Source of the DNA: Acidobacteriaceae bacterium
Lineage (GTDB): Bacteria > Acidobacteriota > Terriglobia > Terriglobales > Acidobacteriaceae
DNA: 64,000 nucleotides
Direction of reading: 5' to 3'
Assembly (NCBI GenBank): GCA_030041435.1
Contig: JASHNW010000042.1
Span: forward strand, 62,001-126,000
The position numbers and the translations under genes are program-made. Positions within the stretch are counted from its first letter, which is position 1. The number at the start of each line of letters is the position of its first letter. Shown here in pieces: positions 1 to 64,000 of the stretch. Under the pieces are notes generated by a model. That model did not search any database. It worked only from the letters and a program-made list of their open reading frames with translations, and was not told the DNA's origin.

Positions 1-8
1 TAACCAAC

Positions 9-3000
9 GTGGAAGTGCAGATGACAGAACGGGCGGCCATGATCGACGAGCAGCGGATGAGAGAAGCCGGACTTTCGGCTGAAAAGCTGCGCGCAGCGGC
101 GCGGGAACACGTGCGGCTCTGGGGTACGGTACACCAGGCGGGGGAGGGTGACGGCTTCGGCAGGCGGGCAGAGGCGGCTCGCAGTGCGCTGGATCGCCTG
201 TCTGCGCAACTCGACGCGCTGCCCACGGAGGGCTGGCCGGGCCCGGAGCCGTTGCTGGAGATTCGCGAGAATCCGCGCCTGATGCATTCGGCACTGGCCG
301 AGCTGCGTTCGGTGAAGCGAAAGCTGCGCCGCCTGCCGAGAGCCGTCAGCAACGGTCACGAGGAAGAGCCTCGCACAGCAACGGTGGCGGCGGGGTACCT
401 GGAAGCCAGCGGTTCGGTGTGGAACGCGGATGCCCTGCGCATCTATCTGGCCGAGTTGCAAAGAGCCGAGCCGCTGCTGCTCGACGAGCTTTGGGTTCTG
501 CCTGTGATGCTGCGCTTTGTGCTGCTGGAACAGATTCTGGAGCAGGCCGCTGCGCGTTACGAGGCGCTGTCGCTGAGCGGCGGCACATCGCGTTTCGAAG
601 GACCGGCAGCCACGGCAGAATTCGCACAACTGATGACGGCGCGCATCCTTGCGCTGCGCGAGATTGCCTTCGTCGACTGGTACTTCGTCATGGAACCGGT
701 GGTGGTCTTCGATGCGATTCTGCGCAACGACCCGGCGATGGCGTATACGAAGATGGATTTCGACAGCCGCGAAGTCTACCGCAAACGGGTAGCGCGCATC
801 GCGCGTTTCAGCGACTGCACGGAACTCGACGTTGCGCGCCATGCGCTGCAGCTTGCCGAGGAGGCGAAGCGGCTGCCGATGGGCGATCCGCGCGTTTACC
901 TGCGGCGCGCCCACGTAGGCTATTACCTGATCGACAAGGGATTTGAGGATCTGAAGGGGCGGATCGGCTATCATCCGCGGTTTTTCGACCGCGTCCGCGA
1001 GCACCTGCGGCGCAGCGCAGACGACTATTTTATCGGCGCCATCGAAGTTCTGACGATTCTTCTGATCGCGGCCGTGCTGCTGCTGCTGATTCCGAACCAC
1101 TCCATCTTTGGCGGGCTGACTGTGGCATTTCTGCTGCTGCTGATTCCGGCGACGCAGGGCGCAGTGGATGTGGTGAACAACGCGGTTACGTCGCTGTTCG
1201 TGCCCATGCCTTTGCCCAAGCTGGATTTCAGCCACGGCATTCCGGCGGAATACACAACCATGGTAGTGGTGCCGACGCTGCTCCTGAACGAGAAGCAGGT
1301 CCGAGACATCGCCGAGGACCTTGAAGTGCGCTGCCTGGCGAATCCGGACCCGAACCTGCATTTCGCCCTGCTCACCGATCTGCCCGACTCCACCACCCGT
1401 CCCCGGGAAAACGACAGCGATCCGCTGGTCGACCTGGCGGTGCGGCTGATCGACGATCTGAACGAGCGCTACAGCGTCCAGCACAAGTACGGTCGTTTTC
1501 TGCTGCTGCACCGGCATCGCATCTTTAATGCGCGCCAGGGCGTGTGGATGGGCTGGGAGCGCAAGCGCGGCAAGCTGCTGGATCTGAACAAGCTGCTCAA
1601 GGGCGAGTTCGACGCGTTTCCGGTGAAAGCCGGCGATCTGACCGCGCTGCGGCGGGTGCAGTACATCATTACGCTCGACTCCGACACGCAACTGCCCCGG
1701 GGAACGGCGCATGCGATGGTGGGCGCGATGGCGCACCCTCTGAACCGAGCGGTCATCGATCCCGAATACCGCATTGTGCGGGAAGGCTACGGGATCCTGC
1801 AGCCGCGCGTCGGCGTGAGCGTGAGCTCGGCGGCGCAGTCGCGGATGGCGTCGATCTACTCCGGGCAGACGGGATTCGACATCTACACGCGCGCAATCAG
1901 CGACGTGTATCAGGACCTGTACAGCGAAGGCAGCTTTACGGGTAAAGGGATCTACGAGGTATCGACGCTGCATGCGGTGCTGGAGAAGCGGTTTCCTCGC
2001 AATTCCCTGCTGAGCCACGACCTGATCGAAGGCGCGTATGCCCGCGCCGGGCTGCTCACGGACGTGGAAGTGATCGACGACTACCCGTCGCACTACAGCG
2101 CTTACACGCGGCGCAAGCACCGCTGGGTGCGCGGCGACTGGCAGATTGCGCAGTGGATGTTTGTTCGCGTCCCGGACGAGTCGGGTAAGTACGTCCGGAA
2201 TCCGATCACGACGATTTCGCGCTGGAAGATTCTCGACAACCTGCGGCGGTCGCTGGTGGAGCCGGCGACGATGGTTCTGCTGGTGGCCGGGTGGCTGGGG
2301 CTGCCCGGCGGCGCGCTGTACTGGACGCTGGCCACGCTGTTTCTGCTGTTCCTGCCGCCGCTGGTGCAGCTGGTCTTCGGGCTGGGCCGCGCTTCGGTCA
2401 GCGAGCAGGAAGGCGCAGTACGCGAAGCGATTGTCGGCTTCCAGCAATCGCTGGCGACGACACTGCTGACGCTGGCCTTTCTGCCCCACCAGACGATGAT
2501 GGCCATTGACGCGATCGTGCGGGCGCTGGTGCGGCGCATGGTCACCGGACAGCGGCTGCTGGAGTGGGAAACGGCGGCAGAGGCCGAGTCGTCGAGCCGG
2601 CGCACATCGGCCGTGGACCGTTATCTGGGCTTCACGCCGCTGGTGGCGGCGGCGCTGGCGCTGGTGATTGCCGTTTTCGGCCACCCCGTCTCGCTGGTGG
2701 TGGCTGCGCCGATCCTGGTGCTGTGGGGGTTTGAGCGCGACGTAACGGTGTGGCTGAACAAGCCGCCGCGCGAACCGCAGCGCGAACTGCGGCGCGAGGA
2801 TGAGCAGTTCCTGCGGGAATATGCGCTGAAGGTTTGGCGGTTCTTCTATGAATTTGGCGGCGAGCGGCACAACTATCTGATCCCGGACAACGTGGAAGAG
2901 GACGGATTGTTCGAAGCGGCGCGGGTTTCGCCGACCAACCTGGGACTGCTGTTCAATGCGCGCCAGGCGGCCTGCGAGTTCGGCTTTCTGACCGCGCCCG

Positions 3001-4613
3001 AATATGCCGCGCTGATGCAGCAGAGCTACGCGACCATGGCGAAGCTGCCGCTGTATCGCGGCCATCTCTACAACTGGTACACGACGGACACGCTGGAGCC
3101 GCTGCAGCCGATCACGGTTTCGTCGGTGGACAGCGGGAATTTTGTCGCGTCGCTGTACACGGTGCGCAGCGGGACCCTGTCGCTGCTGAAGCGTCCGCTG
3201 CTGGAGCCGCGGCTGTTTGCCGGGCTGGATACGCATCTGCGGCTGTTACAGAATCTGAAGGCCCTGCCGCGCGATCGGGCTCCGTTGCCGTCGCCGGAGA
3301 ACGCCGATGACACAGCAGCCTGGCTGCGGTGGATCTTTGCGCCGGAGACGGAGGCGGCGTTTGCCGACCTGGCGCCCTATACGGAACCGTCGCTCGACGA
3401 GGCGCTGTGGTGGACGAACGAGACCAGGGCGCGCATCGCGGCCATCGCCCGCCTGGTGCAGGAATATCTGCCGTGGCTGCATCCGGACTGTGCGGAGCTG
3501 ACCGGCGTTCTGTTCGAAGATGCGCCGGGCGATGCGGTGCTGCATGCCGTTCCGCCAGGCGGCAGGCGGAGCGCGGAGACGCTGCCGGCGCTTGAAGACA
3601 CGCGCAGCTTTGCGGCGGCGATGGAGCAGCGGCTGGGCCGGCCGCATCGCATGCCGGAGTCCGCGGAGACGGCAGCGCTGATGGAGCGGCTGCGCGGCGA
3701 ACTGGCCGAGGCGCGCGTGCGCCTGGACCGGCTGGCGGAGAGCCTGCGCGGCGTGGCGCACCATGCCGAGCGGATGGCGGAGGATACGGAGTTCGGCTTC
3801 CTGGTGAACAAGGATCGGCTGCTGCTCTCCATCGGCTACGAGTTTTCGACCAGCAAGGTGCACTGGGCGTGCTACGACATGCTGGCATCGGAGGCGCGCA
3901 TCGCAACCTACATTGCAGTGGCGCGCGGCGAGCTGAGCCAGCAGGGATGGTTCAAGATGTCGCGCGTACACACCCACGCCTACGGGCGATCGGTGCTGCT
4001 GTCGTGGACGGGCACCATGTTCGAATACCTGATGCCGTCGCTGTGGATGCGCAGTTATCCGGACACGCTGCTGTCCAACTCGGTCCACGGCGCCATCGCC
4101 ATCCAGCGGGCGTATGGGCGCGAGCAGGGTATTCCGTGGGGCATCTCGGAATCCGGCTTCGCGGCCAGGAACGAGCAGGGGCACTACCACTATCAGGCCT
4201 TCGGCATTCCGCAGATCGCGCTGAAGTGGGACGCGACGGCGGGGCCGGTGGTGTCGCCCTATTCGACTTTTCTGGCGCTGGCCATCGATCCGCCGGCGGC
4301 CATCGAGAACCTGCGGCGCATGGCCAACAACGGCTGGACCGGGCCGTGGGGATTTTACGAAGCCATCGACTTCCGGCGCGGGCGCAACAAGCCGGAGGTG
4401 GTGCGCGAGTGGATGGCGCACCACCAGGGGATGTGCATCCTGGGCCTGCTGAACCTGCTCGACGATCACGTGGTGCAGCATTGGTTCTACGACAACACGC
4501 AGCTGCGGTCGGTGGAGCTGCTGCTCCACGAGAAGCCGATGCGCGAAGCGGCGCTGCGGAGCGGACTTGGGCCGGCGAAGCCGAAGAAGGCGGGGCGGAA
4601 GAAGGCGGCGTGA
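9..4613 (+). CDS. Cyclic beta-1,2-glucan synthase-like membrane glycosyltransferase (GT84) with glucoamylase-like domain
   Basis: Predicted inner-membrane glucan synthase. After a cytosolic N-terminal region there is a hydrophobic hairpin around residues 340-390. A GT84-type glycosyltransferase core follows, with the DxD motif LDSDTQLPRG at 556-565 and a downstream RW motif (HRWVRGDW, about 704-711). Further membrane segments lie at about 745-915. A C-terminal glucoamylase-like (alpha/alpha barrel) domain spans about 940-1500 and contains ESGF, FLALAIDPP and the typical MAHHQGM signature. Classical cyclic glucan synthases (about 2,800 residues) continue into GH94-like phosphorylase modules; this protein stops after the glucoamylase domain, at 1,534 residues. 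The first in-frame start is GTG at 9; ATG at 21 is equally possible. The frame is open to the window edge, so an upstream start cannot be excluded. The family is sure; the glucan made (cyclic or linear, chain length) is not. Confidence 0.85.
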   Translation: MEVQMTERAAMIDEQRMREAGLSAEKLRAAAREHVRLWGTVHQAGEGDGFGRRAEAARSALDRLSAQLDALPTEGWPGPEPLLEIRENPRLMHSALAELRSVKRKLRRLPRAVSNGHEEEPRTATVAAGYLEASGSVWNADALRIYLAELQRAEPLLLDELWVLPVMLRFVLLEQILEQAAARYEALSLSGGTSRFEGPAATAEFAQLMTARILALREIAFVDWYFVMEPVVVFDAILRNDPAMAYTKMDFDSREVYRKRVARIARFSDCTELDVARHALQLAEEAKRLPMGDPRVYLRRAHVGYYLIDKGFEDLKGRIGYHPRFFDRVREHLRRSADDYFIGAIEVLTILLIAAVLLLLIPNHSIFGGLTVAFLLLLIPATQGAVDVVNNAVTSLFVPMPLPKLDFSHGIPAEYTTMVVVPTLLLNEKQVRDIAEDLEVRCLANPDPNLHFALLTDLPDSTTRPRENDSDPLVDLAVRLIDDLNERYSVQHKYGRFLLLHRHRIFNARQGVWMGWERKRGKLLDLNKLLKGEFDAFPVKAGDLTALRRVQYIITLDSDTQLPRGTAHAMVGAMAHPLNRAVIDPEYRIVREGYGILQPRVGVSVSSAAQSRMASIYSGQTGFDIYTRAISDVYQDLYSEGSFTGKGIYEVSTLHAVLEKRFPRNSLLSHDLIEGAYARAGLLTDVEVIDDYPSHYSAYTRRKHRWVRGDWQIAQWMFVRVPDESGKYVRNPITTISRWKILDNLRRSLVEPATMVLLVAGWLGLPGGALYWTLATLFLLFLPPLVQLVFGLGRASVSEQEGAVREAIVGFQQSLATTLLTLAFLPHQTMMAIDAIVRALVRRMVTGQRLLEWETAAEAESSSRRTSAVDRYLGFTPLVAAALALVIAVFGHPVSLVVAAPILVLWGFERDVTVWLNKPPREPQRELRREDEQFLREYALKVWRFFYEFGGERHNYLIPDNVEEDGLFEAARVSPTNLGLLFNARQAACEFGFLTAPEYAALMQQSYATMAKLPLYRGHLYNWYTTDTLEPLQPITVSSVDSGNFVASLYTVRSGTLSLLKRPLLEPRLFAGLDTHLRLLQNLKALPRDRAPLPSPENADDTAAWLRWIFAPETEAAFADLAPYTEPSLDEALWWTNETRARIAAIARLVQEYLPWLHPDCAELTGVLFEDAPGDAVLHAVPPGGRRSAETLPALEDTRSFAAAMEQRLGRPHRMPESAETAALMERLRGELAEARVRLDRLAESLRGVAHHAERMAEDTEFGFLVNKDRLLLSIGYEFSTSKVHWACYDMLASEARIATYIAVARGELSQQGWFKMSRVHTHAYGRSVLLSWTGTMFEYLMPSLWMRSYPDTLLSNSVHGAIAIQRAYGREQGIPWGISESGFAARNEQGHYHYQAFGIPQIALKWDATAGPVVSPYSTFLALAIDPPAAIENLRRMANNGWTGPWGFYEAIDFRRGRNKPEVVREWMAHHQGMCILGLLNLLDDHVVQHWFYDNTQLRSVELLLHEKPMREAALRSGLGPAKPKKAGRKKAA

Positions 4614-4625
4614 GGGCGGGGGACA

Positions 4626-4688
4626 GCTGGGAGCCGGGAGCCTGGAGCTGGGAGCTCGCAGCGGTCGGCGGTCAGCGGTCAGCTGATG
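4626..4688. repeat. Heptanucleotide tandem repeat, locus 1
   Basis: Nine consecutive 7-bp units related to GCTGGGA (variants GCCGGGA, GCCTGGA, GCGGTCA and similar), beginning 12 bases after the stop of the glucan synthase gene. Degenerate copies keep the 7-base register throughout. About 60 bases further on is a weak 5-bp AT stem followed by seven T (around 4760-4783) that might end transcription. Related arrays occur at 5314, 9661 and 11285. Confidence 0.75.
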
Positions 4689-4872
4689 GACGCGGTGTCC
4701 GGTTGCAGGTTGCAGAGGCGGTCCGGCTGCTCTCCGAAGGGAGACTCGACGTTATCCAGTCAGATAACTTAGTATCTAATTTTTTTGCGTGTGCGTGCGG
4801 GATGGTCGCTGATTCTGCGGAGTTTCCGTAGGGGGTAGGGGCGAGACGGCAGAGGGTGGGTGAAAGCGATGT

Positions 4873-5295
4873 TTACCGATCGATACCGTGGGCCTGGAAG
4901 CGGGCCGAGTGGCGCTGCATGATCGCGGAGAGGCGATCGAGGGACTGGGAGAAAGCGAAGGCAAAGTCGGGCTCGGGCGCGGGGTCGCCGGGTAGGGTGA
5001 AAGGGACGGAACCGAAGCTGCGGAGCAGGGCGCGGAGAAGAATGCCGGCGTTGCGGTCGGAGATACAGCCGTCCTCGAGGAGGGCGCTGAGGACGAAGAG
5101 GATGGCGGGGGGAATCTCGGAGCGATCGAGGGTGGGGAGGGCGCGGCGCAGGTCGAGCCAGTGGCGGAACGGGGTGGCGCGGTTGCGGAGGGTGGGAACG
5201 CGGGGCTGGGGTGCGTGCTGGCGGCAGTAGACATGGCTGGTGGTGGCGCGGCAGCGGCAGCGTTTTCCGTTGGCGAAGGTGAAGCGGCACTCCAT
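4873..5295 (-). CDS. Small protein with N-terminal Cys/His (zinc-knuckle-like) motif
   Basis: 140 residues, function unknown. The N-terminus has the spacing C3-x9-C13-x-C15-x7-C23-x2-H26, which looks like a small metal-binding knuckle (key residues in CRF, RCRC and CRQH). A helical remainder includes LRRALPTLDRSEIPPAILFVLSALLEDG split over two helices. I chose this frame over two longer overlapping open frames (4769-5290 and 4776-5408) because those are Ser/Pro/Arg-rich compositional shadows, while this one has a coherent metal motif and a clean start. It is transcribed towards the glucan synthase gene, and a heptamer repeat array lies just upstream of its start. I recall similar small proteins from acidobacterial genomes but cannot name a family. 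Nucleic-acid binding is only a guess. Confidence 0.6.
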   Translation of the reverse strand: MECRFTFANGKRCRCRATTSHVYCRQHAPQPRVPTLRNRATPFRHWLDLRRALPTLDRSEIPPAILFVLSALLEDGCISDRNAGILLRALLRSFGSVPFTLPGDPAPEPDFAFAFSQSLDRLSAIMQRHSARFQAHGIDR

Positions 5296-5313
5296 GGGGG
5301 CCCTCCGTGGGTA

Positions 5314-5383
5314 GCTGGGAGCTGGGAGCTGGGAGCTGATAGCTGATCGCTGGGAGCGGATAGCTGATCTCTGATCGCTGATC
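5314..5383. repeat. Heptanucleotide tandem repeat, locus 2
   Basis: Ten units in register: GCTGGGA three times, then GCTGATA, GCTGATC, GCTGGGA, GCGGATA, GCTGATC, TCTGATC and GCTGATC. Consensus GCTG(G/A)(G/T)(A/C). It lies directly upstream of the minus-strand gene starting at 5295, in the same orientation as the other three arrays in this window. Confidence 0.8.
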
Positions 5384-5785
5384 GCGCGCAGTGTCGGCGT
5401 TCAGGCAAAGGAAAAGCTCGCCGCAGCGAACCTTTTTTTATTTCTTACTCCCTATTATTAGAATACCAAGTTCAGCGGTGAACCCTGCCAACGTTTTTGT
5501 GGATTTGGCGGGAGTAAGTCGTTTGGAATGAGGGACGGTTACGTTGGTGCGGGGCGAGCGCTCTTGACAATTTTTCGCGGGCGACGGGTTGCGCAGCGAA
5601 TCGCCTGATAGGTTCATTTTGGCGTTGGCGGCCCTATTCCCTATTTGGAAGAGTCAACGGATAAAATCGGCGGCAATCATCCTCTTCAATCCGCCTCGTC
5701 ACCGATAATCACGGCGAGGGCGGTGCCAACAATTCAAACATTTTCACCGCTCTGGTGAAATGTGGTGTACGCTTTCCAGAAAGCC
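5384..5785. other. Non-coding gap before the restriction-modification-like operon
   Basis: About 400 bases, noticeably more AT-rich than the neighbouring genes, with no convincing open reading frame. A perfect TTGACA occurs at 5564-5569, but no good -10 box follows at 16-18 bases, so no promoter is called. The promoter of the downstream operon must lie here or in the last 100 bases before 5786. Confidence 0.4.
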
Positions 5786-5986
5786 ATGCCACGAGAGAAG
5801 TCGATAACGAAGGATGGGGGCTCAGGCGATTCTTCAGTTCGCGCGTCGATCAGCTTCCCGAGCGATTTATATCGCACGCTTGAGGAATTAGCCAGGACGA
5901 AAAAGGTCTCTTTGGCGTGGATCGTACGGGACGCTGCTGAACAATATGTTGCCGCCAAGTGGCCTCTGTTTAGAGGACGGGATTGA
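5786..5986 (+). CDS. Ribbon-helix-helix (CopG/Arc-like) DNA-binding protein
   Basis: 66-residue protein from ATG 5786; an in-frame GTG at 5762 would add eight residues. After a short polar N-terminus comes the typical RHH pattern: a strand (VRASISFP), helix 1 (SDLYRTLEELARTKK) and helix 2 (VSLAWIVRDAAEQYV). Such proteins are small dimeric repressors or antitoxins. The stop codon is followed after one base by the start of the cytosine methylase, so the two are surely cotranscribed. By position it could be the controller of this restriction-modification-like operon, or a DNA-binding accessory subunit. The family is fairly clear; the role is inferred from context. Confidence 0.7.
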   Translation: MPREKSITKDGGSGDSSVRASISFPSDLYRTLEELARTKKVSLAWIVRDAAEQYVAAKWPLFRGRD

Positions 5987-5987
5987 G

Positions 5988-7133
5988 ATGCCAACTTTTT
6001 ATGAATTCTTCGCCGGTGGCGGCATGGCGCGAGCTGGTTTGGGCCCGGCGTGGTCATGTCTATTCGCGAACGATTTTGACGCAAAGAAAGCCGCAGCCTA
6101 TAAGTCAAACTGGGGCGACGATCACCTTAAACCGGGCGACGTGGCGAGCCTGAAGAGTGCCGACCTCCCGGGATCGGCTGATTTAGCGTGGGCATCCTTT
6201 CCTTGCCAAGATCTGTCGCTGGCTGGTTCTGGAGCGGGATTAGACGGCGAGCGGTCAGGAACATTCTGGCCATTTTGGGACCTGATTACGAAGCTAAAGG
6301 AGGAAGATCGGGCTCCTCGGATGATTGCGCTCGAGAATGTCAGCGGTGCTCTGTCGTCCCATAAAGGACGAGATTTCGCCGCTATCGGAGAGGCGTTAGC
6401 GGAAAGCGGATATCGATTTGGCGCACTCCTGATTGATGCGGTGCATTTTGTCCCGCAGTCAAGACCGAGACTATTCGTTGTCGGTGTAAGGAGCGAGACA
6501 GAGATCCCCTCAGCGCTTATTTCGTCTGTGCCCGATTTGCTGTGGCATCCAGATCATCTGTTGAGCGCCTACGAAAAGCTGTCTCGGAAAGCGAGGGAGT
6601 CATGGGTGTGGTGGAAACTGCCGCCCCCACCGGTTCGCGTCTGCGCATTCGCCGATCTCATTGAGGAGGAGCCGCAGGGTGTTGCCTGGCACACGCCGGA
6701 GGAAACGCGACGACTGCTTTCCCTTATGAGTCCACTCAACCGGCGGAAGGTTGAGCAGGCGAAGAAATTGCGCCGACGGATCGTCGGCGGAGTTTACAGA
6801 CGTACGCGTAAGGATGAGCAGGGCAATCGAGTCCAGCGCGCAGAGGTACGATTCGACGACATCTCTGGATGCCTCAGGACGCCGGTTGGTGGTTCCAGCC
6901 GTCAGACCATCATCATCGTAGAGGGGCCTAAAGTACGCTCTCGTCTTTTGTCGCCGAGAGAGGCTGCGCGCCTGATGGGATTGCCTGAGACATATCAGCT
7001 GCCCGCAAATTACAACGAGGCATATCATTTGGCGGGCGACGGCGTGGTGGTGCCCGTGGTGCAATTCCTCAAGGACAACTTGTGCGAGGCGGTTCTCATG
7101 TCGCACGAAGCAGGCGGGCGGCAGGCAGCGTGA
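5988..7133 (+). CDS. dcm: DNA (cytosine-5-)-methyltransferase
   Basis: 381-residue C5-cytosine methylase. Motif I is FFAGGGMARAGLG at the N-terminus, motif IV is FPCQDLSLAG with the catalytic Cys at residue 73, motif VI is ALENVSG with Glu116, and motif VIII is QSRPRLFVVGV. The region before the C-terminus carries the target-recognition part and REAARLMGLP. Motif X reads GDGVVVPVV, with Asp where GN is common. I chose ATG 5988, one base after the RHH stop, over the upstream in-frame ATG 5946, which lies inside the RHH gene and would add a non-homologous leader. The gene overlaps the next start by one base (TGATG), so translation is coupled. A Vsr gene two genes downstream fits a 5-methylcytosine system. 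The target sequence cannot be read from the protein. Confidence 0.9.
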   Translation: MPTFYEFFAGGGMARAGLGPAWSCLFANDFDAKKAAAYKSNWGDDHLKPGDVASLKSADLPGSADLAWASFPCQDLSLAGSGAGLDGERSGTFWPFWDLITKLKEEDRAPRMIALENVSGALSSHKGRDFAAIGEALAESGYRFGALLIDAVHFVPQSRPRLFVVGVRSETEIPSALISSVPDLLWHPDHLLSAYEKLSRKARESWVWWKLPPPPVRVCAFADLIEEEPQGVAWHTPEETRRLLSLMSPLNRRKVEQAKKLRRRIVGGVYRRTRKDEQGNRVQRAEVRFDDISGCLRTPVGGSSRQTIIIVEGPKVRSRLLSPREAARLMGLPETYQLPANYNEAYHLAGDGVVVPVVQFLKDNLCEAVLMSHEAGGRQAA

Positions 7134-8068
7134 TGGCACGGTCACATCTGGAAGACCTATCCGCATTTGCCGCTGAGAATAGCTTCCGCGGAAAAGGGCC
7201 TTTATCTGTTGCTCTCGTCGTTACCCAACACGCCAAGGCCATAGGGCTGCCGCTCGATCCCGACCGACTCATCACAGACGGCGGTGGACAGGTCTTAGGT
7301 TTAGGCAGAGGTGCTGTACAGGCTGTTCTGAAGCGACACGGCATCGATCGCGTCCTCGCTGACGAGGGTGGCCGAACTTCCCGCAATAGCTTAGGGAACA
7401 TGCGCAAGTACGTTTCCTTTCTCAACAAGCTGAATGAGAAAGGCGCGGTTGATCTTGAGGCGGTTGAAGAGTTTTGGATTGATCGTGTTCATGAGTTCTT
7501 TGCTGGCAAACCATTCAAGATCAAGCTCGACGCATCACGTAGCTTACGCACTGTGGTTCGCGACGTCATCGGACAGGCTCAGGATCGACAGAAGACGGTG
7601 CCCGGCATGTACTATGCCGGTGCCGTAATGCAGCACCTCGTTGGCGCGAAGTTAGATTGCGCGCTCGGGCGTGGGCATTTCCAGCACAACAGCTTCTCTA
7701 CGGCGGATGCCCCTCGCGACAGGGCTGGTGACTTTTTTCTCGGAGATGTTGCGATTCACGTCACCACTGCGCCGAGCGAAGCTGTTATCGAGCGTTGCCG
7801 AGAGAATCTGAACAACGGGCACAGGCCCGTTCTGGTCACGATCCAGCGAGGACTTACCGTGGCTGAAGGACTGGCTGCGAATGTGGGGCTTAGCGATCGC
7901 ATAGATTTTTTTGAGATTGAACAGTTCGTCGCGCTCAATATCTATGAGATTGCCAAATTTGCAGCGGAAGGCCGGCGGACCGCAGTTGCGGATGTAGTCA
8001 CCCGGTATAACGAGATCGTCGACGAGTTCGAGACGGATCCGAGCCTGAAAATCGAGCTCCGTCGATGA
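7133..8068 (+). CDS. DUF4928-like protein, putative restriction endonuclease
   Basis: 311 residues from ATG 7133, which shares its first base with the methylase stop (TGATG). The N-terminal half is helical. The C-terminal half contains GAKLDCAL, a stretch with several acidic residues, then GDFFLGDVAIHVTTAP followed by a helix and a strand (PVLVTI). That layout resembles the core of PD-(D/E)xK type II restriction enzymes, but I cannot point to a certain catalytic triad. From memory this matches the DUF4928 family, found beside cytosine methylases; the match was not verified. Sitting between a C5 methylase and Vsr in a coupled operon makes a restriction enzyme the best guess. An accessory methylation factor is the alternative. 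Confidence 0.6.
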   Translation: MARSHLEDLSAFAAENSFRGKGPLSVALVVTQHAKAIGLPLDPDRLITDGGGQVLGLGRGAVQAVLKRHGIDRVLADEGGRTSRNSLGNMRKYVSFLNKLNEKGAVDLEAVEEFWIDRVHEFFAGKPFKIKLDASRSLRTVVRDVIGQAQDRQKTVPGMYYAGAVMQHLVGAKLDCALGRGHFQHNSFSTADAPRDRAGDFFLGDVAIHVTTAPSEAVIERCRENLNNGHRPVLVTIQRGLTVAEGLAANVGLSDRIDFFEIEQFVALNIYEIAKFAAEGRRTAVADVVTRYNEIVDEFETDPSLKIELRR

Positions 8069-8478
8069 GGGACGACCGCGAAACTCGCAGTCGGATCATG
8101 CGCGCGGTTAAAGGAGAAAACACAGGGCCAGAGATATTGGTCCGGCGGATGGTGCGTGGCATGGGGTATCGCTACCGCCTCCACAGTGCAGCGCTCCCAG
8201 GCAAACCGGATCTGGTATTTTCTCGGCTCCGCAGAGTGATTTTTGTGCATGGGTGTTTTTGGCACGGCCATTCATGTTCCCGAGGCGCTCGCGTCCCCAA
8301 AAGCAATCGCGCGTACTGGACTCGGAAAATCGACGGCAACAGGATTCGCGACAAGAGGAATGTTGCCGCGCTGAAGTCAGCCGGCTGGAATTCGTTGCTT
8401 GTCTGGGAGTGCGAGTTGCGGAACGAGGATCGCGTTCGACACAAAATTGAGAAGTTCCTGACCGGCCCGCGCCGATAG
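8065..8478 (+). CDS. vsr: Very short patch repair (Vsr) DNA mismatch endonuclease
   Basis: 137 residues. Vsr nicks 5' of the T in T:G mismatches formed by deamination of 5-methylcytosine. Visible family features are the N-terminal S-x-MRAVKGENTGPE block, GYRYRLH, LPGKPDLVF (catalytic Asp region), the metal/zinc block IFVHGCFWHGHSC, then YW-x-KI-x-N-x-RD and a C-terminal GW...VWECEL. The length is typical. The start ATG overlaps the stop of the preceding gene (ATGA at 8065-8068), so it is the last coupled gene of the RHH-methylase-DUF4928 operon. It presumably repairs deamination damage at the sites this methylase modifies. Confidence 0.93.
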   Translation: MRDDRETRSRIMRAVKGENTGPEILVRRMVRGMGYRYRLHSAALPGKPDLVFSRLRRVIFVHGCFWHGHSCSRGARVPKSNRAYWTRKIDGNRIRDKRNVAALKSAGWNSLLVWECELRNEDRVRHKIEKFLTGPRR

Positions 8479-8528
8479 CTTCCCTGCGTCTATACTGGCC
8501 GTTGCGTTTTGGTAACGGGAGTGGATGC

Positions 8529-9647
8529 ATGGTGGTTTCGCGTCGTCGATTTCTGGGGGGGCTGGCTGCAGCTTCCCTTGCCTTCCCTTCTCTGGCCGAG
8601 TCGGCCGATTCTGACAACGGTAATGTAACGGCTGCGAATACGAATGCCGGGGCGAGTACGGCTGGGGCTGGCGTGTCGGCGGCCGGGTCAGCAGGCGCTG
8701 AGGGTCTGGAGCCGAAGGCTTCCGCCTCAATGGCAAATTGTCCTTTCCGGCTGTCGGTGATCAATGACGAGATTTCGCAGGACTTCGACCATGCCTGCTC
8801 GGTGGCGGCTAACGATTTTGGGCTGCATTGGATCGAGCTGCGCGGGATGTGGGGCAAGAACATCACCGATCTGAACGCCCAGGAGATTGCCGCGTCGCAG
8901 CGGATCCTGAAGAAATATGGGCTGCGGGTGACGGACATCGCCAGCCCGCTGTTTAAGGTGGACTGGCCGGGGGCTCCCAGGAAGGATGGGCTGAAGCGGG
9001 ACGAGTTTCACGCCCATGCCGACTTTGCCCAGCAGGAGGCGCTGCTGGAGCACTGTATCGACCTGACGCGGGCGTTTGCGACGGACCGGGTGCGGTGCTT
9101 CGACTTCTGGCGGTTGCAGGATGTGTCGCCGTACCGGGCGGAGATTAACGCGAAGCTGCGGGAGGCGGCGGCGACCTGCGAGAAGCATGGCGTGATTCTG
9201 CTGCTGGAAAACGAGATGGACTGCAATACGGGGACGGCGGAGGAGGCGGCGGCGACGCTGGCGGCGGTGCCGAACAGGAACTTCATGCTGAACTGGGATC
9301 CGGGGAATGCGGGGACGTTTCCGGGGGCGGTGCCGTTTCCGAAGGGGTGGGACTTGCTGCCGCACGAGCGGATTGGGCATTGCCACGCGAAGAATGTCCA
9401 GAGGGACGACTCGGCGGGAACGCGACCGGAGCTGGGGCGGCCGATGCCGGGGAAGTTCGAGTGGGAGCCGGTGGGTGTGGGGGTGGTGGACTGGGTGGGT
9501 CAGCTGAAGGCGTTTCATGCGATGGGCTACCACTACGCGGTGAGTCTGGAGACGCACTGGCGGGGAGCGGGGACTCCGGAGGCGTCGTCGCGGGTGAGCA
9601 TGGCGGATTTGAAGAAGGCGCTGCGGGAGGCGGGGGTGGCTTGCTGA
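8529..9647 (+). CDS. Tat-exported sugar phosphate isomerase/epimerase-like TIM-barrel protein
   Basis: 372 residues from ATG 8529, placing a twin-arginine signal (SRRRFLGGLAAASLAF) right at the N-terminus; an in-frame ATG at 8502 would add nine residues. An Ala/Gly/Thr-rich linker of about 50 residues follows. Then comes a xylose isomerase-like TIM barrel, with ISQDFDHAC, ELRGMWG, an acidic metal position in LLLENEMDCN, NWDPGNAG, GHCHAKNV and a C-terminal SLETHW. These are the metal-binding Glu/Asp/His positions expected in the AP_endonuc_2 fold. The substrate is unknown; family members act on free sugars, inosose-like ketoses or keto-sugars. The next two genes on the same strand are also Tat-exported sugar enzymes, suggesting a periplasmic sugar pathway. 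A heptamer array follows the stop codon. Confidence 0.78.
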   Translation: MVVSRRRFLGGLAAASLAFPSLAESADSDNGNVTAANTNAGASTAGAGVSAAGSAGAEGLEPKASASMANCPFRLSVINDEISQDFDHACSVAANDFGLHWIELRGMWGKNITDLNAQEIAASQRILKKYGLRVTDIASPLFKVDWPGAPRKDGLKRDEFHAHADFAQQEALLEHCIDLTRAFATDRVRCFDFWRLQDVSPYRAEINAKLREAAATCEKHGVILLLENEMDCNTGTAEEAAATLAAVPNRNFMLNWDPGNAGTFPGAVPFPKGWDLLPHERIGHCHAKNVQRDDSAGTRPELGRPMPGKFEWEPVGVGVVDWVGQLKAFHAMGYHYAVSLETHWRGAGTPEASSRVSMADLKKALREAGVAC

Positions 9648-9660
9648 GGGGCAGGGGGCA

Positions 9661-9709
9661 GCTGGGAGCTTGGAGCCGGGAGCTGGGAGCCGGTAACGGG
9701 TGACTGGTG
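9661..9709. repeat. Heptanucleotide tandem repeat, locus 3
   Basis: Five clear units (GCTGGGA, GCTTGGA, GCCGGGA, GCTGGGA, GCCGGTA) and two degenerate ones, starting 13 bases after the stop of the preceding gene. Same family and orientation as the arrays at 4626, 5314 and 11285. Confidence 0.7.
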
Positions 9710-9940
9710 AATAACAGACTTATTTACTTTGATTTGAAGGATATTCCTTGAGAACAGTTGAATATTTGGCGGATATATAGCTAGAAGTAAAGGAAAAAGT
9801 CGGAAAAGAGCAGACTTTCTCGCTAGGCAATCTAGAATTTATCGTTTTGATTCAATGGCTTACTGATATTTCATCAGGTGTTTTCTTTGAATACTCTATA
9901 ACTTATTCTGTTTAAATATGTTGCACAAGACGGAGCGGAG
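9710..9940 (+). promoter_or_regulatory. AT-rich intergenic region upstream of the Gfo/Idh/MocA gene
   Basis: About 230 bases that are strikingly AT-rich against GC-rich flanks. A short palindrome AAGGA-TAT-TCCTT lies at 9737-9749, and the region is full of TTGA and TATA-like words. A purine-rich stretch (CGGAGCGGAG) lies directly before ATG 9941 and may serve as ribosome binding site. It probably contains the promoter of the downstream gene, but no single -35/-10 pair is convincing enough to place. Confidence 0.4.
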
Positions 9941-11278
9941 ATGATCACGCGGAGAGAGTTCAGCAAGGCGGCGGCGTTGGGTGCTGCGGGAATGGCCGTG
10001 GCGACGACAGCGAAGAGCTATGCGCAGATTGTGGGGGCGAACGATCGGGTGCGGTTCGCGACCTTCGGGCTGAACGGCCGCGCGTATGCGCACCTGTCGG
10101 CGCTGCATACGAATGCGGCGACGTCGCGGATGGTGGCGTGCGCGGATGTGGAGAGCCGGATCCTCGCAAAGTTCGCCGCCGAGGCGGAAAAGGAGCTGGG
10201 GTATGCGGTGGAGACGGCGGGGGATTTTCGGCGAGTGCTGGAGCGGAAGGATGTCGACGCGATCTCGATTGCGACGCCGGACCACTGGCATACGCCGATG
10301 GCGATCCTGGGCCTGGAGGCGGGCAAGCACGTGTATGTGGAGAAGCCGTGCAGCCACAATCCGGCGGAGGGGGCGCTGCTGATTGCCGCGCAGCGCAAGT
10401 ACGGGAAGCTGGTGCAGATGGGGACGCAGCAGCGGTCGTCGCCGCACACCATCGAGATTGTGGGGCGGATTCACGATGGGGAGATTGGGCGGGCCTACTA
10501 CGCGAAGGCGTGGTATGTGAACACGCGGAAGTCGATTGGGCATGGGCAGGTAGCGCCGGTGCCGCCGACGCTGGACTGGGATTTGTGGCAGGGGCCGGCG
10601 CCCAGGACGGCGTACCGGGACAATGTGCAGCCTTATAACTGGCACTGGTTCCGGGTATGGGGAACGGGCGAGACGCTGAACAACGGGACGCATGAGGTGG
10701 ACGTGTGCCGGTGGGCGCTGGAGGTGGATTATCCGGAGCGGGTGTCGGCGCAGGGCGGGCGGTATGCGTTCAAGGACGACTGGCAGTTCTACGACACGTT
10801 GGTGACGGAGTATACCTGGCCGGACGCGCTGGGAAATAAGGCCGTGGCGTGGGAGGGGCGGTGCTGCAACGGGGCGAAGATGCAGGGTCGGGACCGGGGG
10901 TCGCAGATCCTGGGGACGACGGGGTCAGTGCTGGTGGATCGGGATGGGTATGAGGTGTACGACCTGAACGGGAAGAAGACGGACGAGTTCCGGGTGCAGG
11001 GGGAGAAGACGTCGTCGGCCGATTTGGTGGGGCGGGATTCCATGACCGATGCGCACTTTGCTAACTTCATTGCCGGCATCACGAAGGGGGAGAAACTTCA
11101 TGCTCCGATTGAAGTGGGGAACGTGGCGGTGACGATGCTGCAGCTGTCGAATATTGCCTGGGAAGTGGGGCGCGAGCTGCGGCTCGATACGGCGGATGGG
11201 GGGAAGATTGTGGGGGATGCGGAGGCTGCCAGGAGCTGGGGACGGGAGTATGAGAAGGGGTGGGAGCCGCGGGTGTAG
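9941..11278 (+). CDS. Tat-exported Gfo/Idh/MocA family oxidoreductase
   Basis: 445 residues. A twin-arginine signal (TRREFSKAAALGAAG) leads, followed by a Rossmann domain (RVRFATFGLNGRAYAHL; ACADVESR) and the family signature GKHVYVEKPCSHNPAEG with the catalytic Lys of EKP. The C-terminal alpha/beta substrate domain (about 150-440) has MGTQQRSSP, NWHWFRVWGTGETLNNGTHEVDVCRWAL and a final helix. Such enzymes oxidise or reduce sugar hydroxyls using tightly held NAD(P). Tat export of a folded, cofactor-loaded protein fits that. It lies between two Tat-exported isomerase/epimerase genes. By analogy with known keto-glycoside pathways it may make or use 3-keto sugars, but the substrate is inferred. 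The start ATG 9941 has a purine-rich site just upstream. Confidence 0.85.
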   Translation: MITRREFSKAAALGAAGMAVATTAKSYAQIVGANDRVRFATFGLNGRAYAHLSALHTNAATSRMVACADVESRILAKFAAEAEKELGYAVETAGDFRRVLERKDVDAISIATPDHWHTPMAILGLEAGKHVYVEKPCSHNPAEGALLIAAQRKYGKLVQMGTQQRSSPHTIEIVGRIHDGEIGRAYYAKAWYVNTRKSIGHGQVAPVPPTLDWDLWQGPAPRTAYRDNVQPYNWHWFRVWGTGETLNNGTHEVDVCRWALEVDYPERVSAQGGRYAFKDDWQFYDTLVTEYTWPDALGNKAVAWEGRCCNGAKMQGRDRGSQILGTTGSVLVDRDGYEVYDLNGKKTDEFRVQGEKTSSADLVGRDSMTDAHFANFIAGITKGEKLHAPIEVGNVAVTMLQLSNIAWEVGRELRLDTADGGKIVGDAEAARSWGREYEKGWEPRV

Positions 11279-11284
11279 CGGGGA

Positions 11285-11319
11285 GCTGGGAGCTGGGAGC
11301 GGATAGCGATGAGGCGATC
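11285..11319. repeat. Heptanucleotide tandem repeat, locus 4
   Basis: Units GCTGGGA, GCTGGGA, GCGGATA and two degenerate heptamers, beginning seven bases after the stop of the oxidoreductase gene. The order GCTGGGA-GCGGATA also occurs inside locus 2. Confidence 0.65.
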
Positions 11320-11384
11320 AGGGTAAGTCGACCGGCAAAGATATCGAATCATGAGATGGTTAGCCGGAAAATCTGAGGTAAAGG

Positions 11385-12281
11385 ATGAAGCAGATGACGG
11401 GTGCGGGTGGGGTGAGCCGGAGGGGATTTTTGACGGGGGCGGCGGGGGCCGTGGGAACCGCAGTTCTGATGCCGCGAGGCGCGCGCGCGGAGGGGTTGGC
11501 CGCGAGAGCGGAGGAGAAGGCGACCACGGCGAGCCCGATCCGGCTGGGGATGGCGAGCTATACGTTTCGGGACTTTACGCGGGCACAGCTCATTGGATAC
11601 ATGAAGGAATTAGAGCTAACTGCTCTTAACGCTAAGGATGCGAAGGATCACCTGCCCATGGATCCGGCGGGAGAGGCGCAGGCTTTGGCGGATTACCAGG
11701 CGGCGGGGATTCGTCTGCATGCGGCCGGGGTGGTGTCGCTCGCCGTCGACTCGGACGAGGATATGCGGCCGAAGTTCGAGTACATCCGGCGGGCTGGGCT
11801 GAAGGTGATGGTGGCGGGCGATCCGAAGCCGGCGGCGCTGCCTCGGGTGGAGAAGTTTGTGAAGGAGTATGACATTCGCGTGGCCATCCACAACCATGGG
11901 CCAGAGGACAAGCTGTGGCCGTCGCCGCTGACGGTGCTCGAGGCGGTGAAGGGGATGGATGCGCGGCTGGGATGCTGCATCGATGCGGGACACACGGTGC
12001 GGGCTGGGACGGACGTAGTGGAGGCGGTGCATGCAGTTGGGCCGCGATTATTCAACATGCACATGAAAGATCTGACGGATTTCCATGATAAGGCGAGCCA
12101 GGTAGCGGTGGGCGACGGAAAAATGCCGGTCCGAGGGATCTTCGAGGCGCTGCGGGCGATCCGTTATCCGGGGTACGTGGATCTGGAGTACGAGGTGCAT
12201 GAGGACGACCCCATGCCGGGGGTGACGAAGAGCTTTGCGTACATGCAGGGCGTGCTGGCGGGGATGGGGCTGACCGCCTGA
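11385..12281 (+). CDS. Tat-exported sugar phosphate isomerase/epimerase
   Basis: 298 residues with an N-terminal twin-arginine signal (SRRGFLTGAAGAVGTAVL) and then a compact TIM barrel of the xylose isomerase-like superfamily. Features include LGMASYTFRD, the metal/substrate positions in VAIHNHGPED, GCCIDAGHTVRAG, FNMHMKDLTDFHD and a C-terminal YVDLEYEVHEDDP. ATG 11385 is preceded by AAAGGATG-type purines. It is about 100 residues shorter than its upstream relative at 8529, because it lacks the long linker. It follows the Gfo/Idh/MocA gene on the same strand after about 100 bases and is plausibly cotranscribed. The oxidoreductase/isomerase pairing suggests conversion of a sugar or inositol-like compound outside the cytoplasm. 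The exact substrate is unknown. Confidence 0.82.
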   Translation: MKQMTGAGGVSRRGFLTGAAGAVGTAVLMPRGARAEGLAARAEEKATTASPIRLGMASYTFRDFTRAQLIGYMKELELTALNAKDAKDHLPMDPAGEAQALADYQAAGIRLHAAGVVSLAVDSDEDMRPKFEYIRRAGLKVMVAGDPKPAALPRVEKFVKEYDIRVAIHNHGPEDKLWPSPLTVLEAVKGMDARLGCCIDAGHTVRAGTDVVEAVHAVGPRLFNMHMKDLTDFHDKASQVAVGDGKMPVRGIFEALRAIRYPGYVDLEYEVHEDDPMPGVTKSFAYMQGVLAGMGLTA

Positions 12282-12438
12282 GAGGGTACGAACGGGGGAA
12301 AATTGGCACCGGCGAAGGGCTCTGCAGCTTCCATCCACCGTTATAGTTGTCCCCGTTGTTGCCGATCAACACGGCAAGGACGGCGGGATGGGAGCAGTCG
12401 CAAGGGCGGTGGTGGCCCCCGAACGCAGCGATCACCTC

Positions 12439-13650
12439 TCAGATCAGCAGCTTTGCGCTGCGTGGGGGCAGGTCGCGGGTGCCTAAGGCGGCGAGGGTAG
12501 CGGGATCCTGAGCATGCACGGAGGCTGGCGTGGGGCTGGTCATCACTTCCCTGAGGGCTACCTGGAATTGGTCCATCTCGCTGCGGGTGCCGACGGTGAT
12601 GCGCACATACGTCGGCCAGATGGGCCAGACGCGTCCGATGTAGACGTTGCGCTGGGCCATTGCGGTCATGACTTCCCTGCCCGGGCGGCCGGTATCGACC
12701 ATGAAGCAGTTGGTCTGCGAGGGGATGAACTTGTAATTGTTGGCGGAGAGCCAGGAGAAGACGTCAGTGCGGATGTCGGTATTAATTTTGCGGCGTTGCG
12801 GAACGAGCTCGGGTGTCTGCAGGCTGCTGGTGGCGGCGGCGACGGCGAGGATGGGGTTGGAGTTCATGCCGTAGGTCTGGATTTTCGCGAGCAGATCGGG
12901 GCGGCCGATGGCGAGGCCGCAGCGCAGGCCGGCCATGCCGTAGACCTTGGAGAAAGTGCGCAGGACGATGAGGTCCTTGTCGGCTCTGACGAGGTCGAGC
13001 GACGGTGTGGCGTCAGAGAAATGGATGTAGGCTTCGTCGACGAGGAGGATGGAGCCTTTGGGCTTGTTGGCGAGAGCGTATTCGATGTCGGCGCGGGTGG
13101 TGATGGTGCCGGTGGGATTGTTGGGGTTGCAGATATAGAGGACGCCGGCATTGGGATCGGCGGCGACCATGGCGCGCACGTCGTGGGAGTAGTCGGCGGC
13201 GAGAGGAACCTTGACGATTTTGGCGCCGGAGTATTTTGCGGCGTACATCGGGGCCTCGTAGCTGGGGTCGGCGACGACGAGGCTGCGCTGGGGCGAGGTG
13301 AAGGCGAGGACGGTGTAGTGGAGAGGCTCGCTGGAGCCGGCGTAGACGAGGACGTAGTCGGAGCTGAGGCCTTCCTGTGCGCTGAAGGTGTCGACGAGCT
13401 TCTGGGTCAGCTCCATGTCGTAGCGGCCGCCTTCGGGGAGGAGGCTGGACATGACGGCGCAGGCGCCGGAGCAGGGGCCGAGCGGGTTCTCATTGGCGTC
13501 AATGCGGACGGCGCCGGGAGGGATGACGCGGGCGAAGCGGCGGCGCTGGGCGTGGGCGAGTTGCGGCTCTGTGAAAATTGGCATGGCGGCGACGGCGGAT
13601 GCGGCAGCGGCCATGCGGAAGAACGAGCGGCGAGAGAGATCGGTCTTCAT
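12439..13650 (-). CDS. Tat-exported histidinol-phosphate aminotransferase-like PLP enzyme
   Basis: 403 residues from ATG 13650, which has an excellent AGGAGG site upstream; a longer in-frame start at 13704 lacks this and precedes the Tat motif. Signal: SRRSFFRMAAAASAVAAM. The mature part is a fold-type I aminotransferase of the HisC branch: DANENPLGPC, PSYEAPMYA, YICNPNNPTGT, LLVDEAYIHFSD and the PLP-binding Lys in RTFSKVYGMAGLRCG (Lys about 235). C-terminal YVRITVGT also fits. True HisC is cytoplasmic; the Tat signal and the absence of other his genes argue against histidine synthesis. It is the last gene of a minus-strand group: TonB-type receptor, amine oxidase, RidA, aminotransferase. It probably transaminates an amino compound in the periplasm; the substrate is unknown. 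Confidence 0.85.
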   Translation of the reverse strand: MKTDLSRRSFFRMAAAASAVAAMPIFTEPQLAHAQRRRFARVIPPGAVRIDANENPLGPCSGACAVMSSLLPEGGRYDMELTQKLVDTFSAQEGLSSDYVLVYAGSSEPLHYTVLAFTSPQRSLVVADPSYEAPMYAAKYSGAKIVKVPLAADYSHDVRAMVAADPNAGVLYICNPNNPTGTITTRADIEYALANKPKGSILLVDEAYIHFSDATPSLDLVRADKDLIVLRTFSKVYGMAGLRCGLAIGRPDLLAKIQTYGMNSNPILAVAAATSSLQTPELVPQRRKINTDIRTDVFSWLSANNYKFIPSQTNCFMVDTGRPGREVMTAMAQRNVYIGRVWPIWPTYVRITVGTRSEMDQFQVALREVMTSPTPASVHAQDPATLAALGTRDLPPRSAKLLI

Positions 13651-13700
13651 GTGCGCCTCCTGGAGATTCGAGCCCAGCGGATTCCTGACTCCCTGATTCC

Positions 13701-14234
13701 TCATTTGCCGACAGCAGCACGCATGGCGCTGTTGCCGGCGTGGGTGTTGACGGCGACAACTTCGATTTCGATCAGCGCGCCGGGGAGCGCGAGCGCATCG
13801 ACCTGCATGGCGCTGCGGGCGGGCTTATTGGGTTGATCCTTTGTGCCAAAGAACTGGGTGTAACCGGCCATAAATCCGGGGAAATCCATCTTGCCGTTTT
13901 TGTTGGGATCGGCGGCCAGATACGCATGCATCAGGACGACGTCGCCCAGGCTGAGGTGCTGGGCTTCGAGAGCCTGCTCGATGGTCTGGAGCGTGTGCAC
14001 GGTCTGGGTTTCGGTATCGCCGGGGGTGCCTTTGGCGACCGAGGAATCGAGCATGCCACTGAGGTAGAGCGTGTCGCCCACCCATACACCTTCGGAGATG
14101 GGGAAGGTGGAGTTGTTGGGCAGCGGAACGCGAGTAACAGTGGCCTGCGCGGCGGCGAAGGAGGGAGATGCGAGCGCTGCGGCGGCGAGCAGCGTGGGCA
14201 GGGCAACTTTGAAAGCCAGGAGCTTACGCGGCAA
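13701..14234 (-). CDS. Exported RidA/YjgF-family imine deaminase
   Basis: About 177 residues. I take the start as TTG at 14234, because a GGAGG lies five bases before it and the protein then begins with a signal peptide (KLLAFKVALPTLLAAAALASPSFAAAQ). The apparent ORF extending to 14714 is a Ser/Pro-rich shadow of the upstream gene. The mature part has RidA features: ISEGVWVGDTLYLSGML, TLQTIEQALEAQ, VVLMHAYLA and the C-terminal block ARSAMQVDALALPGALIEIEVVAV with the conserved Arg and Glu. RidA hydrolyses reactive imines/enamines produced by PLP enzymes and amine oxidases. Here it overlaps the amine oxidase gene by 11 bases and precedes the aminotransferase by 50. An exported RidA matched to two exported imine-generating enzymes is notable. 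Confidence 0.82.
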   Translation of the reverse strand: MPRKLLAFKVALPTLLAAAALASPSFAAAQATVTRVPLPNNSTFPISEGVWVGDTLYLSGMLDSSVAKGTPGDTETQTVHTLQTIEQALEAQHLSLGDVVLMHAYLAADPNKNGKMDFPGFMAGYTQFFGTKDQPNKPARSAMQVDALALPGALIEIEVVAVNTHAGNSAMRAAVGK

Positions 14235-15798
14235 GGCTGCCTCCGTTCTGGATGCGGACACCCAGTTGATTGATGACGCGATACGAGGAGAGCGCCGCGC
14301 CTTCCTGCCAGCCGACGAGGTGGCTGGTGTGGTCGCCGGCGAAGTAGACGCGGCGGTCGGGCACGAGGAGGGGCAGCATGGAGTCCGCAGAGACGCGGCC
14401 GAAGCCGCTGATCCACGAGCCGAGGTTGTAGGGGATTTGGCCCCAGCTGATATAGACGGGTTTGGAGAGATCTTTGCCGTGGCCGGGGTGGAGGTACTCG
14501 ATGGCCTGGCGGGAGGCGGCGAGTTTGGCTTCGAAGGTGGGGAGATTGCCGAAGGCGGCGCCGTTCTCGATGCCGTAGCCGCTGACGACGACCCCGCGCT
14601 CGGAGAAGAAGCGCGCGCTGGGATACCAGACGACGCTGACGGTCTGCTGCAGATAAGAGAGGCCGCCGTAGATGTAGTTTTCCTTCTCCCAGAAGCGGGG
14701 AGCTTCCCAGGCAACTTTATAGGCAGAGTCGTAACTGACGCCGTCGATGGCTTTCTGCACGGCGGGGCTGAAGTCGGCGTCGAGGGTTTTGACGATGGTG
14801 AGGGGCATGGCGCAGATACAGTAGTCGGCGGTGACGGTGCGATCGGCGCCGCTGGCCTCGTCGCGATAGACGACGGTAACGCCGGCAGGCGACTGGCGGA
14901 TGCGGCGGACGACGGCGCCGTTGCGGATGACGGGACCGAGGGCCTTGTGGAAGGCGAAGGGGATGCGGTCCATGCCGCCGATGGGCTGAAACATGGTGGG
15001 CTGCCAGTCGATGACTTCTTCGGACATCATGGCCCGCCAGAGGTTGGCGTCGAGAAGGGCATCCATGGGGAGCGGATCGATCGCTTCGGGCATGGCTGCG
15101 CCGGCGCCGGGCGGAACTTTGAAGCCGGAGCGCTCGGTGCCGCTGAAGAGATAGTCGGGTTTGAGGTCGCCGTAGATGCGGAGAAATTCGAGCATGCGCT
15201 CGCGGTCCGCAGCGGTTAGTTCCTGATCGAGCGCGCCCTGATTGATGGATTTGGCGAGGAGCTCGGAGACGTGGCCGCGGGTGTCGTTGACGACGCGACG
15301 CTCGGTGACGGGCTGGCCGCCGTTCAGCTTGTCGGCCTGCATGAGCGCGGCGCGCGAAGAGTTGACTTCGACTTCGAGAGGGACGCCGAGCTCGGTGCAG
15401 TAGCCGAGCATGGCGCGATGAATGGAAGGCAGGCGGGCAGGACCGGCGTTGAAGTAATTGCCCTCGTCGAAACTGCAGGCTTGTTTGAAGCCGGTGGTAA
15501 ATTCGACATCGGCGCCGCCGCGGAGAGTCCAGTTGCGGCCTCCGCAGCGCTCGCGGGCTTCGAGAAGGGTGACGGACCAGCCGGCTTTGCGGAGCTCGTA
15601 AGCGGCGACGAGGCCGGCGATACCGCCGCCGAGGATGACGACCCTGGTTCCCTTCCCGTCGATGAGGCGGAGTTCGCGATCTTCGGCGGCTACTTCGGGG
15701 ATGGCCACGAGGCCCAGGGACTGCATCATGACAAAGGCCGCGCTGTATCCGCCAGCCTGGCCCACACGCATCAGAAACTGACGTCTGGTAAGACTCAT
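14224..15798 (-). CDS. Tat-exported FAD-dependent (mono)amine oxidase
   Basis: 524 residues from ATG 15798, the start that puts the twin-arginine signal (TRRQFLMRVGQAGGYSAAF) at the N-terminus; an upstream in-frame start at 15909 gives a non-signal leader. The dinucleotide-binding motif VVILGGGIAGLVAAYELRKAG is followed by LLEARERCGGR, the fingerprint of the flavin amine oxidase family. The C-terminus has the FAD-closing motif RVYFAGDHTSHLVGWQEGAALSS. The family oxidises amines or amino acids to imines with release of H2O2. It lies in the same orientation 125 bases downstream of the TonB-type receptor, and its 3' end overlaps ridA. The substrate is unknown, but a compound imported or bound by the receptor is a reasonable guess. 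Confidence 0.88.
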   Translation of the reverse strand: MSLTRRQFLMRVGQAGGYSAAFVMMQSLGLVAIPEVAAEDRELRLIDGKGTRVVILGGGIAGLVAAYELRKAGWSVTLLEARERCGGRNWTLRGGADVEFTTGFKQACSFDEGNYFNAGPARLPSIHRAMLGYCTELGVPLEVEVNSSRAALMQADKLNGGQPVTERRVVNDTRGHVSELLAKSINQGALDQELTAADRERMLEFLRIYGDLKPDYLFSGTERSGFKVPPGAGAAMPEAIDPLPMDALLDANLWRAMMSEEVIDWQPTMFQPIGGMDRIPFAFHKALGPVIRNGAVVRRIRQSPAGVTVVYRDEASGADRTVTADYCICAMPLTIVKTLDADFSPAVQKAIDGVSYDSAYKVAWEAPRFWEKENYIYGGLSYLQQTVSVVWYPSARFFSERGVVVSGYGIENGAAFGNLPTFEAKLAASRQAIEYLHPGHGKDLSKPVYISWGQIPYNLGSWISGFGRVSADSMLPLLVPDRRVYFAGDHTSHLVGWQEGAALSSYRVINQLGVRIQNGGSLAA

Positions 15799-15923
15799 GT
15801 CTGGGAAATACCTGCCTTCTCTGTGAGGGGGGGAGAGTTGATTTGTTATAGCGCAAAATGTGCGGCGAAGGCTCCCGAAAAAGGGGCCCGTGGCCGGAGA
15901 CATAGCCACGGGCTTCAGGGAGG

Positions 15924-18900
15924 CTAAAACAAAAGTTTGAGGGCGAGCTGTGTATTGTATGGCTCGCCCGCGCCAATGCCGGGAGCGCCGTAGTTGGCGC
16001 CGATGGTGGTGCCGATGGCGCAGGAGCTGGAGTCGGTACAGTAGCCGTCGCCGGGCGCCGCGAGGTTGAGATGGTTGAAGAGGTTGAACATTTCCACGCG
16101 GAACTGCGCGGTGACACGCTCAGTGATGTGGGTGTTCTTGAAGACCGACAAGTCGACATCTTCAAAGCCGGGGCCGTGGAGAACGTTGCGCGGCGTGTCG
16201 CCGTAGGCTCCGTTGGCTGAAGGTGCGAAGGCGTTGGGGTTGAGCCAGTTGACCGACTCGTCCTGAACGGAATGCGACACACCCGCGTAGGGACTGGCGC
16301 CGGGGACAAAGTTGGCGCGCTCGGCGTATTCGCCGTTGCCGCTGCCGCCACTGTTGCTGGAGTAGACGGTGAAGGGCTGGCCGCCGTGAAAATTCAGGAG
16401 GCTGTTGAGCTGCCAGCCGCCCACCAGCCACTTTGGGCCGGAGCGGGAAGGCACGTCGTAGGTGATGTAGGTGTTGAAGGTGTTGCGGACGTCAAAGTCG
16501 CTGTTGCTGTATTCGCACTGCAGGCAAAAGCTGTTTTCCGGGTTATAGAGGTAGATTTCGCTGCTTTCGTCCAGAGAGTGCGACCAGGTGTAGGAGGCCT
16601 GGGAGGTGAGGCCATGCCAGCGCGCGAAGCGAACGAGGGCTTGCAGGGAGTTGTAGTTGGAGATGGCCTCGGACTGGATCTGATTGATGACCCCGTAATT
16701 CGGGAACTCAGAGCCATAAGGCCGAGAGGAGTTGGCGCCGCCGCTGCCCAGAGCGGCCTGGTTGATGTCGACGAGGTCGCGGAGATGGTGACCCTCGCTG
16801 CCGACGTAGCCCAGCTGCACGATCGCGCCGGGGCCGAGGCTGCGCTGCACGTTGAGGTTGAAGTTTTCAACGTAGCCGGGGCGCAGGTGCTGGCTGACGG
16901 AGAACAGATTGACCGACGGGCAGGAGGAAGAGTTGGGATCGACGATGCAGGGATTCGTGGGGCTGCTTTCGTTGGCGAAGATGGGTGAACCGAAGGCGGA
17001 GCCGGTGGGAATGGTGGCGACGACGGGCGAAGTCTCTTCAACCGGGCTCGATCCCGCTGGATTATCCTGGACGCCGAAGGGGCCACCGTTCGAGGAAAAA
17101 CGCGAGTTGAGAAGGTTGACTACGTTGGGGCTGTCGAAACCGAGGCCGAAGCCGCCGCGGACAACGGTCTTGCCGTCTCTGGTGGGTTGCCACGAGAAGC
17201 CGCCGCGCGGGCTGTAGCCGCCGAACCACTGCGGATAAAGATACGGAATGGTAGTGCCGGCAATGGCGATGCCGTTGGGCGCCGAGGGCAGGAAGATGCT
17301 CAGGTTATCCCATGGATTGTGCATGGGGCCGGTGTACTCGTAGCGCATCCCGTAGTTGATATTGAAGCGGGGAGAAATCTGCCAGGCGTCCTGCGCGAAG
17401 AGCGCCCAGGAGTTGAGGAAGACCTGGCGTTTGGGGTTGCCCTGCACGATGTTGGTAACACCGGGATCGAAGCAGCCGGCGAGAAAGTCGGCCAATTCGC
17501 CGATGTGCGGATCGGTGAAGGTGGGTGGCGTAGCGGGTGTGGTGGTGGCCAGGGCATCGCAGGCGGTGCCGGTTGCGCCACTCCAGGGCCCCTGGGTTCC
17601 ATCGAAGACGAACTGACCGCGCTCGCCGCTCTGGTAGAAGTCGTCGATCTGGGCCTGGCGGAACTCACCGCCGTAGCGCATCTCGTGTTTGCCGACGGTC
17701 CAGGAGAGAGCTTCATCGAGGTGGCCGGTGATGTCGTTGCGGCCGGAATCGACGGTAGCACCGACAAAGTCAAACCCGCTGGCGGCCGAGCCCAGGCCGC
17801 TGCTGGCTGCCGGCGCGGCAATCTGCACACGCGGAGCGCCGGCCAGCGAGGGATCGGTAGCGCCGGTATTGAAGCCGAGAGCGATGGGGTTGTAATCCTT
17901 GCTGGCATCGGAGAATGCCTGGTTGAAGTAATTGACTCCGGCAAAGAGCTGGTTCGCGATGCGCGGGGATAAGACAGAATTCCAGGTGAGGGAGTAGTTC
18001 TGGACGTGCATGGGCGCTACTTCAAAGTAGGGGGCGAGCAGCGAAACGGTGGGGGCGATCTGCGGGCCCTGGCCCACGTACCACTTGGCCGAAATTTTGT
18101 TATTTGCATTCAGCGTGTAGTCGAGTTTGATGAGGCCGTTGTGACTGTCGCCGGTTTCATCGGCGGGGCTGAAGTAATTGCTGGGCGAGGCGGAACCGGT
18201 GAGGGCAGCCGCGGGCCAAAGGCCCTGATACTTTCCGGCGCCACTGAGAAGATTGATGGACGCCTGATTTTCCGGAATGCCCCAGGCATTCAGCTCCTGC
18301 ATCGCCACAGCCTGATAGGCGGCGGAGGGTTCGGTGGACGGCTGACCGACGCCGATGATGAACTTCTGCTCTTCATAGGTGACGAAGAAGAAGGCGTGAT
18401 CGCGCCATATGGGACCGCCGGTGGAGAAACCGAACTGCTGGTTGCGCAGCTCAGGCTTGCTGGGGTCAAACGCCGACTGCGCGGCCAGGGCTTCGTTGCG
18501 GTTGAAGTAATAGGCGCTGCCGTGAAAGGTGTTGGAGCCGGATTTGATGACGAGATTGACTGTAGCGCCGGGATTGCGCCCTGTCTCCGGGCTGGCTTCG
18601 GTGAGCGTGGAAAATTGCTCGATGGCATCGATGGGGAGGGTGACGCCGGCGATGCCGGAGACGCCGCCCTGATTGGCTGCGGGGACGTTCCACCAGACGT
18701 CGTTGTTGTCGGCGCCTTCAATCTGCCAGTTCACCATGTCGGGGCGGGTGCCGTTGACGGAGCCATAGCCGCCGCCGGCGTATCCGGCATAACCGGGCGT
18801 CACCGCGATCATCTGGGTGAAATCGCGGCCGTTCATGGGCATGTCCTGGACGGTCTGGCTGGGGATATCGGTGGTCTGCACGGTGGAGGTGGTATCGAGG

Positions 18901-19283
18901 GCCAGGGCGCTGGCGGAAACCTGGACGGTCTGCGCAGCCGAGGTGATGCTGAGTTTGACGGGCAGCGTATAGACGGTGCCGGCGGAAACGGGCACGCCTT
19001 CGACTTTCTCGGTCTTGAAGCCGGAAGCAATGACGGTGATGTTGTAGTTGCCGATGGGCATGCCGGCGAAGGCGAATTCGCCGCCGCTGGAGGTGACCAC
19101 TTTCCAGGAAACGCTGGTTTGGGCGCTGACCGCCTCGACCGACGCCCCGGGCACGACTGCGCCGCTGGGATCGGCGACGGTACCGTTGATGGCGCCGCGG
19201 AAATTTTGCGCGTGGAGAGATATGGCTGCGAAGAACAGAGTAAGAACGGATTGGAATACACGTCGAGCGGCTGAGCTTCTCAT
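15924..19283 (-). CDS. TonB-dependent receptor, Oar-like, with carboxypeptidase-regulatory domain
   Basis: 1,119 residues. A signal peptide (VFQSVLTLFFAAISLHAQ) is followed by a carboxypeptidase-regulatory-like beta domain (about 25-110: GAINGTVADPSGAVVPGASVE, VEGVPVSAGT). A plug domain (about 120-230, with IPSQTVQDMPMNGRDF) and a long beta-barrel come next. It ends in a terminal aromatic strand (LALKLLF). This is the large acidobacterial outer-membrane receptor type; no TonB box is obvious. Downstream and in the same direction are three exported enzymes of amine/imine chemistry, so it may bring in or bind their substrate, such as a peptide, amino sugar or alkaloid-like amine. The upstream 430 bases hold a perfect 10-bp inverted repeat that could be an operator. 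The family is sure; the ligand is not known. Confidence 0.9.
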   Translation of the reverse strand: MRSSAARRVFQSVLTLFFAAISLHAQNFRGAINGTVADPSGAVVPGASVEAVSAQTSVSWKVVTSSGGEFAFAGMPIGNYNITVIASGFKTEKVEGVPVSAGTVYTLPVKLSITSAAQTVQVSASALALDTTSTVQTTDIPSQTVQDMPMNGRDFTQMIAVTPGYAGYAGGGYGSVNGTRPDMVNWQIEGADNNDVWWNVPAANQGGVSGIAGVTLPIDAIEQFSTLTEASPETGRNPGATVNLVIKSGSNTFHGSAYYFNRNEALAAQSAFDPSKPELRNQQFGFSTGGPIWRDHAFFFVTYEEQKFIIGVGQPSTEPSAAYQAVAMQELNAWGIPENQASINLLSGAGKYQGLWPAAALTGSASPSNYFSPADETGDSHNGLIKLDYTLNANNKISAKWYVGQGPQIAPTVSLLAPYFEVAPMHVQNYSLTWNSVLSPRIANQLFAGVNYFNQAFSDASKDYNPIALGFNTGATDPSLAGAPRVQIAAPAASSGLGSAASGFDFVGATVDSGRNDITGHLDEALSWTVGKHEMRYGGEFRQAQIDDFYQSGERGQFVFDGTQGPWSGATGTACDALATTTPATPPTFTDPHIGELADFLAGCFDPGVTNIVQGNPKRQVFLNSWALFAQDAWQISPRFNINYGMRYEYTGPMHNPWDNLSIFLPSAPNGIAIAGTTIPYLYPQWFGGYSPRGGFSWQPTRDGKTVVRGGFGLGFDSPNVVNLLNSRFSSNGGPFGVQDNPAGSSPVEETSPVVATIPTGSAFGSPIFANESSPTNPCIVDPNSSSCPSVNLFSVSQHLRPGYVENFNLNVQRSLGPGAIVQLGYVGSEGHHLRDLVDINQAALGSGGANSSRPYGSEFPNYGVINQIQSEAISNYNSLQALVRFARWHGLTSQASYTWSHSLDESSEIYLYNPENSFCLQCEYSNSDFDVRNTFNTYITYDVPSRSGPKWLVGGWQLNSLLNFHGGQPFTVYSSNSGGSGNGEYAERANFVPGASPYAGVSHSVQDESVNWLNPNAFAPSANGAYGDTPRNVLHGPGFEDVDLSVFKNTHITERVTAQFRVEMFNLFNHLNLAAPGDGYCTDSSSCAIGTTIGANYGAPGIGAGEPYNTQLALKLLF

Positions 19284-19460
19284 GCGGGTACGACCTCCGA
19301 AAAGTAGTTAGCCCGTCGCGGGTGCGACCGCGATGGAGCAATGCCAGGGCGCGCAGCACACGTGCGGCGTCGCTTGCCGGCTTTCGTTTCCTTGAGGTCT
19401 TCGACTGGGAAGGTGCCGCGGAGCAGTTGCTCTTCTGACAAGGAAGGCCGACTCGCGGCT

Positions 19461-19485
19461 CTTCATCTCACGACGAGATGAAGAT
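19461..19485. promoter_or_regulatory. Perfect 10-bp inverted repeat, possible operator
   Basis: TCTTCATCTC, five spacer bases, then GAGATGAAGA. It lies about 180 bases upstream of the TonB-type receptor start. No T-run follows on either strand, so a terminator is unlikely. The size and spacing fit a dimeric regulator site. No regulator gene lies nearby. Confidence 0.45.
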
Positions 19486-19628
19486 GGTTGTTCATTGTTG
19501 TCACAGAAGCCGGGAAAATTCAAGCGGCCTGGGCGAATGCGTGCGCAGCATAAGCACCTTTTATGGGCGCGATCCCTGGCGGGAGCGAGGGAAGCGGTTG
19601 GCCGACGACACATTCACCATCGTAAGAA

Positions 19629-19679
19629 CGGCCATCCAGCCCCAGGCGCATTGGGATTGCGTCTGAGACTGGATGGCCG
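19629..19679 (-). terminator. Long imperfect hairpin, probable terminator of the upstream minus-strand gene
   Basis: Outer arms CGGCCATCCAG / CTGGATGGCCG pair perfectly over 11 bp. After a small internal loop, inner arms AGGCGCA / TGCGTCT pair with one wobble around a 7-base loop. It sits 30 bases past the stop of the gene at 19710-21431. The sequence after it on the minus strand is only weakly T-rich (GTTCTTACG), so a structured RNA or processing site is an alternative. The rest of 19284-19709 shows nothing else beyond the operator-like repeat at 19461. Confidence 0.5.
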
Positions 19680-19709
19680 AGTTGTGGTGAGGGTCCGATC
19701 CGAAGCCGC

Positions 19710-21431
19710 TCAAGTGGTGAGGACAAAGCCCATCAGAGCTTCTGCGTCGTATTGGCTCTGCCGGCCATTGCCATTGGTCATGGTAGCGGCCACATACAGA
19801 TCGGCCGCGAACCCTGCGGTTGGACAGCTCCCCAGCAGATCGCCCACGGTCGGCGCGGGCGAGACCGGCGAATCGGCTGGAGCGGCGGTGACCGGTCCGC
19901 TCGGGAGCGCCGCGGGCAGCGGAGGCGATCCCAATCCCGTTACGCCGCGAACGAGGGCGACGGAGAAGTCAGCATAATTCGCCGGCTGGCTCGCAGTAAA
20001 CGCCAGGTTGACGGTAGTGGTTTTGCTGGTGCCGTAGTGCAGCACTCCGCAGCTGTCGGCGACAGTGGCAGGTGTTGTATTGAGCGCCGGCGCCGCGAGC
20101 ACGGCCACGCACTGCTGATTGTTGACCTCAATCATCAGGGGCAGGCTCACCAGGTTCGGGGTGAGTTTGTTTCCGGAGGCGTCGAGGAACTGCAGCTGAA
20201 TGGTGTGCTGCCCATTGGTGAGCGCGGTGCTGTCCAGTTCGTAGCCGAGCGCCGGCGGCTGATAGTCAAACAGCGCCGACACCGGATGCACGGGGAAGCA
20301 TCCGAAAGATGAGCCCATGGCGATGGACGGCACGGTGATTAAGGTGGTGGTGGTGCCGTTCCAGTAGTAGACGGTCCAGCTGCCGGTTTGCACCAGGGTG
20401 TCTACGAGTATCTGGTAGAAGCGGGCACCGGCGTTGTAGGCGGACTGATAATTCACCATGATCGGCAGTGTTCCGCCGAAGGGCGCGTCGGTGACCTGGT
20501 AGGGCGACCCCGACGGGGTCGTAGCCAGCCCCGTGATCTCGTTCACGTAGTTGGCGGGAATCTGACCGACGCCCATCAGGAGCGGACCGTCCGTCAGGAA
20601 CGCGGAGAAGAGGACTTCCTCGATCTCCACGTTGCAGCACACCAGCAGTTCTCCGGAGTACGGCACCGCCACGCTGGAGGGACGGAAGGGGACGCCGGTG
20701 ACCACGGTGTTGACCGCCCCGCTGGTCACGCTCACGGTAACGATGGAGTTGGAAGGGTCACGCTGCGGCACGTACAGCGAGTCCTGCGCCGCGTCGGCCC
20801 AGGTGAGGAAGAAGGGATTGGTCAGGCCACTGGCCACAGAGGTGATGGCCCCGCTACTGATCTGCACCTCTCTGATGTGCCCTGCCTGATCGCTGACGTA
20901 GGCGTACTGCAGGTCCGAAGTGAGCACCAGGCCGATGGCCTCGTTGAGCCCCGACGTGATCACGGTCATCGCGCCGCTGGTGAGATCGATCTTCAGCAGC
21001 CTTGCCGGCGTGTTGTACTCCACCACGTAGGCAGCGTTGTGTGCCTCGTCGAGAAACATCTGCTGTGGCGACTTCATCCCTTTGGCCACAACGGTGGCGG
21101 CGCTGCGGTTCGCGCTGCTGAGCGCTACTTTCACCAGGTCGCCGGTCCGTTCGGTCACGTAGGCATGAACGCCGTCGCTGCTCAGCTTCACATCTTCGGG
21201 CGTGGTGTAGCCGGTTCCCAGGACTTTATAGCCAGGTGTTGCCGGTGCGACCATCAGGGAAGACAAGTTGCCACCGTATTCCACAAAAACGAGCTCGCTG
21301 TGAAGCGCGCTGAAGTCGCAACCAATCGCTCCGCCAAGTCCGGATTGCAAGACTGTTTGCGTCGGCGCCGGGGTTGGGGTGGGTATTGGGATTGGGATAC
21401 GAATGGGGGATCGTGGGGAGATTGCGGGCAT
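19710..21431 (-). CDS. Beta-propeller-like protein of unknown function
   Basis: 573 residues. ATG 21431 has a strong AAAGGAGG site about nine bases upstream, which fixes the start. There is no signal peptide; the N-terminus is a Pro-rich stretch of alternating IP and TP. Residues about 35-280 contain repeated blade-like segments (EDVKLSSDGVHAYVTERTGDLVKV, LTSDLQYAYVSDQAGHIREV, LTWADAAQDSLYVPQRD) typical of NHL/YVTN-type propellers. The second half is a beta-rich, unrecognised region with Cys pairs (LLVCCNVEIEE, ADSCGVLHYG). The function is unknown. The gene stands alone between the acyltransferase and the TonB-type receptor, followed by a hairpin. Confidence 0.65.
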   Translation of the reverse strand: MPAISPRSPIRIPIPIPTPTPAPTQTVLQSGLGGAIGCDFSALHSELVFVEYGGNLSSLMVAPATPGYKVLGTGYTTPEDVKLSSDGVHAYVTERTGDLVKVALSSANRSAATVVAKGMKSPQQMFLDEAHNAAYVVEYNTPARLLKIDLTSGAMTVITSGLNEAIGLVLTSDLQYAYVSDQAGHIREVQISSGAITSVASGLTNPFFLTWADAAQDSLYVPQRDPSNSIVTVSVTSGAVNTVVTGVPFRPSSVAVPYSGELLVCCNVEIEEVLFSAFLTDGPLLMGVGQIPANYVNEITGLATTPSGSPYQVTDAPFGGTLPIMVNYQSAYNAGARFYQILVDTLVQTGSWTVYYWNGTTTTLITVPSIAMGSSFGCFPVHPVSALFDYQPPALGYELDSTALTNGQHTIQLQFLDASGNKLTPNLVSLPLMIEVNNQQCVAVLAAPALNTTPATVADSCGVLHYGTSKTTTVNLAFTASQPANYADFSVALVRGVTGLGSPPLPAALPSGPVTAAPADSPVSPAPTVGDLLGSCPTAGFAADLYVAATMTNGNGRQSQYDAEALMGFVLTT

Positions 21432-21963
21432 AGGAAGCCCTCCTTTCTGATTTCCGGTCGCGGCTGGAATTGAGATTTGCGCGTTATCCTGGACCGCGGC
21501 GGACTACGGCGTCATCCAGTCACCGGCTTCGAGGAAGAGGGATCTGCTCGGGTCTCAGGCGGAGTAAAGCCAGTGGGAGGGCGGCGTGCAGATACAACAT
21601 ACCTGGAATGCACGCTTGTCAAGAGAATTCCTGGGCAGTTGGCGTCAGAATTTGAGATTTTTGCCGTCGGATTGCATCGTCAACGACTCCAGCGGCTTGC
21701 GGAGTGCGATGTTTCGATCCACGCGCCGGATGGCGGCCTGAATGCCGCGTTGGCTGCGGGCTGGCCCGCGACCCCGGGGCCAGCTTCGCATTCCTGAATG
21801 TGGCGAAACGTCCGGATGCGTGGCTTGTGTTCTGCGGCGCGGAACTCTGCTGCGATCGTTTTTCCTCGGTTCACGCACCATCGCCAGTGCGCTCATCGAC
21901 GCGGCGATCCGATTTTGCCGGAGACCTTTTTGTCGATCAAGCCTGGGGCGCGGCGGGCACAGA
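21432..21963. other. Intergenic region without a supported gene
   Basis: About 530 bases containing only short overlapping frames on both strands, none with a recognisable domain or ribosome site. The first 20 bases on the minus strand hold the ribosome site of the 19710-21431 gene. A GC-rich 8-bp inverted repeat (GCTGGCCC/GGGCCAGC) lies near 21755-21785. It may be the remains of a decayed gene, but nothing can be identified. Confidence 0.35.
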
Positions 21964-23148
21964 TCAGGCGCGCGAAGGAGCAACGGGTAGACGAGAGCGG
22001 TGCTCGGTGGGTGCGAAGACGCGCTTGATCCAGCGCTGCGCGGGGCGCTCGATGTAGATGGTGGCCAGCACCGCTGCCAGAACCAGCAGAGCGTAGCTGA
22101 GCCAGGGGTCGAAGCGGGCGAGGCCGGTGCGATCGAGAATGTGCGAGTCGTGGATCAGATTCCAGAGATTGAAATGGAGGATGTAGAGGCAGTAGCTGGC
22201 CTGACCGACGGCGACGAAGGGGAAGAATCCGAAGAAGCGGGCGATGAGGTTGTGGCCGGCGAGACCGAGGACGGCGAGGGCGAAGAGGGGCATCATAAGG
22301 CCGTCGTGCATGAGCGGATAGGGGAAGTGGTCGCCGTAATAGAGGATGAGATAGATGCCGGTCATGCCGAGGAGGCCGAAGAGCAGACGACGGCGCGCGG
22401 CGCGCGGGATGAGCGAGTCGAGATCGGCGAGGACGATGCCGAAGAGGAAGGCGGGAACGTGCGGCGGCGGCGAGAACTTGAGGGCGCGCATCCAGAAGCC
22501 GTCGGTGTAGCGGCCAGGATGCAGGTCACCATCGGGATGCAGGCCCATGTAGAGGCTGGGCAGCACCATGGCCAGGCACCAGAGGGCGAGGAGCAGCCAG
22601 ACCAGGGAGCGGGGGTGTTTGGGGCGCCTCCAGAGCACGACCAGGGGGAAGATGAGGTAGAAGAAGGCCTCGGTGCACATGGTCCACGCAGGCGTGTTCC
22701 AGAAGGTGGAGAGCGTGGGGCTCCAAGCCTGCATGAGGAATGGGGTGAGCGCGACGCCCCAGGCGAACTGCGCGTGCGGGCGGGCATGCCACTCCTGCAG
22801 CAGCATGCCGAGGGAGATGAGCAGCGCGAACAGGTAGATGGGATAGAGGCGCGAGACGCGCGCCACCCAGAAGCTGCGGGCGCTGAGCTGGCCCTGCTGG
22901 GCGCGGTCGGAGTAGTTGTAAGCGAGCACGAAGCCGGAGAGCATGAGGAAGAAGCTCACCGAGGTGTATCCGTTATCGACAATGGGCGCGAAGGGGCCGA
23001 ACCATTTCGGATTGGAGAAATGGAAGAAGACAATGTTCATGGCGGCAAAGGCGCGCAGGCCGGTAAGGGCGGGCAGACGCTCTTTCTTGGCCCTGACGAT
23101 GGCGGGTTTGCCGGCGGCAGCTTTGCGTGCGGCCCCGGCGTCGTACAC
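21964..23148 (-). CDS. Acyltransferase 3 family membrane protein
   Basis: 394 residues. The N-terminus has the family hallmark LPALTGLRAFAAMNIVFFHF (the catalytic-type His in FFH), then FFLMLSGFVLAYNY and about ten hydrophobic helices up to the C-terminus. Basic cytoplasmic loops such as SFWVARVSRLYPIYL are typical. The family O-acylates extracytoplasmic sugars, for example on exopolysaccharide, O-antigen or membrane glycans. No polysaccharide cluster surrounds it, so the target cannot be inferred. It precedes pyrH on the same strand arrangement with a 144-base gap and is unlikely to be functionally linked. Confidence 0.88.
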   Translation of the reverse strand: MYDAGAARKAAAGKPAIVRAKKERLPALTGLRAFAAMNIVFFHFSNPKWFGPFAPIVDNGYTSVSFFLMLSGFVLAYNYSDRAQQGQLSARSFWVARVSRLYPIYLFALLISLGMLLQEWHARPHAQFAWGVALTPFLMQAWSPTLSTFWNTPAWTMCTEAFFYLIFPLVVLWRRPKHPRSLVWLLLALWCLAMVLPSLYMGLHPDGDLHPGRYTDGFWMRALKFSPPPHVPAFLFGIVLADLDSLIPRAARRRLLFGLLGMTGIYLILYYGDHFPYPLMHDGLMMPLFALAVLGLAGHNLIARFFGFFPFVAVGQASYCLYILHFNLWNLIHDSHILDRTGLARFDPWLSYALLVLAAVLATIYIERPAQRWIKRVFAPTEHRSRLPVAPSRA

Positions 23149-23292
23149 CTCGGCAGGGCGAGGAACAATTTGGACTTGCGCGCTCAGAAGCGGTCTCCCG
23201 GATCATTCGCCGTATCGGTGAGGAGGCCGAGGCGCGGTGGAGGAGTGAGGGTCATAGAGGCAACGGAAATGGTTTCCGATGAGGAGACAGCT

Positions 23293-23997
23293 TCAGGCTG
23301 TCACCAGTGAGCCGACCTTCTCCCCGGAGATGACGCGGCGGATATTGCCCGGCTGATTGAGGTTAAAGATGATCATGGGCAGATTATTGTCCTTACAGAG
23401 ACTCACCGCAGTGGTATCCATCACCTTCAACCCCAGCCGCAGAATTTCCATGTAGGTAATCTGCTCGAATTTGACCGCGTCCTGTCGGATGACGGGATCG
23501 GCGTCGTAGATGCCCTCCACTTTGGTCGCCTTTAATAAGACGTCTGCTTTGATCTCCATGGCGCGGAGAGAGGCGGCAGTATCTGTGGAAAAGTACGGAT
23601 TGCCGGTGCCGGCGGCGAAGATGACGACGCGGCCTTTTTCGAGATGGCGGATGGCGCGGCGGCGGATGTAGGGCTCGCAGACCTGGTTCATCTCGATTGC
23701 GGACATGACGCGGCAGTGGACGTCGCGTTTTTCGAGGGCGTCCTGAATGGCGAGGGCATTGATAACGGTGGCCAGCATGCCCATGTTGTCGGCGGAAACG
23801 CGGTCCATTTCGCGGGCCTGCTGGGCGACGCCGCGGAAGAAATTGCCGCCTCCGACGACGACGGCGACTTCAACGCCCATGGCGTGGACCTCCGCGAGCT
23901 CGGCGCCGATTTCATGGATGCGGATGGGATCGACCCCAAAGCCGCGGCCCGCGGCCAGCGCCTCGCCGGAAAGCTTGAGAACGACGCGTTTGTACAT
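23293..23997 (-). CDS. pyrH: UMP kinase
   Basis: 234 residues. It phosphorylates UMP to UDP in pyrimidine synthesis. The amino-acid-kinase fold is clear: [13 protein letters not shown] at the N-terminus, [11 protein letters not shown] for the nucleotide-binding loop, [19 protein letters not shown], the CRVMSAIEM region, [17 protein letters not shown] and [15 protein letters not shown]. The length is normal. In most bacteria pyrH lies in rpsB-tsf-pyrH-frr; here neither tsf nor frr is adjacent. Its first 62 codons plus 24 upstream bases recur at 26710-26919. The real 5' context may therefore have been altered by an insertion. A strong hairpin at 24042-24072 lies 44 bases before the start codon. 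Confidence 0.95.
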
Positions 23998-24021
23998 GCC
24001 ATTTGAAGTATCGCATGGCAG
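23812..24021. repeat. Direct repeat A: 5' end of pyrH
   Basis: 210 bases covering codons 1-62 of pyrH and 24 bases before its start. It is matched without gaps by 26710-26919 with seven mismatches (about 97% identity). Both copies read in the same direction and bracket a 2,688-base insert. Confidence 0.92.
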
Positions 24022-24041
24022 CGCTGGAGGGGCTACAGGGA

Positions 24042-24072
24042 GCACCGCCCGCAGCCAATCGGCGGGCGGTGC
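24042..24072 (-). terminator. Perfect 11-bp GC-rich hairpin
   Basis: GCACCGCCCGC, nine loop bases, then GCGGGCGGTGC. It lies between the stop of the gene at 24116 and the start of pyrH, just inside the insert. There is no T-run on the minus strand. It could end transcription of the insert genes or affect pyrH expression. Confidence 0.5.
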
Positions 24073-24115
24073 CCACGCAAGGCGATTACACAGAAAACTC
24101 CCGCAGATTCAACGG

Positions 24116-24844
24116 CTACCACTCAGTCGGGTAGAACATGAAGGTCCCATACACGTTGTCCTGGAAAACGCCGAACTGTATCGGACCGGAATACGGAACG
24201 TTGGTACCGGGCTCGGTAATGTGCGCCGTAGCCTGTTGTCCCGTCATCGTTGTCGTTAACTCGCTCCACTTGTTTGTCCACATAAGCGTTTGCTGGTTTG
24301 TTAGGGATGCGCTAAGGATGTTCTGGAAACTCGTCGACCCGCCGAGGCTCAACGCCAAGGAGTATGTTGACGATCCCCCTTCGCCAGTTTGGTTCGTTGC
24401 CTGGTATGTAAGTTGCGGGGTTGTTGTCGTTCCGTAGTTCTCGAAGTCTACCGATTGAGTGGTGCTGTAAAAGCGCTGATCGGGTGCGCCAGCATTCGTT
24501 ACACAGGAGATATTCGCAGCGCATTGACCGTATGGGTCCTGCGCAAGGATATTCGCAAGGTCCGTTGACGTCAGCCCATGCTGTTGCAACAGAGTGGTTA
24601 GCTGGGATTGCATTGTGAAATCCCCGTTCAGGTCTCCGGCAGCGATCTGGACTATATCCTGAATCCCATATTGGCTGTCGGGGTCGCCGGGCGCCCCAAT
24701 CGGGTCGTACACCACGCACTGCACGGCAGCGGGAAAGCTGCTGGGCGAGTAGGACCACGCCGGCTCGGCGGCGCAGTCCAACGCGGCGTTCAGCCAAACG
24801 AGGATGATATCGTTGTCGTGGCATGGAACCTCCCAAGAGCCCAA
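24116..24844 (-). CDS. Hypothetical protein in the pyrH-flanked insert, start uncertain
   Basis: 242 residues if started at the TTG at 24844. The same frame stays open to 24991 with no ATG but with a hydrophobic, signal-like stretch (LAFLFPPICAGSLWLAQ). The gene may therefore use a rare start further up, or may have lost its 5' end. Visible features are Asn/Thr/Ser-rich beta segments, DLNGDF, LTTLLQQHGLTSTDLANILAQD and several Cys. No family is recognised. Base composition is less GC-rich than in neighbouring housekeeping genes. It and the divergent lipoprotein gene at 25145 are the only two genes between the direct pyrH repeats. The function is unknown. Confidence 0.5.
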   Translation of the reverse strand: MGSWEVPCHDNDIILVWLNAALDCAAEPAWSYSPSSFPAAVQCVVYDPIGAPGDPDSQYGIQDIVQIAAGDLNGDFTMQSQLTTLLQQHGLTSTDLANILAQDPYGQCAANISCVTNAGAPDQRFYSTTQSVDFENYGTTTTPQLTYQATNQTGEGGSSTYSLALSLGGSTSFQNILSASLTNQQTLMWTNKWSELTTTMTGQQATAHITEPGTNVPYSGPIQFGVFQDNVYGTFMFYPTEW

Positions 24845-25144
24845 CCTCGGCGTGACTATGGCTGGTTCGCTTCGACCACAGGGCGCAGAGGTTAGGCACG
24901 GATAACGCGGGTCCTGAGCGAGCCAGAGACTTCCAGCGCAAATCGGTGGAAAAAGAAAAGCCAGGGGAGCGTAAGCGTCGCGCTGGAAAAGTCAATGAAT
25001 TGGATGGCAGCCGATGTTACCTAAGTACCACGACCGCACATAGGGCAGTTTGGAGAAGGTGGGTCCTCGATGGAGGGTCGGGTTTATATTAATTGCGACT
25101 TGAAGCGCATGATTGGTTTTGCGTAAGTCATGTGGGAGGCTGCA

Positions 25145-26698
25145 ATGGGCCCGACGCAATCCCGCATCACCTTCTCATCGTCATCCGCTGCAGCGGGTAC
25201 ACTTGCAGTTTCGTTGGGACTCATTCTGTGCGCGGGCTGCGGAGAGACAGGAACGACGGGTGGGCCGCGGACTGGAGGGGACACGACTGTTACGTTGCTC
25301 GTCTCCAGCACGGCCAACGATCAGGTGTCGCAATTCGCCTTGTTTTTGAATTCTCTAACGCTCATAAGTGATTCAGGGAGTACGGTCTCGCTGCTTCCGT
25401 CTCCGCAGCAGGTGGAGTTTATCCATTTGAACGGGCTGGCAGAGCCGCTCGTGACCGTGAGCGTGCCACAGGGTGTCTACGCGTCCGCTCTCGCGACAGT
25501 CGGCCATGCACAATTTGTGTGTGTGGCCTACAACCCGTCCATATCTGAGGGACTTGAGGAAAACAGCTTCACTTACGGATATACGCCTAATTCCCAGGTG
25601 ACCGTCAGCATGCCTGCGGGGTTGACCATTGCCGGCAGCAGCATGGGGCTGCTGCTCAACCTGGAAGTTCCCCGGTCGGAGAGCATGGTCTCCGACTCGT
25701 GCTCGGCAGCCAGTGCCGGCAGCGGCGTGACGTTCTCAATTACCCCGACGTTCTATCTGACGGGCTTCGCAATCTCGGCTCGGCCCACGAGTCCGGGGAC
25801 AGGGAAGTTGACAGCGCTTCATGGAGCCGTTGCTTCCCTGGGAACTGGCTCGACCACATTCACGGTCGCAGCGGCGGACGGTCCTGCCACCGAGACACTT
25901 AACCCCAGCGGCACCCAAATCACTTCAACGGGCGTCCTGTGGAATGTGCGTGTGACCGACGCCACCAATTATCAGGGCATTTCCGGCGTTGCCGATCTAA
26001 CGGTGGGTACCGCTGTGGAACTCGACGGGACGCTGCAACCCGATGGCTCGGTTTTGGCTACACGGGTCGAAGTGGAGGACGCCGACGCCGCTGGTTTGAG
26101 CGCCCTGAATGGGCCACTGGTGGAATCCGTCAGTTGGACGCCCGTTCTGGTGCAGCTCTCGCAGCAGTGGAGCGGTCCGCTGGCCGAAGTTGCGGGTGTT
26201 CCTTACTATGCGGGGAATTTTTGGGGCTTTGGCTACGACAGCGCTGTCTTTCAGACGTCAGGGCAGTTCGGCAACCTTCAGAATCTGCCCTTCCCTGCAA
26301 TCTTCAGTGCGGGGACCGCTGTCGCCGGACAGAGTGTCTCGCTCACGTCCCACGCGGCTTCAATGTCGGACCTTACGCCGGCCACCACGATTGCGCTGAC
26401 ACCACAGACGATTGATGGGACGGTCAGCGCAATTGCGCAGGAGGGAGAATTTACGGTGTATACCGTAACGCTGGCTCCGTACGACCTGTTTCCTACCCTC
26501 GCATTCAGCAATTCCTACCAAATCTCGCCGCTAACGAGCCCCGATACCGTGTTTGTTTATGCGGACAGCAGCACCCAGATGCTCAATACGGAATCTGCAG
26601 CGATCGGCGGTGTGCTGCGCTTCACGGGGCTGGTCTTCAACGACAATGGAACGCTGCGGATGGACTGCTCGCAGGTGACCGACGGCGTGCCGAAATAG
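25145..26698 (+). CDS. Lipoprotein with DUF4382-like and DUF5666-like domains
   Basis: 517 residues from ATG 25145, chosen because GGGAGG lies just upstream; an ATG at 25130 has no such site. A lipoprotein signal ends in the lipobox LCAGC. The N-terminal half ([23 protein letters not shown] and [13 protein letters not shown]) resembles DUF4382. The region around [21 protein letters not shown] resembles a DUF5666 strand pair. The protein is beta-rich and likely anchored in a membrane facing outward. No catalytic motif is visible. It is one of two genes in the insert flanked by pyrH repeats, and its stop lies 11 bases before the truncated pyrH copy. The domain names are from memory of the families and should be treated as likely, not certain. 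Confidence 0.7.
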
Positions 26699-26709
26699 TG
26701 GTACGCTTT

Positions 26710-26895
26710 GCGGGCCTGCTGGGCGACGCCGCGGAAGAAATTGCCGCCTCCGACGACGACGGCGATTTCGACGCCCATGGCGTGGACCTCGGCCAATTCG
26801 GCGCCGATTTCATGGATGCGGATGGGATCGACCCCAAAGCCGCGGCCCGCGGCCAGCGCCTCGCCGGAGAGCTTGAGAACGACGCGTTTGTACAT
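26710..26895 (-). pseudogene. pyrH: Truncated 5' copy of pyrH
   Basis: Contains the start codon (26895) and the first 62 codons of UMP kinase up to [12 protein letters not shown]. After that the frame runs into sequence antisense to the lipoprotein gene. The homologous block, with 24 upstream bases, is 26710-26919. Of seven differences from the intact gene, six are silent and one changes Val44 to Ile. A dead fragment decaying freely would not be expected to show mainly silent changes. The copies therefore probably diverged while both were functional, before the rearrangement. The fragment cannot make an active kinase. Confidence 0.88.
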
Positions 26896-27176
26896 GCCAT
26901 TTGAAGTATCGCATGGCAGGGAGCGGGGATAAACGGCACGATGGCGCCGCGGGTTACGGAAGGGGGAGATTCGGACTCGGGGAGCCGGCCGGGAGCCGGC
27001 CGGGGGCGGGAAGCAAACGTTTTCCTGGGTACCTGCGTCGGATATGTGACACAATCTGTTCCACAGCCCAAACTTCAGGGCTCCGACTTCACCCTCCGGC
27101 TCCCTCCAGGGCCCTGGCACCAAATCGCTGTTGGTTGCGTATCCCCGGTTGTCTCCCTGGTTTCGGAGGAACGTCG

Positions 27177-29600
27177 ATGCGGAATCTGCTGCAGAACCTG
27201 CGCTTCAGCCTGCGCATGCTGGGGCGCAAGCCCGGATTGACCATCACTGTGCTGCTGACCCTGGCGCTGGGCATCGGGGCGAACACGGCGATCTTCACGG
27301 TGGATTACGCGACGCTGCTGGCGCCGCTTCCCTACCCCCACCCGGATCAGCTGGTGATGGTGTGGTCGAAAATCCAGAGCTATCACAACGGGGTGGCGGC
27401 GGGCGACTTCACGGACTGGAAGAACCAGAACACCGTGTTCCAGGACCTGTGCGCGTGGAGCGGGCAGAGCTTCAACATCGCGACGAAGGATCAGCCGGAG
27501 TATCTGAATGCGATGGCCGCTTCCTACGGAATGCTGCAGATGGAGGGCGAGCCGTTATTCCTGGGGCGGTATTTTCTGCCGGAAGAAGGGGTGGCGGGGC
27601 ACGATCATGTGGTGATTCTGACGCACAAGCTGTGGGCGAAGCTGGGATCGAACCTGAACATCGTCGGAACGACGCTGCGTCTGGACGGGCAGCCCTACAC
27701 GGTGGTGGGAGTGCAGCAGCCGGGATTGTACGACCGGATGGGTGCGCAGATGACGGTGCCGCTGGTGTTCAAGCCGGAACAGATCAATCACGATTTTCAC
27801 TGGCTGCTGGTGATGGGGCGGCTGAAGCCAGGGGTGACGATCCGGCAGGCGCAACAGAATATGGACGCGGTGACGGCGCATATCGCGCAGGTGTATCCGA
27901 GGAGCGATAAGGGCTGGGGGGCGTATGTAGAACCGCTGAAGAACGACTTTCTGCCCAAAGAGCGGATCCAGATGCTGTGGCTGCTGCTGGGGGCGGTGGG
28001 ATTTGTGCTGCTGATCGCGTGCGTGAACGTGGCCAACCTGCTGCTGGCGCGGGGCATGACGCGGCAGAAGGAACTGGCGGTGCGGAGCGCAGTGGGGGCA
28101 TCGCGCAAGACGATTTTCGGACAGCTCCTGACGGAGAGCGTGGTGCTGGCGCTGGCCGGGGGCGCGCTGGGCGTGGGCGTGGGGTACGGGATGCTGCAGG
28201 GGCTGATTGCGGCGATGCCGGAGAACACGCTGCCGAGCGAGGCGAAGCTGACACTGAATATTCCGATCCTGCTGTTCACGCTGCTGGCGACGACGCTGGC
28301 CGGGCTGGCAGCGGGTTCGGTACCGGCGTGGTACGCGTCGCGCGTGGATCCGGGCGAGGCACTGAAGGAGGGCGGGCGCACGGGAACGAGCGCGGGGAAG
28401 CACCGGCTGAGGCGGGGGCTGGTGGTGGGGGAGTTCACGCTGGCGCTGGTGCTGCTGGCGGGAGCCGGCCTCGCGATCCACAGCTTCTGGAATCTGACGC
28501 GGGTGGATCTGGGGGTGAAGACGGACCACGTGCTGACGTTCTTTTTGCCGGTCCCGGATCAGCGGTCGAAGGACCCGGTCGAGATCACGAATTATTTTCG
28601 GGATATTCTTTCGCGGATCGATGCGGTGCCGGGGGTGGAACATGCGGCGGCGATGACGGGCATGCCGCTGTATGGGGCGGGGTTTGGGATGCCGTTCACG
28701 ATTGTGGGCGGGCCGACGTATGCGGATCCATCGCAGCGGCCAGACACAGGATTCGGGATGGTGACGCCGGATTATTTTCAGACGTTCGGGATTCACCTGA
28801 TACGAGGGCGGGAACTGAACGATGGGGACACGGCGGCGAGTGTGAAGGTTGCAGTAGTGAACGAGGATTTCGTGAAGAAGTGGCTGAAGGGGAAAGATCC
28901 GCTGCGGACGCGGATTGCGGTGGAGCAGCTGATTCCGGGGGTGCAAAATCTGGGGCCCTACCAGGAATGGCAGATTGTGGGGGTGTATCACAACGTGCAT
29001 GCGGCGGATCAGCGCGAAGACCGGCCGGAGATGCTGATTCCGTTCTGGCAGATTCCATGGCCGCAGGCGGGATTTGGAGTGCGGACGTCGGAGGACCCGC
29101 TTTCGATGCAGAAGAGCATTGCGGCGGCGGTGCATTCGGTGGATCCGGAGATTGCGCTGGCGCAGCCGGAGTCGCTGGACCAGATCCGGGAAGATACGAT
29201 GGCGAACGAGCGGTTCACGCTGATTTTGTTTGGGTGCTTTGCCGCGGTGGCGCTGTTTTTGGCAGTGCTGGGGATTTATGGGGTGATGGCGTTCAGCGTG
29301 GCACAGCGGTCGCATGAGATTGCGCTGCGCATGGCGCTGGGGGCTACGCGCGGCCGGGTGGTGGCGCTGGTGGTGGGCGAGGGCGCGGTGCTGGCGGGCA
29401 TGGGGCTGGCGCTCGGTTTGGTGGGCGCGTACTTTGTGGGGCGCGCGATGCAGAGCATGCTGTTTGGGGTGCGGGCGCTGGATGTGACGGCATTCCTGGC
29501 GGTGGGGTCGGTGCTGATCGCGTCGGCGCTGCTGGCGAGTTATCTGCCGGCGCGGCGGGCGGCGTCGATTCATCCGATGGAGGTGCTGCGGACGGAATGA
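27177..29600 (+). CDS. Orphan ABC transporter permease of the MacB/FtsX type
   Basis: 807 residues from ATG 27177, preceded by GGAGGA at 27165-27170; the frame is open further upstream but reads as non-coding, low-complexity sequence. The N-terminus has the family opening ([23 protein letters not shown], first membrane helix, then ANTAIF) and a MacB-like periplasmic domain. An FtsX domain with three helices follows (around 280-420, including [12 protein letters not shown]), then a second periplasmic domain and a second FtsX domain ([14 protein letters not shown]; final [16 protein letters not shown]). This duplicated architecture without an ATPase partner is common in acidobacteria. No ATP-binding gene is adjacent. 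Substrate and role are unknown. Confidence 0.88.
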
Positions 29601-29658
29601 TGCCTGGCGCTGCGACGACGCTGCGGCATCCGGCCGCGCATCGTATGAGGACTTGAGA

Positions 29659-30186
29659 TTAATCCGGGACGCCGGTTTGGCCGGAGCCGTAGTCGTGGTT
29701 GTGGGCGCTGCTTTCGGGGTCGTGGACCCAGTGGGCGAGGCGCTTGCCGTTGACTTCGATGCGGACGAGGTCGAGCTCGCCGTGATCGTAGTCGGCGATC
29801 ATCATGCGCATGGCGGCGCCGTCGGGCTGCGCGTAGATGACGTTGAGCACGCCCGAGCGGCTGCGCTCTTTGACGAAAGGCTGCCAAGCGCTGCCGAGGG
29901 TGTCGCTGACCAGCTTTTCGAGGTCGTCGGGGTCGGGTGCAGCGGCAAGGTGATCGAACTCGGCAACCTTCATGCCCCTGACGCCTCCGCCGGACGCGGT
30001 CCAGGCGCAGAAACTGACGAAGCCCATGAGGGGAACGCGGTCGGCGTGGGTGGAGTAGCGCTGTTCGACGGCGGAGACGACCGAATCGAAGTCATGGTTC
30101 GAAGCGGCGCGGGCGGTGATGGGAAGCAGGACGGCGGCGGCGGTAAGAACGATCGCCGCGGGGACGGCAACGATGGCGATCCTCAT
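29659..30186 (-). CDS. Small exported protein, DUF4252-like
   Basis: 175 residues with a signal peptide (IAIVAVPAAIVLTAAAVLLPITARA). The mature part has GMKVAEFDHLA, WQPFVKERSRSGVLNVIYAQPDG and a region near MIADYDHGELDLVRIEVNG. These match, in order, blocks of the neighbouring DUF4252 protein (EWSPMVKERSKGG, MFVLNAEPKELNFVYIDG), so I read it as a divergent paralogue. Its start overlaps the stop of that gene (30183-30186). It is the last gene of a sigma / anti-sigma / DUF4252 / DUF4252-like operon. The function is unknown; it may be an envelope component under that sigma factor. Confidence 0.7.
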   Translation of the reverse strand: MRIAIVAVPAAIVLTAAAVLLPITARAASNHDFDSVVSAVEQRYSTHADRVPLMGFVSFCAWTASGGGVRGMKVAEFDHLAAAPDPDDLEKLVSDTLGSAWQPFVKERSRSGVLNVIYAQPDGAAMRMMIADYDHGELDLVRIEVNGKRLAHWVHDPESSAHNHDYGSGQTGVPD

Positions 30187-30797
30187 TGCGGACCTTCTTT
30201 CTGCGACTTATCTTTCGATTTCTGCTCAGCTTTCTGGTCAGCTTTTTGCGCGGCTTTGCCGTTGACGGCGGGGATGCCGAAGTTGCCGCTGATGTCGGAG
30301 AGATCTTCGGGGCGGATGGGGCCGTCGATGTAGACGAAGTTCAGTTCTTTGGGCTCGGCATTGAGGACGAACATGCCCTGGACTTCGCCGTTGACGAGCT
30401 TCATGTAGACGTCGGAGTCGTCGGAGCCGCCCTTCGAGCGCTCTTTGACCATGGGGCTCCACTCGGAAGTCTGGAACTGGCTGCGAATGGCGGCGAGATC
30501 TTCCGGCGTGTACTGGCCGGGCTTGTCGAACTCGTAGGTGCGAACATAGACGCCGTTCAGTTTGGAGACGATGCGCTTCCCTTCCGCGTCGTCTTTGTCA
30601 TTCATGAAGTGCGTGGCGAAGTCGAGCATCTTGCGGTCGAGCGTGACCTCGGTGTAATCGGAGGCGCGCGCGGCGAGCTGCTTTTCAATCGTGACCGGGA
30701 AGGGGTTTTGATCGGATTGCGCGCGGACGGGCAAGGCGGTGAAGGCAAGCAAGGATGCCAGTCCGGCTGCAATTTTGTTCCAGTGCCTGTTCATCAA
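30183..30797 (-). CDS. Exported DUF4252 protein
   Basis: 204 residues. A signal peptide (IAAGLASLLAFTALPVRAQ) is followed by a mixed alpha/beta domain with DRKMLDFATHFM, KLNGVYVRTYEFDKPGQYT, WSPMVKERSKGGSDDSDVYMKL and LNFVYIDGPI, as in the DUF4252 family. A Lys/Gln-rich tail of about 30 residues ends the protein. In many genomes DUF4252 genes follow an ECF sigma factor and its anti-sigma gene, as here, with 45 bases to the anti-sigma stop. The role is not established; it is likely an envelope-facing target of the sigma factor. Confidence 0.8.
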   Translation of the reverse strand: MMNRHWNKIAAGLASLLAFTALPVRAQSDQNPFPVTIEKQLAARASDYTEVTLDRKMLDFATHFMNDKDDAEGKRIVSKLNGVYVRTYEFDKPGQYTPEDLAAIRSQFQTSEWSPMVKERSKGGSDDSDVYMKLVNGEVQGMFVLNAEPKELNFVYIDGPIRPEDLSDISGNFGIPAVNGKAAQKADQKAEQKSKDKSQKEGPQ

Positions 30798-30842
30798 TGG
30801 TCCTCTTTCTCCCTGTAGATTCCGATCTTTCGAGCCGGTTGG

Positions 30843-31232
30843 CTACGGCGTGAGATCGATGGTGTGACTGCTCTTCCCGGCGTGGTCCGAAGCGCTGCCG
30901 TCCGGCTGATTGACTTTCTGCTGCACCTGATTGAGCGTGGAACCGGCAATGTGCAGCGCGAGGATGACCTGATCGCGGGCGCGCTCGCCGGCGATGCGCT
31001 GCTGGCGATTGTGCTCGAGGCCGCCGAGAACGGTGACGGCAACGAGGGCGGCGATGAAGGCCCAGCTCCATGCCGGGTTCCACAGGGACTGCCAGCGAGA
31101 GCGCGGTTTGCGCGCAGCCGGAAGGCGTGCCATGAGGCGGTCGGCAAAGCCCGTGGGCGCGGAGCGAGCGCGCAACTGATTGCTCAGTTCCCTTTCGAAA
31201 TCGTCGGTCCCTCTGTCGATACGGTCAACCAC
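30843..31232 (-). CDS. Putative anti-sigma factor, single membrane helix
   Basis: 129 residues. The cytoplasmic N-terminal part (about 1-50) is charged and helical (DDFERELSNQLRARSAPTGFADRLMARLPA). One membrane helix follows (WSWAFIAALVAVTVLGGL), then a short outer segment with AGERARDQVILALHIAGSTLNQVQQKVNQ. There is no zinc HxxxCxxC motif. The start overlaps the stop of the ECF sigma gene by eight bases, a typical arrangement for a sigma factor and its membrane anti-sigma partner. The call rests on position and topology, not on a recognised domain. Confidence 0.7.
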   Translation of the reverse strand: MVDRIDRGTDDFERELSNQLRARSAPTGFADRLMARLPAARKPRSRWQSLWNPAWSWAFIAALVAVTVLGGLEHNRQQRIAGERARDQVILALHIAGSTLNQVQQKVNQPDGSASDHAGKSSHTIDLTP

Positions 31233-31740
31233 GGCTGTACTCCTTTAATGTCCTTTGCGCCTTCTCGCGCAGCAATTTGAGGGCGCGCTGCAAATGGCTT
31301 CTGACGGTCGCCAGGGGCATGCCGAGCTCGATGGCGATGTCTTCCGGCTCCAGGTCTTCCTGGTAGCGCAACAGCATGACGGAACGCTGCGCGGGAGGCA
31401 GAGTGAGCAACAACTGCTCCACGCGGTTGAGCAGGGGGATGACCTCCCTGATGGCTGGGCGCAGGCCCATGCCGTCTTTGTATTCCTCCGCAACCGTGTC
31501 GGCGCGAGCAGCGCGGCGGCGCAATGCGTCGGTGGCGCGGTGACAGGCGACGCGGCGGAGCCACGCGGTGACGTGTTCCTCCGACTCGATGCGGCGCAGC
31601 GTGCGGTGCAGCTCGAGGAAGACGTCCTGGGCTACTTCTTCCGCCGCTCCGCTGTCGCCGAGGATGCGGAAAGCGATGGAGAAGACACGCCCCTGATGGC
31701 GTTCCACGATAGCTCGAAATTGCTGCGGCGACTCGTCCAA
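31225..31740 (-). CDS. ECF RNA polymerase sigma factor
   Basis: 171 residues from TTG 31740; the frame is open far upstream, but that part is Arg/Pro-rich shadow of the next operon. Region 2 is FRAIVERHQGRVFSIAFRILGD, AEEVAQDVFLELHR and TAWLRRVACHRATDALRR. Region 4 is LPPAQRSVMLLRYQEDLEPEDIAIELGMP followed by ATVRSHLQRALKLLREK. It heads an operon with a membrane anti-sigma factor and two exported DUF4252-type proteins. It probably directs transcription of its own operon in response to envelope signals, as ECF factors usually do. The non-ATG start is uncertain by a few codons. Confidence 0.88.
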   Translation of the reverse strand: MDESPQQFRAIVERHQGRVFSIAFRILGDSGAAEEVAQDVFLELHRTLRRIESEEHVTAWLRRVACHRATDALRRRAARADTVAEEYKDGMGLRPAIREVIPLLNRVEQLLLTLPPAQRSVMLLRYQEDLEPEDIAIELGMPLATVRSHLQRALKLLREKAQRTLKEYSRG

Positions 31741-31883
31741 CGGGGAGCGTCCTCGATCGCTGTACCCGCATATACGCAAAATGGGGCGCCCGAAGATGCA
31801 GAAAGTTTGAGGTGGGGCTGAAATTTTCCAGAGGAGCGGTTCAGAATGTGTGAAAACTGGGCGGCTCGGGGCGGAGGGGCGGT

Positions 31884-32591
31884 TCAGGATTTGTGGCGGC
31901 GGATGGCGTCGGCGAGAGAGCCCAGGAGCAGGCCGAGCAGCGCACTGGAAGCCACGACGGATCCGTGCCACACGATGATGTGAATGGCTGCGAGGTTGGG
32001 GCAGTGGAGCTCGAGCATGCCCAGTCCGGTAAGGCCGGCGAGGGTGCCGGCGGCGAGGCCGGCTTTGGCCCAGGAGAGGATCAGTCCGCGGCGGAGAACC
32101 CAAAGGAGCAGCAGGCCCGAGGGGATGGCAACGGCCAGGCCGGCCACCAGGCAGGGAATGCCCTGCTGCGCGAAGTTGCTGGTGCCGTAACCGCTGAAGA
32201 GCAAGGAAGCGAGGAGAGGAAATCCGATCACGGCGGCGCCGAGAGCGAGTGCCCCGATGCGAACTCCGGCGCCGGGACGCATTTCGCGCGCGCAGGCGAC
32301 GGCCGCCAGAATAGCGATGAGGGACAGCGCGCCATAGATGAGGCCGCGCTGGAGGGGGCTGAGGACGTGGATGCCAACCAGTCCAAGAAGCGAGGCCGCG
32401 AGGATCGCAAGGGCGAAGAAGACGGCCAGGAAAAGAGCGACGATCTTTGCCTGAGAGGCGAGCGGACGCACCGGGCGCAGGCGAGTGAGGATGACGGCTT
32501 TGACCTGCGCGACCTGGGCGGACGTGTCCTCCTGCGACTGCACGGGCTGAGCAGCGCGCGAGAAGATCTCGTCCATGTCGTCGCGGTTCAC
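31884..32591 (-). CDS. NrsF-like (DUF1109) six-helix anti-sigma protein
   Basis: 235 residues with six predicted membrane helices after a short cytoplasmic start (DEIFSRAAQPVQ). The C-terminal Cys/His pattern ELHCPNLAAIHIIVWHGSVV is characteristic of NrsF-like negative regulators of ECF sigma factors (Cys and two His in the last helices). Its ATG overlaps the stop of the preceding sigma gene (ATGA at 32588-32591). It therefore most likely holds that sigma factor at the membrane and releases it on stress; the conserved Cys suggests redox or metal sensing. The family assignment is from motif recall. Confidence 0.8.
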   Translation of the reverse strand: MNRDDMDEIFSRAAQPVQSQEDTSAQVAQVKAVILTRLRPVRPLASQAKIVALFLAVFFALAILAASLLGLVGIHVLSPLQRGLIYGALSLIAILAAVACAREMRPGAGVRIGALALGAAVIGFPLLASLLFSGYGTSNFAQQGIPCLVAGLAVAIPSGLLLLWVLRRGLILSWAKAGLAAGTLAGLTGLGMLELHCPNLAAIHIIVWHGSVVASSALLGLLLGSLADAIRRHKS

Positions 32592-33229
32592 CGGCTTCTG
32601 ACTCCGGGGCGCAGCAGGTCGCGCAACCTGTCATAGGCCCTATGGACTTTTTGCTTTACCGATCCGACCGTCGAGGCGGTTGCGCGAGCCACCTCTTCAA
32701 TTGTCATACCGGAGATTTTGAGCATCACGATTACTTCGCGCTGGCTGGGGGGAAGCTTGGCCAAAATGGCGTGGAGGTCGAGTCCCTCGCGGGAAACGCG
32801 TGGGTCATGGGTTGGCGGTTCCGGCAGCAGATCCATGGGCTGCTCGCGAAACTCGATGCGGCGGATTCTGCGGCCGGCATCGAGACGGACATGCCGCGCA
32901 ATGGCGAAGACCCAGGGACGCAGGGGGGCGCCAGGCCGATACGTGTGACGGCCGCGATGAATGCGCATCCAGGTCTCCTGTGTGAGGTCCTCAGCCAGGC
33001 TGCGGCTTGCGCCCTGAGCCAGAAAATAGCGCAGCAGCAGGGGTGTGAGCCTCTCAATGAGAGCCCCTGCGGCGACCTCATCGCCGAGCTGATAGCCGCA
33101 CATTAACGGCTCCAGCTCGGGATGCGGCGCGGTTTCGTCTGCTTGAATCGGTGTTCCGATATGCTCCTGCACCTGCACGAAGAGAGAATGAGTCCCAAGG
33201 TTACATGGATGTTTGGGCGCGCGGCGCAC
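32588..33229 (-). CDS. ECF RNA polymerase sigma factor paired with NrsF-like protein
   Basis: Up to 213 residues from GTG 33229. A later ATG at 33103 (with GGAG upstream) would give 171 residues, but the preceding ELEPLM is often part of the region 2 start, so the true start is unsure. Region 2 is AGALIERLTPLLLRYFL, AEDLTQETWMRIHRGR and RPWVFAIARHVRLDAGRR. Region 4 is LAKLPPSQREVIVMLKISGMTIEEVA, then GSVKQKVHRAYDRLRDLL. Coupled by ATGA overlap to the NrsF-like anti-sigma gene. It is a second, independent sigma module next to the one at 31225-31740. Confidence 0.88.
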   Translation of the reverse strand: MRRAPKHPCNLGTHSLFVQVQEHIGTPIQADETAPHPELEPLMCGYQLGDEVAAGALIERLTPLLLRYFLAQGASRSLAEDLTQETWMRIHRGRHTYRPGAPLRPWVFAIARHVRLDAGRRIRRIEFREQPMDLLPEPPTHDPRVSREGLDLHAILAKLPPSQREVIVMLKISGMTIEEVARATASTVGSVKQKVHRAYDRLRDLLRPGVRSR

Positions 33230-33297
33230 GCTGCGCGGGAAAGACTGCGCCGCAGGAACGAGGCAGCGACCAATTAATTGGCGAACCGGGCCACGAA

Positions 33298-34317
33298 CTA
33301 ATTATCCGGGCGCGATATGGCGACACCATTGGCAGCGCCGGCGATGGTGACCACGGAGAGCGGCGTGAGATTGCCGTCGGGATCGACGCTGAAGTTTGTG
33401 AGGTGAGAAATGGAACCGGCGCCATCGATCACAGCCGCAAGGCCGGCGCGATAGGTAATGTCCGTCGGGTCGCCCTGGAACGTCGCGGCCACAGCTGCAT
33501 CCTGAATGATTTTCTGCCCATGGACGACATAGCGGGAGACGCTCATGCTGGGCGAATTGGACGAGAAGAGGTACGGACCGTCCAGAGCCAGCCAGCAGGG
33601 AGCGCTCTGCGTACCCGATCCGGTGGTGGTGAGGACCGCGTCGTTGCGCACGAGACTGATTTCGTTGGCATGGGCGATGGTGACGTACGCCTCGTTGTCA
33701 CGGGTCACCAGGCCGAAGGGAGTATTCACGTTCGAAGGAATATTGGAGACCATCGCCGGGGTTCCGGTGACGGCGCCGTCCGCGGTCAGATTGACGGTTT
33801 CGATCGCGTTGCTCTTCTCAGTAAGGATGAGCTGAGTGGCGAGCACGCCGACCTGGGCCGCGGAGCCGTCGCCGATGAGGAGGCTGGCGACGCCATCCGC
33901 AGTGGGACTGATGCCGAAGTCCCAGATGGCATGGGATTCGATGCTGGTGGCTCCGAGGATGTAGAGATGATTGTGGCCGAAGGCGACGCTGACCGGGCCG
34001 GAGACGCTGGAAACGATCTGATCGCGCGTGAAGGCGTCGTCGCGGCGGCGGAAGATGGAAACGTCGGTCGAGCCGAAGTTGACGACGGCCAGCCGGTCGC
34101 GATCCTGCGCGATGCCGCCGGCATTGCCGCTGACTCCACCTTTACCGCCGGTAGCGACGGTCTGGAGCAGCTTGCCGGCGGTGTTGTAGACCAGCAGGTC
34201 ATTCGTTGCGGCATTCGAGGCGGTTACGACGAGGGTTTGCTGCTGCCTCTGCTGGGCACCCGCACCGAATGCCATCCCGCACAGAAGCGCGGCACAGACG
34301 TAGTGGACGATCTTCAT
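33298..34317 (-). CDS. Exported seven-bladed-propeller-like protein
   Basis: 339 residues. A signal peptide (IVHYVCAALLCGMAFGAGAQ) precedes repeated beta-blades: NDLLVYNTAGKLLQTVATGG, RLAVVNFGSTDVSIFRR, PVSVAFGHNHLYILG, PFGLVTRDNEAYVTIAHANEIS and PCWLALDGPYLFSSN. This resembles the lactonase/YVTN propeller group, but catalytic residues of a lactonase are not evident, so no enzyme activity is claimed. It lies 68 bases upstream of the sigma gene at 32588-33229 on the same strand and 171 bases after the caspase-like gene. Either could share its transcript. Confidence 0.7.
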   Translation of the reverse strand: MKIVHYVCAALLCGMAFGAGAQQRQQQTLVVTASNAATNDLLVYNTAGKLLQTVATGGKGGVSGNAGGIAQDRDRLAVVNFGSTDVSIFRRRDDAFTRDQIVSSVSGPVSVAFGHNHLYILGATSIESHAIWDFGISPTADGVASLLIGDGSAAQVGVLATQLILTEKSNAIETVNLTADGAVTGTPAMVSNIPSNVNTPFGLVTRDNEAYVTIAHANEISLVRNDAVLTTTGSGTQSAPCWLALDGPYLFSSNSPSMSVSRYVVHGQKIIQDAAVAATFQGDPTDITYRAGLAAVIDGAGSISHLTNFSVDPDGNLTPLSVVTIAGAANGVAISRPDN

Positions 34318-34488
34318 GTTCTTTTCCCCCTTTGTCGGTCGTTGCCATCCGGCCTCGGCGCGTGGTCCCCGGGGTGCCTCAGCCGCGGGTCGGGATGGTT
34401 CAATGCAGGTTCGATCCAGGCGGGAGAAAAGTCACGGTGCCGGGTGATTTTTTTGTGGAATTCTGTTGGGCGGCTGCCGGGATTTGCG

Positions 34489-35814
34489 TTATTTGCTCGA
34501 GCGCGAGGGATGAGAGGGGGTGGCCGCGGGAGGAGTTTTCTGGCTGGCGGCCTGGACGCCTCCGCCGGGGGTGAGGCCGAGGGCGAAGTCGGCGTCGTCG
34601 GAGCTGCGGCTCATGACGGGGTGCTGGCCGAGGTCCTCGCCGTCCTTCCGGCCGTCGGCGGCGACCTGTTGCGAGACCTGCTGCGCAACCTGGGCGTACA
34701 CCTGGCTGAGCGGGGTATCGCCCTTGCCGTTTTTGAGAGCCTGGAGCAGGTACCAGGTAAAGTAGCCGTGGTGGAGCTGGTCGCTCTCGAGCGATTCCTC
34801 ATTCGAACTGGCTGCGGACATGACGATGCGGCCGGTTCCCTGGCTCATGCGATCGAGCATTGAGGACGATGGGGCGACGTTGGCCATGCCGGCGCCCATG
34901 AGGCGGGAGCTGTTGGTGACCGCGCCTCCGCTGTAGCAGGTATCGAGGATGACCGCGGTGCGCAGGGCCTTCATGCGCGAGGCGACGGCGTTGGCAAGGT
35001 CGACCATGGGATAGGCAGTGGCGTAGAGGGCGTCTTCATTGGGCTTGTCGACGTTATCGATTTCAGTGTCGTAGGTGACGAGATAGTTGACGCCGCCCAC
35101 GGAGTCGAGCTCGCGCGGGGAGCCGTGCGACGCGAAATAGATGACGACCATGTCGCTGGGCTGTGCGTGGCGGGCGATCCAGTTGAGCTCTTCCTTGATG
35201 TTCTTCGTGGTGGCCTGGCTGTCGGTGAGCAGGTGGACGTTGGCCGAGGGAAAGCGGCCGATGGCGGGATCGGTGAGGGCGGCGGCAAAGGCGGTGGCGT
35301 CGACGGTGGTGTAGCTGAGGGCGGGAATGGCACGGTCGCTGAAGTGGCTGATGCCGATAACGAGCGCCCATTTCTGCTGGACGGGGCCGGAGGCGGCGGG
35401 CTGGGCGGACGGGCTCGACGGATTCGGCTGGGGCGCGGAAGCGGTGAGGCCGCGACGTCCAGGAGGCGTGGCGAAGACGAACGGGTTGAGGCTTTCGCGC
35501 ATGGCCTCGGAGCCGAACATCTGTGCTTTGGTGAGCGAGTACTGGGCGAGATTTTCGTGGCCGAGGCGGTGCTCGACGAGGCTGCGATAGTACCAGGCAT
35601 CGCCGAGCTCGCTGCAGGTGGCGACGGCGTGCTTGAGAAGCTGGAGGGCATCGTCAAAAGCGTCGTCGCTGCTGGAGGGCGTGACGCGCTCGAGGGCCTG
35701 CACGACGAGGTCGCGGCCGGCACCGCAGCGGTCGTCCTGCGCGTGGGCGCAGGCGCAGGCGAGGGTGGCCAGCAAGGCCAGCCCCGCTGCCCGGCATCGC
35801 AGAGCAGGGATCAT
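34489..35814 (-). CDS. Exported caspase-fold (peptidase C14-like) protein
   Basis: 441 residues. A signal peptide (AGLALLATLACACAHAQ) is followed by a short TPR-like helical part (about 30-110: LLKHAVATCSELGDAWYYRSLVEHRLGHENLA) and a Pro/Ser linker. The caspase p20-like domain starts at KWALVIGISHFSD. The catalytic dyad is visible: His about 230 in VVIYFASHGSPRE and Cys about 293 in AVILDTCYSGGA. A p10-like part (GRIVMSAASSNEESLES, GYFTWYLLQALKN) follows. Such prokaryotic caspase homologues cleave after basic or acidic residues; specificity here is unknown. Coupled by ATGA overlap to the 35811-37109 gene. The C-terminal tail is low-complexity. Periplasmic or secreted location is predicted. 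Confidence 0.85.
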   Translation of the reverse strand: MIPALRCRAAGLALLATLACACAHAQDDRCGAGRDLVVQALERVTPSSSDDAFDDALQLLKHAVATCSELGDAWYYRSLVEHRLGHENLAQYSLTKAQMFGSEAMRESLNPFVFATPPGRRGLTASAPQPNPSSPSAQPAASGPVQQKWALVIGISHFSDRAIPALSYTTVDATAFAAALTDPAIGRFPSANVHLLTDSQATTKNIKEELNWIARHAQPSDMVVIYFASHGSPRELDSVGGVNYLVTYDTEIDNVDKPNEDALYATAYPMVDLANAVASRMKALRTAVILDTCYSGGAVTNSSRLMGAGMANVAPSSSMLDRMSQGTGRIVMSAASSNEESLESDQLHHGYFTWYLLQALKNGKGDTPLSQVYAQVAQQVSQQVAADGRKDGEDLGQHPVMSRSSDDADFALGLTPGGGVQAASQKTPPAATPSHPSRSSK

Positions 35815-37109
35815 TTGCCGCTGGTCAGCTCCTTTGCCCAGCGTTCCTTCATGGCGTGCAGCACGGTCGTGCTGACGCCGTCGGCCTTCAGCTGGTTCTG
35901 GGCGGCCAGGCTCAGATCGAAGTCGACTGCCCTGGCGACGCGCACGGTCTGGGCGATGGTGGCGTCGTCCACACCCGCCTTGACCATGGCGACGATCTGA
36001 GCATTATTCAGGCCGTGCGCGGCAGAAGCGGGAGGATCGGCCGCAGGAACGGAGCGAGCCAGCGCAGCGGGGGTGGGCGGCGGAGGCGTGCTGACCGCAA
36101 CCGTGGGCGGGGGCGCGTTCTGCTCATCTTCCAGTTTTTTGTAGTGTGCGATGGCCGTCTCGATGCGCTTTTGCGGACCGAGGAAATACTTCTCGCTGGA
36201 TTTTGCGTCGATGGCCTTGCCGTAGTCGATGGCCGCCTGATCGAGGAACTTGAGAGCAGTCTTCGCATCCGAGGCCTGGTAGCCCAGGGCTTCGTACGCC
36301 ACGCCGGTGTTATTGAGCCGGTAGGCATCATCCTCTTTTTTGGGCAGCTCGGGCGCGGTCTCAAAGGTCTCCATGGCGCGTTCCCATAAGCCCGCTTCCG
36401 CTTCCTTGTCGCCTTCCTCGATGGCTCCCTTGTCTTTGGCGAGATAGACCTGGATGGACTCCGTGGTGTTCACGATCTGTTCCGCCATCTGCTGGACGGC
36501 GTCGTCGAGCAGCTTCGAGCGCAGCTCGGAATCCGTAGGCGGCTTGTTCTGCTCGTCGTCGGTGCCGGAACTGCCCTTGAGACGATGGAAGGGATTCGTC
36601 ATCGTCTTCATGATGCCCTGCGACATATTGTTCCCGGAGCTGTCGAACTCCTGATCGTATTTGACGGAGATGTTGTCGGAGCCGAGCATGCGGCCATCGC
36701 CGGCTTTCGCCTGGAAGGAGACGTTGAGCGAGCCGGTGATGCGGATGAGGTTTTGCGCCGGGATCGAACCCATGGCGGGCTGCCTGGTGACGATGGGCGC
36801 CGGGTGCGAATAGTCGGTGATCTGGCAGGTGACGGTGACGGCCGGAGAGGTCTCATCGTCGCGGAGCTGCGGATCGTCCTTAAGCAGCTCGGTTTCGAGC
36901 AGGGCACCGAGATCTTTCGCAAGATCGGCCTGATCCGCGTGACCGGTGACCTGCACACGGATGGTGTTGCCAGGAAGAACCATCAGAGCCGGCAGCTTGC
37001 GCTCGAGCGTGACGGTAGTCTTTGCCATGCCAAAGCCCTGAGCACAGAGCGGCTGGACTGCTGCCGCGAGGCCCAGGACCGCTGCGAAACCAATCATGCG
37101 CCGAATCAT
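35811..37109 (-). CDS. Exported TPR-containing protein partnered with the caspase-like gene
   Basis: 432 residues. A signal peptide (GFAAVLGLAAAVQPLCAQ) leads into a beta-rich domain (about 30-200: PGNTIRVQVTGHADQADLAKDLGALLETEL; ITGSLNVSFQAKAGDGRMLG). A TPR-like helical part follows (LWERAMETFETAPELPKKEDDAYRLNNTGVAYEALGY in two helices). After a Pro-rich linker there is a C-terminal motif (LNNAQIVAMVKAGVDDATIAQTV, then FDLSLAAQNQLKADGVSTTVLHAM). I recognise this last motif as a tail shared by many acidobacterial envelope proteins, though it has no name I can give. The stop overlaps the caspase start. It may be a surface-assembly or stress protein processed with its partner; this is inference. 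Confidence 0.7.
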   Translation of the reverse strand: MIRRMIGFAAVLGLAAAVQPLCAQGFGMAKTTVTLERKLPALMVLPGNTIRVQVTGHADQADLAKDLGALLETELLKDDPQLRDDETSPAVTVTCQITDYSHPAPIVTRQPAMGSIPAQNLIRITGSLNVSFQAKAGDGRMLGSDNISVKYDQEFDSSGNNMSQGIMKTMTNPFHRLKGSSGTDDEQNKPPTDSELRSKLLDDAVQQMAEQIVNTTESIQVYLAKDKGAIEEGDKEAEAGLWERAMETFETAPELPKKEDDAYRLNNTGVAYEALGYQASDAKTALKFLDQAAIDYGKAIDAKSSEKYFLGPQKRIETAIAHYKKLEDEQNAPPPTVAVSTPPPPTPAALARSVPAADPPASAAHGLNNAQIVAMVKAGVDDATIAQTVRVARAVDFDLSLAAQNQLKADGVSTTVLHAMKERWAKELTSGK

Positions 37110-37143
37110 TGGAGTACTCCTCGGAAAATTCAGGGGCCCGGTA

Positions 37144-38265
37144 CTAATGCGACTTCCCGCCGCTTTTCGATTTGGAGCTTTCGCCGTTCTCGTGACCGGG
37201 ACGGGTATCGTCTGGCTGCGGTTCGCCGTACTGCACCATGGGGCTGATGCTCATGTGCATGGTGATGTAGCTGATGTCGGGCTCCGCCTTTTCGGCCGTC
37301 TCGTAGACGGAGCTGGTGGAGGGCGCATCGACGGGCACCATGTAGCCGTTGGAAAGCTTCATCTTGCTGAGATACGGCTTGAGATCGTCGGTATGCGCCT
37401 GGGGAACGAGGACGTAGTCGCCCTGGGGGACATTGATGCCGATGGTGGAGTCGGCCTTCTGGCGGGCCATCTGCGTGGCGTAAGCGGGCTGCGGACGCGC
37501 CTGGAAAAGAAACGTGGAGCGGTTGGCCAGCACGCCGTACAGCTTGCTGAAGCCGGCCAGCGCCGTGGTGCTGATGGCGGGAAGGCCGAGCACCGGAGCG
37601 ACCGCGGAGGCGTCATTCACCAGAGTCTTAATGACGGTGAAGAACGCAGATTCCTTGTGCACCATGGAAACGTTGACGGCGAGATGGCCGAAACCGCCGG
37701 GGAGCAGGATTTTCTGCATGTTCTGCGCGGAGGAGGAGGGGTCGAAGCTGAGATTCTGCAGCGGGGGCAGCTTGCCGCCCTGATCAGGAAAGATGCCGGC
37801 GAGAGCCATCCACGCGAGGGGATCGATCATATTGAACATTTCCTTGCCCTGGAGCATGTCGATGCGCAGCTGGGCGGACTGAAGCTGTTCGAACCTGGCG
37901 CGGTCGTCGCTGGAGAGGCGAATGCCGCCTACAGTCATGCTGACGGCAACGTCTCCGGGATAGTCGGGCAAGTCGGTGGCGGGAATCTGATCGGCGTAGC
38001 GCAGCCCCTCGGTGCCGAAATGGAGGAAGTTCACCTGGCGATCGGCGTCGGTGCCCGGCGGATGGTGACCGAGAAGACCACGCTCGTGGGTGGGAGCGGC
38101 AAGAAAGCTGCCCCAAAAGGCCGAGGCGTTCCCGGCGCCGGGCTCCACGGTATCGTCGTCGAGGGCGGCCGCGAGGGCGGCGGCGGTATCGGGTTTTGCC
38201 AGCAGGCCGGCCAGGGCTCCCGATGCCGCCAGCTCACTGAGGAATGACCTTCGCGAGATAGTCAC
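37144..38265 (-). CDS. Tat-exported protein of unknown function heading the caspase operon
   Basis: 373 residues from GTG 38265, preceded by AAAGAGG eight bases upstream; the signal SRRSFLSELAASGALAGLL then lies at the N-terminus. An in-frame ATG at 38400 would start inside the inverted-repeat element and is rejected. The mature protein has DRARFEQLQSAQLRIDMLQGKEMFNMIDPLAWMAL, LPPLQNLSFD, INVPQGDYVLVPQAHTDD and a Ser/Lys/Gly-rich tail. No cofactor motif or known family is recognised. It lies 34 bases upstream of the TPR gene, so the three genes 38265-34489 are probably one operon. The need for Tat suggests a folded or cofactor-bound protein. Confidence 0.65.
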   Translation of the reverse strand: MTISRRSFLSELAASGALAGLLAKPDTAAALAAALDDDTVEPGAGNASAFWGSFLAAPTHERGLLGHHPPGTDADRQVNFLHFGTEGLRYADQIPATDLPDYPGDVAVSMTVGGIRLSSDDRARFEQLQSAQLRIDMLQGKEMFNMIDPLAWMALAGIFPDQGGKLPPLQNLSFDPSSSAQNMQKILLPGGFGHLAVNVSMVHKESAFFTVIKTLVNDASAVAPVLGLPAISTTALAGFSKLYGVLANRSTFLFQARPQPAYATQMARQKADSTIGINVPQGDYVLVPQAHTDDLKPYLSKMKLSNGYMVPVDAPSTSSVYETAEKAEPDISYITMHMSISPMVQYGEPQPDDTRPGHENGESSKSKSGGKSH

Positions 38266-38302
38266 GGATGTGCCTCTTTCGTGGACCGAGGACCACACTT
38301 CG

Positions 38303-38413
38303 AGCAGTTTCGGTATACACGCAGACTTTTTGAGGCAGGGACAGGGTGGCTTTTTTCTGATCAAAAAGCCACTTGAGCATGTGCCTTCGGTCGACACCAA
38401 TTCCGAAACTGCT
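38303..38413. repeat. Inverted-repeat hairpin element (MITE/REP-like), copy 1
   Basis: 111 bases. Terminal inverted repeats are AGCAGTTTCGG-T-AT and AT-T-CCGAAACTGCT (one mismatch). Inside is a perfect 10-bp hairpin with a 7-base loop: GTGGCTTTTT at 38346-38355 and AAAAAGCCAC at 38363-38372. Copy 2 at 47393-47504 is about 89% identical, in the same orientation. This copy lies 38 bases upstream of the start codon of the caspase-operon leader gene, so it is probably part of its 5' untranslated region or promoter. Confidence 0.85.
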
Positions 38414-38653
38414 ATAGGGGCCTGAGCGAAGTGAGCTTATTGGGGGAGCAACATCATAGCAATTCCGCTGTGACCCCAGTCACTAATTTTTTTAACCGGC
38501 CGGCAATGCTGAGGATGCCCGACCAGCCAGTGCTTGCCCGCTCAGACACTGACCGAGTGCGGTTGTTGCGTGGGTGACGTTGATGTGATGAAACGAGTCA
38601 GGGAGCAACGAGGGGGCGGGTGACATCCGGCCTGCGGGCGCGGCGGAGACGGA

Positions 38654-40141
38654 TCAGCGAAACGCAGCGACCTCGACGCGATTGCGGCCTTTGCGTTTGG
38701 CATCGTAGAGGGCGTCGTCGGCGGCATTGACGAGATCGGTGGGGGACATGACGGGACCGGGAACCACGGTGGCAACGCCGCCGCTGAGGGTGACCTTGCC
38801 GGTGGGGCTGGCGGCGTGGGAGAAGGCGAGCTCTTCGACTTTGCGGCGTAGGTTTTCGGCCACGGCGAAGGCTCCCTCGGCAGCAGTGTCGGGCAGGACG
38901 ATGCCAAACTCCTCGCCGCCGAAGCGGGCCACGAGGTCGGCGGGGCGGCGGGCCGATTCCTTCATGCAGACAGCGATCTTTCGGAGGCATTCATCGCCGG
39001 CAAGGTGGCCGTAGCGGTCATTGAAGGCCTTGAAGTAGTCGGCGTCGAAGAGGATGAGACTGAGCGCGGATTCGCCGCGCAGGGCGCGCTCCCACTCGTT
39101 CTCCAGGGCCTCGTCGAAGCGGCGGCGGTTGGCGACCTGGGTGAGGGAATCGAGGGAGGCCAGCATCTCGAGGGAGGCGGCCAGGGTGCGATAGCGAGAT
39201 TCACTCTCGCGCAGGCGACGGCTGGTGCGCTGCAGATCGGCGAGCACCACGCCGACGACGCTGAAGGAGAGCACCGCGGTGGCGAGGAACATCTGCAACA
39301 TAAGGATGCGGTGCTCCAGGCCGGGATCGACCCGAGACAGGGGGCGGAGGTGGGGGCCGATGGTGAAGGCGGTGCCGATGGCGGCGACAACGCAGCAGCC
39401 GAGGGCTCCGCCGCTGAGGCCCAGCCGGACGACGAGAAAGAGGAGCGGCGGCAGGATGAGAAAGAAGAGCGCGAACTCCGAACGCGAGAAGATCAGCGTG
39501 GTGGCGGCGGCGATGACGACGAGGTAGAGGAGGGTATGGTACAGCCGGCCGCGGCCGAAGAGCTCCCAGGTGTCGCGGCGGGCGAGACCCAGCACGAGGG
39601 GGGGAATGACGGACATGCCGAGAGCACTGGGCGGGAACCAGCGCAGCGAGACCATCATGCTGCTGCCAACGAGCCAGTGCAGGATGAGCCCGGCGGCGAA
39701 GCTGGCGACGAGGGGGCCGAGCAGCACGGCAAAGGCGACAAACTGCAGCAGCTGCAGCTGTTCGGTCAGATCGACGCCGTCGCGGAGCGCAAAACCCACG
39801 CCGTAGGCGGCGATGGCGCTCTCGCCAATGTCGCAGGCAGAGAGGGTGAAGACCTGGGAGAGAGGATCGTGGACGGCGAGGTGGGCAATGAGGTTGCCGA
39901 CATAACCGGCGGCCAGCAGGAGAGGCCAGAGGCGGCGGCGGGAGGCGGCGGGCGAAGCCGAGGATGCACGGTCAGGCGACGGCTGGCGGCCGGCCGCGTC
40001 GAGCAGCATGACCGACACCAGAGCGGCGTTGGCCCACCAGATGGCGGGCACGCGGCCATCTCCGCGGCCGGAGTAGAGGCCCAGCCACGCCAGGGCTGCG
40101 GTCAACAACACCACGCCCGCTACCTGGATACGGGTGCGCAT
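38654..40141 (-). CDS. Diguanylate cyclase with MASE1-like membrane sensor
   Basis: 495 residues. The N-terminal third to half holds eight or so membrane helices (for example VVLLTAALAWLGLYSG, WWANAALVSVMLLDAA), resembling a MASE1 sensor. A short coiled segment (QRTSRRLRESESRYRTLAASLEMLA) links to a GGDEF domain at about 325-490: DSLTQVANRRRFDEAL, LILFDADYFKAFNDRYGHLAGDECL and the active-site motif RFGGEEFGIVLP, ending in DALYDAKRKGRNRV. It should make cyclic di-GMP from GTP in response to a signal sensed in the membrane. The I-site RxxD is not evident at the usual place. No EAL domain. It stands alone. Confidence 0.9.
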   Translation of the reverse strand: MRTRIQVAGVVLLTAALAWLGLYSGRGDGRVPAIWWANAALVSVMLLDAAGRQPSPDRASSASPAASRRRLWPLLLAAGYVGNLIAHLAVHDPLSQVFTLSACDIGESAIAAYGVGFALRDGVDLTEQLQLLQFVAFAVLLGPLVASFAAGLILHWLVGSSMMVSLRWFPPSALGMSVIPPLVLGLARRDTWELFGRGRLYHTLLYLVVIAAATTLIFSRSEFALFFLILPPLLFLVVRLGLSGGALGCCVVAAIGTAFTIGPHLRPLSRVDPGLEHRILMLQMFLATAVLSFSVVGVVLADLQRTSRRLRESESRYRTLAASLEMLASLDSLTQVANRRRFDEALENEWERALRGESALSLILFDADYFKAFNDRYGHLAGDECLRKIAVCMKESARRPADLVARFGGEEFGIVLPDTAAEGAFAVAENLRRKVEELAFSHAASPTGKVTLSGGVATVVPGPVMSPTDLVNAADDALYDAKRKGRNRVEVAAFR

Positions 40142-40293
40142 GAGGGCCTGCCTGAACCTCCGGGAACGGTGGACAACAAAGCAGCATGCGGGGGAAAGTT
40201 ATCCCATAGTATCCGTCCGCGCCGGAAGCGGGCAACGAGAACTTGTTCGCCAACAGCAGCGGGAAGAGGCCAGCTCCGACTTTTGTGCCGGCA

Positions 40294-40770
40294 TTACGCG
40301 AGGCCGCCGGCCCGCTTCAGTTCAGCAATATCGAACTTCTTCATCTGCATCATGGCCGCCATGGCGCGCTCTCCGCCGGCGGCATCTTTGCCAGCCAGCA
40401 GCTCGCCGATGTTGGCAGGAACGACCTGCCAGGAGAGGCCGAACTTGTCTTTGAGCCACCCGCACTGAACTTCCTCGCCGCCATCGGCGGTGAGTTTCGC
40501 CCACATTTCGTCGATCTCTGCCTGACTGTCGCAGGGAATGACGAAGGAGATGGCGTGGGTGAAGGTGTAGTGGGGACCGCCGTTGAGGGCAACAAACCTG
40601 ATGCCGTCGATTTCGAACTCGATGGTGAGGACGGAGCCAGGCGGCAGCGGCCCGCCTTCGGGGGAGCGGAGGATGGATTCCAGTTTGGAGTTTTTGAAGA
40701 CGGAGAGATAGAACGGCACGGCTTGTTCCGCGTTGTCGTTGAACCAGAGGAAGGGCTTAATTGGCTGCAT
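40294..40770 (-). CDS. VOC superfamily (PhnB-like) protein
   Basis: 158 residues from ATG 40770, with GAGG seven bases upstream. The frame stays open to 40947, but the extension encodes only the 15-bp repeat array and is rejected. It begins with IKPFLWFNDNAEQAVPFYLSVF, the usual opening of PhnB/3-demethylubiquinone-methyltransferase-like VOC proteins. Then come GSVLTIEFEIDG, FVALNGGPHYTFTHAISFVIPCD, GWLKDKFGLSWQVVP and a C-terminal MMQMKKFDIAELKRA helix. The fold often binds metals or small hydrophobic ligands; the activity is unknown. A second family member lies at 43050-43460. Confidence 0.85.
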   Translation of the reverse strand: MQPIKPFLWFNDNAEQAVPFYLSVFKNSKLESILRSPEGGPLPPGSVLTIEFEIDGIRFVALNGGPHYTFTHAISFVIPCDSQAEIDEMWAKLTADGGEEVQCGWLKDKFGLSWQVVPANIGELLAGKDAAGGERAMAAMMQMKKFDIAELKRAGGLA

Positions 40771-40807
40771 CGAGATACCTCGCGGGAAAGTTAAATTCCG
40801 ACTAGCT

Positions 40808-40895
40808 GAAAAGCGGTCAGGGATGAGACGGCCAGGTGAAAAGCGGTCAGGTAAGAAGCGGCCAGCGATGAAACGGCCAGCAACAGCGGTCAGGC
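40808..40895. repeat. 15-bp tandem repeat array
   Basis: Core octamers GCGGTCAG / ACGGCCAG recur at 40813, 40828, 40843, 40858 and 40873, exactly 15 bases apart, with a last copy at 40886. The array lies 38-125 bases upstream of the VOC gene start. Read in the gene's frame it would encode GRF/DRF-type pentapeptides, but the ribosome site lies downstream of it. Confidence 0.75.
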
Positions 40896-40970
40896 CGATC
40901 CAATCGTCGTTCGACTTTGCGAACGACTTTGATCCGGGCGGGCCCAACCGAGATTTGCCGTCCGCCCACC

Positions 40971-41492
40971 CTATTTGATGGCGCCTTCTCTACCGGCCAT
41001 GCGACGGAGCAGGCCCGCCTGGCCGACGTGATAAGCCTGATGAAACATCATGATGCTGAGAAGCGAACCGACGGTCTCGTCAGGTTTTTTGCGCGGCGAG
41101 AACGGAGCAGGTTCGGTGAGGCGCTGCGGCGGCATGGACCTGAGACCAGCGCCGATGCGCGCTGAGGATTCATCCCAGGCAATCAGCAGCTTTTCGAGCG
41201 GCAGAGCCTCAGCGGCATCGTGCAGTTCTGCCGAGCCGCGATGGTAGCGACTGAGAGCCGCTTCTCCAAGTACGGCCGGCTGGCCAAGGAGCGAGAGCGC
41301 CTGCTCGTTGACCCAATCGAGATGGCCCACCACCCAGTTGAGGCAATTGCCGCCGCGGGTGGGCGGGGCGAGGCTCTCATCGTGCGTGATTCCTTCGACA
41401 TTGCGGCGCAGGGCTCCGTGGAAGGCTTTCACCTGCTCGCACAGGACATCGACAGCTCCGGGTATTGCAGGCGTCGTGGCAGCGGTAGCCAT
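40971..41492 (-). CDS. DinB family four-helix protein
   Basis: 173 residues. Fits the DinB/YfiT-like four-helix bundle, with the metal-binding His triad at HLDW (in LNWVVGHLDWVNEQAL) and the pair in FHQAYHVGQAGLLRRM near the C-terminus. These proteins act as metal-dependent thiol-transferase-like or stress proteins. It is 52 bases downstream of the MoaD-like gene and is the last gene of a tightly packed minus-strand run starting at 46623. The specific substrate is unknown. Confidence 0.85.
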   Translation of the reverse strand: MATAATTPAIPGAVDVLCEQVKAFHGALRRNVEGITHDESLAPPTRGGNCLNWVVGHLDWVNEQALSLLGQPAVLGEAALSRYHRGSAELHDAAEALPLEKLLIAWDESSARIGAGLRSMPPQRLTEPAPFSPRKKPDETVGSLLSIMMFHQAYHVGQAGLLRRMAGREGAIK

Positions 41493-41544
41493 ACTTCCTC
41501 CTGAGGTGAGTGTTGCAGCGGGCCGGCGGAGCCGCGGGCGGGTG

Positions 41545-41853
41545 TCATCCTCCGGCGATGGCGCCGACGATTAGGAGCGGTTCCCTGCCCTCGGCAACAG
41601 CGTCGGGGAGGGGATCATCGGGTGACTGGTGGGAGATATCTTCCTGGCAGGCGAAGAAGCGCAGGAAGGCGCGGCGCTGCTGCGTGTCGTGGTCGCGGAT
41701 GGTTCCGCGCAGCACGGGGTAGCGCTCCTCGAGGACGTCGACGACGCGGCGCAGGGTGACGGGAGGAGGGACGTCGAGGCGCAGTTCGCCGTTCACCTGC
41801 GCGAGGGTGCGCAGGTGAAACGGGATCTCGACGCGGACGACGGGGGAGCTCAT
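41545..41853 (-). CDS. MoaD/ThiS-like ubiquitin-fold sulfur carrier
   Basis: 102 residues from ATG 41853, which overlaps the stop of the upstream BNR-repeat gene (ATGA at 41850-41853). The order of elements ([50 protein letters not shown] and [11 protein letters not shown]) fits the beta-grasp fold of MoaD/ThiS. The C-terminus ends in Gly-Gly, as needed for thiocarboxylation. No moaE, thiG or E1-like gene is nearby. The pairing with a BNR-repeat protein is one I recall from other bacteria, but its meaning is not known. Confidence 0.75.
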
Positions 41854-43019
41854 GGCAGCGTCTGCACCTCGACGGAGAGCACGGCGGGCAGGTCGCGGAC
41901 GATGGGCTGCCAGCTGTCGCCGGCGTCGGGCGAGACGTAGACCTGGCCGCCGGTGGTGCCGAAGTAAATGCCGCAGTCGTCGAGCGAGTCGACGGCCATG
42001 GCGTCGCGAAGAACGTTGACGTAGCAGTTCTGCTGGGGAAGGCCGTTGGTGAGGGCTTCCCATTCGTTGCCGCCTGTCTTGCTGCGCCACACCTTGAGTT
42101 GCCCGTCGAGGGGATAGTGCTCGGAGTCGCTCTTGATAGGGGCGACGTAGATGGTTTCGGGTTCGTGGGCGTGCACGTCGATGGCGAAGCCGAAGTCGGT
42201 GGGGAGATTGCCGCTGACTTCGTGCCAGCTGTCGCCGGCGTCGTCGGAGCGCATCACGTCCCAGTGCTTCTGCATGAAGAGGATGCCGGGGCGGCGGGGG
42301 CTCATCGCAATGTGGTGGACGCAGTGGCCGACCTCGTGGTCCTGATCGGGAAGATAGGGCGAGCGCAGACCTTTGTTGATGGGCTTCCAGGATTTGCCAC
42401 CGTCATCGGTACGAAATGCGCCGGCCGCCGAGACGGCGATGTAGATGCGGTTGGGATCTTTGGGGTCGAGGACGATGGTGTGCAGACACATGCCGCCGGC
42501 GCCGGGCTGCCAGGCGGGGCCGGTGCCGTGGCCACGCAGGCCGGGGAGTTCCTGCCAGGAATGTGCGCCGTCGGTGGAGCGGAAGATGGCGGCATCTTCG
42601 ACGCCGGCGTAGACGGTCTCGGCGTCGGTGAGAGAAGGCTCGAGGTGCCAGACGCGCTTGAACTCCCACGGGTGCTGGGTGCCGTCGTACCACTGGTGCG
42701 TGGTGAGGGGCGCGGCGGCACTGTCGTAGACGAAGCGGTTGCTCTCGCCCGCAGGCCAGCCCTGGGGCGACTTCTGCTGGCCGCCGCCGGGCGCGTACCA
42801 GGTCTTGCCGCCATCGTCGGAGCACTGGATGATCTGGCCGAACCAGCCGCTGGTTTGCGAAACGTAGATTCGATCAGGATTCACGGGGGAGCCCTTCATG
42901 TGGTAGATTTCCCAGCCGGCGAAGAAGGGGCCGCTGACGTCCCACTGGTCGCGCTTGCCGTCAGCGGTGAGGACGAAGGCGCCCTTTTTGGTTCCGGCTA
43001 ACACTCGAACTTTGCTCAT
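41850..43019 (-). CDS. BNR-repeat (sialidase/VPS10-like) beta-propeller protein
   Basis: 389 residues, no signal peptide. Several BNR/Asp-box repeats are visible: [48 protein letters not shown] and [12 protein letters not shown], each the S-x-D-x-G-x-x-W turn of a six- to seven-bladed propeller. His/Asp-rich loops such as [15 protein letters not shown] and [14 protein letters not shown] lie between. Annotated sialidase relatives carry catalytic Arg and Tyr, which I cannot assign here, so glycosidase activity is doubtful. It is coupled to the MoaD-like gene by a 4-base overlap and follows a VOC gene after 30 bases. Confidence 0.82.
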
Positions 43020-43049
43020 GGGTACTCCTTTTGCAAGAAGGCTGCGATT

Positions 43050-43460
43050 TTACATCGGCTTCGAGACGTTGATCATCCACGAGATGCCGAAGCGGTCGAC
43101 GAACTGAGCATAGCGTTTGGCCCAGAAGGTTTCCTGCAGAGGCATACCGATCTGGCCGCCTTCGGAAAGGGGGGCGTAGAGGCGTTCGGCCTCGGCGATG
43201 TCGGCGCAGTCGAGGCACACGGCGTAGCCCTGGGGCGTGCGGTAATACTGCGGCGGCGCGTCGGTGCCCATCAGCGTCTGGTCGCCGACGATCATGCTGA
43301 CGTGCATGATTTTGTCGGCCCAGTCGGGGCCAACCTGCGCGGCCATGGGGCTCTGACCGAATTTGAAGAAACCCGCAATGTTGCCGCCGAGCACCTTCTC
43401 GTACAGTTTGAAGGCTTCTTCACAGGTGCCGTTGAAGTGGAGGTAGGGCTGGATTTTCAT
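43050..43460 (-). CDS. VOC superfamily (PhnB-like) protein
   Basis: 136 residues. MKIQPYLHFNGTCEEAFKLYEKVL, then FFKFGQSPM, KIMHVSMIVGDQTLMGTDAPP and FWAKRYAQFVDRFGISWMINV give the standard PhnB/glyoxalase-like fold. The start overlaps the stop of the DUF899 gene (43457-43460), so the two are translated together. It is often found beside DoxX, DHFR-like and DUF899 genes in soil bacteria. No specific reaction can be assigned. Confidence 0.88.
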   Translation of the reverse strand: MKIQPYLHFNGTCEEAFKLYEKVLGGNIAGFFKFGQSPMAAQVGPDWADKIMHVSMIVGDQTLMGTDAPPQYYRTPQGYAVCLDCADIAEAERLYAPLSEGGQIGMPLQETFWAKRYAQFVDRFGISWMINVSKPM

Positions 43461-44281
43461 GCAGTCTCCTTGTGGGTTTGGCGTGCGGGGCGCAGCGGGG
43501 ATGCGCCGGTTGGATCCTGGTGGTGACAGCAGGATGGCGCCTCTGCGGACGCTGCGTAGCGGTCATGGTGTTTTACCCAGTCCATCAGGTTATAGCGCGG
43601 GCCGGTTTCGTTGCGGCCGTTGGGCGTGAGATCGAGGTACATGTAGGCTCCGACCAGCATTTCGTCGCCGCGGCCAAACGTGGAATACGTGTGGAAGATC
43701 TGTCCGGTTTCATCGCGACAGAAGACGCTGTCGCCAGACCGCTCTTCGACCTCGAAGGGCTGCGTCTTGTAGTTGTAATACACCTGGCCGGAGGCGATTT
43801 CTTCCGGAGTGAAAGAAACGTGGAAGTCGAAATTGAAGTCGGATCCGTACGAGGAAACCCACTTGAAGCGCCAGCCCATGCGCTTTTTGAATGCCTCGAT
43901 TTCGTCCAGCGGGGCGCGGGAGACGGAGACGAAGGACACATCGTGGTGTTCGAGGTGGGGGAGGGCGCCGTCGATATGGTCGGACTTGAAGGAACAGCCG
44001 ACGCAGCCTTCCTTCCAGCCGGGAGCGAACATGAAGTGCTGCACGATGAGCTGACTGCGGCCCTCAAAGAGATCGGCCAGGGTTTCTTTGCCGTTGGGGC
44101 CGTTGGGGCCGTCGAAGACGTATTCCTTTTCGACCCTCACCCAGGGCAATGCGCGCCGCGCGGCGTCGACAGCGTCGCGGTGGCGGGTTAATTCTTTCTC
44201 TCTGGCCAGCAGTTCTGTGCGCAGGACGAGCCACTCTTCCTGCGAGACGGCCTGACGAACTTCTGCGGTTGCGGGGGCCAT
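43457..44281 (-). CDS. DUF899 thioredoxin-like protein
   Basis: 274 residues. The region LARKELTRHRD-like start (here LLAREKELTRHRDAVDAARRALPWV), KEYVFDG, LADLFEGRSQLIVQHFMFAPGWKEGCVGCSF with a CxxC pair, VSFVSVSRAPLDEIEAF, MGWRFKWVSSYGSDFN and the C-terminal YNLMDWVKHHDRY are typical of DUF899. The CVGC pair may be redox-active. A Cys/His tail (CCHHQD) follows. Cytoplasmic, function unproven; members lie in oxidative-stress-like operons. Overlaps the VOC gene downstream by four bases. Confidence 0.9.
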   Translation of the reverse strand: MAPATAEVRQAVSQEEWLVLRTELLAREKELTRHRDAVDAARRALPWVRVEKEYVFDGPNGPNGKETLADLFEGRSQLIVQHFMFAPGWKEGCVGCSFKSDHIDGALPHLEHHDVSFVSVSRAPLDEIEAFKKRMGWRFKWVSSYGSDFNFDFHVSFTPEEIASGQVYYNYKTQPFEVEERSGDSVFCRDETGQIFHTYSTFGRGDEMLVGAYMYLDLTPNGRNETGPRYNLMDWVKHHDRYAASAEAPSCCHHQDPTGASPLRPARQTHKETA

Positions 44282-44335
44282 GTCGGTTTCTCCTTTGCCT
44301 GGAGGCAGAGCAATGGTGGACGGAGCTCGACGAGG

Positions 44336-44773
44336 TTAGCTTCGGGGCTTGCGCAGGGGGATGAGTCCGGCGATGTACGGATCGCGCAGCCAGAGCGAAG
44401 CCCACACCAGAACGCCGAAGTATACGGGAAAGAGCGTGTTGCTGAAGAGCGGATTTTCGAGACGCAGGTTGGTGGCGACCGCGCCGCCGAGATAGCCGGT
44501 GAGCAGCAGCGCTCCCAGGACGGCGGTGCGGGGGATGAGGTAGAGGATGGTGCTGGCGAGCAGGATCACTCCCAGAGTGACGGAGAGATGCAGCGGCCAT
44601 CCGGTGCGCACGAAGGCTGCGGCTACGGGTGCGGGCTTTGCGAACTTCATGGCGGCGTCCAACAACATGAAGAGCGCGATGAGGGCGGTGATGACGCGGC
44701 CCGTCCAGAGACGGCCGGAGGAGACTGGTGCGGAAGCAGTGCCGGAGATGGTGGATTCAGTTGCGGATGACAT
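44336..44773 (-). CDS. DoxX-like membrane protein
   Basis: 145 residues from ATG 44773 with AGGAGA eight bases upstream; an in-frame start at 44809 is less likely. Four membrane helices: VITALIALFMLLDAAMKF, LHLSVTLGVILLASTILYLI, VLGALLLTGYLGGAVATNL and a last helix around VYFGVLVWASLWL. The pattern matches DoxX-like family members, with the conserved KF and GYLGGAVATN. Role in membrane redox or stress is suggested for the family but not demonstrated. It lies between the DHFR-like and DUF899 genes. Confidence 0.85.
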   Translation of the reverse strand: MSSATESTISGTASAPVSSGRLWTGRVITALIALFMLLDAAMKFAKPAPVAAAFVRTGWPLHLSVTLGVILLASTILYLIPRTAVLGALLLTGYLGGAVATNLRLENPLFSNTLFPVYFGVLVWASLWLRDPYIAGLIPLRKPRS

Positions 44774-44805
44774 GGAAATTTTCTCCTGGGGGAGATGGAT
44801 AACTG

Positions 44806-45345
44806 TCACTGCGGTCGATACGAAAGCATGACGACCCCTGAGCCGAATTGGCGGACGCCAGCGAGGTTGAGGCGCATACGCGCGTGGAAGTTCGGGAACA
44901 TGGGATTGCCGCTGCCAAGGATAACCGGATTCAGGATCACTCGATATTCGTCGATGAGGCCTGCCTGGAGCAAGGAGGACGCGAGGGCAGCGCCCCCGAC
45001 GACCATGTCGCCGCCCGAGAGCAGCTTGAGGCGGGCGACTTCGGCGGCGGCATTGCCGCGGACCAGGGTGGCGGGCTTCCAGTCCGCGGACACGAGGGTG
45101 TTGGAGAACACAATTTTGGGGAGGCCGTTCATCCGGTCGGCGATCTCGCCAGCAGGAGCCGTGGGCCAGTGCGCGGCCATGTGCTCGTACGTCGTACGGC
45201 CGAAGAGGATGGTGTCGACGGAACGGAGCATTTCGGCCGCATAGGCAAAGAGCTCCTCATCGACGACGTGCCAGTCGAGCTGGCGGTTGGGGCCTTCAAA
45301 GAAGCCGTCGAGCGACATCATGCAGGAGACGATGACTCTTCTCAT
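44806..45345 (-). CDS. Dihydrofolate reductase/RibD C-terminal-like reductase
   Basis: 179 residues from ATG 45345 (purine-rich GAGAGAAG upstream). MSLDGFFEGPNRQLDWH, DTILFGRTTYEHMAAHWP, RMNGLPKIVFSNTL, GGDMVVGGAALASSLLQAGLIDEYRVILNPVILGSG and a final GVVMLSY show the DHFR/RibD C-terminal fold with an NADPH-binding GG motif. This single-domain family does not include true folA; physiological substrates are unknown. Ten bases separate it from the upstream secreted protein gene, so it is in the same operon as the HxlR regulator. Confidence 0.87.
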   Translation of the reverse strand: MRRVIVSCMMSLDGFFEGPNRQLDWHVVDEELFAYAAEMLRSVDTILFGRTTYEHMAAHWPTAPAGEIADRMNGLPKIVFSNTLVSADWKPATLVRGNAAAEVARLKLLSGGDMVVGGAALASSLLQAGLIDEYRVILNPVILGSGNPMFPNFHARMRLNLAGVRQFGSGVVMLSYRPQ

Positions 45346-45355
45346 GCGCTTCTCT

Positions 45356-46081
45356 CTAATTGCCGGCGTTGGCATCGGCAGTGCCATCCGACCATCGGGC
45401 GACGGGAACCATGAAAATGGTGAGGCGATCGGTAACATCGTCGCTCGAAACAATCGGCGAGCCGTCGAGGTTGGCGCCCCAGGTTTTGCTCATGGCCAGA
45501 GGCACGAAGAACATCAGATGGGGATGCCAGTTTCGTACCTGGTCGTTCAGGTAGCCTTGTTTCGACAGCATGTAGCACATCGCGCCTGGCTCGAGCGCCG
45601 GCAGTTTCTTCTGGTTGAATGCGGTCTGGAAGGCGGCGGCAATCTGTGCCTGCGACTTGCCTGCCAGTGCCAGCCGCGCCCGAAGAAGCACAATCGGAAG
45701 ATACGTCCTCGCGGCGGCCGCATTGAAGCAGATAGGAGAGCGATTCTTAGGATTCCAGAACTCGGGATCGCCAATCGCGGAATCCCAGCCTCGGTCGACG
45801 ATGCAGACGAAGTCGTTCGTCCCCTGAACGGCAACCTCGAAACCGCTCCGGCCAAGAACCATTACTTCAGCGCCGTCGGAGATGGATTTCGGAGCGCCGG
45901 TCCGCGCGAGGGCGATTTCGGCGTTCCGATCCGTCATCAGGTACTGATCGATCGGGGCCATTGTGGCATATTTCGTCTGACTGCTCTGGGCCTGCGTCTC
46001 AAAAGCGACAGCAACCACGGCTGCCAGAGCAAAAAGCATCCTGACTCGTTTTTGCGTTTTGGAAACGATGCCTTGCCTCAT
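45356..46081 (-). CDS. Exported protein of unknown function
   Basis: 241 residues. A signal peptide (RMLFALAAVVAVAFETQAQ) is followed by a conserved-looking globular part: MAPIDQYLMTDRNAEIALAR, GFEVAVQGTNDFVCIVDRGW, NPKNRSPICFNAAAARTYLP, MCYMLSKQGYLND and HPHLMFFVPLA. It is probably periplasmic or secreted. I do not recognise a named family or catalytic motif. Its start overlaps the stop of the HxlR regulator (46078-46081), so it is the first target of that operon. Confidence 0.7.
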   Translation of the reverse strand: MRQGIVSKTQKRVRMLFALAAVVAVAFETQAQSSQTKYATMAPIDQYLMTDRNAEIALARTGAPKSISDGAEVMVLGRSGFEVAVQGTNDFVCIVDRGWDSAIGDPEFWNPKNRSPICFNAAAARTYLPIVLLRARLALAGKSQAQIAAAFQTAFNQKKLPALEPGAMCYMLSKQGYLNDQVRNWHPHLMFFVPLAMSKTWGANLDGSPIVSSDDVTDRLTIFMVPVARWSDGTADANAGN

Positions 46082-46623
46082 GCCTGCTTCTCCTTCCCGG
46101 GTCTCCGGAGTCTTGCGAACTTGCTGCGTTTAGCCGGCCGCGCCGCGCGCAGGGGCCGCGGCGTGGGGCCGCCAAGCCAGGGCAGCATGGGTCGCGGATC
46201 GCGCTCGACCCAGCGGCGGCGGGTTTCGGCCAGCACGGCGTCGCGGTTGCGGGCCATCTCGGCAATCACCGCCGCCGGCGCGCCCGTGTCCTCATGCTGC
46301 GCGCCCCAGATGAGCAGATCGAGCATCACGGGGGCCAGGTCGATTCCCTTCTCCGTCAGGCGGTAGTTCACACGGCGGCCATCCCGGGGGTCCGCTTCGG
46401 CCTGGATGATTCCCGCGCCGACGAGGCTGCGCAGCCGGTCGGCAAGGATGTTGGTCGCAATGCCTTCGCCGGAGTTCGCGAAGTCGTGAAAAGTCCGGAA
46501 TCCGCGAACCATCAGATCGCGGACGATCAGCAGAGACCAGCGGTCACCGAACACCTCCAGCGACATGCTCACCGGGCAGCCCGACCGATTGCGGATTGGG
46601 CACTCCCCAGCCACGAAAGGCAT
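46078..46623 (-). CDS. HxlR-family transcriptional regulator
   Basis: 181 residues from ATG 46623. An upstream GTG at 46644 lies inside a palindrome and is less likely. The winged helix is clear: CPVSMSLEVFGDRWSLLIVRDLMVRGFRTFHDFANSGEGIATNILADRLRSL split over helices 1-4. The wing is ADPRDGRRVNYRLTEKGIDLAPVM. The N-terminal Cys and GCPV cysteine could sense redox or electrophiles, as in some HxlR members. The C-terminal 40 residues are basic and unusual. A perfect palindrome 12 bases upstream suggests autoregulation. It heads the run of small stress genes down to DinB. Confidence 0.9.
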   Translation of the reverse strand: MPFVAGECPIRNRSGCPVSMSLEVFGDRWSLLIVRDLMVRGFRTFHDFANSGEGIATNILADRLRSLVGAGIIQAEADPRDGRRVNYRLTEKGIDLAPVMLDLLIWGAQHEDTGAPAAVIAEMARNRDAVLAETRRRWVERDPRPMLPWLGGPTPRPLRAARPAKRSKFARLRRPGKEKQA

Positions 46624-46634
46624 CCTGGCACATC

Positions 46635-46655
46635 TCACTTGCACTTTGCAAGTGA
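46635..46655. promoter_or_regulatory. Palindromic operator of the HxlR regulator
   Basis: TCACTTGCA, three spacer bases, TGCAAGTGA: perfect 9-bp arms lying 12 bases upstream of the regulator's start codon. The size and position fit a binding site for the dimeric winged-helix protein encoded next to it. Confidence 0.7.
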
Positions 46656-46687
46656 TCGTTCCAAGAACTTCCGGGGAACCGATGAGG

Positions 46688-46708
46688 GGGGCGCGTTCTG
46701 CGCGCCCC
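46688..46708 (-). terminator. GC hairpin after the DUF1579 gene
   Basis: GGGGCGCG, five loop bases, CGCGCCCC, located 12 bases past the stop of the 46721-47260 gene on its strand. No T-run follows, so termination is probable but not certain. It separates that gene from the HxlR operon. Confidence 0.5.
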
Positions 46709-46720
46709 TGCGGTCGCTAG

Positions 46721-47260
46721 TTACTGCTTCGTGGCCTTGCCGTCCCAGAACGTCGCCCAGTTCGTGCCGTCGGTGGAGATCTCGTATTTGGTCGTATAGG
46801 AAGTGGGCGAAAGCACGGCCACGGTGAAGCGCACCTGCATCGGCATGCCGCCATAGTTGGCATTTCCCGTCCATGTCCAGGTGCTGCCGTCAAGCTTCCC
46901 GGTCAGAGCCACGTGATGACCTGTACTGTCGAAGCGGTCCTCGGTGTAGCTCCCGGTATCAGCGTTGTAGCCGATGACCTCCATCGAGGTGCCCGAGCCG
47001 CCCAGCTCCGCAGGCATAGTGAATTCGCCATGGCCGACGAGGAAGAAGCCGCCCTTCATCCATTCGGTGTGAGCGGTGTTGGTGAATTTCCCTCCGGAGC
47101 CCCACGGCCCCGGTGCGATCGTGGCTTCGGTGGTCCAGTTCCCGGCGAAGGAGCTGAGTTTGGCCACTTCCGGACCAGGCGCCGGAGTCTCCTGAGCGAA
47201 TGCGGCCGCACCGGCAAAGATCGCCGCGAGGCAAAGGGTGACAAGTGCAGATCGTTTCAT
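46721..47260 (-). CDS. Exported DUF1579-like protein
   Basis: 179 residues. A signal peptide (ALVTLCLAAIFAGAAAFAQ) is followed by KLSSFAGNWTTEATIAPGPWG, HTEWMKGGFFLVGHGEF, MEVIGYNADTGSYTEDRFDSTG and WTWTGNA, which give the lipocalin-like beta barrel pattern of DUF1579. Proteins of this group are common in soil bacteria and have no confirmed activity. It is upstream of the HxlR operon on the same strand but separated by a hairpin and the HxlR operator, so probably its own unit. Confidence 0.82.
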   Translation of the reverse strand: MKRSALVTLCLAAIFAGAAAFAQETPAPGPEVAKLSSFAGNWTTEATIAPGPWGSGGKFTNTAHTEWMKGGFFLVGHGEFTMPAELGGSGTSMEVIGYNADTGSYTEDRFDSTGHHVALTGKLDGSTWTWTGNANYGGMPMQVRFTVAVLSPTSYTTKYEISTDGTNWATFWDGKATKQ

Positions 47261-47392
47261 AGAACCCTCCTTTCGGGGTTACCGAACGGAAATCATCATC
47301 CCTCCGCGGAGTGTCCCGAACCAGTGAGGATCGTCATCGATGCACGATGACAATTGTCAGGCGCTCAGATGGAAGGCGAACAGCTATACTAG

Positions 47393-47504
47393 AGCGGTTT
47401 CGGAATACATGCAGACTTTTTTGAGGCTGGTACAGGGTGGCTTTTTCCTGATTAAAGAGCCACTTGAGTGTGTGCCTTCGGTCTAAACCAATTCCGAAAC
47501 TGCT
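47393..47504. repeat. Inverted-repeat hairpin element (MITE/REP-like), copy 2
   Basis: 112 bases with ends AGCGGTTTCGGAAT and ATTCCGAAACTGCT (one mismatch). The internal hairpin is GTGGCTTTTT (47437-47446) and AAAGAGCCAC (47454-47463), with one G-U type pair and again a 7-base loop. Same orientation as copy 1 at 38303-38413. It lies between the divergent DUF1579 and DUF503 genes. Confidence 0.85.
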
Positions 47505-47586
47505 AGAGCCGCGCCCGGCAGCAAGCACCGCGCGTCGGCCCGCCCGCGAATCCCTGCATGCACGCCGAACCCTGAAACAAATTCCG

Positions 47587-47892
47587 ATGCCCGTCGCTGC
47601 CCTGTACATCGAACTCCGCATTGAGCACGCGCAGTCGCTGAAGGATCGGCGGCAGGTGGTGCGCAGCCTGAAGGAGAAGCTGGGGCACGGCTTCAATATT
47701 TCGATTGCGGAGATGGACGAAACGCCCACGTGGCAGTCGGCGACGCTGGGAGTAGCGGCGATTTCCGGGTCGCGCGATTATCTGGCCGGGCTGATGCGGG
47801 AGGTAGAGAGCGCGGCGGTGCGCATTGCCGCGGACCTGGGCGCCGAGGCGAGCATGTGCTGGGAGTTTCTGGAGACAGGCGAGGGAGGGTAG
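47587..47892 (+). CDS. DUF503 (YlxP-like) small protein
   Basis: 101 residues. VAALYIELRIEHAQSLKDRRQVVRSLKEKLGHGFNISIAEMDETPTWQ split over strand-helix-strand, then ATLGVAAISGSRDYLAGLMREV, match the DUF503 family, whose members lie near ribosome-assembly genes such as rbfA in other bacteria. The length is typical. Cytoplasmic; the exact role is not established. It starts 83 bases after the hairpin element, so that element may form part of its leader. Confidence 0.88.
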   Translation: MPVAALYIELRIEHAQSLKDRRQVVRSLKEKLGHGFNISIAEMDETPTWQSATLGVAAISGSRDYLAGLMREVESAAVRIAADLGAEASMCWEFLETGEGG

Positions 47893-48060
47893 CCGGGAAT
47901 TCGGGACAAGGAGGCCGATTTCTACAGTGACAAAATTCGCAGAATCATGGTCTTTGCCCAATGCCATGCGTGTATTATGGGACCGTTTCGAATGTGGCCC
48001 GCCTCAGCGCAACATCGGGCTGCAATTGTTGTTGGAGTCATCAGGTACCGGGAGGAAGCC

Positions 48061-48612
48061 ATGAAGCGAATCATCGGGTCTATCGTTGCTGTCGCAGTCT
48101 TTGCCCTTCCCGCTGTCGCGCAACACGCGCAATCGCATGCAGCACCGGCGCCGCGGGCACAGTCGCATGCAGCGCCGCCGCGGCAGGCAGTGGGCGGCGG
48201 GTACATCCCGTCGCATGGGCCGCGCGAGCACACACCGCTGCCTAAGGGCGGTCAGCCGGATCAACCCGGCCATCCGGCGGCTCCGCACGTGGATGCGGCC
48301 ACCGGCCGCTGGATAGGACACACCTCGGCGGGCGATGCCAATTACCACCTGGACCACCCGTGGGAGCACGGGCATTTCCCTTATGCTATCGGCGCGAATC
48401 ACATATGGCGGATTGAAGGCGGCGGCCCTGGCCGATTCTGGTTCAATGGGTTCTACTTCAGCGTCGCGCCGGCCGATGTTGGGTACTGCGATGGCTGGCT
48501 GTGGGATTCGGACGACATTATTCTGTATCCCGATCCGGATCATCCGGGCTGGTACCTGGCGTACAACGTGCGGCTGGGAATTTACGTGCACGTGATGTTC
48601 CTCGGACAATAG
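48061..48612 (+). CDS. Exported His/Pro-rich protein of unknown function
   Basis: 183 residues from ATG 48061, which has GGGAGGAAG immediately upstream. Signal peptide: IIGSIVAVAVFALPAVAQ. The N-terminal mature part is low complexity, rich in His, Ala, Pro and Gln (QSHAAPAPRAQSHAAPPRQ). The C-terminal part (HPWEHGHFPYAIGANHIWRIEGG, RFWFNGFYFSVAPADVGYCDGWLW, DDIILYPDPDHPGWYLAYNVRLG) looks like a compact aromatic-rich fold. I recall similar proteins in acidobacteria but no named family. Metal binding by the His-rich part is possible. Confidence 0.72.
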   Translation: MKRIIGSIVAVAVFALPAVAQHAQSHAAPAPRAQSHAAPPRQAVGGGYIPSHGPREHTPLPKGGQPDQPGHPAAPHVDAATGRWIGHTSAGDANYHLDHPWEHGHFPYAIGANHIWRIEGGGPGRFWFNGFYFSVAPADVGYCDGWLWDSDDIILYPDPDHPGWYLAYNVRLGIYVHVMFLGQ

Positions 48613-48709
48613 TGGCTTGCACGGGAGGGGAGGGCCGCCGGGCTGCTCCCTTCCCGATTCCATTCATCGTGTTGCTCGCGTTGGGCGCGGATGCCACACT
48701 GAGTGGCAG

Positions 48710-49507
48710 ATGACCGCACCCGTCTCCTCGGCTCTCACTTCCCCGCCCCGTTCCGCTCCGATCCTTGCGGTTTCGCATTTGTCGAAGGTGTACGGCGCGA
48801 CGGTCGCGGTGGATGGCGTGTCGTTCGAGGTGGGCACGCACGAGATTCTGGGGCTGCTGGGGCCGAACGGCGCGGGCAAAACGACCACGATCAACATGAT
48901 CCTCGGCGTGCTGCAGCCGATGTCGGGGTCGATCACGATTGACGGGTGCGACCTGGCGCAGCGCCGGCGGCAGGCGCTGGAACGGACGAATTTCGCGGCG
49001 GTGTATGCGCCGCTGCCGGGAAATTTGACGGTGGCGCAGAATCTGCGCGTCTTCGGGCTGCTCTACGGCGTGCACAGGGTGCGCGAGCGCGTGGAGGAGG
49101 TGCTGGGCGAGTTCGACCTGCTGCGCTTTCGCGACACGAAGTGCGGCGTGCTGTCGTCGGGGGAACAGACGCGGGTAGCACTGGCGAAGGCCATGCTGAA
49201 CCGGCCGCGCCTGCTGCTGCTGGACGAGCCGACGGCGTCGCTGGATCCGGCGACGGCGCGGGAGATTCGCGCCTCGATTCGCGAGTTTGCCGCGCGGACG
49301 GACGTGGGAGTGCTGTGGACCTCGCACAACATGATCGAGGTGGCGGAGGTGTGCCACCGCGTGCTGTTTTTGTCGCGTGGGAAGATTTTGCTGGAGGGCG
49401 ATCCGCGCGCGCTGCCGGCGACGCACGGGCATGAGACGCTTGAAGACCTGTTTGTGACGGTGGCGCGGGAGCCGCTGACGATTCGCCGCTCGCCGGAGGA
49501 AGAGTAA
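48710..49507 (+). CDS. ABC transporter ATP-binding protein (NodI/DrrA-like)
   Basis: 265 residues from ATG 48710; the frame is open upstream to 48617 but that part is not conserved-looking. Walker A GPNGAGKTTT, signature LSSGEQTRVALAKAM, Walker B LLLLDEPTASLD and the switch His in LWTSHNM are all intact. It pairs with the ABC-2 permease starting three bases after its stop. Such pairs export lipids, drugs or polysaccharide precursors; the cargo is unknown. It lies upstream of der but has no evident link to it. Confidence 0.92.
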   Translation: MTAPVSSALTSPPRSAPILAVSHLSKVYGATVAVDGVSFEVGTHEILGLLGPNGAGKTTTINMILGVLQPMSGSITIDGCDLAQRRRQALERTNFAAVYAPLPGNLTVAQNLRVFGLLYGVHRVRERVEEVLGEFDLLRFRDTKCGVLSSGEQTRVALAKAMLNRPRLLLLDEPTASLDPATAREIRASIREFAARTDVGVLWTSHNMIEVAEVCHRVLFLSRGKILLEGDPRALPATHGHETLEDLFVTVAREPLTIRRSPEEE

Positions 49508-49509
49508 GC

Positions 49510-50316
49510 ATGATGTCTGTGCGGCGGACGTCGGCGCTGCTGCTGCGGCAGTTCTATTTGCTGCGCGGCAGCCCTACGCGCATTGTGCCGCTGTTTGCCT
49601 GGGTGGCGATCGACATTATTCTGTGGGGATTTATTACGCGGTATCTGAACCAGGTATCGGCGGCGCGATTCAATTTTGTGCCGGCGATGCTGGGCGCGGT
49701 GCTGCTGTGGGATTTTATGACGCGGGTGATGCAGGGGATCACGACGGCGTTTCTGGAAGACGTGTGGTCGCGAAATTTTCTGAACTTGTTTGCGTCGCCG
49801 CTGTCGGTGTCGGAATATCTGGGCGGGCTGGTGCTGTCGAGCATCGGCACCAGCATCATCGGGCTGGTGACCATGGTGGTGCTGGCGACGCTGGTCTTCG
49901 GGCTGTCGTTTTTCGTGTATGGCACGATGCTGGCGGCGTTTCTGCTGGTACTGTTTCTGTTTGGGATCGCACTGGGCATCTTCGGCAGCGCGCTGGTGAT
50001 GCGGTTCGGGCCGGCGGCGGAGTGGTTCATCTGGCCGATTCCGGCGTTTATTTCGCCGCTGGCGTGCGTGTTCTATCCGCTGGCGACGCTGCCCGGGTGG
50101 ATGCAGGGGCTGGCGCGGCTGATTCCGGCAAGCTATGTGTTCGAGGGAATGCGTGGGGTGCTGGCGCATGGAAGCGTGGCGGGAGCGCCGCTGGCGGTCG
50201 GAAGCGCGCTGGCACTGGCGTATCTGCTGCTGATGGGGCGGGTGTTTGTGGCGGTGCACCGGCGGGCGGTGCGGACAGGTCTGATTGCGCGGTACAGCGC
50301 TGAGAGTGTGACGTGA
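49510..50316 (+). CDS. ABC-2 type transporter permease
   Basis: 268 residues with six membrane helices (for example IVPLFAWVAIDIILWGFI, SIIGLVTMVVLATLVFGLSFFVYG, MLAAFLLVLFLFGIALGIFG). A terminal region contains PLACVFYPLATLPGWMQGLARLIPASYVFEGMRG, the ABC-2 signature before the last helix. It begins three bases after the ATP-binding gene stop and forms a NodIJ/DrrAB-like exporter with it. Start ATG 49510 is followed by a second Met. Confidence 0.9.
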   Translation: MMSVRRTSALLLRQFYLLRGSPTRIVPLFAWVAIDIILWGFITRYLNQVSAARFNFVPAMLGAVLLWDFMTRVMQGITTAFLEDVWSRNFLNLFASPLSVSEYLGGLVLSSIGTSIIGLVTMVVLATLVFGLSFFVYGTMLAAFLLVLFLFGIALGIFGSALVMRFGPAAEWFIWPIPAFISPLACVFYPLATLPGWMQGLARLIPASYVFEGMRGVLAHGSVAGAPLAVGSALALAYLLLMGRVFVAVHRRAVRTGLIARYSAESVT

Positions 50317-50408
50317 GACCTGCGGGCCGCCACTTCTCCCTATAATTGAGAGACGTGCCCGCCGGTTCCCTGTGTCCGGACCCCGCCGCACACCCAGGTG
50401 AGCCAACC

Positions 50409-52136
50409 ATGAAGCCCGTCAAGAGGAACCGCGAAGGCGCGAAGAAGACCCGGCGCAAAATCCAGGCGAAGCGGAAGGCGATTTTGCGAGGACATGCAGC
50501 CCCTCCGAAGCCTATCGGTTCGCGCAAGGCCGCCAGCGCCCGCAAGGCTGACGGCATGAGATCGGCGCGTCCGGCAGGTTCTCGAGCCTCCGCTGGAAAT
50601 GCCCGCGGCCCGATGCAACGCGCAGTTCCGCATATTCCGCTGGACCAGGACGTAGGCAAGGCTCGTGTTTTCCGTGAGGCCGAGCGGGCCAGCGCCGCGG
50701 ATGCGCCCGCGATCGCGATTGTGGGACGACCCAACGTCGGCAAGTCGACGCTGTTCAATCGGCTGACCGGGAGCCGGCGGGCGATTGTGGGGGATGAGCC
50801 GGGGATTACGCGGGACCGCATCTACGGGGAAGTTTCCTGGGCGGGACAGACGGCGCGGGTGATCGACACGGGCGGGATTATCCCCGACGATGAGGCGACG
50901 ATTCCGCTGGAGATTTTCCGCCAGGCGCGGTTCGCGCTGGACGAGGCCGAGGCCATTGTGATGGTGGTGGATGGACGGACGGAGCTGGCGGCGCCGGATG
51001 TGGACCTGGCGCGGCTGCTGATGCGCAGCGGCAAGCCGCTGTTTCTGGCGGTGAACAAGATCGACACCGAGAGCATGGGCGCGGCGGCGGAGAACTTCCG
51101 GCAGCTTGGCGTGCGGCACCTTGTGCCGATTTCGGCGGAGCACGGGCTCAACATCGGCGATTTGCTGGACGAAGTGTTTGCGGTGCTGCCAGAAAAAGAG
51201 GAGGCGGAGGAGGCGGACGAGGCAAGTTCGGCGGAAGAGGCAAGTTCGGTGGAAGGCGTCGAGGCTGAGGATGCGGCCGGCGTGCATCGCACCCACGGCG
51301 AGTTCGAACAGCATGAAACGCGGGTGGCGATTATCGGACGGCCCAACGTGGGGAAATCGACGCTGCTGAATGCGATGACGGGCACGGCGCGGGCTATTGT
51401 TTCGCCGATTGCGGGAACGACGCGCGATGCCGTCGACGAGGCGATGGAGTACGAGGGCAAAGAGCTGCGCATCGTGGACACGGCGGGAATCAGGCGCAAG
51501 GGCAAGACGCATTTGATGGCGGAGAAGCTGTCGGTGGTGATGGCACGGCGGCATCTGGAGGCAGCCGATGTGGCGCTGCTGGTGATCGACGCGACGGAAG
51601 GAGTCACGGCGTCGGACGCGACCATCGGCGGCTACGCGCACGAGAGCGGGCGCAGCGTGATTATCGTGGTGAACAAGTGGGACCTGGTGACGACGGGGCG
51701 GACGGACGGAAAGCCGTCGGCGGACCGGGCCATTTTTGAGCGGCAGCTGCGGGCGGCGCTGAAATATCTGAGCTACGCGCCGGTGCTGTTCATCTCGGCG
51801 TGGGAAGGCCGCAACATTACGCGGGTGCTGGATGAGGTGGTGCGGGTGGCGGCGGAGCGGCGCAAGCGCGTGTCCACGGGGCAAATGAACCGGTTCCTGG
51901 AGAAGATCGATTTCCAGCGCGCCAGCGTGCCGATGTCGAAACGGGTGCGGATTTATTACATGACACAGGCGGCCGTGGCGCCACCGACGTTTGTGCTGTT
52001 CACGGATCGCGATGTGAAGCTGCACTTTTCGTTCGAGCGGTTTCTGGAGAACCAAATCCGCGCGGCGTTTGGGTTTGAAGGATCGCCGATCTGGTTCAAA
52101 GTGCGCGCGCGCAACAAGGCGGCGGATGAGAAGTGA
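50409..52136 (+). CDS. der: Ribosome biogenesis GTPase Der (EngA)
   Basis: 575 residues from ATG 50409, longer than the usual 440-490. Der has two GTPase domains in tandem and helps 50S assembly. Domain 1: GRPNVGKSTLFNRLTG, DTGGI, NKID. Domain 2: GRPNVGKSTLLNAMTG, DTAGIRRKG, NKWD. The C-terminal KH-like domain follows (SKRVRIYYMTQAAVAPPTFVLFTDRDVKLHFSFERFLEN in pieces). Two oddities: about 100 Lys/Arg/Ala-rich residues precede domain 1, and an acidic linker with near-repeated EEASS blocks joins the G domains. An upstream in-frame start at 50346 would add 21 residues. It lies downstream of an unrelated ABC exporter. Confidence 0.93.
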   Translation: MKPVKRNREGAKKTRRKIQAKRKAILRGHAAPPKPIGSRKAASARKADGMRSARPAGSRASAGNARGPMQRAVPHIPLDQDVGKARVFREAERASAADAPAIAIVGRPNVGKSTLFNRLTGSRRAIVGDEPGITRDRIYGEVSWAGQTARVIDTGGIIPDDEATIPLEIFRQARFALDEAEAIVMVVDGRTELAAPDVDLARLLMRSGKPLFLAVNKIDTESMGAAAENFRQLGVRHLVPISAEHGLNIGDLLDEVFAVLPEKEEAEEADEASSAEEASSVEGVEAEDAAGVHRTHGEFEQHETRVAIIGRPNVGKSTLLNAMTGTARAIVSPIAGTTRDAVDEAMEYEGKELRIVDTAGIRRKGKTHLMAEKLSVVMARRHLEAADVALLVIDATEGVTASDATIGGYAHESGRSVIIVVNKWDLVTTGRTDGKPSADRAIFERQLRAALKYLSYAPVLFISAWEGRNITRVLDEVVRVAAERRKRVSTGQMNRFLEKIDFQRASVPMSKRVRIYYMTQAAVAPPTFVLFTDRDVKLHFSFERFLENQIRAAFGFEGSPIWFKVRARNKAADEK

Positions 52137-52212
52137 GAGCTGGCAACACTTGTCGACTGTCCGCTATCGAACTAAAGAGAAGGACGCCGGCAATTCCGAC
52201 CAAGGAGGATGA

Positions 52213-52407
52213 ATGTCCAGAGCTCGGACGCAACCAACTGCATCGGCAAAAAAGCGCGACGTTTTGAAAAATCCACAGCAGCGCGGCCCGAGGGAAACGC
52301 GAGCCGAGACGATGGCTGCGTGGAGGCCGCTGTTGGAATATGAAGCCGCAGCGCGGCACCCGAAGTGGTGTGTGCTGCACTATGGAGGCGAATTTCGAGC
52401 GGGCTAA
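52213..52407 (+). CDS. Possible small basic protein
   Basis: 64 residues. The only strong support is an ideal ribosome site, AAGGAGG at 52202-52208, four bases before ATG 52213. Sequence is polar and basic at first (SAKKRDVLKNPQQRGPRE), then WRPLLEYEAAARHPKWCVLHYGG. No family is recognised. It overlaps the next small frame at 52382. The whole stretch 52137-52700 looks like a site of small or decaying genes between der and the RND operon. Confidence 0.4.
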   Translation: MSRARTQPTASAKKRDVLKNPQQRGPRETRAETMAAWRPLLEYEAAARHPKWCVLHYGGEFRAG

Positions 52408-52651
52408 GAAGCTTCCAGGGCTGGAGCAGGCGGCCGGCAGGCCGGCCCACAGCCGATGCTGAAGAGACTGGCTATGGACTGAGGCCAATCCGGCGGCGCA
52501 AGTGGCAGCCGTGGAAGCGGAGCAGCAGTCGATCCGCAGGAAAAAGGACGCCCGCGGAGGGGGAATTTCGTCGGTCCTGCGAAGGCATTTTTACGCGAGC
52601 AAGGGCGGTCCGGAGACGGGCTGGCCTTACCAAGCGGCGCAATTTGGTTAA
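52382..52651 (+). pseudogene. Small gene interrupted by an in-frame TGA
   Basis: Reading from ATG 52382 gives 26 residues (NFERAKKLPGLEQAAG within) to a TGA at 52460-52462. The same frame then continues for 62 codons with a protein-like sequence (WTEANPAAQVAAVEAEQQS, IRRKKDARGGGISSVLRRH, FYASKGGPETGWPYQAAQFG) to TAA at 52649-52651. A strong terminator follows nine bases later, which supports a real transcription unit ending here. Internal GTG starts could allow the second part to be made alone. Most likely a small gene of unknown function broken by one stop; recoding is possible but unsupported. Confidence 0.4.
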
Positions 52652-52659
52652 GAAACAGG

Positions 52660-52697
52660 AGCGAGCTGTTCGGAAACGGACAGCTCGCTTTCTCTTT
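52660..52697 (+). terminator. Strong rho-independent terminator
   Basis: AGCGAGCTGT pairs perfectly with ACAGCTCGCT, extended inward by TCG/CGG around a GAAA loop, and is followed by TTCTCTTT. This is the clearest factor-independent terminator in the window. It ends the small-gene region after der and insulates the RND operon. Confidence 0.85.
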
Positions 52698-52936
52698 GTC
52701 AGCAGTTCCCTGCCTCCATCGAACTTACGCACGCGTGGCTGCGTACTATTCAGCGCATGCCTACGACGACCTTTCTTTTCCTGAAGCTGCAAGCGCGGCA
52801 GGCGAATCCAAAGCGCAAATCCCCAGGGAAATTCGGGCTTTGGGCGGTAAGCGGGCTCGTACTTGTTCCTGTATCCTGAGTGGTTTCCTCGTAACTAATT
52901 GTGGGCGCATGTTACCTGGGCTTGAGGTTCCCTTTT

Positions 52937-54061
52937 GTGAAGATTCCGCTATCGATTCCTCTCCTTACGCTGCCGCTGGTGCTGGCGGGTGCAGCGGGTT
53001 GCAACAAGGCGCAGCCGCAGGCTCCGGCGCAGGGGTTTCAGGCGATGCCGGTGCAAACGATGACCGTGGCAGACGCGCCGGTGCCCCGGACCGACGAATA
53101 TGTGGCGACGATCAAATCGCGGCGGTCGGCGACCATCAATCCGCAGGTCGACGGAAACCTGACGAAGATTCTGGTGCGCTCGGGCGACCATGTGACCAGC
53201 GGCCAGTTGCTGATGGAGATCGACCCGGCGAAGCAGGAAGCGACCGTGGCTTCGCAGGCCGCGACCGTACAGCAGATGCTGGCCGTGTACCAGTACAACC
53301 AGCTGCAGGTGGGACGGCAGCGCAAGCTGTTTGCCGCCGGAGTGATCAGCAAGGATGCGCTGGACCAGGCCGAGCAATCGTATTCCAGCGGGAAGGCGAA
53401 CTACGAGGCCGCGGTTGCCACCCTGCAGACGCAGCAACAGCAGCTGGGCTACTACCGCATTACGGCTCCCTTTGACGGCATCGTGGGCGATATCCCAGTA
53501 CACGTGGGCGACTACGTTTCATCGACAACGATGCTGACCACTGTGGACGAGAACAAGGACCTCGAGGCGTACATCTATATTCCGACGGAGCGCGCGGGCG
53601 AAGTGCGCGCGGGCCTGGGCGTGGAGATTCTGGACAACAGCGAGAATCCAATCGAGAACACGGCCATCGACTTTGTGTCTCCGCAGGTGGACGACCAGCT
53701 GCAGGGGATCCTGGTGAAGGCTCCGGTACATTCGGCGCAGCTGCGCACCCAGCAGCTGGTGAAGGCGCGCGTGGTGTGGGGCGTCAGTCCAAGACCGATC
53801 GTGCCGGTGCTGGCGGTGACGCGGCTGGGCGGGCAGGCGTTTGTGTTTGTGGCGCAGAGCACCGGGAACGGGAAGTTTGTCGCGCGCCAGCAGCCGGTGC
53901 AGCTGGGCGATACCGTGGGCAACAGTTATGCGGTGCTGAGCGGGCTGACCAACGGCGAGAAGGTGATCATCTCGGGCACGCAGATGCTGATGGATAAGAT
54001 GCCGGTGATTCCGCTGCCGAGCGGACCGCCGGGCGCCGGAGCGCCTGCTACGGGCAGTTGA
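52937..54061 (+). CDS. RND efflux periplasmic adaptor (membrane fusion protein)
   Basis: 374 residues from GTG 52937 (GAGG nine to ten bases upstream), giving a lipoprotein-type signal KIPLSIPLLTLPLVLAGAAGC; a GTG at 52901 would add 12 residues. Standard MFP features: VPRTDEYVATIKSRRSATINPQVDG (first lipoyl half), a coiled coil around QMLAVYQYNQLQVGRQRKLFAAGVISKDALDQAEQ, the second lipoyl half with YYRITAPFDGIVGDIPVHVGDYV, and beta-barrel and membrane-proximal domains. It works with the RND pump encoded 46 bases downstream. No TolC-like gene is adjacent, so an outer-membrane partner from elsewhere is needed. Confidence 0.92.
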   Translation: MKIPLSIPLLTLPLVLAGAAGCNKAQPQAPAQGFQAMPVQTMTVADAPVPRTDEYVATIKSRRSATINPQVDGNLTKILVRSGDHVTSGQLLMEIDPAKQEATVASQAATVQQMLAVYQYNQLQVGRQRKLFAAGVISKDALDQAEQSYSSGKANYEAAVATLQTQQQQLGYYRITAPFDGIVGDIPVHVGDYVSSTTMLTTVDENKDLEAYIYIPTERAGEVRAGLGVEILDNSENPIENTAIDFVSPQVDDQLQGILVKAPVHSAQLRTQQLVKARVVWGVSPRPIVPVLAVTRLGGQAFVFVAQSTGNGKFVARQQPVQLGDTVGNSYAVLSGLTNGEKVIISGTQMLMDKMPVIPLPSGPPGAGAPATGS

Positions 54062-54107
54062 CGCCCATCCCGAGCCGCCGGAACAGAAACGAACTGCGAG
54101 GCACCCC

Positions 54108-57100
54108 TTGGTCGACTTTTTTATTCATCGTCCGGTTTTTGCGACGGTCTGCGCGCTGCTTATGATTCTGGCCGGCGCCGTCGTCATTCCCACACTGCCG
54201 GTCTCGCTGTATCCGCAGCTTGCCCCGCCGCAGGTCACAGTCAGCAGCGATTACATCGGGGCGAACTCCAGCCAGGTAGAGTCGGCGGTGACGATTCCGC
54301 TGGAAGAGGCGATCAACGGCGTGCCGGGGATGCGCTACATCCAGTCCACGAGCGCGAACGACGGCTCGAGCACGATTACAACGACCTTCAATACCGGGTA
54401 CAGCCTGGACATTGCCGCCGTGGACGTGCAAAACCGCGTCTCTTCGGCGTCGGGATTGTTGCCGGCCGAGGTCAACCAGACCGGAATCACGGTGAGCAAG
54501 GCGAACAGCAATTTCGTCTTCGGCGCCGGCGTTTATTCGGACAATAACCGCTACAGCGATCTGTTCCTGAGCAACTATCTCGATGTTTACGTGAAGGACG
54601 CGCTGAAGCGCGTGCCGGGCGTCGGCGATGTGGTCATCTTCGGCGAGCGCAAATATGCCATGCGCATCTGGATCGACCCGGTGAAGCTGGCGGCACGCCA
54701 ACTGACAGCGACCGATGTGGTGAACGCCTTGCAGGAGCAGAACGTCGAAGTGCCGTCGGGGCAGCTGGGGCAGCCGCCGTCGGACGAAAAGCAGGCGTTT
54801 CAGATCACGGTGAACGTGGTGGGGCGGTTGAGCACGCCGGAGCAGTTCGACAACATCATCGTGAAGAACACGCCGCAGGGGATCGTCCAGATCAAGGACG
54901 TGGGGCGCGCAGAGCTGGGTGCGGAGACGTATTCGAGCGCGCTGCGCTTCAATGGGCAGCCGGCGGTGGGCCTTGCCGTGCAGCAGCTGAGCAATGCCAA
55001 CGCTCTGGCGGTAGACAAGGCGGCGAAGGCGGAACTGGCCAGGCTGTCGCAGTCGTTTCCGCCGGGCATGCACGTTGCGGTGGCGTTCGACACAACGACG
55101 GTGGTGGGCGCGTCCATCAGCGAAGTGATCAAGACGCTGATTGAAGCCATCGTGATCGTCATCCTGGTAATTTTCTTCTTTCTGCAGGACTGGCGCGCGA
55201 CGCTGATTCCGGCGGTGACGATTCCGGTCGCGTTGGTGGGGACGTTTGCGTTCATCAAGATCTTCGGGTTCTCCATCAATTCGCTGACGCTGTTCGGCAT
55301 CACGCTGGCGACGGGCCTGGTGGTGGACGACGCGATTGTGGTGATCGAAAACGTGCAGCGGCATATCTCCGAGGGCGATCGCGAACCGCACCATGCCACT
55401 TCGGCGGCCATGAAAGAGGTGACAGGCGCAGTGGTTGCGACGTCGCTGGTGCTGATTGCCGTGTTCGTGCCGGTGTCGTTCTTCCCGGGAACGACGGGGA
55501 TTCTGTACAAGCAGTTTTCGCTGACCATCGCGTTTTCGATCGCCATCTCGGCGTTCAACGCGCTCACTCTTTCGCCGGCGCTGGCAGCGCTGCTGCTGAA
55601 GCGCGAGGAGGGCAAGAACTTTCTGCTGCGCGCGGCGCAGCACAGCATCAAAGCGCTCGGCACCGGATACGCGCGGACGATCCATGGAGTGCTGCGGCTG
55701 CGCTGGCTGATGCTGCTGCTGTTTTTTGCCGGACTGGGCGCAGCGGCATGGGAGTATCGCACCGTGCCGACGGCGTTCGTGCCCGCAGAAGATCAGGGCT
55801 ACATCATGATTCTGGTGCAGGCGCCCCAGGGAGCATCGCTGGCTTATACGACCCACATCGGCGAAGAAGTAAGCGCGGTGCTGGGGCAGAACAAGGACAT
55901 TCTGGGCGCATTTTTCGTGGGCGGGTTCAGCTTTTCGGGCAGCGCGCCGAATTACGGGATGCTATTTGCGGCGCTGGCCGATTACGACAAGCGGCGAGGT
56001 CCGCAGGATTCAGCCGCGGCCATTGTGAACGCACTGCGGCCGAAGCTATTCATGATTCCAGGCGCGCTGGTAGTGCCTCTGGAGCCGCCCGCGATTCAGG
56101 GCATCGGCAGCTTCGGCGGATTCCAGTTCGAGCTGCAGGATCGGAGCGGGGGCTCGCTCGCGGACCTGGATCGCGTGGCGCACACGATTGTGGCGAGGGG
56201 CAATCAGCGCAAAGACCTGACGGGCCTGTTCACCAGCTTCACGTCAAACGATCCGCAGGTGCTGGTAACGATCGACCGCGATAAGGCGAAGGCGATGGGG
56301 GTGCCGCTGAGCCAGATCACCGACACGCTGCAGGTCTTCATGGGATCGGAGTACGTGAACAATTTCGACTTCAACAACCGCAGCTATCGGGTGGACGTGC
56401 AGGCAGACCAGCAGTTCCGGGAGACCGCGGCGGATATCCGGCAGTTTTATGTGCGGTCGAATACGAATCAGATGATCCCGCTGGACAATCTGGTGAATAT
56501 CACGGAGACGTCAGCGCCCCAGGTGATCAGCCACTACAATCTGTTTCGCTCGGCGGAGATCGACGGGTCGGCAGCGCCGGGCTACAGCACCAGCCAGGGA
56601 ATTAAAGCGATGGAGGAAGTGGCGCAGCAGAATATGACGCACGGCATGGCCTACGAGTGGACGGGATTGTCGCTCGAGGAGATCGAATCGGCGGGCAAAG
56701 CGGTGGTGATCTTCGGGCTGGGCATTCTGGTCGTGTATCTGACGCTGGCCGCGCTGTACGAGAGCTTCGCGCTGCCGTTCATCATTCTGCTGGCGGTGCC
56801 GACGGCGGTGCTGGGCGCGCTGCTGGCGCAGTCGATGCGCGGATTCGCCGACGATATTTATTGCCAGATCGGGCTGGTGATGCTGATTGGACTGGCGGCC
56901 AAGAACTCGATCCTGATTGTGGAGTTTGCCGAGCAGCTGCGCCGGCAGGGGCGCTCGATTGTGGAAGCGGCCATCGAAGCAGCAGAGTTGCGGCTGAGGC
57001 CGATTCTGATGACGTCGTTCGCGTTCATCCTCGGGGTGATTCCGCTGGCGATTGCAACGGGCGCGGGTTCGGCAGGACGGCGGTCGGTGGGCACGACCAT

Positions 57101-57230
57101 TATCGGCGGCATGCTGATGTCGACTGTGCTGAATCTGTTCTTCATCCCGGTGCTGTATGTGATGCTGCAGTCGCTGCTGAGCGGCTTGAGGAAGAAGGAA
57201 CCGGCGCCGCAGGCAGCGACGGCGGATTGA
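54108..57230 (+). CDS. RND efflux pump (AcrB/HAE1 family)
   Basis: 1,040 residues from TTG 54108. This is the proton-driven inner-membrane pump of a tripartite drug efflux system. N-terminus FFIHRPVFATVCALLMILAG, twelve membrane helices in two halves, and two large periplasmic loops. The proton-relay residues are present: Asp407 and Asp408 in TGLVVDDAIVVIENV and Lys932 in LIGLAAKNSILIVEFAEQ, at nearly the same numbers as in AcrB. The length is typical. Cotranscribed with the adaptor gene upstream. Substrates are unknown; no local regulator is seen. Confidence 0.95.
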   Translation: MVDFFIHRPVFATVCALLMILAGAVVIPTLPVSLYPQLAPPQVTVSSDYIGANSSQVESAVTIPLEEAINGVPGMRYIQSTSANDGSSTITTTFNTGYSLDIAAVDVQNRVSSASGLLPAEVNQTGITVSKANSNFVFGAGVYSDNNRYSDLFLSNYLDVYVKDALKRVPGVGDVVIFGERKYAMRIWIDPVKLAARQLTATDVVNALQEQNVEVPSGQLGQPPSDEKQAFQITVNVVGRLSTPEQFDNIIVKNTPQGIVQIKDVGRAELGAETYSSALRFNGQPAVGLAVQQLSNANALAVDKAAKAELARLSQSFPPGMHVAVAFDTTTVVGASISEVIKTLIEAIVIVILVIFFFLQDWRATLIPAVTIPVALVGTFAFIKIFGFSINSLTLFGITLATGLVVDDAIVVIENVQRHISEGDREPHHATSAAMKEVTGAVVATSLVLIAVFVPVSFFPGTTGILYKQFSLTIAFSIAISAFNALTLSPALAALLLKREEGKNFLLRAAQHSIKALGTGYARTIHGVLRLRWLMLLLFFAGLGAAAWEYRTVPTAFVPAEDQGYIMILVQAPQGASLAYTTHIGEEVSAVLGQNKDILGAFFVGGFSFSGSAPNYGMLFAALADYDKRRGPQDSAAAIVNALRPKLFMIPGALVVPLEPPAIQGIGSFGGFQFELQDRSGGSLADLDRVAHTIVARGNQRKDLTGLFTSFTSNDPQVLVTIDRDKAKAMGVPLSQITDTLQVFMGSEYVNNFDFNNRSYRVDVQADQQFRETAADIRQFYVRSNTNQMIPLDNLVNITETSAPQVISHYNLFRSAEIDGSAAPGYSTSQGIKAMEEVAQQNMTHGMAYEWTGLSLEEIESAGKAVVIFGLGILVVYLTLAALYESFALPFIILLAVPTAVLGALLAQSMRGFADDIYCQIGLVMLIGLAAKNSILIVEFAEQLRRQGRSIVEAAIEAAELRLRPILMTSFAFILGVIPLAIATGAGSAGRRSVGTTIIGGMLMSTVLNLFFIPVLYVMLQSLLSGLRKKEPAPQAATAD

Positions 57231-57240
57231 CGCAATCCCA

Positions 57241-57417
57241 TCAGCGGGACCTGGCCGACCAATTCTGCCAAGACAGGCGGGGCACGCGAGAGAACTCGGA
57301 GGCATTCGCAGTCACCAGCGTGGCACTGCGCCGCAGCGCCTGAGCGGCGATCAGCAGATCATAGGGACCAATGGGCGTTCCCGCCTTTTCGAGAGCAGCG
57401 CGAATTTCTCCGGCCAT
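57241..57417 (-). pseudogene. vapC: C-terminal fragment of a VapC-like PIN-domain toxin
   Basis: 58 residues from ATG 57417 to TGA at 57241-57243. It carries the second half of the PIN fold: IRAALEKAGTPIGPYDLLIAAQALRRSATLVTANASEFSRVPRL, i.e. the conserved Asp of the DLLIAA block and the VTxNxxEFxRVxGL-like strand. The first half with the initial catalytic Asp (LDTN-type start) is absent upstream, and no VapB partner is seen. So it is a remnant of a toxin-antitoxin locus and cannot be an active nuclease. It sits in the convergent gap after the RND operon; the rest of 57418-57524 shows nothing else. Confidence 0.75.
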
Positions 57418-57524
57418 GGCTCCGCCTCTGAGAACAATTCAGTCGACAAAACACAGGCCCCTACACGCTCACGCAGACTGCCGAGGAGAGCGCATGGGGG
57501 CCATAGTTCGGGGTCAGCGTCGTT

Positions 57525-59201
57525 TCACCAGCCGTTGCCGTCGCGATCATGATCGGTCACGCCCGTCCCGGGAGTGAAGGAGACGCCGCGCAGCACTTCG
57601 GCGAAGCCGGCGGTGCGCAGGGTATAAAACTGCTCGTTTGCCGCCTGCGCCGCCATCGTGTTCGTCAGCTTGTCCGTAATAACGACCAGCTTGTTGGGAT
57701 CGGCGCCCGTGTCTCCGTCGCCGCTCACTGTCGAGGTGATGGCCCAGACGGTCGCTGTGCCATCGGGATTCACCCGGCCGGTGATGTTGCGCAGGCCGTC
57801 GGTAGCGGGGCTCCAGGGCAGGCTCGTCGCGGCGTTGGTCCCGGTTGGAAAGCCCTTGACGGTGTAGGGGGTGCCGAGATCGAGGCCATTCGTCAGCGTG
57901 TACTGCAGGACCCAGGTGTTGGTCGATGTATCCAGCACCCACTTCTCGAGGCCTGCCAGGGTCTGGGCCGCCGCGTGCGTGTAGAGATCGGTACCGCCCG
58001 TGTAACCGTCGCCCTCATCCGCAACGTACAGCGTGGTCGGGTTCGCGAACCAGATGCCGAAAGGATAGTTAACGGGGTTCGTCTTCTTGTTGGAGGTGAC
58101 GGGGAAGCCGTTCAGGACGCACATGTTGCTGGGCAGCCCATCGGTCGTAATGGTGGACGCGGTATAGCTCAGCGGCTGCGTGGGCAGCGTCGCCGAGGGC
58201 GAAGGCACGCCGCTGCCGCTGGGGCAAGCGGTGCCCGTCGTGTCCACAAAGTAGACGGTGTTATCGCCATTGCCGCCGCTTCCCTTTGCGTAATAGACCA
58301 CATTGTCGTACACGGTGAGGCCGCGGAAGTTATCGTCCTTGCCGATCTTGTCCGCTTTAAATCCCAGTTGCGTGATGGAGAAGCTGGCCAGGGGCGTCGG
58401 AGTGCCGGACGGCGACTGGTCGGCTTCCGGCTCGTTCGACGGATCGATCAGCTGCGCACCCGCGCCCAGGTCCACACCCAGCGGTTGCGGATTGCTGCCA
58501 TTCCCTGCATTGCCCGCCGTATAGTACAGGTCCGTGTCCCTGCTGTGGTTCAGAATTGCGGCGCGTCCGTTATCGCCGCTGTAGGCATTGGTCTCGGTAA
58601 AGGTGAAGTTCCCAAAGCGATCCAGCCGGGCCACGGCGCGGTACGTCGCAACGGGATCCGGATTCGTGGGGTCGACGACGCCGGGCGTGTTGCCATTGGA
58701 AACGTCCAGCGCATTCGGGGGCGCCACATAGCCCATAAAGGTCACATACCGGCCGTCGGTCGAGAGGTTCAGCGCCAGCTCCGACTTGGAACTGAAGCTC
58801 GTCACCAGCTGATCGCTCGTGCTGCCGATGCGCCGCTCAAGGCTGTTCGGCACTTCGATCGTGCTCACCGGCCAGCCCCACGGCGTGATCTGGTCGAGGA
58901 AGATCCGCGATGTGATGCCGAAACTGCCGTCGATGGGGGCGTTGTTGAAGATGTAGGGAAAGGTGCCGTCATACCCGGCGCTTACGCAATTGCCAACCGT
59001 GCAGCCGGGCGGCAGTTGTTCGCCGACCGTGACATTGCTTGCCTGGTTGTCGTAAACGCTGCGGCTCACCAGCAGATTGCCGGGATAGAACTGAGCATGC
59101 TGCGGAAATCCGAAGGGAGAGTTTTGTGCGGAGAGGCTGAGGGGAAAGGCGACGGCCGCCATCGCGAAGGTGGCGATGGCGCGGGATGAGGGTCTTTTCA
59201 T
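57525..59201 (-). CDS. Exported beta-propeller-like protein with Asp-rich C-terminus
   Basis: 558 residues. A signal peptide (AIATFAMAAVAFPLSLSAQ) is followed by beta-rich sequence with LVSRSVYDNQASNVTVGEQ, GSFGITSRIFLDQITPWGWP, ALNLSTDGRYVTFMGY, FGIWFANPTTLYVADEGDGYTG and a short C-terminal calcium-loop-like DHDRDGNGW. It probably folds as a propeller and is secreted. I recall similar proteins in plants and acidobacteria with unknown function. No catalytic motif is assigned. It is convergent with the RND operon. Confidence 0.7.
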   Translation of the reverse strand: MKRPSSRAIATFAMAAVAFPLSLSAQNSPFGFPQHAQFYPGNLLVSRSVYDNQASNVTVGEQLPPGCTVGNCVSAGYDGTFPYIFNNAPIDGSFGITSRIFLDQITPWGWPVSTIEVPNSLERRIGSTSDQLVTSFSSKSELALNLSTDGRYVTFMGYVAPPNALDVSNGNTPGVVDPTNPDPVATYRAVARLDRFGNFTFTETNAYSGDNGRAAILNHSRDTDLYYTAGNAGNGSNPQPLGVDLGAGAQLIDPSNEPEADQSPSGTPTPLASFSITQLGFKADKIGKDDNFRGLTVYDNVVYYAKGSGGNGDNTVYFVDTTGTACPSGSGVPSPSATLPTQPLSYTASTITTDGLPSNMCVLNGFPVTSNKKTNPVNYPFGIWFANPTTLYVADEGDGYTGGTDLYTHAAAQTLAGLEKWVLDTSTNTWVLQYTLTNGLDLGTPYTVKGFPTGTNAATSLPWSPATDGLRNITGRVNPDGTATVWAITSTVSGDGDTGADPNKLVVITDKLTNTMAAQAANEQFYTLRTAGFAEVLRGVSFTPGTGVTDHDRDGNGW

Positions 59202-59464
59202 GGGTGGAAGTCTCCTGAGTTCGATTCAGGTTCACGGGCGTGGGGAGCACCGCCGATGACGCTAACAGTCTCAGGTAAACGTCCGGTCAACAGAAGGTTA
59301 CAGAGGCGGGACGCGGCGCGGGCAGGCGTCGATGTTTGGCGCATCGGAGGCCTGGCGCTCGGGAAACGGAGGCGCAGGCTGGCGACTGCCGATCGGCTGT
59401 GCGAACAAACCTGCGGACGCTGCTTTTTTCGCAAAAACTGCGCAGCGGCAGCGTTCGCGCAGAG

Positions 59465-61882
59465 CTATTCTTCGCGCAGCAGGATCATGGGATCGACGGC
59501 GAGGGCGTGGCGAGCGGGAATCCACGAGGCGACCAGCCCCAGAATCATCATGGTGAGGACGACGCCGCCCAGCACCAGGGGATCCTTCGGCGTGGCCTGA
59601 TAGACGATGTAGGAGAGGACGCGCGTCGCGAGCACGCCCAGCAGCAAGCCCGCAGCAGAGCCGATGGCGAGCAGGCGGAAGGCCCGGCCCAGTGCGGAGC
59701 GCAGCACTTCGCGCCGTCCGGCGCCGAGCGCGACGCGAATGCCGAGTTCGCGCATGCGTTTGCTCACGACGTAGGAGGCCATGCCAAAGATGCCGGTGAT
59801 GGCGAGCATCGCACCGAGCAGGCCAAGCACTCCGAGTGCGACCGTCGCGACGCGCGCGGCAAAAAGAGCTGAACTCAGCTCCCCGGTCCAGGTGCGAATG
59901 TTGAACGGCAGGCCGCGATCCAGCCCGTGCATGGTCTGCAGCAGCTCCGCTGCCAGGTCCCGCGGGTCCCGCTTCGACCGCACCACAATCCACGTCCCGC
60001 TCTCCGGGTGCTGCAGAAACGAGAAGAACATCGCCGGCTGCTGCTCCTCCGTCAGCGTCCGGTACCTGCCGTTCTCCACGACCCCCACTACTTGCGCGCG
60101 GGATCCGCCCCAGAACTTGAAGTATCCGCCGATGGCCTTATCCACGGAACCAAATACCTTTATTGCAAATTCGCGATTCACCAAAGCCACCACGGGCGCC
60201 TTGCTCTCATCGTGCCAGCTGATGTCCCGGCCCGCCAGCAGCGTGGTGCCGGCAGCGGCAAGGTAGCCCGGCGACACGTTGTAACCCATGGCGTCGGCTG
60301 CCATGTTGGTGGGCCGGAAGTCGGTCGCCGTGTCCTTATAGACAAACGAGTCGCCGCCGCCCAGCGACAAGGGAAGGTGGTTGGCATACCCCACGGCGGT
60401 CACCCCCGGCAGCGCCGCGGCCGCATCCAGCATGCGCCGCTGCATGGCCGGCAAGCGGTCGCCCGTATAGCCGCCCATTTGCAGATCGGTTTCCACCAGC
60501 ATCGCGTTCTGCGGCTGGAACCCGAAGTTGCTGTGCATGGACCGCACCAGCCCGCGCACTGCCACCAGCGACGACGTTACCAGCACGGCGCAGATGGCAA
60601 TCTGAAGCGCCAGCAGCAAATCCCTGAGGGACAACCGACGCATCCCGCCCAGGCTCGTCCCGCCGGCGCGGATGATCTGCCACGGATCGGACTTCAGCAC
60701 CTGACGCACAGGCACCATTCCGAAGAGCACTCCGCTGATCAGGGCCAGGGCCAGAGCCACGACATAGGTCCAGACATCCGGATTCACGGGCACGTTGATC
60801 GGTATATCCGGAACCGGCTGCCACGCGCTCAGCCAGCGAAGGATGCCGATGCCGCCCACTAGTCCGGCTGCCGCGCCGACGAGCGCAATCAAAATCGCTT
60901 CGGTGAACAGTTGGCGCAGGATCAGGCTGCGCCGCGATCCCAGCGCCATGCGCACAGCAATCTCCTTCGCGCGATCCGCGGCACGCGCTGCAAACAGGCT
61001 GCCCAGGTTCGCGCATGCGGCCAGCAGGATCAAGCCTGCCAGCAGCATCAGCCCGGCCATGAACGCCCGCGCCGGGCCGCCCAGCATATCGCCGACAAGC
61101 CCTGGCCGCGCCAGGGTGAACTTCACGCCGTCATCGTTATGGGGGTAGGTCTTCGCCAGCCACCCGCCAATCGTATTCAGATCCGCCGCTGCCCGTGCCG
61201 GAGTCACCCCAGGCTTCAGGCGTCCCACGACAAATCCCGAATGATCGCCGCGCTCTTCGAGAGCGCTGTAGCCCTCCATCTGTTGCTGATCCACCAGCGG
61301 AACCCACAGGGCGGGGGCGAAGAACAGCTCAGTGCCGCGAAAGTCGGGAGGAGCCACGCCCAGAATGGTGTAGGGATGCTTGTTGATCTGCACCATGCGC
61401 CCCACGACCGTTCTGTCGGCGTGGAAGAGGCTGTGCCAGGTGGCGTAGCTCAGCACCACCCAGGGAGCGCTGTTCGGCCCGTGTTCATCGGAGGCATGAA
61501 AAAACCTTCCCAGGTACGGCCGAATTCCCAGCGCATCGAAATAATTTCCGCTCGTTTCGTAGGGCCACACGGTGGTGGGCGTGCCGCCGCTGTCCAGACC
61601 AGCGGGACCCATGATGTTGTAGGTGATCAGGCTGTCGAAGGTCCGGTTGCGGTCGCGCAGATCGCGGTAGTCGGGATACGACTGCGATGGATACTGGAAC
61701 CGCTGCACCATATACAGGTTCTGCGCGTTGGGAACATTGAGCGGGCGCAACACCAGCGCATTGAGAATGCTGAAGACCACTGCATTGGCGCCGATGCCCA
61801 GCGCGAGAGTGAGGACTGCCGTGACCGCGAAACCCGGTGACTTTCGCAGTTGCCGCACGGCCAGTCGGATATCAGCCAGCAT
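59465..61882 (-). CDS. Orphan ABC transporter permease of the MacB/FtsX type (tandem copy 1)
   Basis: 805 residues from ATG 61882. Opening [38 protein letters not shown], then a MacB-like periplasmic domain (YPDYRDLRDRNRTFDSL, PYTILGVAPPDFRGTELFFAP). First FtsX block: LILLAACANLGSLFAARAADRAKEIAVRMALGSRRSLILRQLFTEA. Second periplasmic domain, then second FtsX block: RMRELGIRVALGAGRREVLRSALGRAFRLL, ending ALAVDPMILLREE. No ATPase gene is adjacent. It is a close paralogue of the gene at 61993, with whole blocks identical, so the pair arose by tandem duplication. Substrate unknown; such permeases may act in envelope lipid or peptide handling. Confidence 0.9.
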   Translation of the reverse strand: MLADIRLAVRQLRKSPGFAVTAVLTLALGIGANAVVFSILNALVLRPLNVPNAQNLYMVQRFQYPSQSYPDYRDLRDRNRTFDSLITYNIMGPAGLDSGGTPTTVWPYETSGNYFDALGIRPYLGRFFHASDEHGPNSAPWVVLSYATWHSLFHADRTVVGRMVQINKHPYTILGVAPPDFRGTELFFAPALWVPLVDQQQMEGYSALEERGDHSGFVVGRLKPGVTPARAAADLNTIGGWLAKTYPHNDDGVKFTLARPGLVGDMLGGPARAFMAGLMLLAGLILLAACANLGSLFAARAADRAKEIAVRMALGSRRSLILRQLFTEAILIALVGAAAGLVGGIGILRWLSAWQPVPDIPINVPVNPDVWTYVVALALALISGVLFGMVPVRQVLKSDPWQIIRAGGTSLGGMRRLSLRDLLLALQIAICAVLVTSSLVAVRGLVRSMHSNFGFQPQNAMLVETDLQMGGYTGDRLPAMQRRMLDAAAALPGVTAVGYANHLPLSLGGGDSFVYKDTATDFRPTNMAADAMGYNVSPGYLAAAGTTLLAGRDISWHDESKAPVVALVNREFAIKVFGSVDKAIGGYFKFWGGSRAQVVGVVENGRYRTLTEEQQPAMFFSFLQHPESGTWIVVRSKRDPRDLAAELLQTMHGLDRGLPFNIRTWTGELSSALFAARVATVALGVLGLLGAMLAITGIFGMASYVVSKRMRELGIRVALGAGRREVLRSALGRAFRLLAIGSAAGLLLGVLATRVLSYIVYQATPKDPLVLGGVVLTMMILGLVASWIPARHALAVDPMILLREE

Positions 61883-61992
61883 GACGGTTCCCTCTTGGTG
61901 AGCAATTGAGAGAGATACGCTGGGACCGCGTGCCTTGTTCCTTCTTTATCGTTTCTCTTTTCGCATGCAACGCGCGCCGGGGACGTCGAGAA

Positions 61993-64000
61993 CTACTCTT
62001 CGCGCAGCAGGATCATGGGATCGACGGCGAGGGCGCGCTGGGCGGGGATCCATGAAGCAATCAGCCCGAGCACCAGCATGGTGAGCACCACACCGCCCAG
62101 CACCAGCGGATCTCTCGGCGTGGCCTGGTAGACGATGGAGGAGAGCAACCGGGTACCCAGCACGCCTAAAATGACCCCCAGCACCGAACCGACGATGAGC
62201 AGACGGAACGAACGTCCGAGGGCGGCATGGAGCACACGCCGCTGGTCCGCGCCCAGCGCCACGCGAATGCCCAGCTCGCGCATGCGCTTGCTGACAACAT
62301 AGGAGGCCATGCCGAAGATGCCGGTGATGGCGAGCATGGCGCCCAGCAGGCCCAGCACGCCCAGCGCGACGGTTGCCACGCGCGCGGCAAAAAGAGCGGA
62401 ATCGAGCTCGCGATTCCATGTTTCGATGGCCAGCGGCAGACTCGGATCGAGCGAGTGCAGGGTTCGCTGCAGCGCCGCGGCGATCTCCTGCGGATCGCGC
62501 CTGGAACGCACGACCAGGTGGACGTCGCTGCCCGGCTGCTGCAGGAAGGAATAAAACATAGCCGCCTGCTGATCTTCCGTCAGGGTGCGGTATTTGCCGT
62601 CTTCCACCACGCCCACCACCTGCACGCGCGTGCCGTTCCAGATTTTGTAGTAGTGGCCGATGGCCTTGTCGACCGAGCCGAAGAGCTTGCGCGCGAACTC
62701 GCGATTGACCACGGCAACCAGCGGCGCCGGCTTGTCGTCGTGCAGCGTAAAGTTGCGGCCTGCCAGCAGCGTGGTAACAGCTGCCTGGAAATAGCCGGGG
62801 GAAACATCGAACTGCTGAGCATCCGCGGCCTCATTGCCGGGACGGTAATCGGTGGTGGCATCGGTGAAGACGGAGGAATCGTTGCCGCTGAGGGTCAGCG
62901 GCAGCCGGTCAGCATAGCCGACAGAGGTGACGCCGGGGATGGCGGCGACCGCATCGAGCATTTTCTTTTCCATCAGCAGCGACTGATCGCCGCTGTATCC
63001 ATCCATATGCAAGTCGGTTTGCGCGAGCATGGCGTGCTCCGGGAGGAAGCCGAAGTCGGTGTGAAGCGAGCGGGCCAGGCCGCGCACAGCCACGAGCGAC
63101 GCGGTCACCAGGACGGCGCAGATGGCAATCTGGAAGGCCAGCAGCAGGTCGCGGAGCGTGAAGCGGCGCAGGCCGCCCATGCCGGAGGAGCCGGCGCGAA
63201 TGATCTGCCACGGATCGGAGCGCAGGATCTGGCGTACGGGCACCATGCCGAAGAGCAATCCGCTCAGCAGCGCAAGGACCAGCGCCACCAGGTAGGTCCG
63301 CAGGTCGGGATTGACGGGCACATTGATGGGAATATTGGGAACCGGCTGCCACGCGCTCAGCCAGCGCAGAATGCCGATGCCCCCTAACATACCCACAGCG
63401 CCGCCAACGAGAGACACCAGGATCGCCTCGGTGAAGAGCTGGCGCAGGATGAGGCCGCGACGCGAGCCCAGGGCCATGCGCACGGCGATCTCGCGCGAGC
63501 GGTCGGCGGCGCGCGCGGCAAACAGGCTGCCCAGGTTGGCGCAGGCCGCCAGCAGGATGAGTCCGGCCAGCAGCATCACGCCGATCATGAAGGCGCGTGC
63601 CGGGCGTCCCAGGTAATCGCCCACCAGTCCGGGACGGGCCAGGGTGAATTGGAGACCCTCGTCATCCCGCGGATACGCCTTTCCGAGCGACGCGGCAATG
63701 GTGTTGAGGTCTGCGGCCGCCTGCGTCGGCGTGACGCCAGGCTTCAGATGGCCCACAACCCAGGTGAAGTGATCGCCGCGCTCCTTCAGCGGATTCCAGC
63801 CTTCCAGCTCGGGGAGATCCACGACAGGAATAAAGAGGTCGGGCGCAAAAAAGAGTTCCGTCCCGCGGAAATTGGCCGGAGCAACGCCGATGATGGTGAA
63901 GGGGTGCTTGTTGATCTGCACCGTGCGCCCCACGGCTGCCGGATCAGCCTGGAAATGGCTGTGCCAGTACGCATAGCTCAGCACCACATCGGGAACGCTG
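61993..64000 (-). CDS. Orphan ABC transporter permease of the MacB/FtsX type (tandem copy 2), cut by window edge
   Basis: At least 664 residues; the N-terminus lies beyond position 64000, so the internal Met near 63987 is not the start. The visible part begins in the first periplasmic domain (VGRTVQINKHPFTIIGVAPANFRGTELFFAPDLF). It has both FtsX blocks (ANLGSLFAARAADRSREIAVRMALGSRRGLILRQL; RMRELGIRVALGADQRRVL) and ends ALAVDPMILLREE like its neighbour. Only 110 bases separate the two genes. Large parts match copy 1 residue for residue, while the second periplasmic domain is more divergent, suggesting a changed ligand. Confidence 0.9.
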   Translation of the reverse strand, partial: SVPDVVLSYAYWHSHFQADPAAVGRTVQINKHPFTIIGVAPANFRGTELFFAPDLFIPVVDLPELEGWNPLKERGDHFTWVVGHLKPGVTPTQAAADLNTIAASLGKAYPRDDEGLQFTLARPGLVGDYLGRPARAFMIGVMLLAGLILLAACANLGSLFAARAADRSREIAVRMALGSRRGLILRQLFTEAILVSLVGGAVGMLGGIGILRWLSAWQPVPNIPINVPVNPDLRTYLVALVLALLSGLLFGMVPVRQILRSDPWQIIRAGSSGMGGLRRFTLRDLLLAFQIAICAVLVTASLVAVRGLARSLHTDFGFLPEHAMLAQTDLHMDGYSGDQSLLMEKKMLDAVAAIPGVTSVGYADRLPLTLSGNDSSVFTDATTDYRPGNEAADAQQFDVSPGYFQAAVTTLLAGRNFTLHDDKPAPLVAVVNREFARKLFGSVDKAIGHYYKIWNGTRVQVVGVVEDGKYRTLTEDQQAAMFYSFLQQPGSDVHLVVRSRRDPQEIAAALQRTLHSLDPSLPLAIETWNRELDSALFAARVATVALGVLGLLGAMLAITGIFGMASYVVSKRMRELGIRVALGADQRRVLHAALGRSFRLLIVGSVLGVILGVLGTRLLSSIVYQATPRDPLVLGGVVLTMLVLGLIASWIPAQRALAVDPMILLREE

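Follow-up and report, generated by a model that had tools for sequence, protein, structure and literature searches.

In Gluconacetobacter diazotrophicus, the lao-cccA-ridA cluster combines a Tat-signal L-amino-acid oxidase (LAAO) with ridA, and lao mutants lose indole-acetic acid (IAA) production (PMC5053998). The same paper states that 39 of 43 L-amino acids tested were oxidised by the enzyme of R. opacus. Rid3/RidA genes cluster with FAD amine oxidases (PMC4433059), and the Rid3 enzymes PFL_1385 and PSPTO_3006 act in vitro on LAAO-made imines (PMC5619798). PtaA, a Tat-exported transaminase, acts on pyoverdine in the periplasm, and a review describes its PLP only as "somehow regenerated" (PMC6206403). 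The LAAO-rid pairing, the Tat-signal LAAO and the Tat-exported transaminase are thus all in print, and the core of the locus described here is therefore not new. A preliminary description of this DNA had called the system undescribed because such proteins are normally cytoplasmic; the Tat LAAO with ridA (PMC5053998), the clustering of Rid3/RidA with FAD oxidases (PMC4433059) and exported PtaA (PMC6206403) weaken that claim.

We analysed a 64,000-nucleotide stretch of Acidobacteriaceae DNA (the window). Like lao-cccA-ridA, its cluster places an R. opacus-type Tat LAAO next to rid, whereas it lacks the cytochrome c and includes, in addition, a Tat transaminase gene and a linked receptor gene (PMC5053998). 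The window Rid shares the residues and the genomic tie to an FAD oxidase of published Rid3/RidA proteins, and it has a signal sequence, while the words "periplasm" and "signal peptide" or "signal" do not occur in the main texts of those two papers (PMC4433059, PMC5619798). Similarly, the aminotransferase resembles PtaA in being a Tat-signal PLP transaminase of a related group, but it scores below the equivalog cut-off and neighbours an LAAO and a Rid (PMC6206403). Chlamydomonas LAO1 with LAO2/RIDA likewise pairs a periplasmic LAAO with a Rid partner for deamination outside the cytoplasm; that system is eukaryotic, and the parts of the paper available to us mention no transaminase or receptor (PMC10805672). 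The receptor shares the CarboxypepD_reg extension and beta-barrel of Oar-subclass TonB-dependent transporters, whereas Oar has a Plug domain and the window receptor gave no Plug match (PMC6434023). The preliminary description had listed four consecutive minus-strand genes, and this layout, coordinates included, held (Table 1).

Table 1. Genes and predicted signals of the cluster, in window positions.
Feature	Position	Strand	Description
Receptor gene	15924-19283	minus	TonB-type, CarboxypepD_reg N-terminal domain, Oar-like
Predicted intrinsic-terminator hairpin	15886..15913	minus	10 bp stem, then CCCTTTTT; between receptor and oxidase
Oxidase gene	14224-15798	minus	Flavoprotein of 524 aa resembling L-amino-acid oxidases, Tat signal
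GGAGG, likely rid ribosome-binding site (TTG start)	14240..14244	minus	From sequence; kept in 6 relatives
Rid gene	13701-14234	minus	Predicted exported Rid3-like imine deaminase, 177 aa, TTG start
AGGAGG, likely aminotransferase ribosome-binding site	13656..13661	minus	From sequence; kept in 6 relatives
Aminotransferase gene	12439-13650	minus	Tat-signal PLP aminotransferase, PRK09105/PtaA group, 403 aa

The oxidase begins with MSLTRRQFL, which contains a Tat motif (TRRQFL), and matched Amino_oxidase PF01593 at 134.7 bits in the Pfam scan. Its best PDB match was R. opacus LAAO (2jae, 292 bits; runner-up 129), which was also the top fold match of a low-confidence model (pLDDT 56). By these matches, the protein is closest to the Rhodococcus LAAO. 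The pocket of that enzyme comprises R84, Y371, W426, W467 and Q228. In the alignment, four of these five residues were present in the window oxidase (R122, Y408, W462 and W497), and the Q228 position was occupied by W265. The R84-aligned position was Arg in 78/78 acidobacterial and 9/9 other oxidase rows, and the W467-aligned position was Trp in 77/78 and 9/9. Given how the matches rank and that the Arg is conserved, L-amino acids are the likelier substrate and simple, MAO-like amines are less likely; the preliminary description had proposed an "amine or amino acid derivative". A cytochrome could replace O2 as the electron acceptor of the oxidase; a 7-sequence cytochrome profile detected no cytochrome c gene in window positions 8001-26000. 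Elsewhere, four proteobacterial plasmids carried LAAO-cytochrome c-Rid, with a signal-like start on three of the four Rids, and a Metabacillus plasmid carried LAAO-Rid-tatA-tatC.

For Rid, the best-placed start was the TTG at 14234, downstream of GGAGG, yielding the Sec-type N-terminus MPRKLLAFKVALPTLLAAAALASPSFAAAQ and overlapping the oxidase gene, as previously claimed, by 11 nt. TTG, GGAGG and overlap were repeated in five relatives (L037-L040 and L053). This start was selected by the same hydrophobicity score that is reported for its signal, and in a control with the five other Rid paralogs of the genome, far-upstream starts in two also scored hydrophobic. The protein matched Ribonuc_L-PSP at 64.5 bits, and its best PDB matches were 9bka (6.4e-28) and 9bkc (2.2e-25), followed by a match at 1.9e-8. 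These two structures are PSPTO3006 and PFL1385, both classed as Rid3 (PMC5619798). The window Rid kept the catalytic Arg (PARSAM) and Glu (EIEV), and the RidA Tyr was replaced by Ile (FPISEG aligned to PYSQ), which is the residue pattern given for Rid3 (PMC4433059). On this basis the protein belongs with subfamily Rid3, and it would hydrolyse imines. The catalytic-Arg pattern was found in 38 of 41 oxidase-adjacent Rids and by eye in two more; the remaining gene was broken. Archetypal RidA (TIGR00004) was rejected at a score of 46.3, below the curated cut-off of 106.25.

The aminotransferase start was most likely at 13650, downstream of AGGAGG, giving the N-terminus MKTDLSRRSFF with the Tat motif SRRSFF; the protein therefore has 403 aa, whereas the longest ORF would encode 421 aa. 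It scored 536 bits against NCBIfam NF006580 (PRK09105 group; cut-off 444) and 424.9 against the PtaA equivalog NF051461 (cut-off 500). HisC (TIGR01141) was rejected, with a score of 207.8 under the equivalog cut-off of 276.55. By these profile scores the protein is a member of the PRK09105/PtaA group and not HisC; both earlier labels, HisC-like and RidA, fell short of curated cut-offs and give way to PRK09105/PtaA and Rid3. Pattern matching or inspection by eye showed an RR-x-F motif in 15/15 oxidase-linked transaminases, and a structural model (pLDDT 38, built from 6 sequences) was set aside. At the thresholds used, the transaminase occurred in 105 of 299 genomes of the class, and no oxidase was found in 74 of these 105; two genomes of the same genus (G009 and G011) also had the transaminase without the oxidase. 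The transaminase is therefore optional to the unit, contrary to the "complete pathway" first envisaged.

The receptor has a signal-like N-terminus (MRSSAARRVFQSVLTLFFAAISLHAQ) and matched PF25183 (OMP_b-brl_4, 608 bits) and, over its cut-off, PF13620 (CarboxypepD_reg, 66.7 bits); it also exceeded the cut-off of 27 for the PF00593 TonB_dep_Rec barrel (34.2 bits). The Plug domain PF07715 gave no match at E 0.001. All signal-peptide assignments are heuristic and weigh the motif, the hydrophobic segment, the support for the start site and conservation; with this reading, the exports proposed in the preliminary description (receptor signal, two Tat motifs and a Sec-type Rid start) were recovered, and imine chemistry by an exported oxidase and exported Rid gained support at the level of sequence.

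The order oxidase-Rid-aminotransferase was identical in five relatives and in L042, making seven clusters with the window, and both ribosome-binding sites were retained in all seven. This shared order is more than chance. The receptor was absent from one of these relatives (L039), which retained the other three genes. The predicted terminator between receptor and oxidase was found in the window and in 5/5 close relatives looked at. Its fold had a z of -3.25, equalled in 1 of 200 shuffles. The scan of the region gave 6 terminator-like sites, close to the 5.3 of shuffles, so the weight falls on conservation and fold; promoter-like sites in 12200-19700 numbered 0 (shuffles 1.2). Because of the conserved predicted terminator preceding the oxidase, the receptor is probably a separate transcription unit, and the single four-gene operon proposed earlier was dropped as regards this gene, which L039 also lacks.

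The survey covered 81 homologous oxidase loci, 80 of them acidobacterial. Rid lay directly behind the oxidase on the same strand at 41 loci (Rid+) and was absent from 40 (Rid-), some of which have short flanks. The named isolate among the carriers, Paracidobacterium acidisoli (L043), has the oxidase but no Rid, transaminase or receptor. A Tat transaminase occurred within 5 kb of the oxidase at 12/41 Rid+ and 2/40 Rid- loci (14/81 in total; P = 0.007, Fisher, loci not independent), and a receptor within 3 kb at 19/41 and 3/40 (P = 0.0001, likewise), in several orientations around Rid+ loci. At the Rid- locus L041, a receptor end adjoins the oxidase at the contig start, outside the length filter; its inclusion gave 4/40 (P = 0.0004, loci not independent). 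Restricted to loci with 3 kb or more of flank, the counts were 10/39 versus 1/33 for a transaminase within 3 kb and 17/39 versus 3/33 for the receptor. Independent pairs on the oxidase tree gave median P values of 0.125 (Rid-transaminase) and 0.07 (Rid-receptor), neither significant; this tree was built by a quick method with long-branch warnings, and the test omitted eight plasmid rows and counted the L041 receptor end. When the eight plasmid rows were scored as lacking both partners, the values were 0.22 and 0.04; one such row (L055) has a receptor nearby. Across genomes, Rid was found in 40 of 299 of the class, 33 of them among the 46 oxidase-bearing genomes (about 6 expected, genomes not being independent), and in G236 Rid did not adjoin an oxidase. 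In 8 loci, all with one genus code, an M19 dipeptidase gene (one of the eight Pfam-scanned) converged on the oxidase gene; five of these loci were Rid+ and three Rid-, so it is only a hint of a further member. The enrichment of Tat transaminase and receptor around Rid+ loci was not found in print. Direct observations comprise the genes present, their start sites, conservation, the recurring company and the conserved predicted terminator. Of the earlier grouping, the company of a Tat transaminase and a receptor is supported as recurrent.

We consider it fairly likely that the cluster is an exported L-amino-acid deamination unit with an accessory transaminase in a soil acidobacterium, where localisation, chemistry, substrate and the transaminase and receptor roles are what we infer. 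Judging by homology and by the pocket residues that are conserved, the Tat-exported flavoenzyme would convert L-alpha-amino acids to 2-imino acids in the periplasm, and the Sec-exported Rid3, translated from the overlapping start, would convert these to 2-oxo acids and ammonium, as suggested by Rid3 assays in the literature and by its conserved Arg and Glu. Oxidase, Rid and Tat transaminase would form one likely transcript in the genus. The transaminase may swap amino groups between donors present in the periplasm and the 2-oxo acids formed nearby, and the upstream receptor, of a clade that recurs next to the oxidase-Rid unit (10 receptors of a 13-row tree, the window's included) and probably transcribed apart, may import a peptide or amino-acid derivative. 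A full periplasmic transdeamination cycle, in which the transaminase uses the oxidase/Rid 2-oxo acids, the oxidase re-oxidises the product and the receptor feeds peptides or amino-acid derivatives, is unlikely; in it, the 2-oxo acids formed on site would serve as amino acceptors for the transaminase, whose cofactor has to be regenerated outside the cytoplasm.

It is also rather unlikely that only the oxidase and Rid belong together, in damage control, with the transaminase and receptor as unrelated neighbours. The predicted terminator, the receptor-free L039, the non-significant tree tests (median P 0.125 and 0.07), relatives of both partners elsewhere in the genomes and 69 PF25183 matches in the source genome, some being pieces of one gene, count in favour of that explanation. 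However, both partners were commoner at Rid+ than at Rid- loci (Fisher, loci not independent), the linked transaminases occurred in three arrangements (14 loci), and among nine receptors of the window's kind in 61 genomes, six adjoin an oxidase and one lies near a transaminase.

Biosynthesis in place of catabolism appears improbable: the oxidase and Rid would make a specific 2-oxo acid, such as indole-3-pyruvate toward IAA as proposed for lao-cccA-ridA, and the transaminase would tailor an exported molecule, as PtaA does pyoverdine. The loss of IAA in G. diazotrophicus lao mutants (PMC5053998), the periplasmic action of PtaA (PMC6206403) and a Sphingomonas plasmid on which oxidase, receptor and Rid lie beside a tryptophan-halogenase family gene are consistent with such a role, but the ten window proteins scanned included no decarboxylase, NRPS or siderophore gene, and the breadth of the R. 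opacus enzyme (39/43; PMC5053998) means that tryptophan is not the defining substrate of the family. Very improbable is a receptor working outward like Myxococcus Oar, helping an exported enzyme across the outer membrane, so that deamination would occur outside the cell; the CarboxypepD_reg extension is shared with the Oar subclass, but the Plug domain of Oar is unmatched in the window receptor (PMC6434023), and 16/41 oxidase-Rid loci had no receptor within 5 kb.

These results suggest that, within one class of the soil-dwelling Acidobacteriota, exported LAAO and Rid recur together as a module, and that this module is repeatedly accompanied by an exported transaminase and by receptors of one particular clade. 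With a transaminase gene next to a source of keto acids, PLP regeneration of the PtaA type becomes testable, and the transdeamination cycle, if true, would explain the turnover of a periplasmic transaminase. If the deamination reading is true, these bacteria could break amino acids down to ammonium and keto acids outside the cytoplasm.

The window is part of contig C109; the genome spans 5.77 Mb, and its closest relatives with a name are assemblies of Acidobacteriaceae. The coordinates, N-termini and start sites of four consecutive minus-strand genes confirmed the row that the preliminary description had reported, with a Tat-type oxidase, a Sec-type Rid protein and a Tat-type aminotransferase. 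The rid and oxidase genes overlap by 11 nt. This overlap and the TTG start of rid recurred at the loci of five relatives (L037-L040, L053), and all five, together with L042, retain GGAGG ahead of rid and AGGAGG ahead of the aminotransferase gene; the rid of L042 starts with ATG, unlike the TTG of the others.

Genes of the cluster in window coordinates
Gene	Position	Strand	Start and N-terminus
Receptor	15924-19283	minus	
Flavin oxidase	14224-15798	minus	MSLTRRQFL, Tat motif
Rid protein	13701-14234	minus	TTG start behind GGAGG, Sec-type N-terminus
Aminotransferase	12439-13650	minus	MKTDLSRRSFF, Tat motif

In the 11 aligned oxidase rows inspected, which range from Acidobacteriota to Deinococcus and Bacillota, the hydrophobic stretch of the Tat signal (within residues 1-40) shows much the same motif (M-x-S-L/M-G or a near variant); such conservation would be unusual for a cleaved signal. 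On the plus strand, three genes at 8502-12281, of the xylose-isomerase-like TIM barrel and Gfo/Idh/MocA families, each have an RR motif near the start, which suggests a further exported set.

The best solved-structure match of the oxidase was the L-amino-acid oxidase (LAAO) of Rhodococcus opacus (292 bits; next match, 129), likewise the top fold match of a low-confidence predicted model. We take R84, Y371, W426, W467 and Q228 to be pocket residues of that enzyme. The aligned positions held Arg (R84) in 78/78 acidobacterial and 9/9 other rows, Trp (W467) in 77/78 and 9/9, and, among acidobacterial rows, Tyr or Phe (Y371) in 78/78, Trp (W426) in 61/78 and Trp (Q228) in 65/78, the window's oxidase among the last. 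A search of solved structures placed the window Rid nearest to PSPTO_3006 and PFL_1385, described as Rid3 proteins with imine-deaminase activity (PMC5619798, excerpt). Its catalytic Arg and Glu are retained and Ile replaces Tyr, which is the Rid3 pattern (PMC4433059, excerpt). The aminotransferase scored above the cut-off of the wider PRK09105 subfamily (536 vs 444) and below that of PtaA, the periplasmic transaminase of pyoverdine maturation (424.9 vs 500); a HisC identity was rejected (207.8, under the cut-off of 276.55). The receptor has CarboxypepD_reg and barrel domains, and the domain scan gave no Plug match.

A scan of a species-genome collection with the window oxidase alone as query, a search limited to close relatives, gave 18 loci. 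Rid lay behind the oxidase in 9/18, the aminotransferase was next in line in 6/18, and a receptor or receptor end preceded the oxidase in 6/18. The aminotransferase match was 54% over 354 residues in L037 and 68-82% in the others; in L053, oxidase and rid are both broken. Among 61 genomes (own plus relatives), nine matched the oxidase (E ≤ 1e-100), and seven of these nine, but no others, had Rid. Two same-genus genomes (G009, G011) carry the aminotransferase without the oxidase. Genome G003 has only an 87-residue oxidase relic, whose pyrH and acyltransferase neighbours are as in the window. The G031 oxidase is divided between two contigs, with a Plug-type receptor ahead and a convergent Tat aminotransferase after it. 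Under another genus code, the oxidase-Rid pair likewise follows pyrH and the acyltransferase (L182, L218, L221, L224), with the receptor downstream, not upstream. At L052 (6308-11551), an oxidase homologue is directly preceded by genes for a PQQ-type dehydrogenase and for a cytochrome c/NHL protein, the second of which overlaps the start of the homologue. Eight loci (L195, L198, L207, L211, L219, L222, L229, L230) share a gene of one homology group convergent to the oxidase, a peptidase M19 in L195, the sole member scanned.

The receptor-oxidase gap contains a predicted terminator, whose hairpin has a 10-bp stem and is trailed by CCCTTTTT (fold z = -3.25). The region held 6 such sites vs 5.3 in shuffles, so this site alone is not significant; hairpin and T-run were kept in the window and in 5/5 close relatives looked at. 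No receptor was found at the L039 locus, where sequence from both receptor edges and the terminator is still visible by eye; in this metagenome assembly, the absence may be an assembly error. The oxidase, Rid and aminotransferase genes lie close together, and no terminator-like site on the minus strand was detected between them in the scan. The claim of a single four-gene operon was not borne out, as the conserved predicted terminator splits the receptor from the oxidase and no receptor was found in L039. Signs of loss were seen at L039 9700-10003, L105 4675-5025 and L145 3088-3560: a missing receptor whose edges remain, a relic of the oxidase in the same place, and pieces of receptor at another site in the window's genome.

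With 12 candidates scored per genome, nine receptors in the 61 genomes matched that of the window with E ≤ 1e-180: six beside the oxidase, one (G013) a single gene from an aminotransferase, and two elsewhere, one of these in the window's genome. In a 13-row tree, these nine and that of L042 formed one clade with 100/100 support, apart from three further receptors of the window's genome. The L038 receptor fell in a different branch of this clade from those of sister genomes, as if exchanged. Oxidase-linked aminotransferases did not form one clade, and well-supported branches require at least three linkage changes.

In a set of 299 class genomes, 46 had the oxidase and 40 had Rid; both occurred in 33 vs about 6 expected, the genomes not being independent. 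Rid occurred without the oxidase in seven genomes (five with weak matches), extra copies lay away from the oxidase in several, and the Rid found in G236 does not adjoin it. Of the 105 genomes with the aminotransferase, 31 also had the oxidase vs 16 expected. We read 81 oxidase neighbourhoods (86 minus 5 dropped; 80 acidobacterial), many of them near relatives of each other. Rid immediately followed the oxidase, in the same orientation, in 41/81. An aminotransferase lay within 5 kb in 14/81: in 7 it was downstream and co-oriented with the oxidase, in 6 downstream but in opposite orientation, and in 1 upstream. The aminotransferase accompanied 12/41 loci with Rid vs 2/40 others, and a receptor within 3 kb 19/41 (9 upstream, 10 downstream) vs 3/40, or 4/40 once the truncated receptor of L041 is included. 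Among loci flanked by 3 kb at either end, the counts within 3 kb were 10/39 vs 1/33 for the aminotransferase and 17/39 vs 3/33 for the receptor. On the 79-row oxidase tree, Rid changed state 12 times, the aminotransferase 9 and the receptor 13. Independent pairs gave a median p of 0.125 (Rid-aminotransferase) and 0.07 (Rid-receptor); therefore, the company of these genes with the oxidase-Rid pair is recurrent and statistically not settled.

Outside Acidobacteriota, 38 plasmid records carried a homologue, and neighbourhoods were examined in 12. LAAO-cytochrome c-Rid was found on 4/12 (Sulfitobacter, Comamonas, Ketogulonicigenium, Paracoccus), and LAAO-cytochrome c, with Rid not annotated in an incomplete gene table, on 5/12 (Mesorhizobium, two Rhizobium, Dinoroseobacter, Roseinatronobacter); on a Deinococcus plasmid, cytochrome c precedes LAAO. 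By eye, 5/6 plasmid Rid proteins have a signal-like start, the exception being the Comamonas Rid as annotated. On a Metabacillus dongyingensis plasmid (L066, 3980-7243), LAAO-Rid is directly followed by tatA-tatC, as though the unit brings its own export machine. A Sphingomonas plasmid (L055, 3995-9566) has consecutive genes for oxidase, TonB receptor and Rid, adjoining a tryptophan-halogenase family gene.

Related systems are described in excerpts of published work. In Gluconacetobacter, a Tat-signal LAAO is clustered with cytochrome c and ridA, and disruption of the LAAO gene abolished indole-acetic acid, with a periplasmic site suggested (PMC5053998). RidA genes, sometimes Rid3, share clusters with FAD amine oxidases (PMC4433059), Chlamydomonas has a periplasmic LAO1, with LAO2/RIDA (PMC10805672), and PtaA, a transaminase, is exported by Tat and has its PLP "somehow regenerated" (PMC6206403). 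Given the Gluconacetobacter cluster and PtaA, the claim of an undescribed kind of system was not borne out. No cytochrome c gene was found near the window's cluster, in contrast to Gluconacetobacter and to the oxidase family elsewhere. The combination of LAAO, Rid, Tat transaminase and receptor was not found in the open-licence papers searched. The core proposal, imine chemistry by exported enzymes, is plausible and has gained support, with export and chemistry read from sequence. Most likely, the oxidase would convert L-amino acids to imino acids in the periplasm, Rid would hydrolyse these, giving ammonium and keto acids with which the transaminase would exchange amino groups, and the receptor would supply substrate. 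These results indicate that the cluster is a real, conserved and partly known system.
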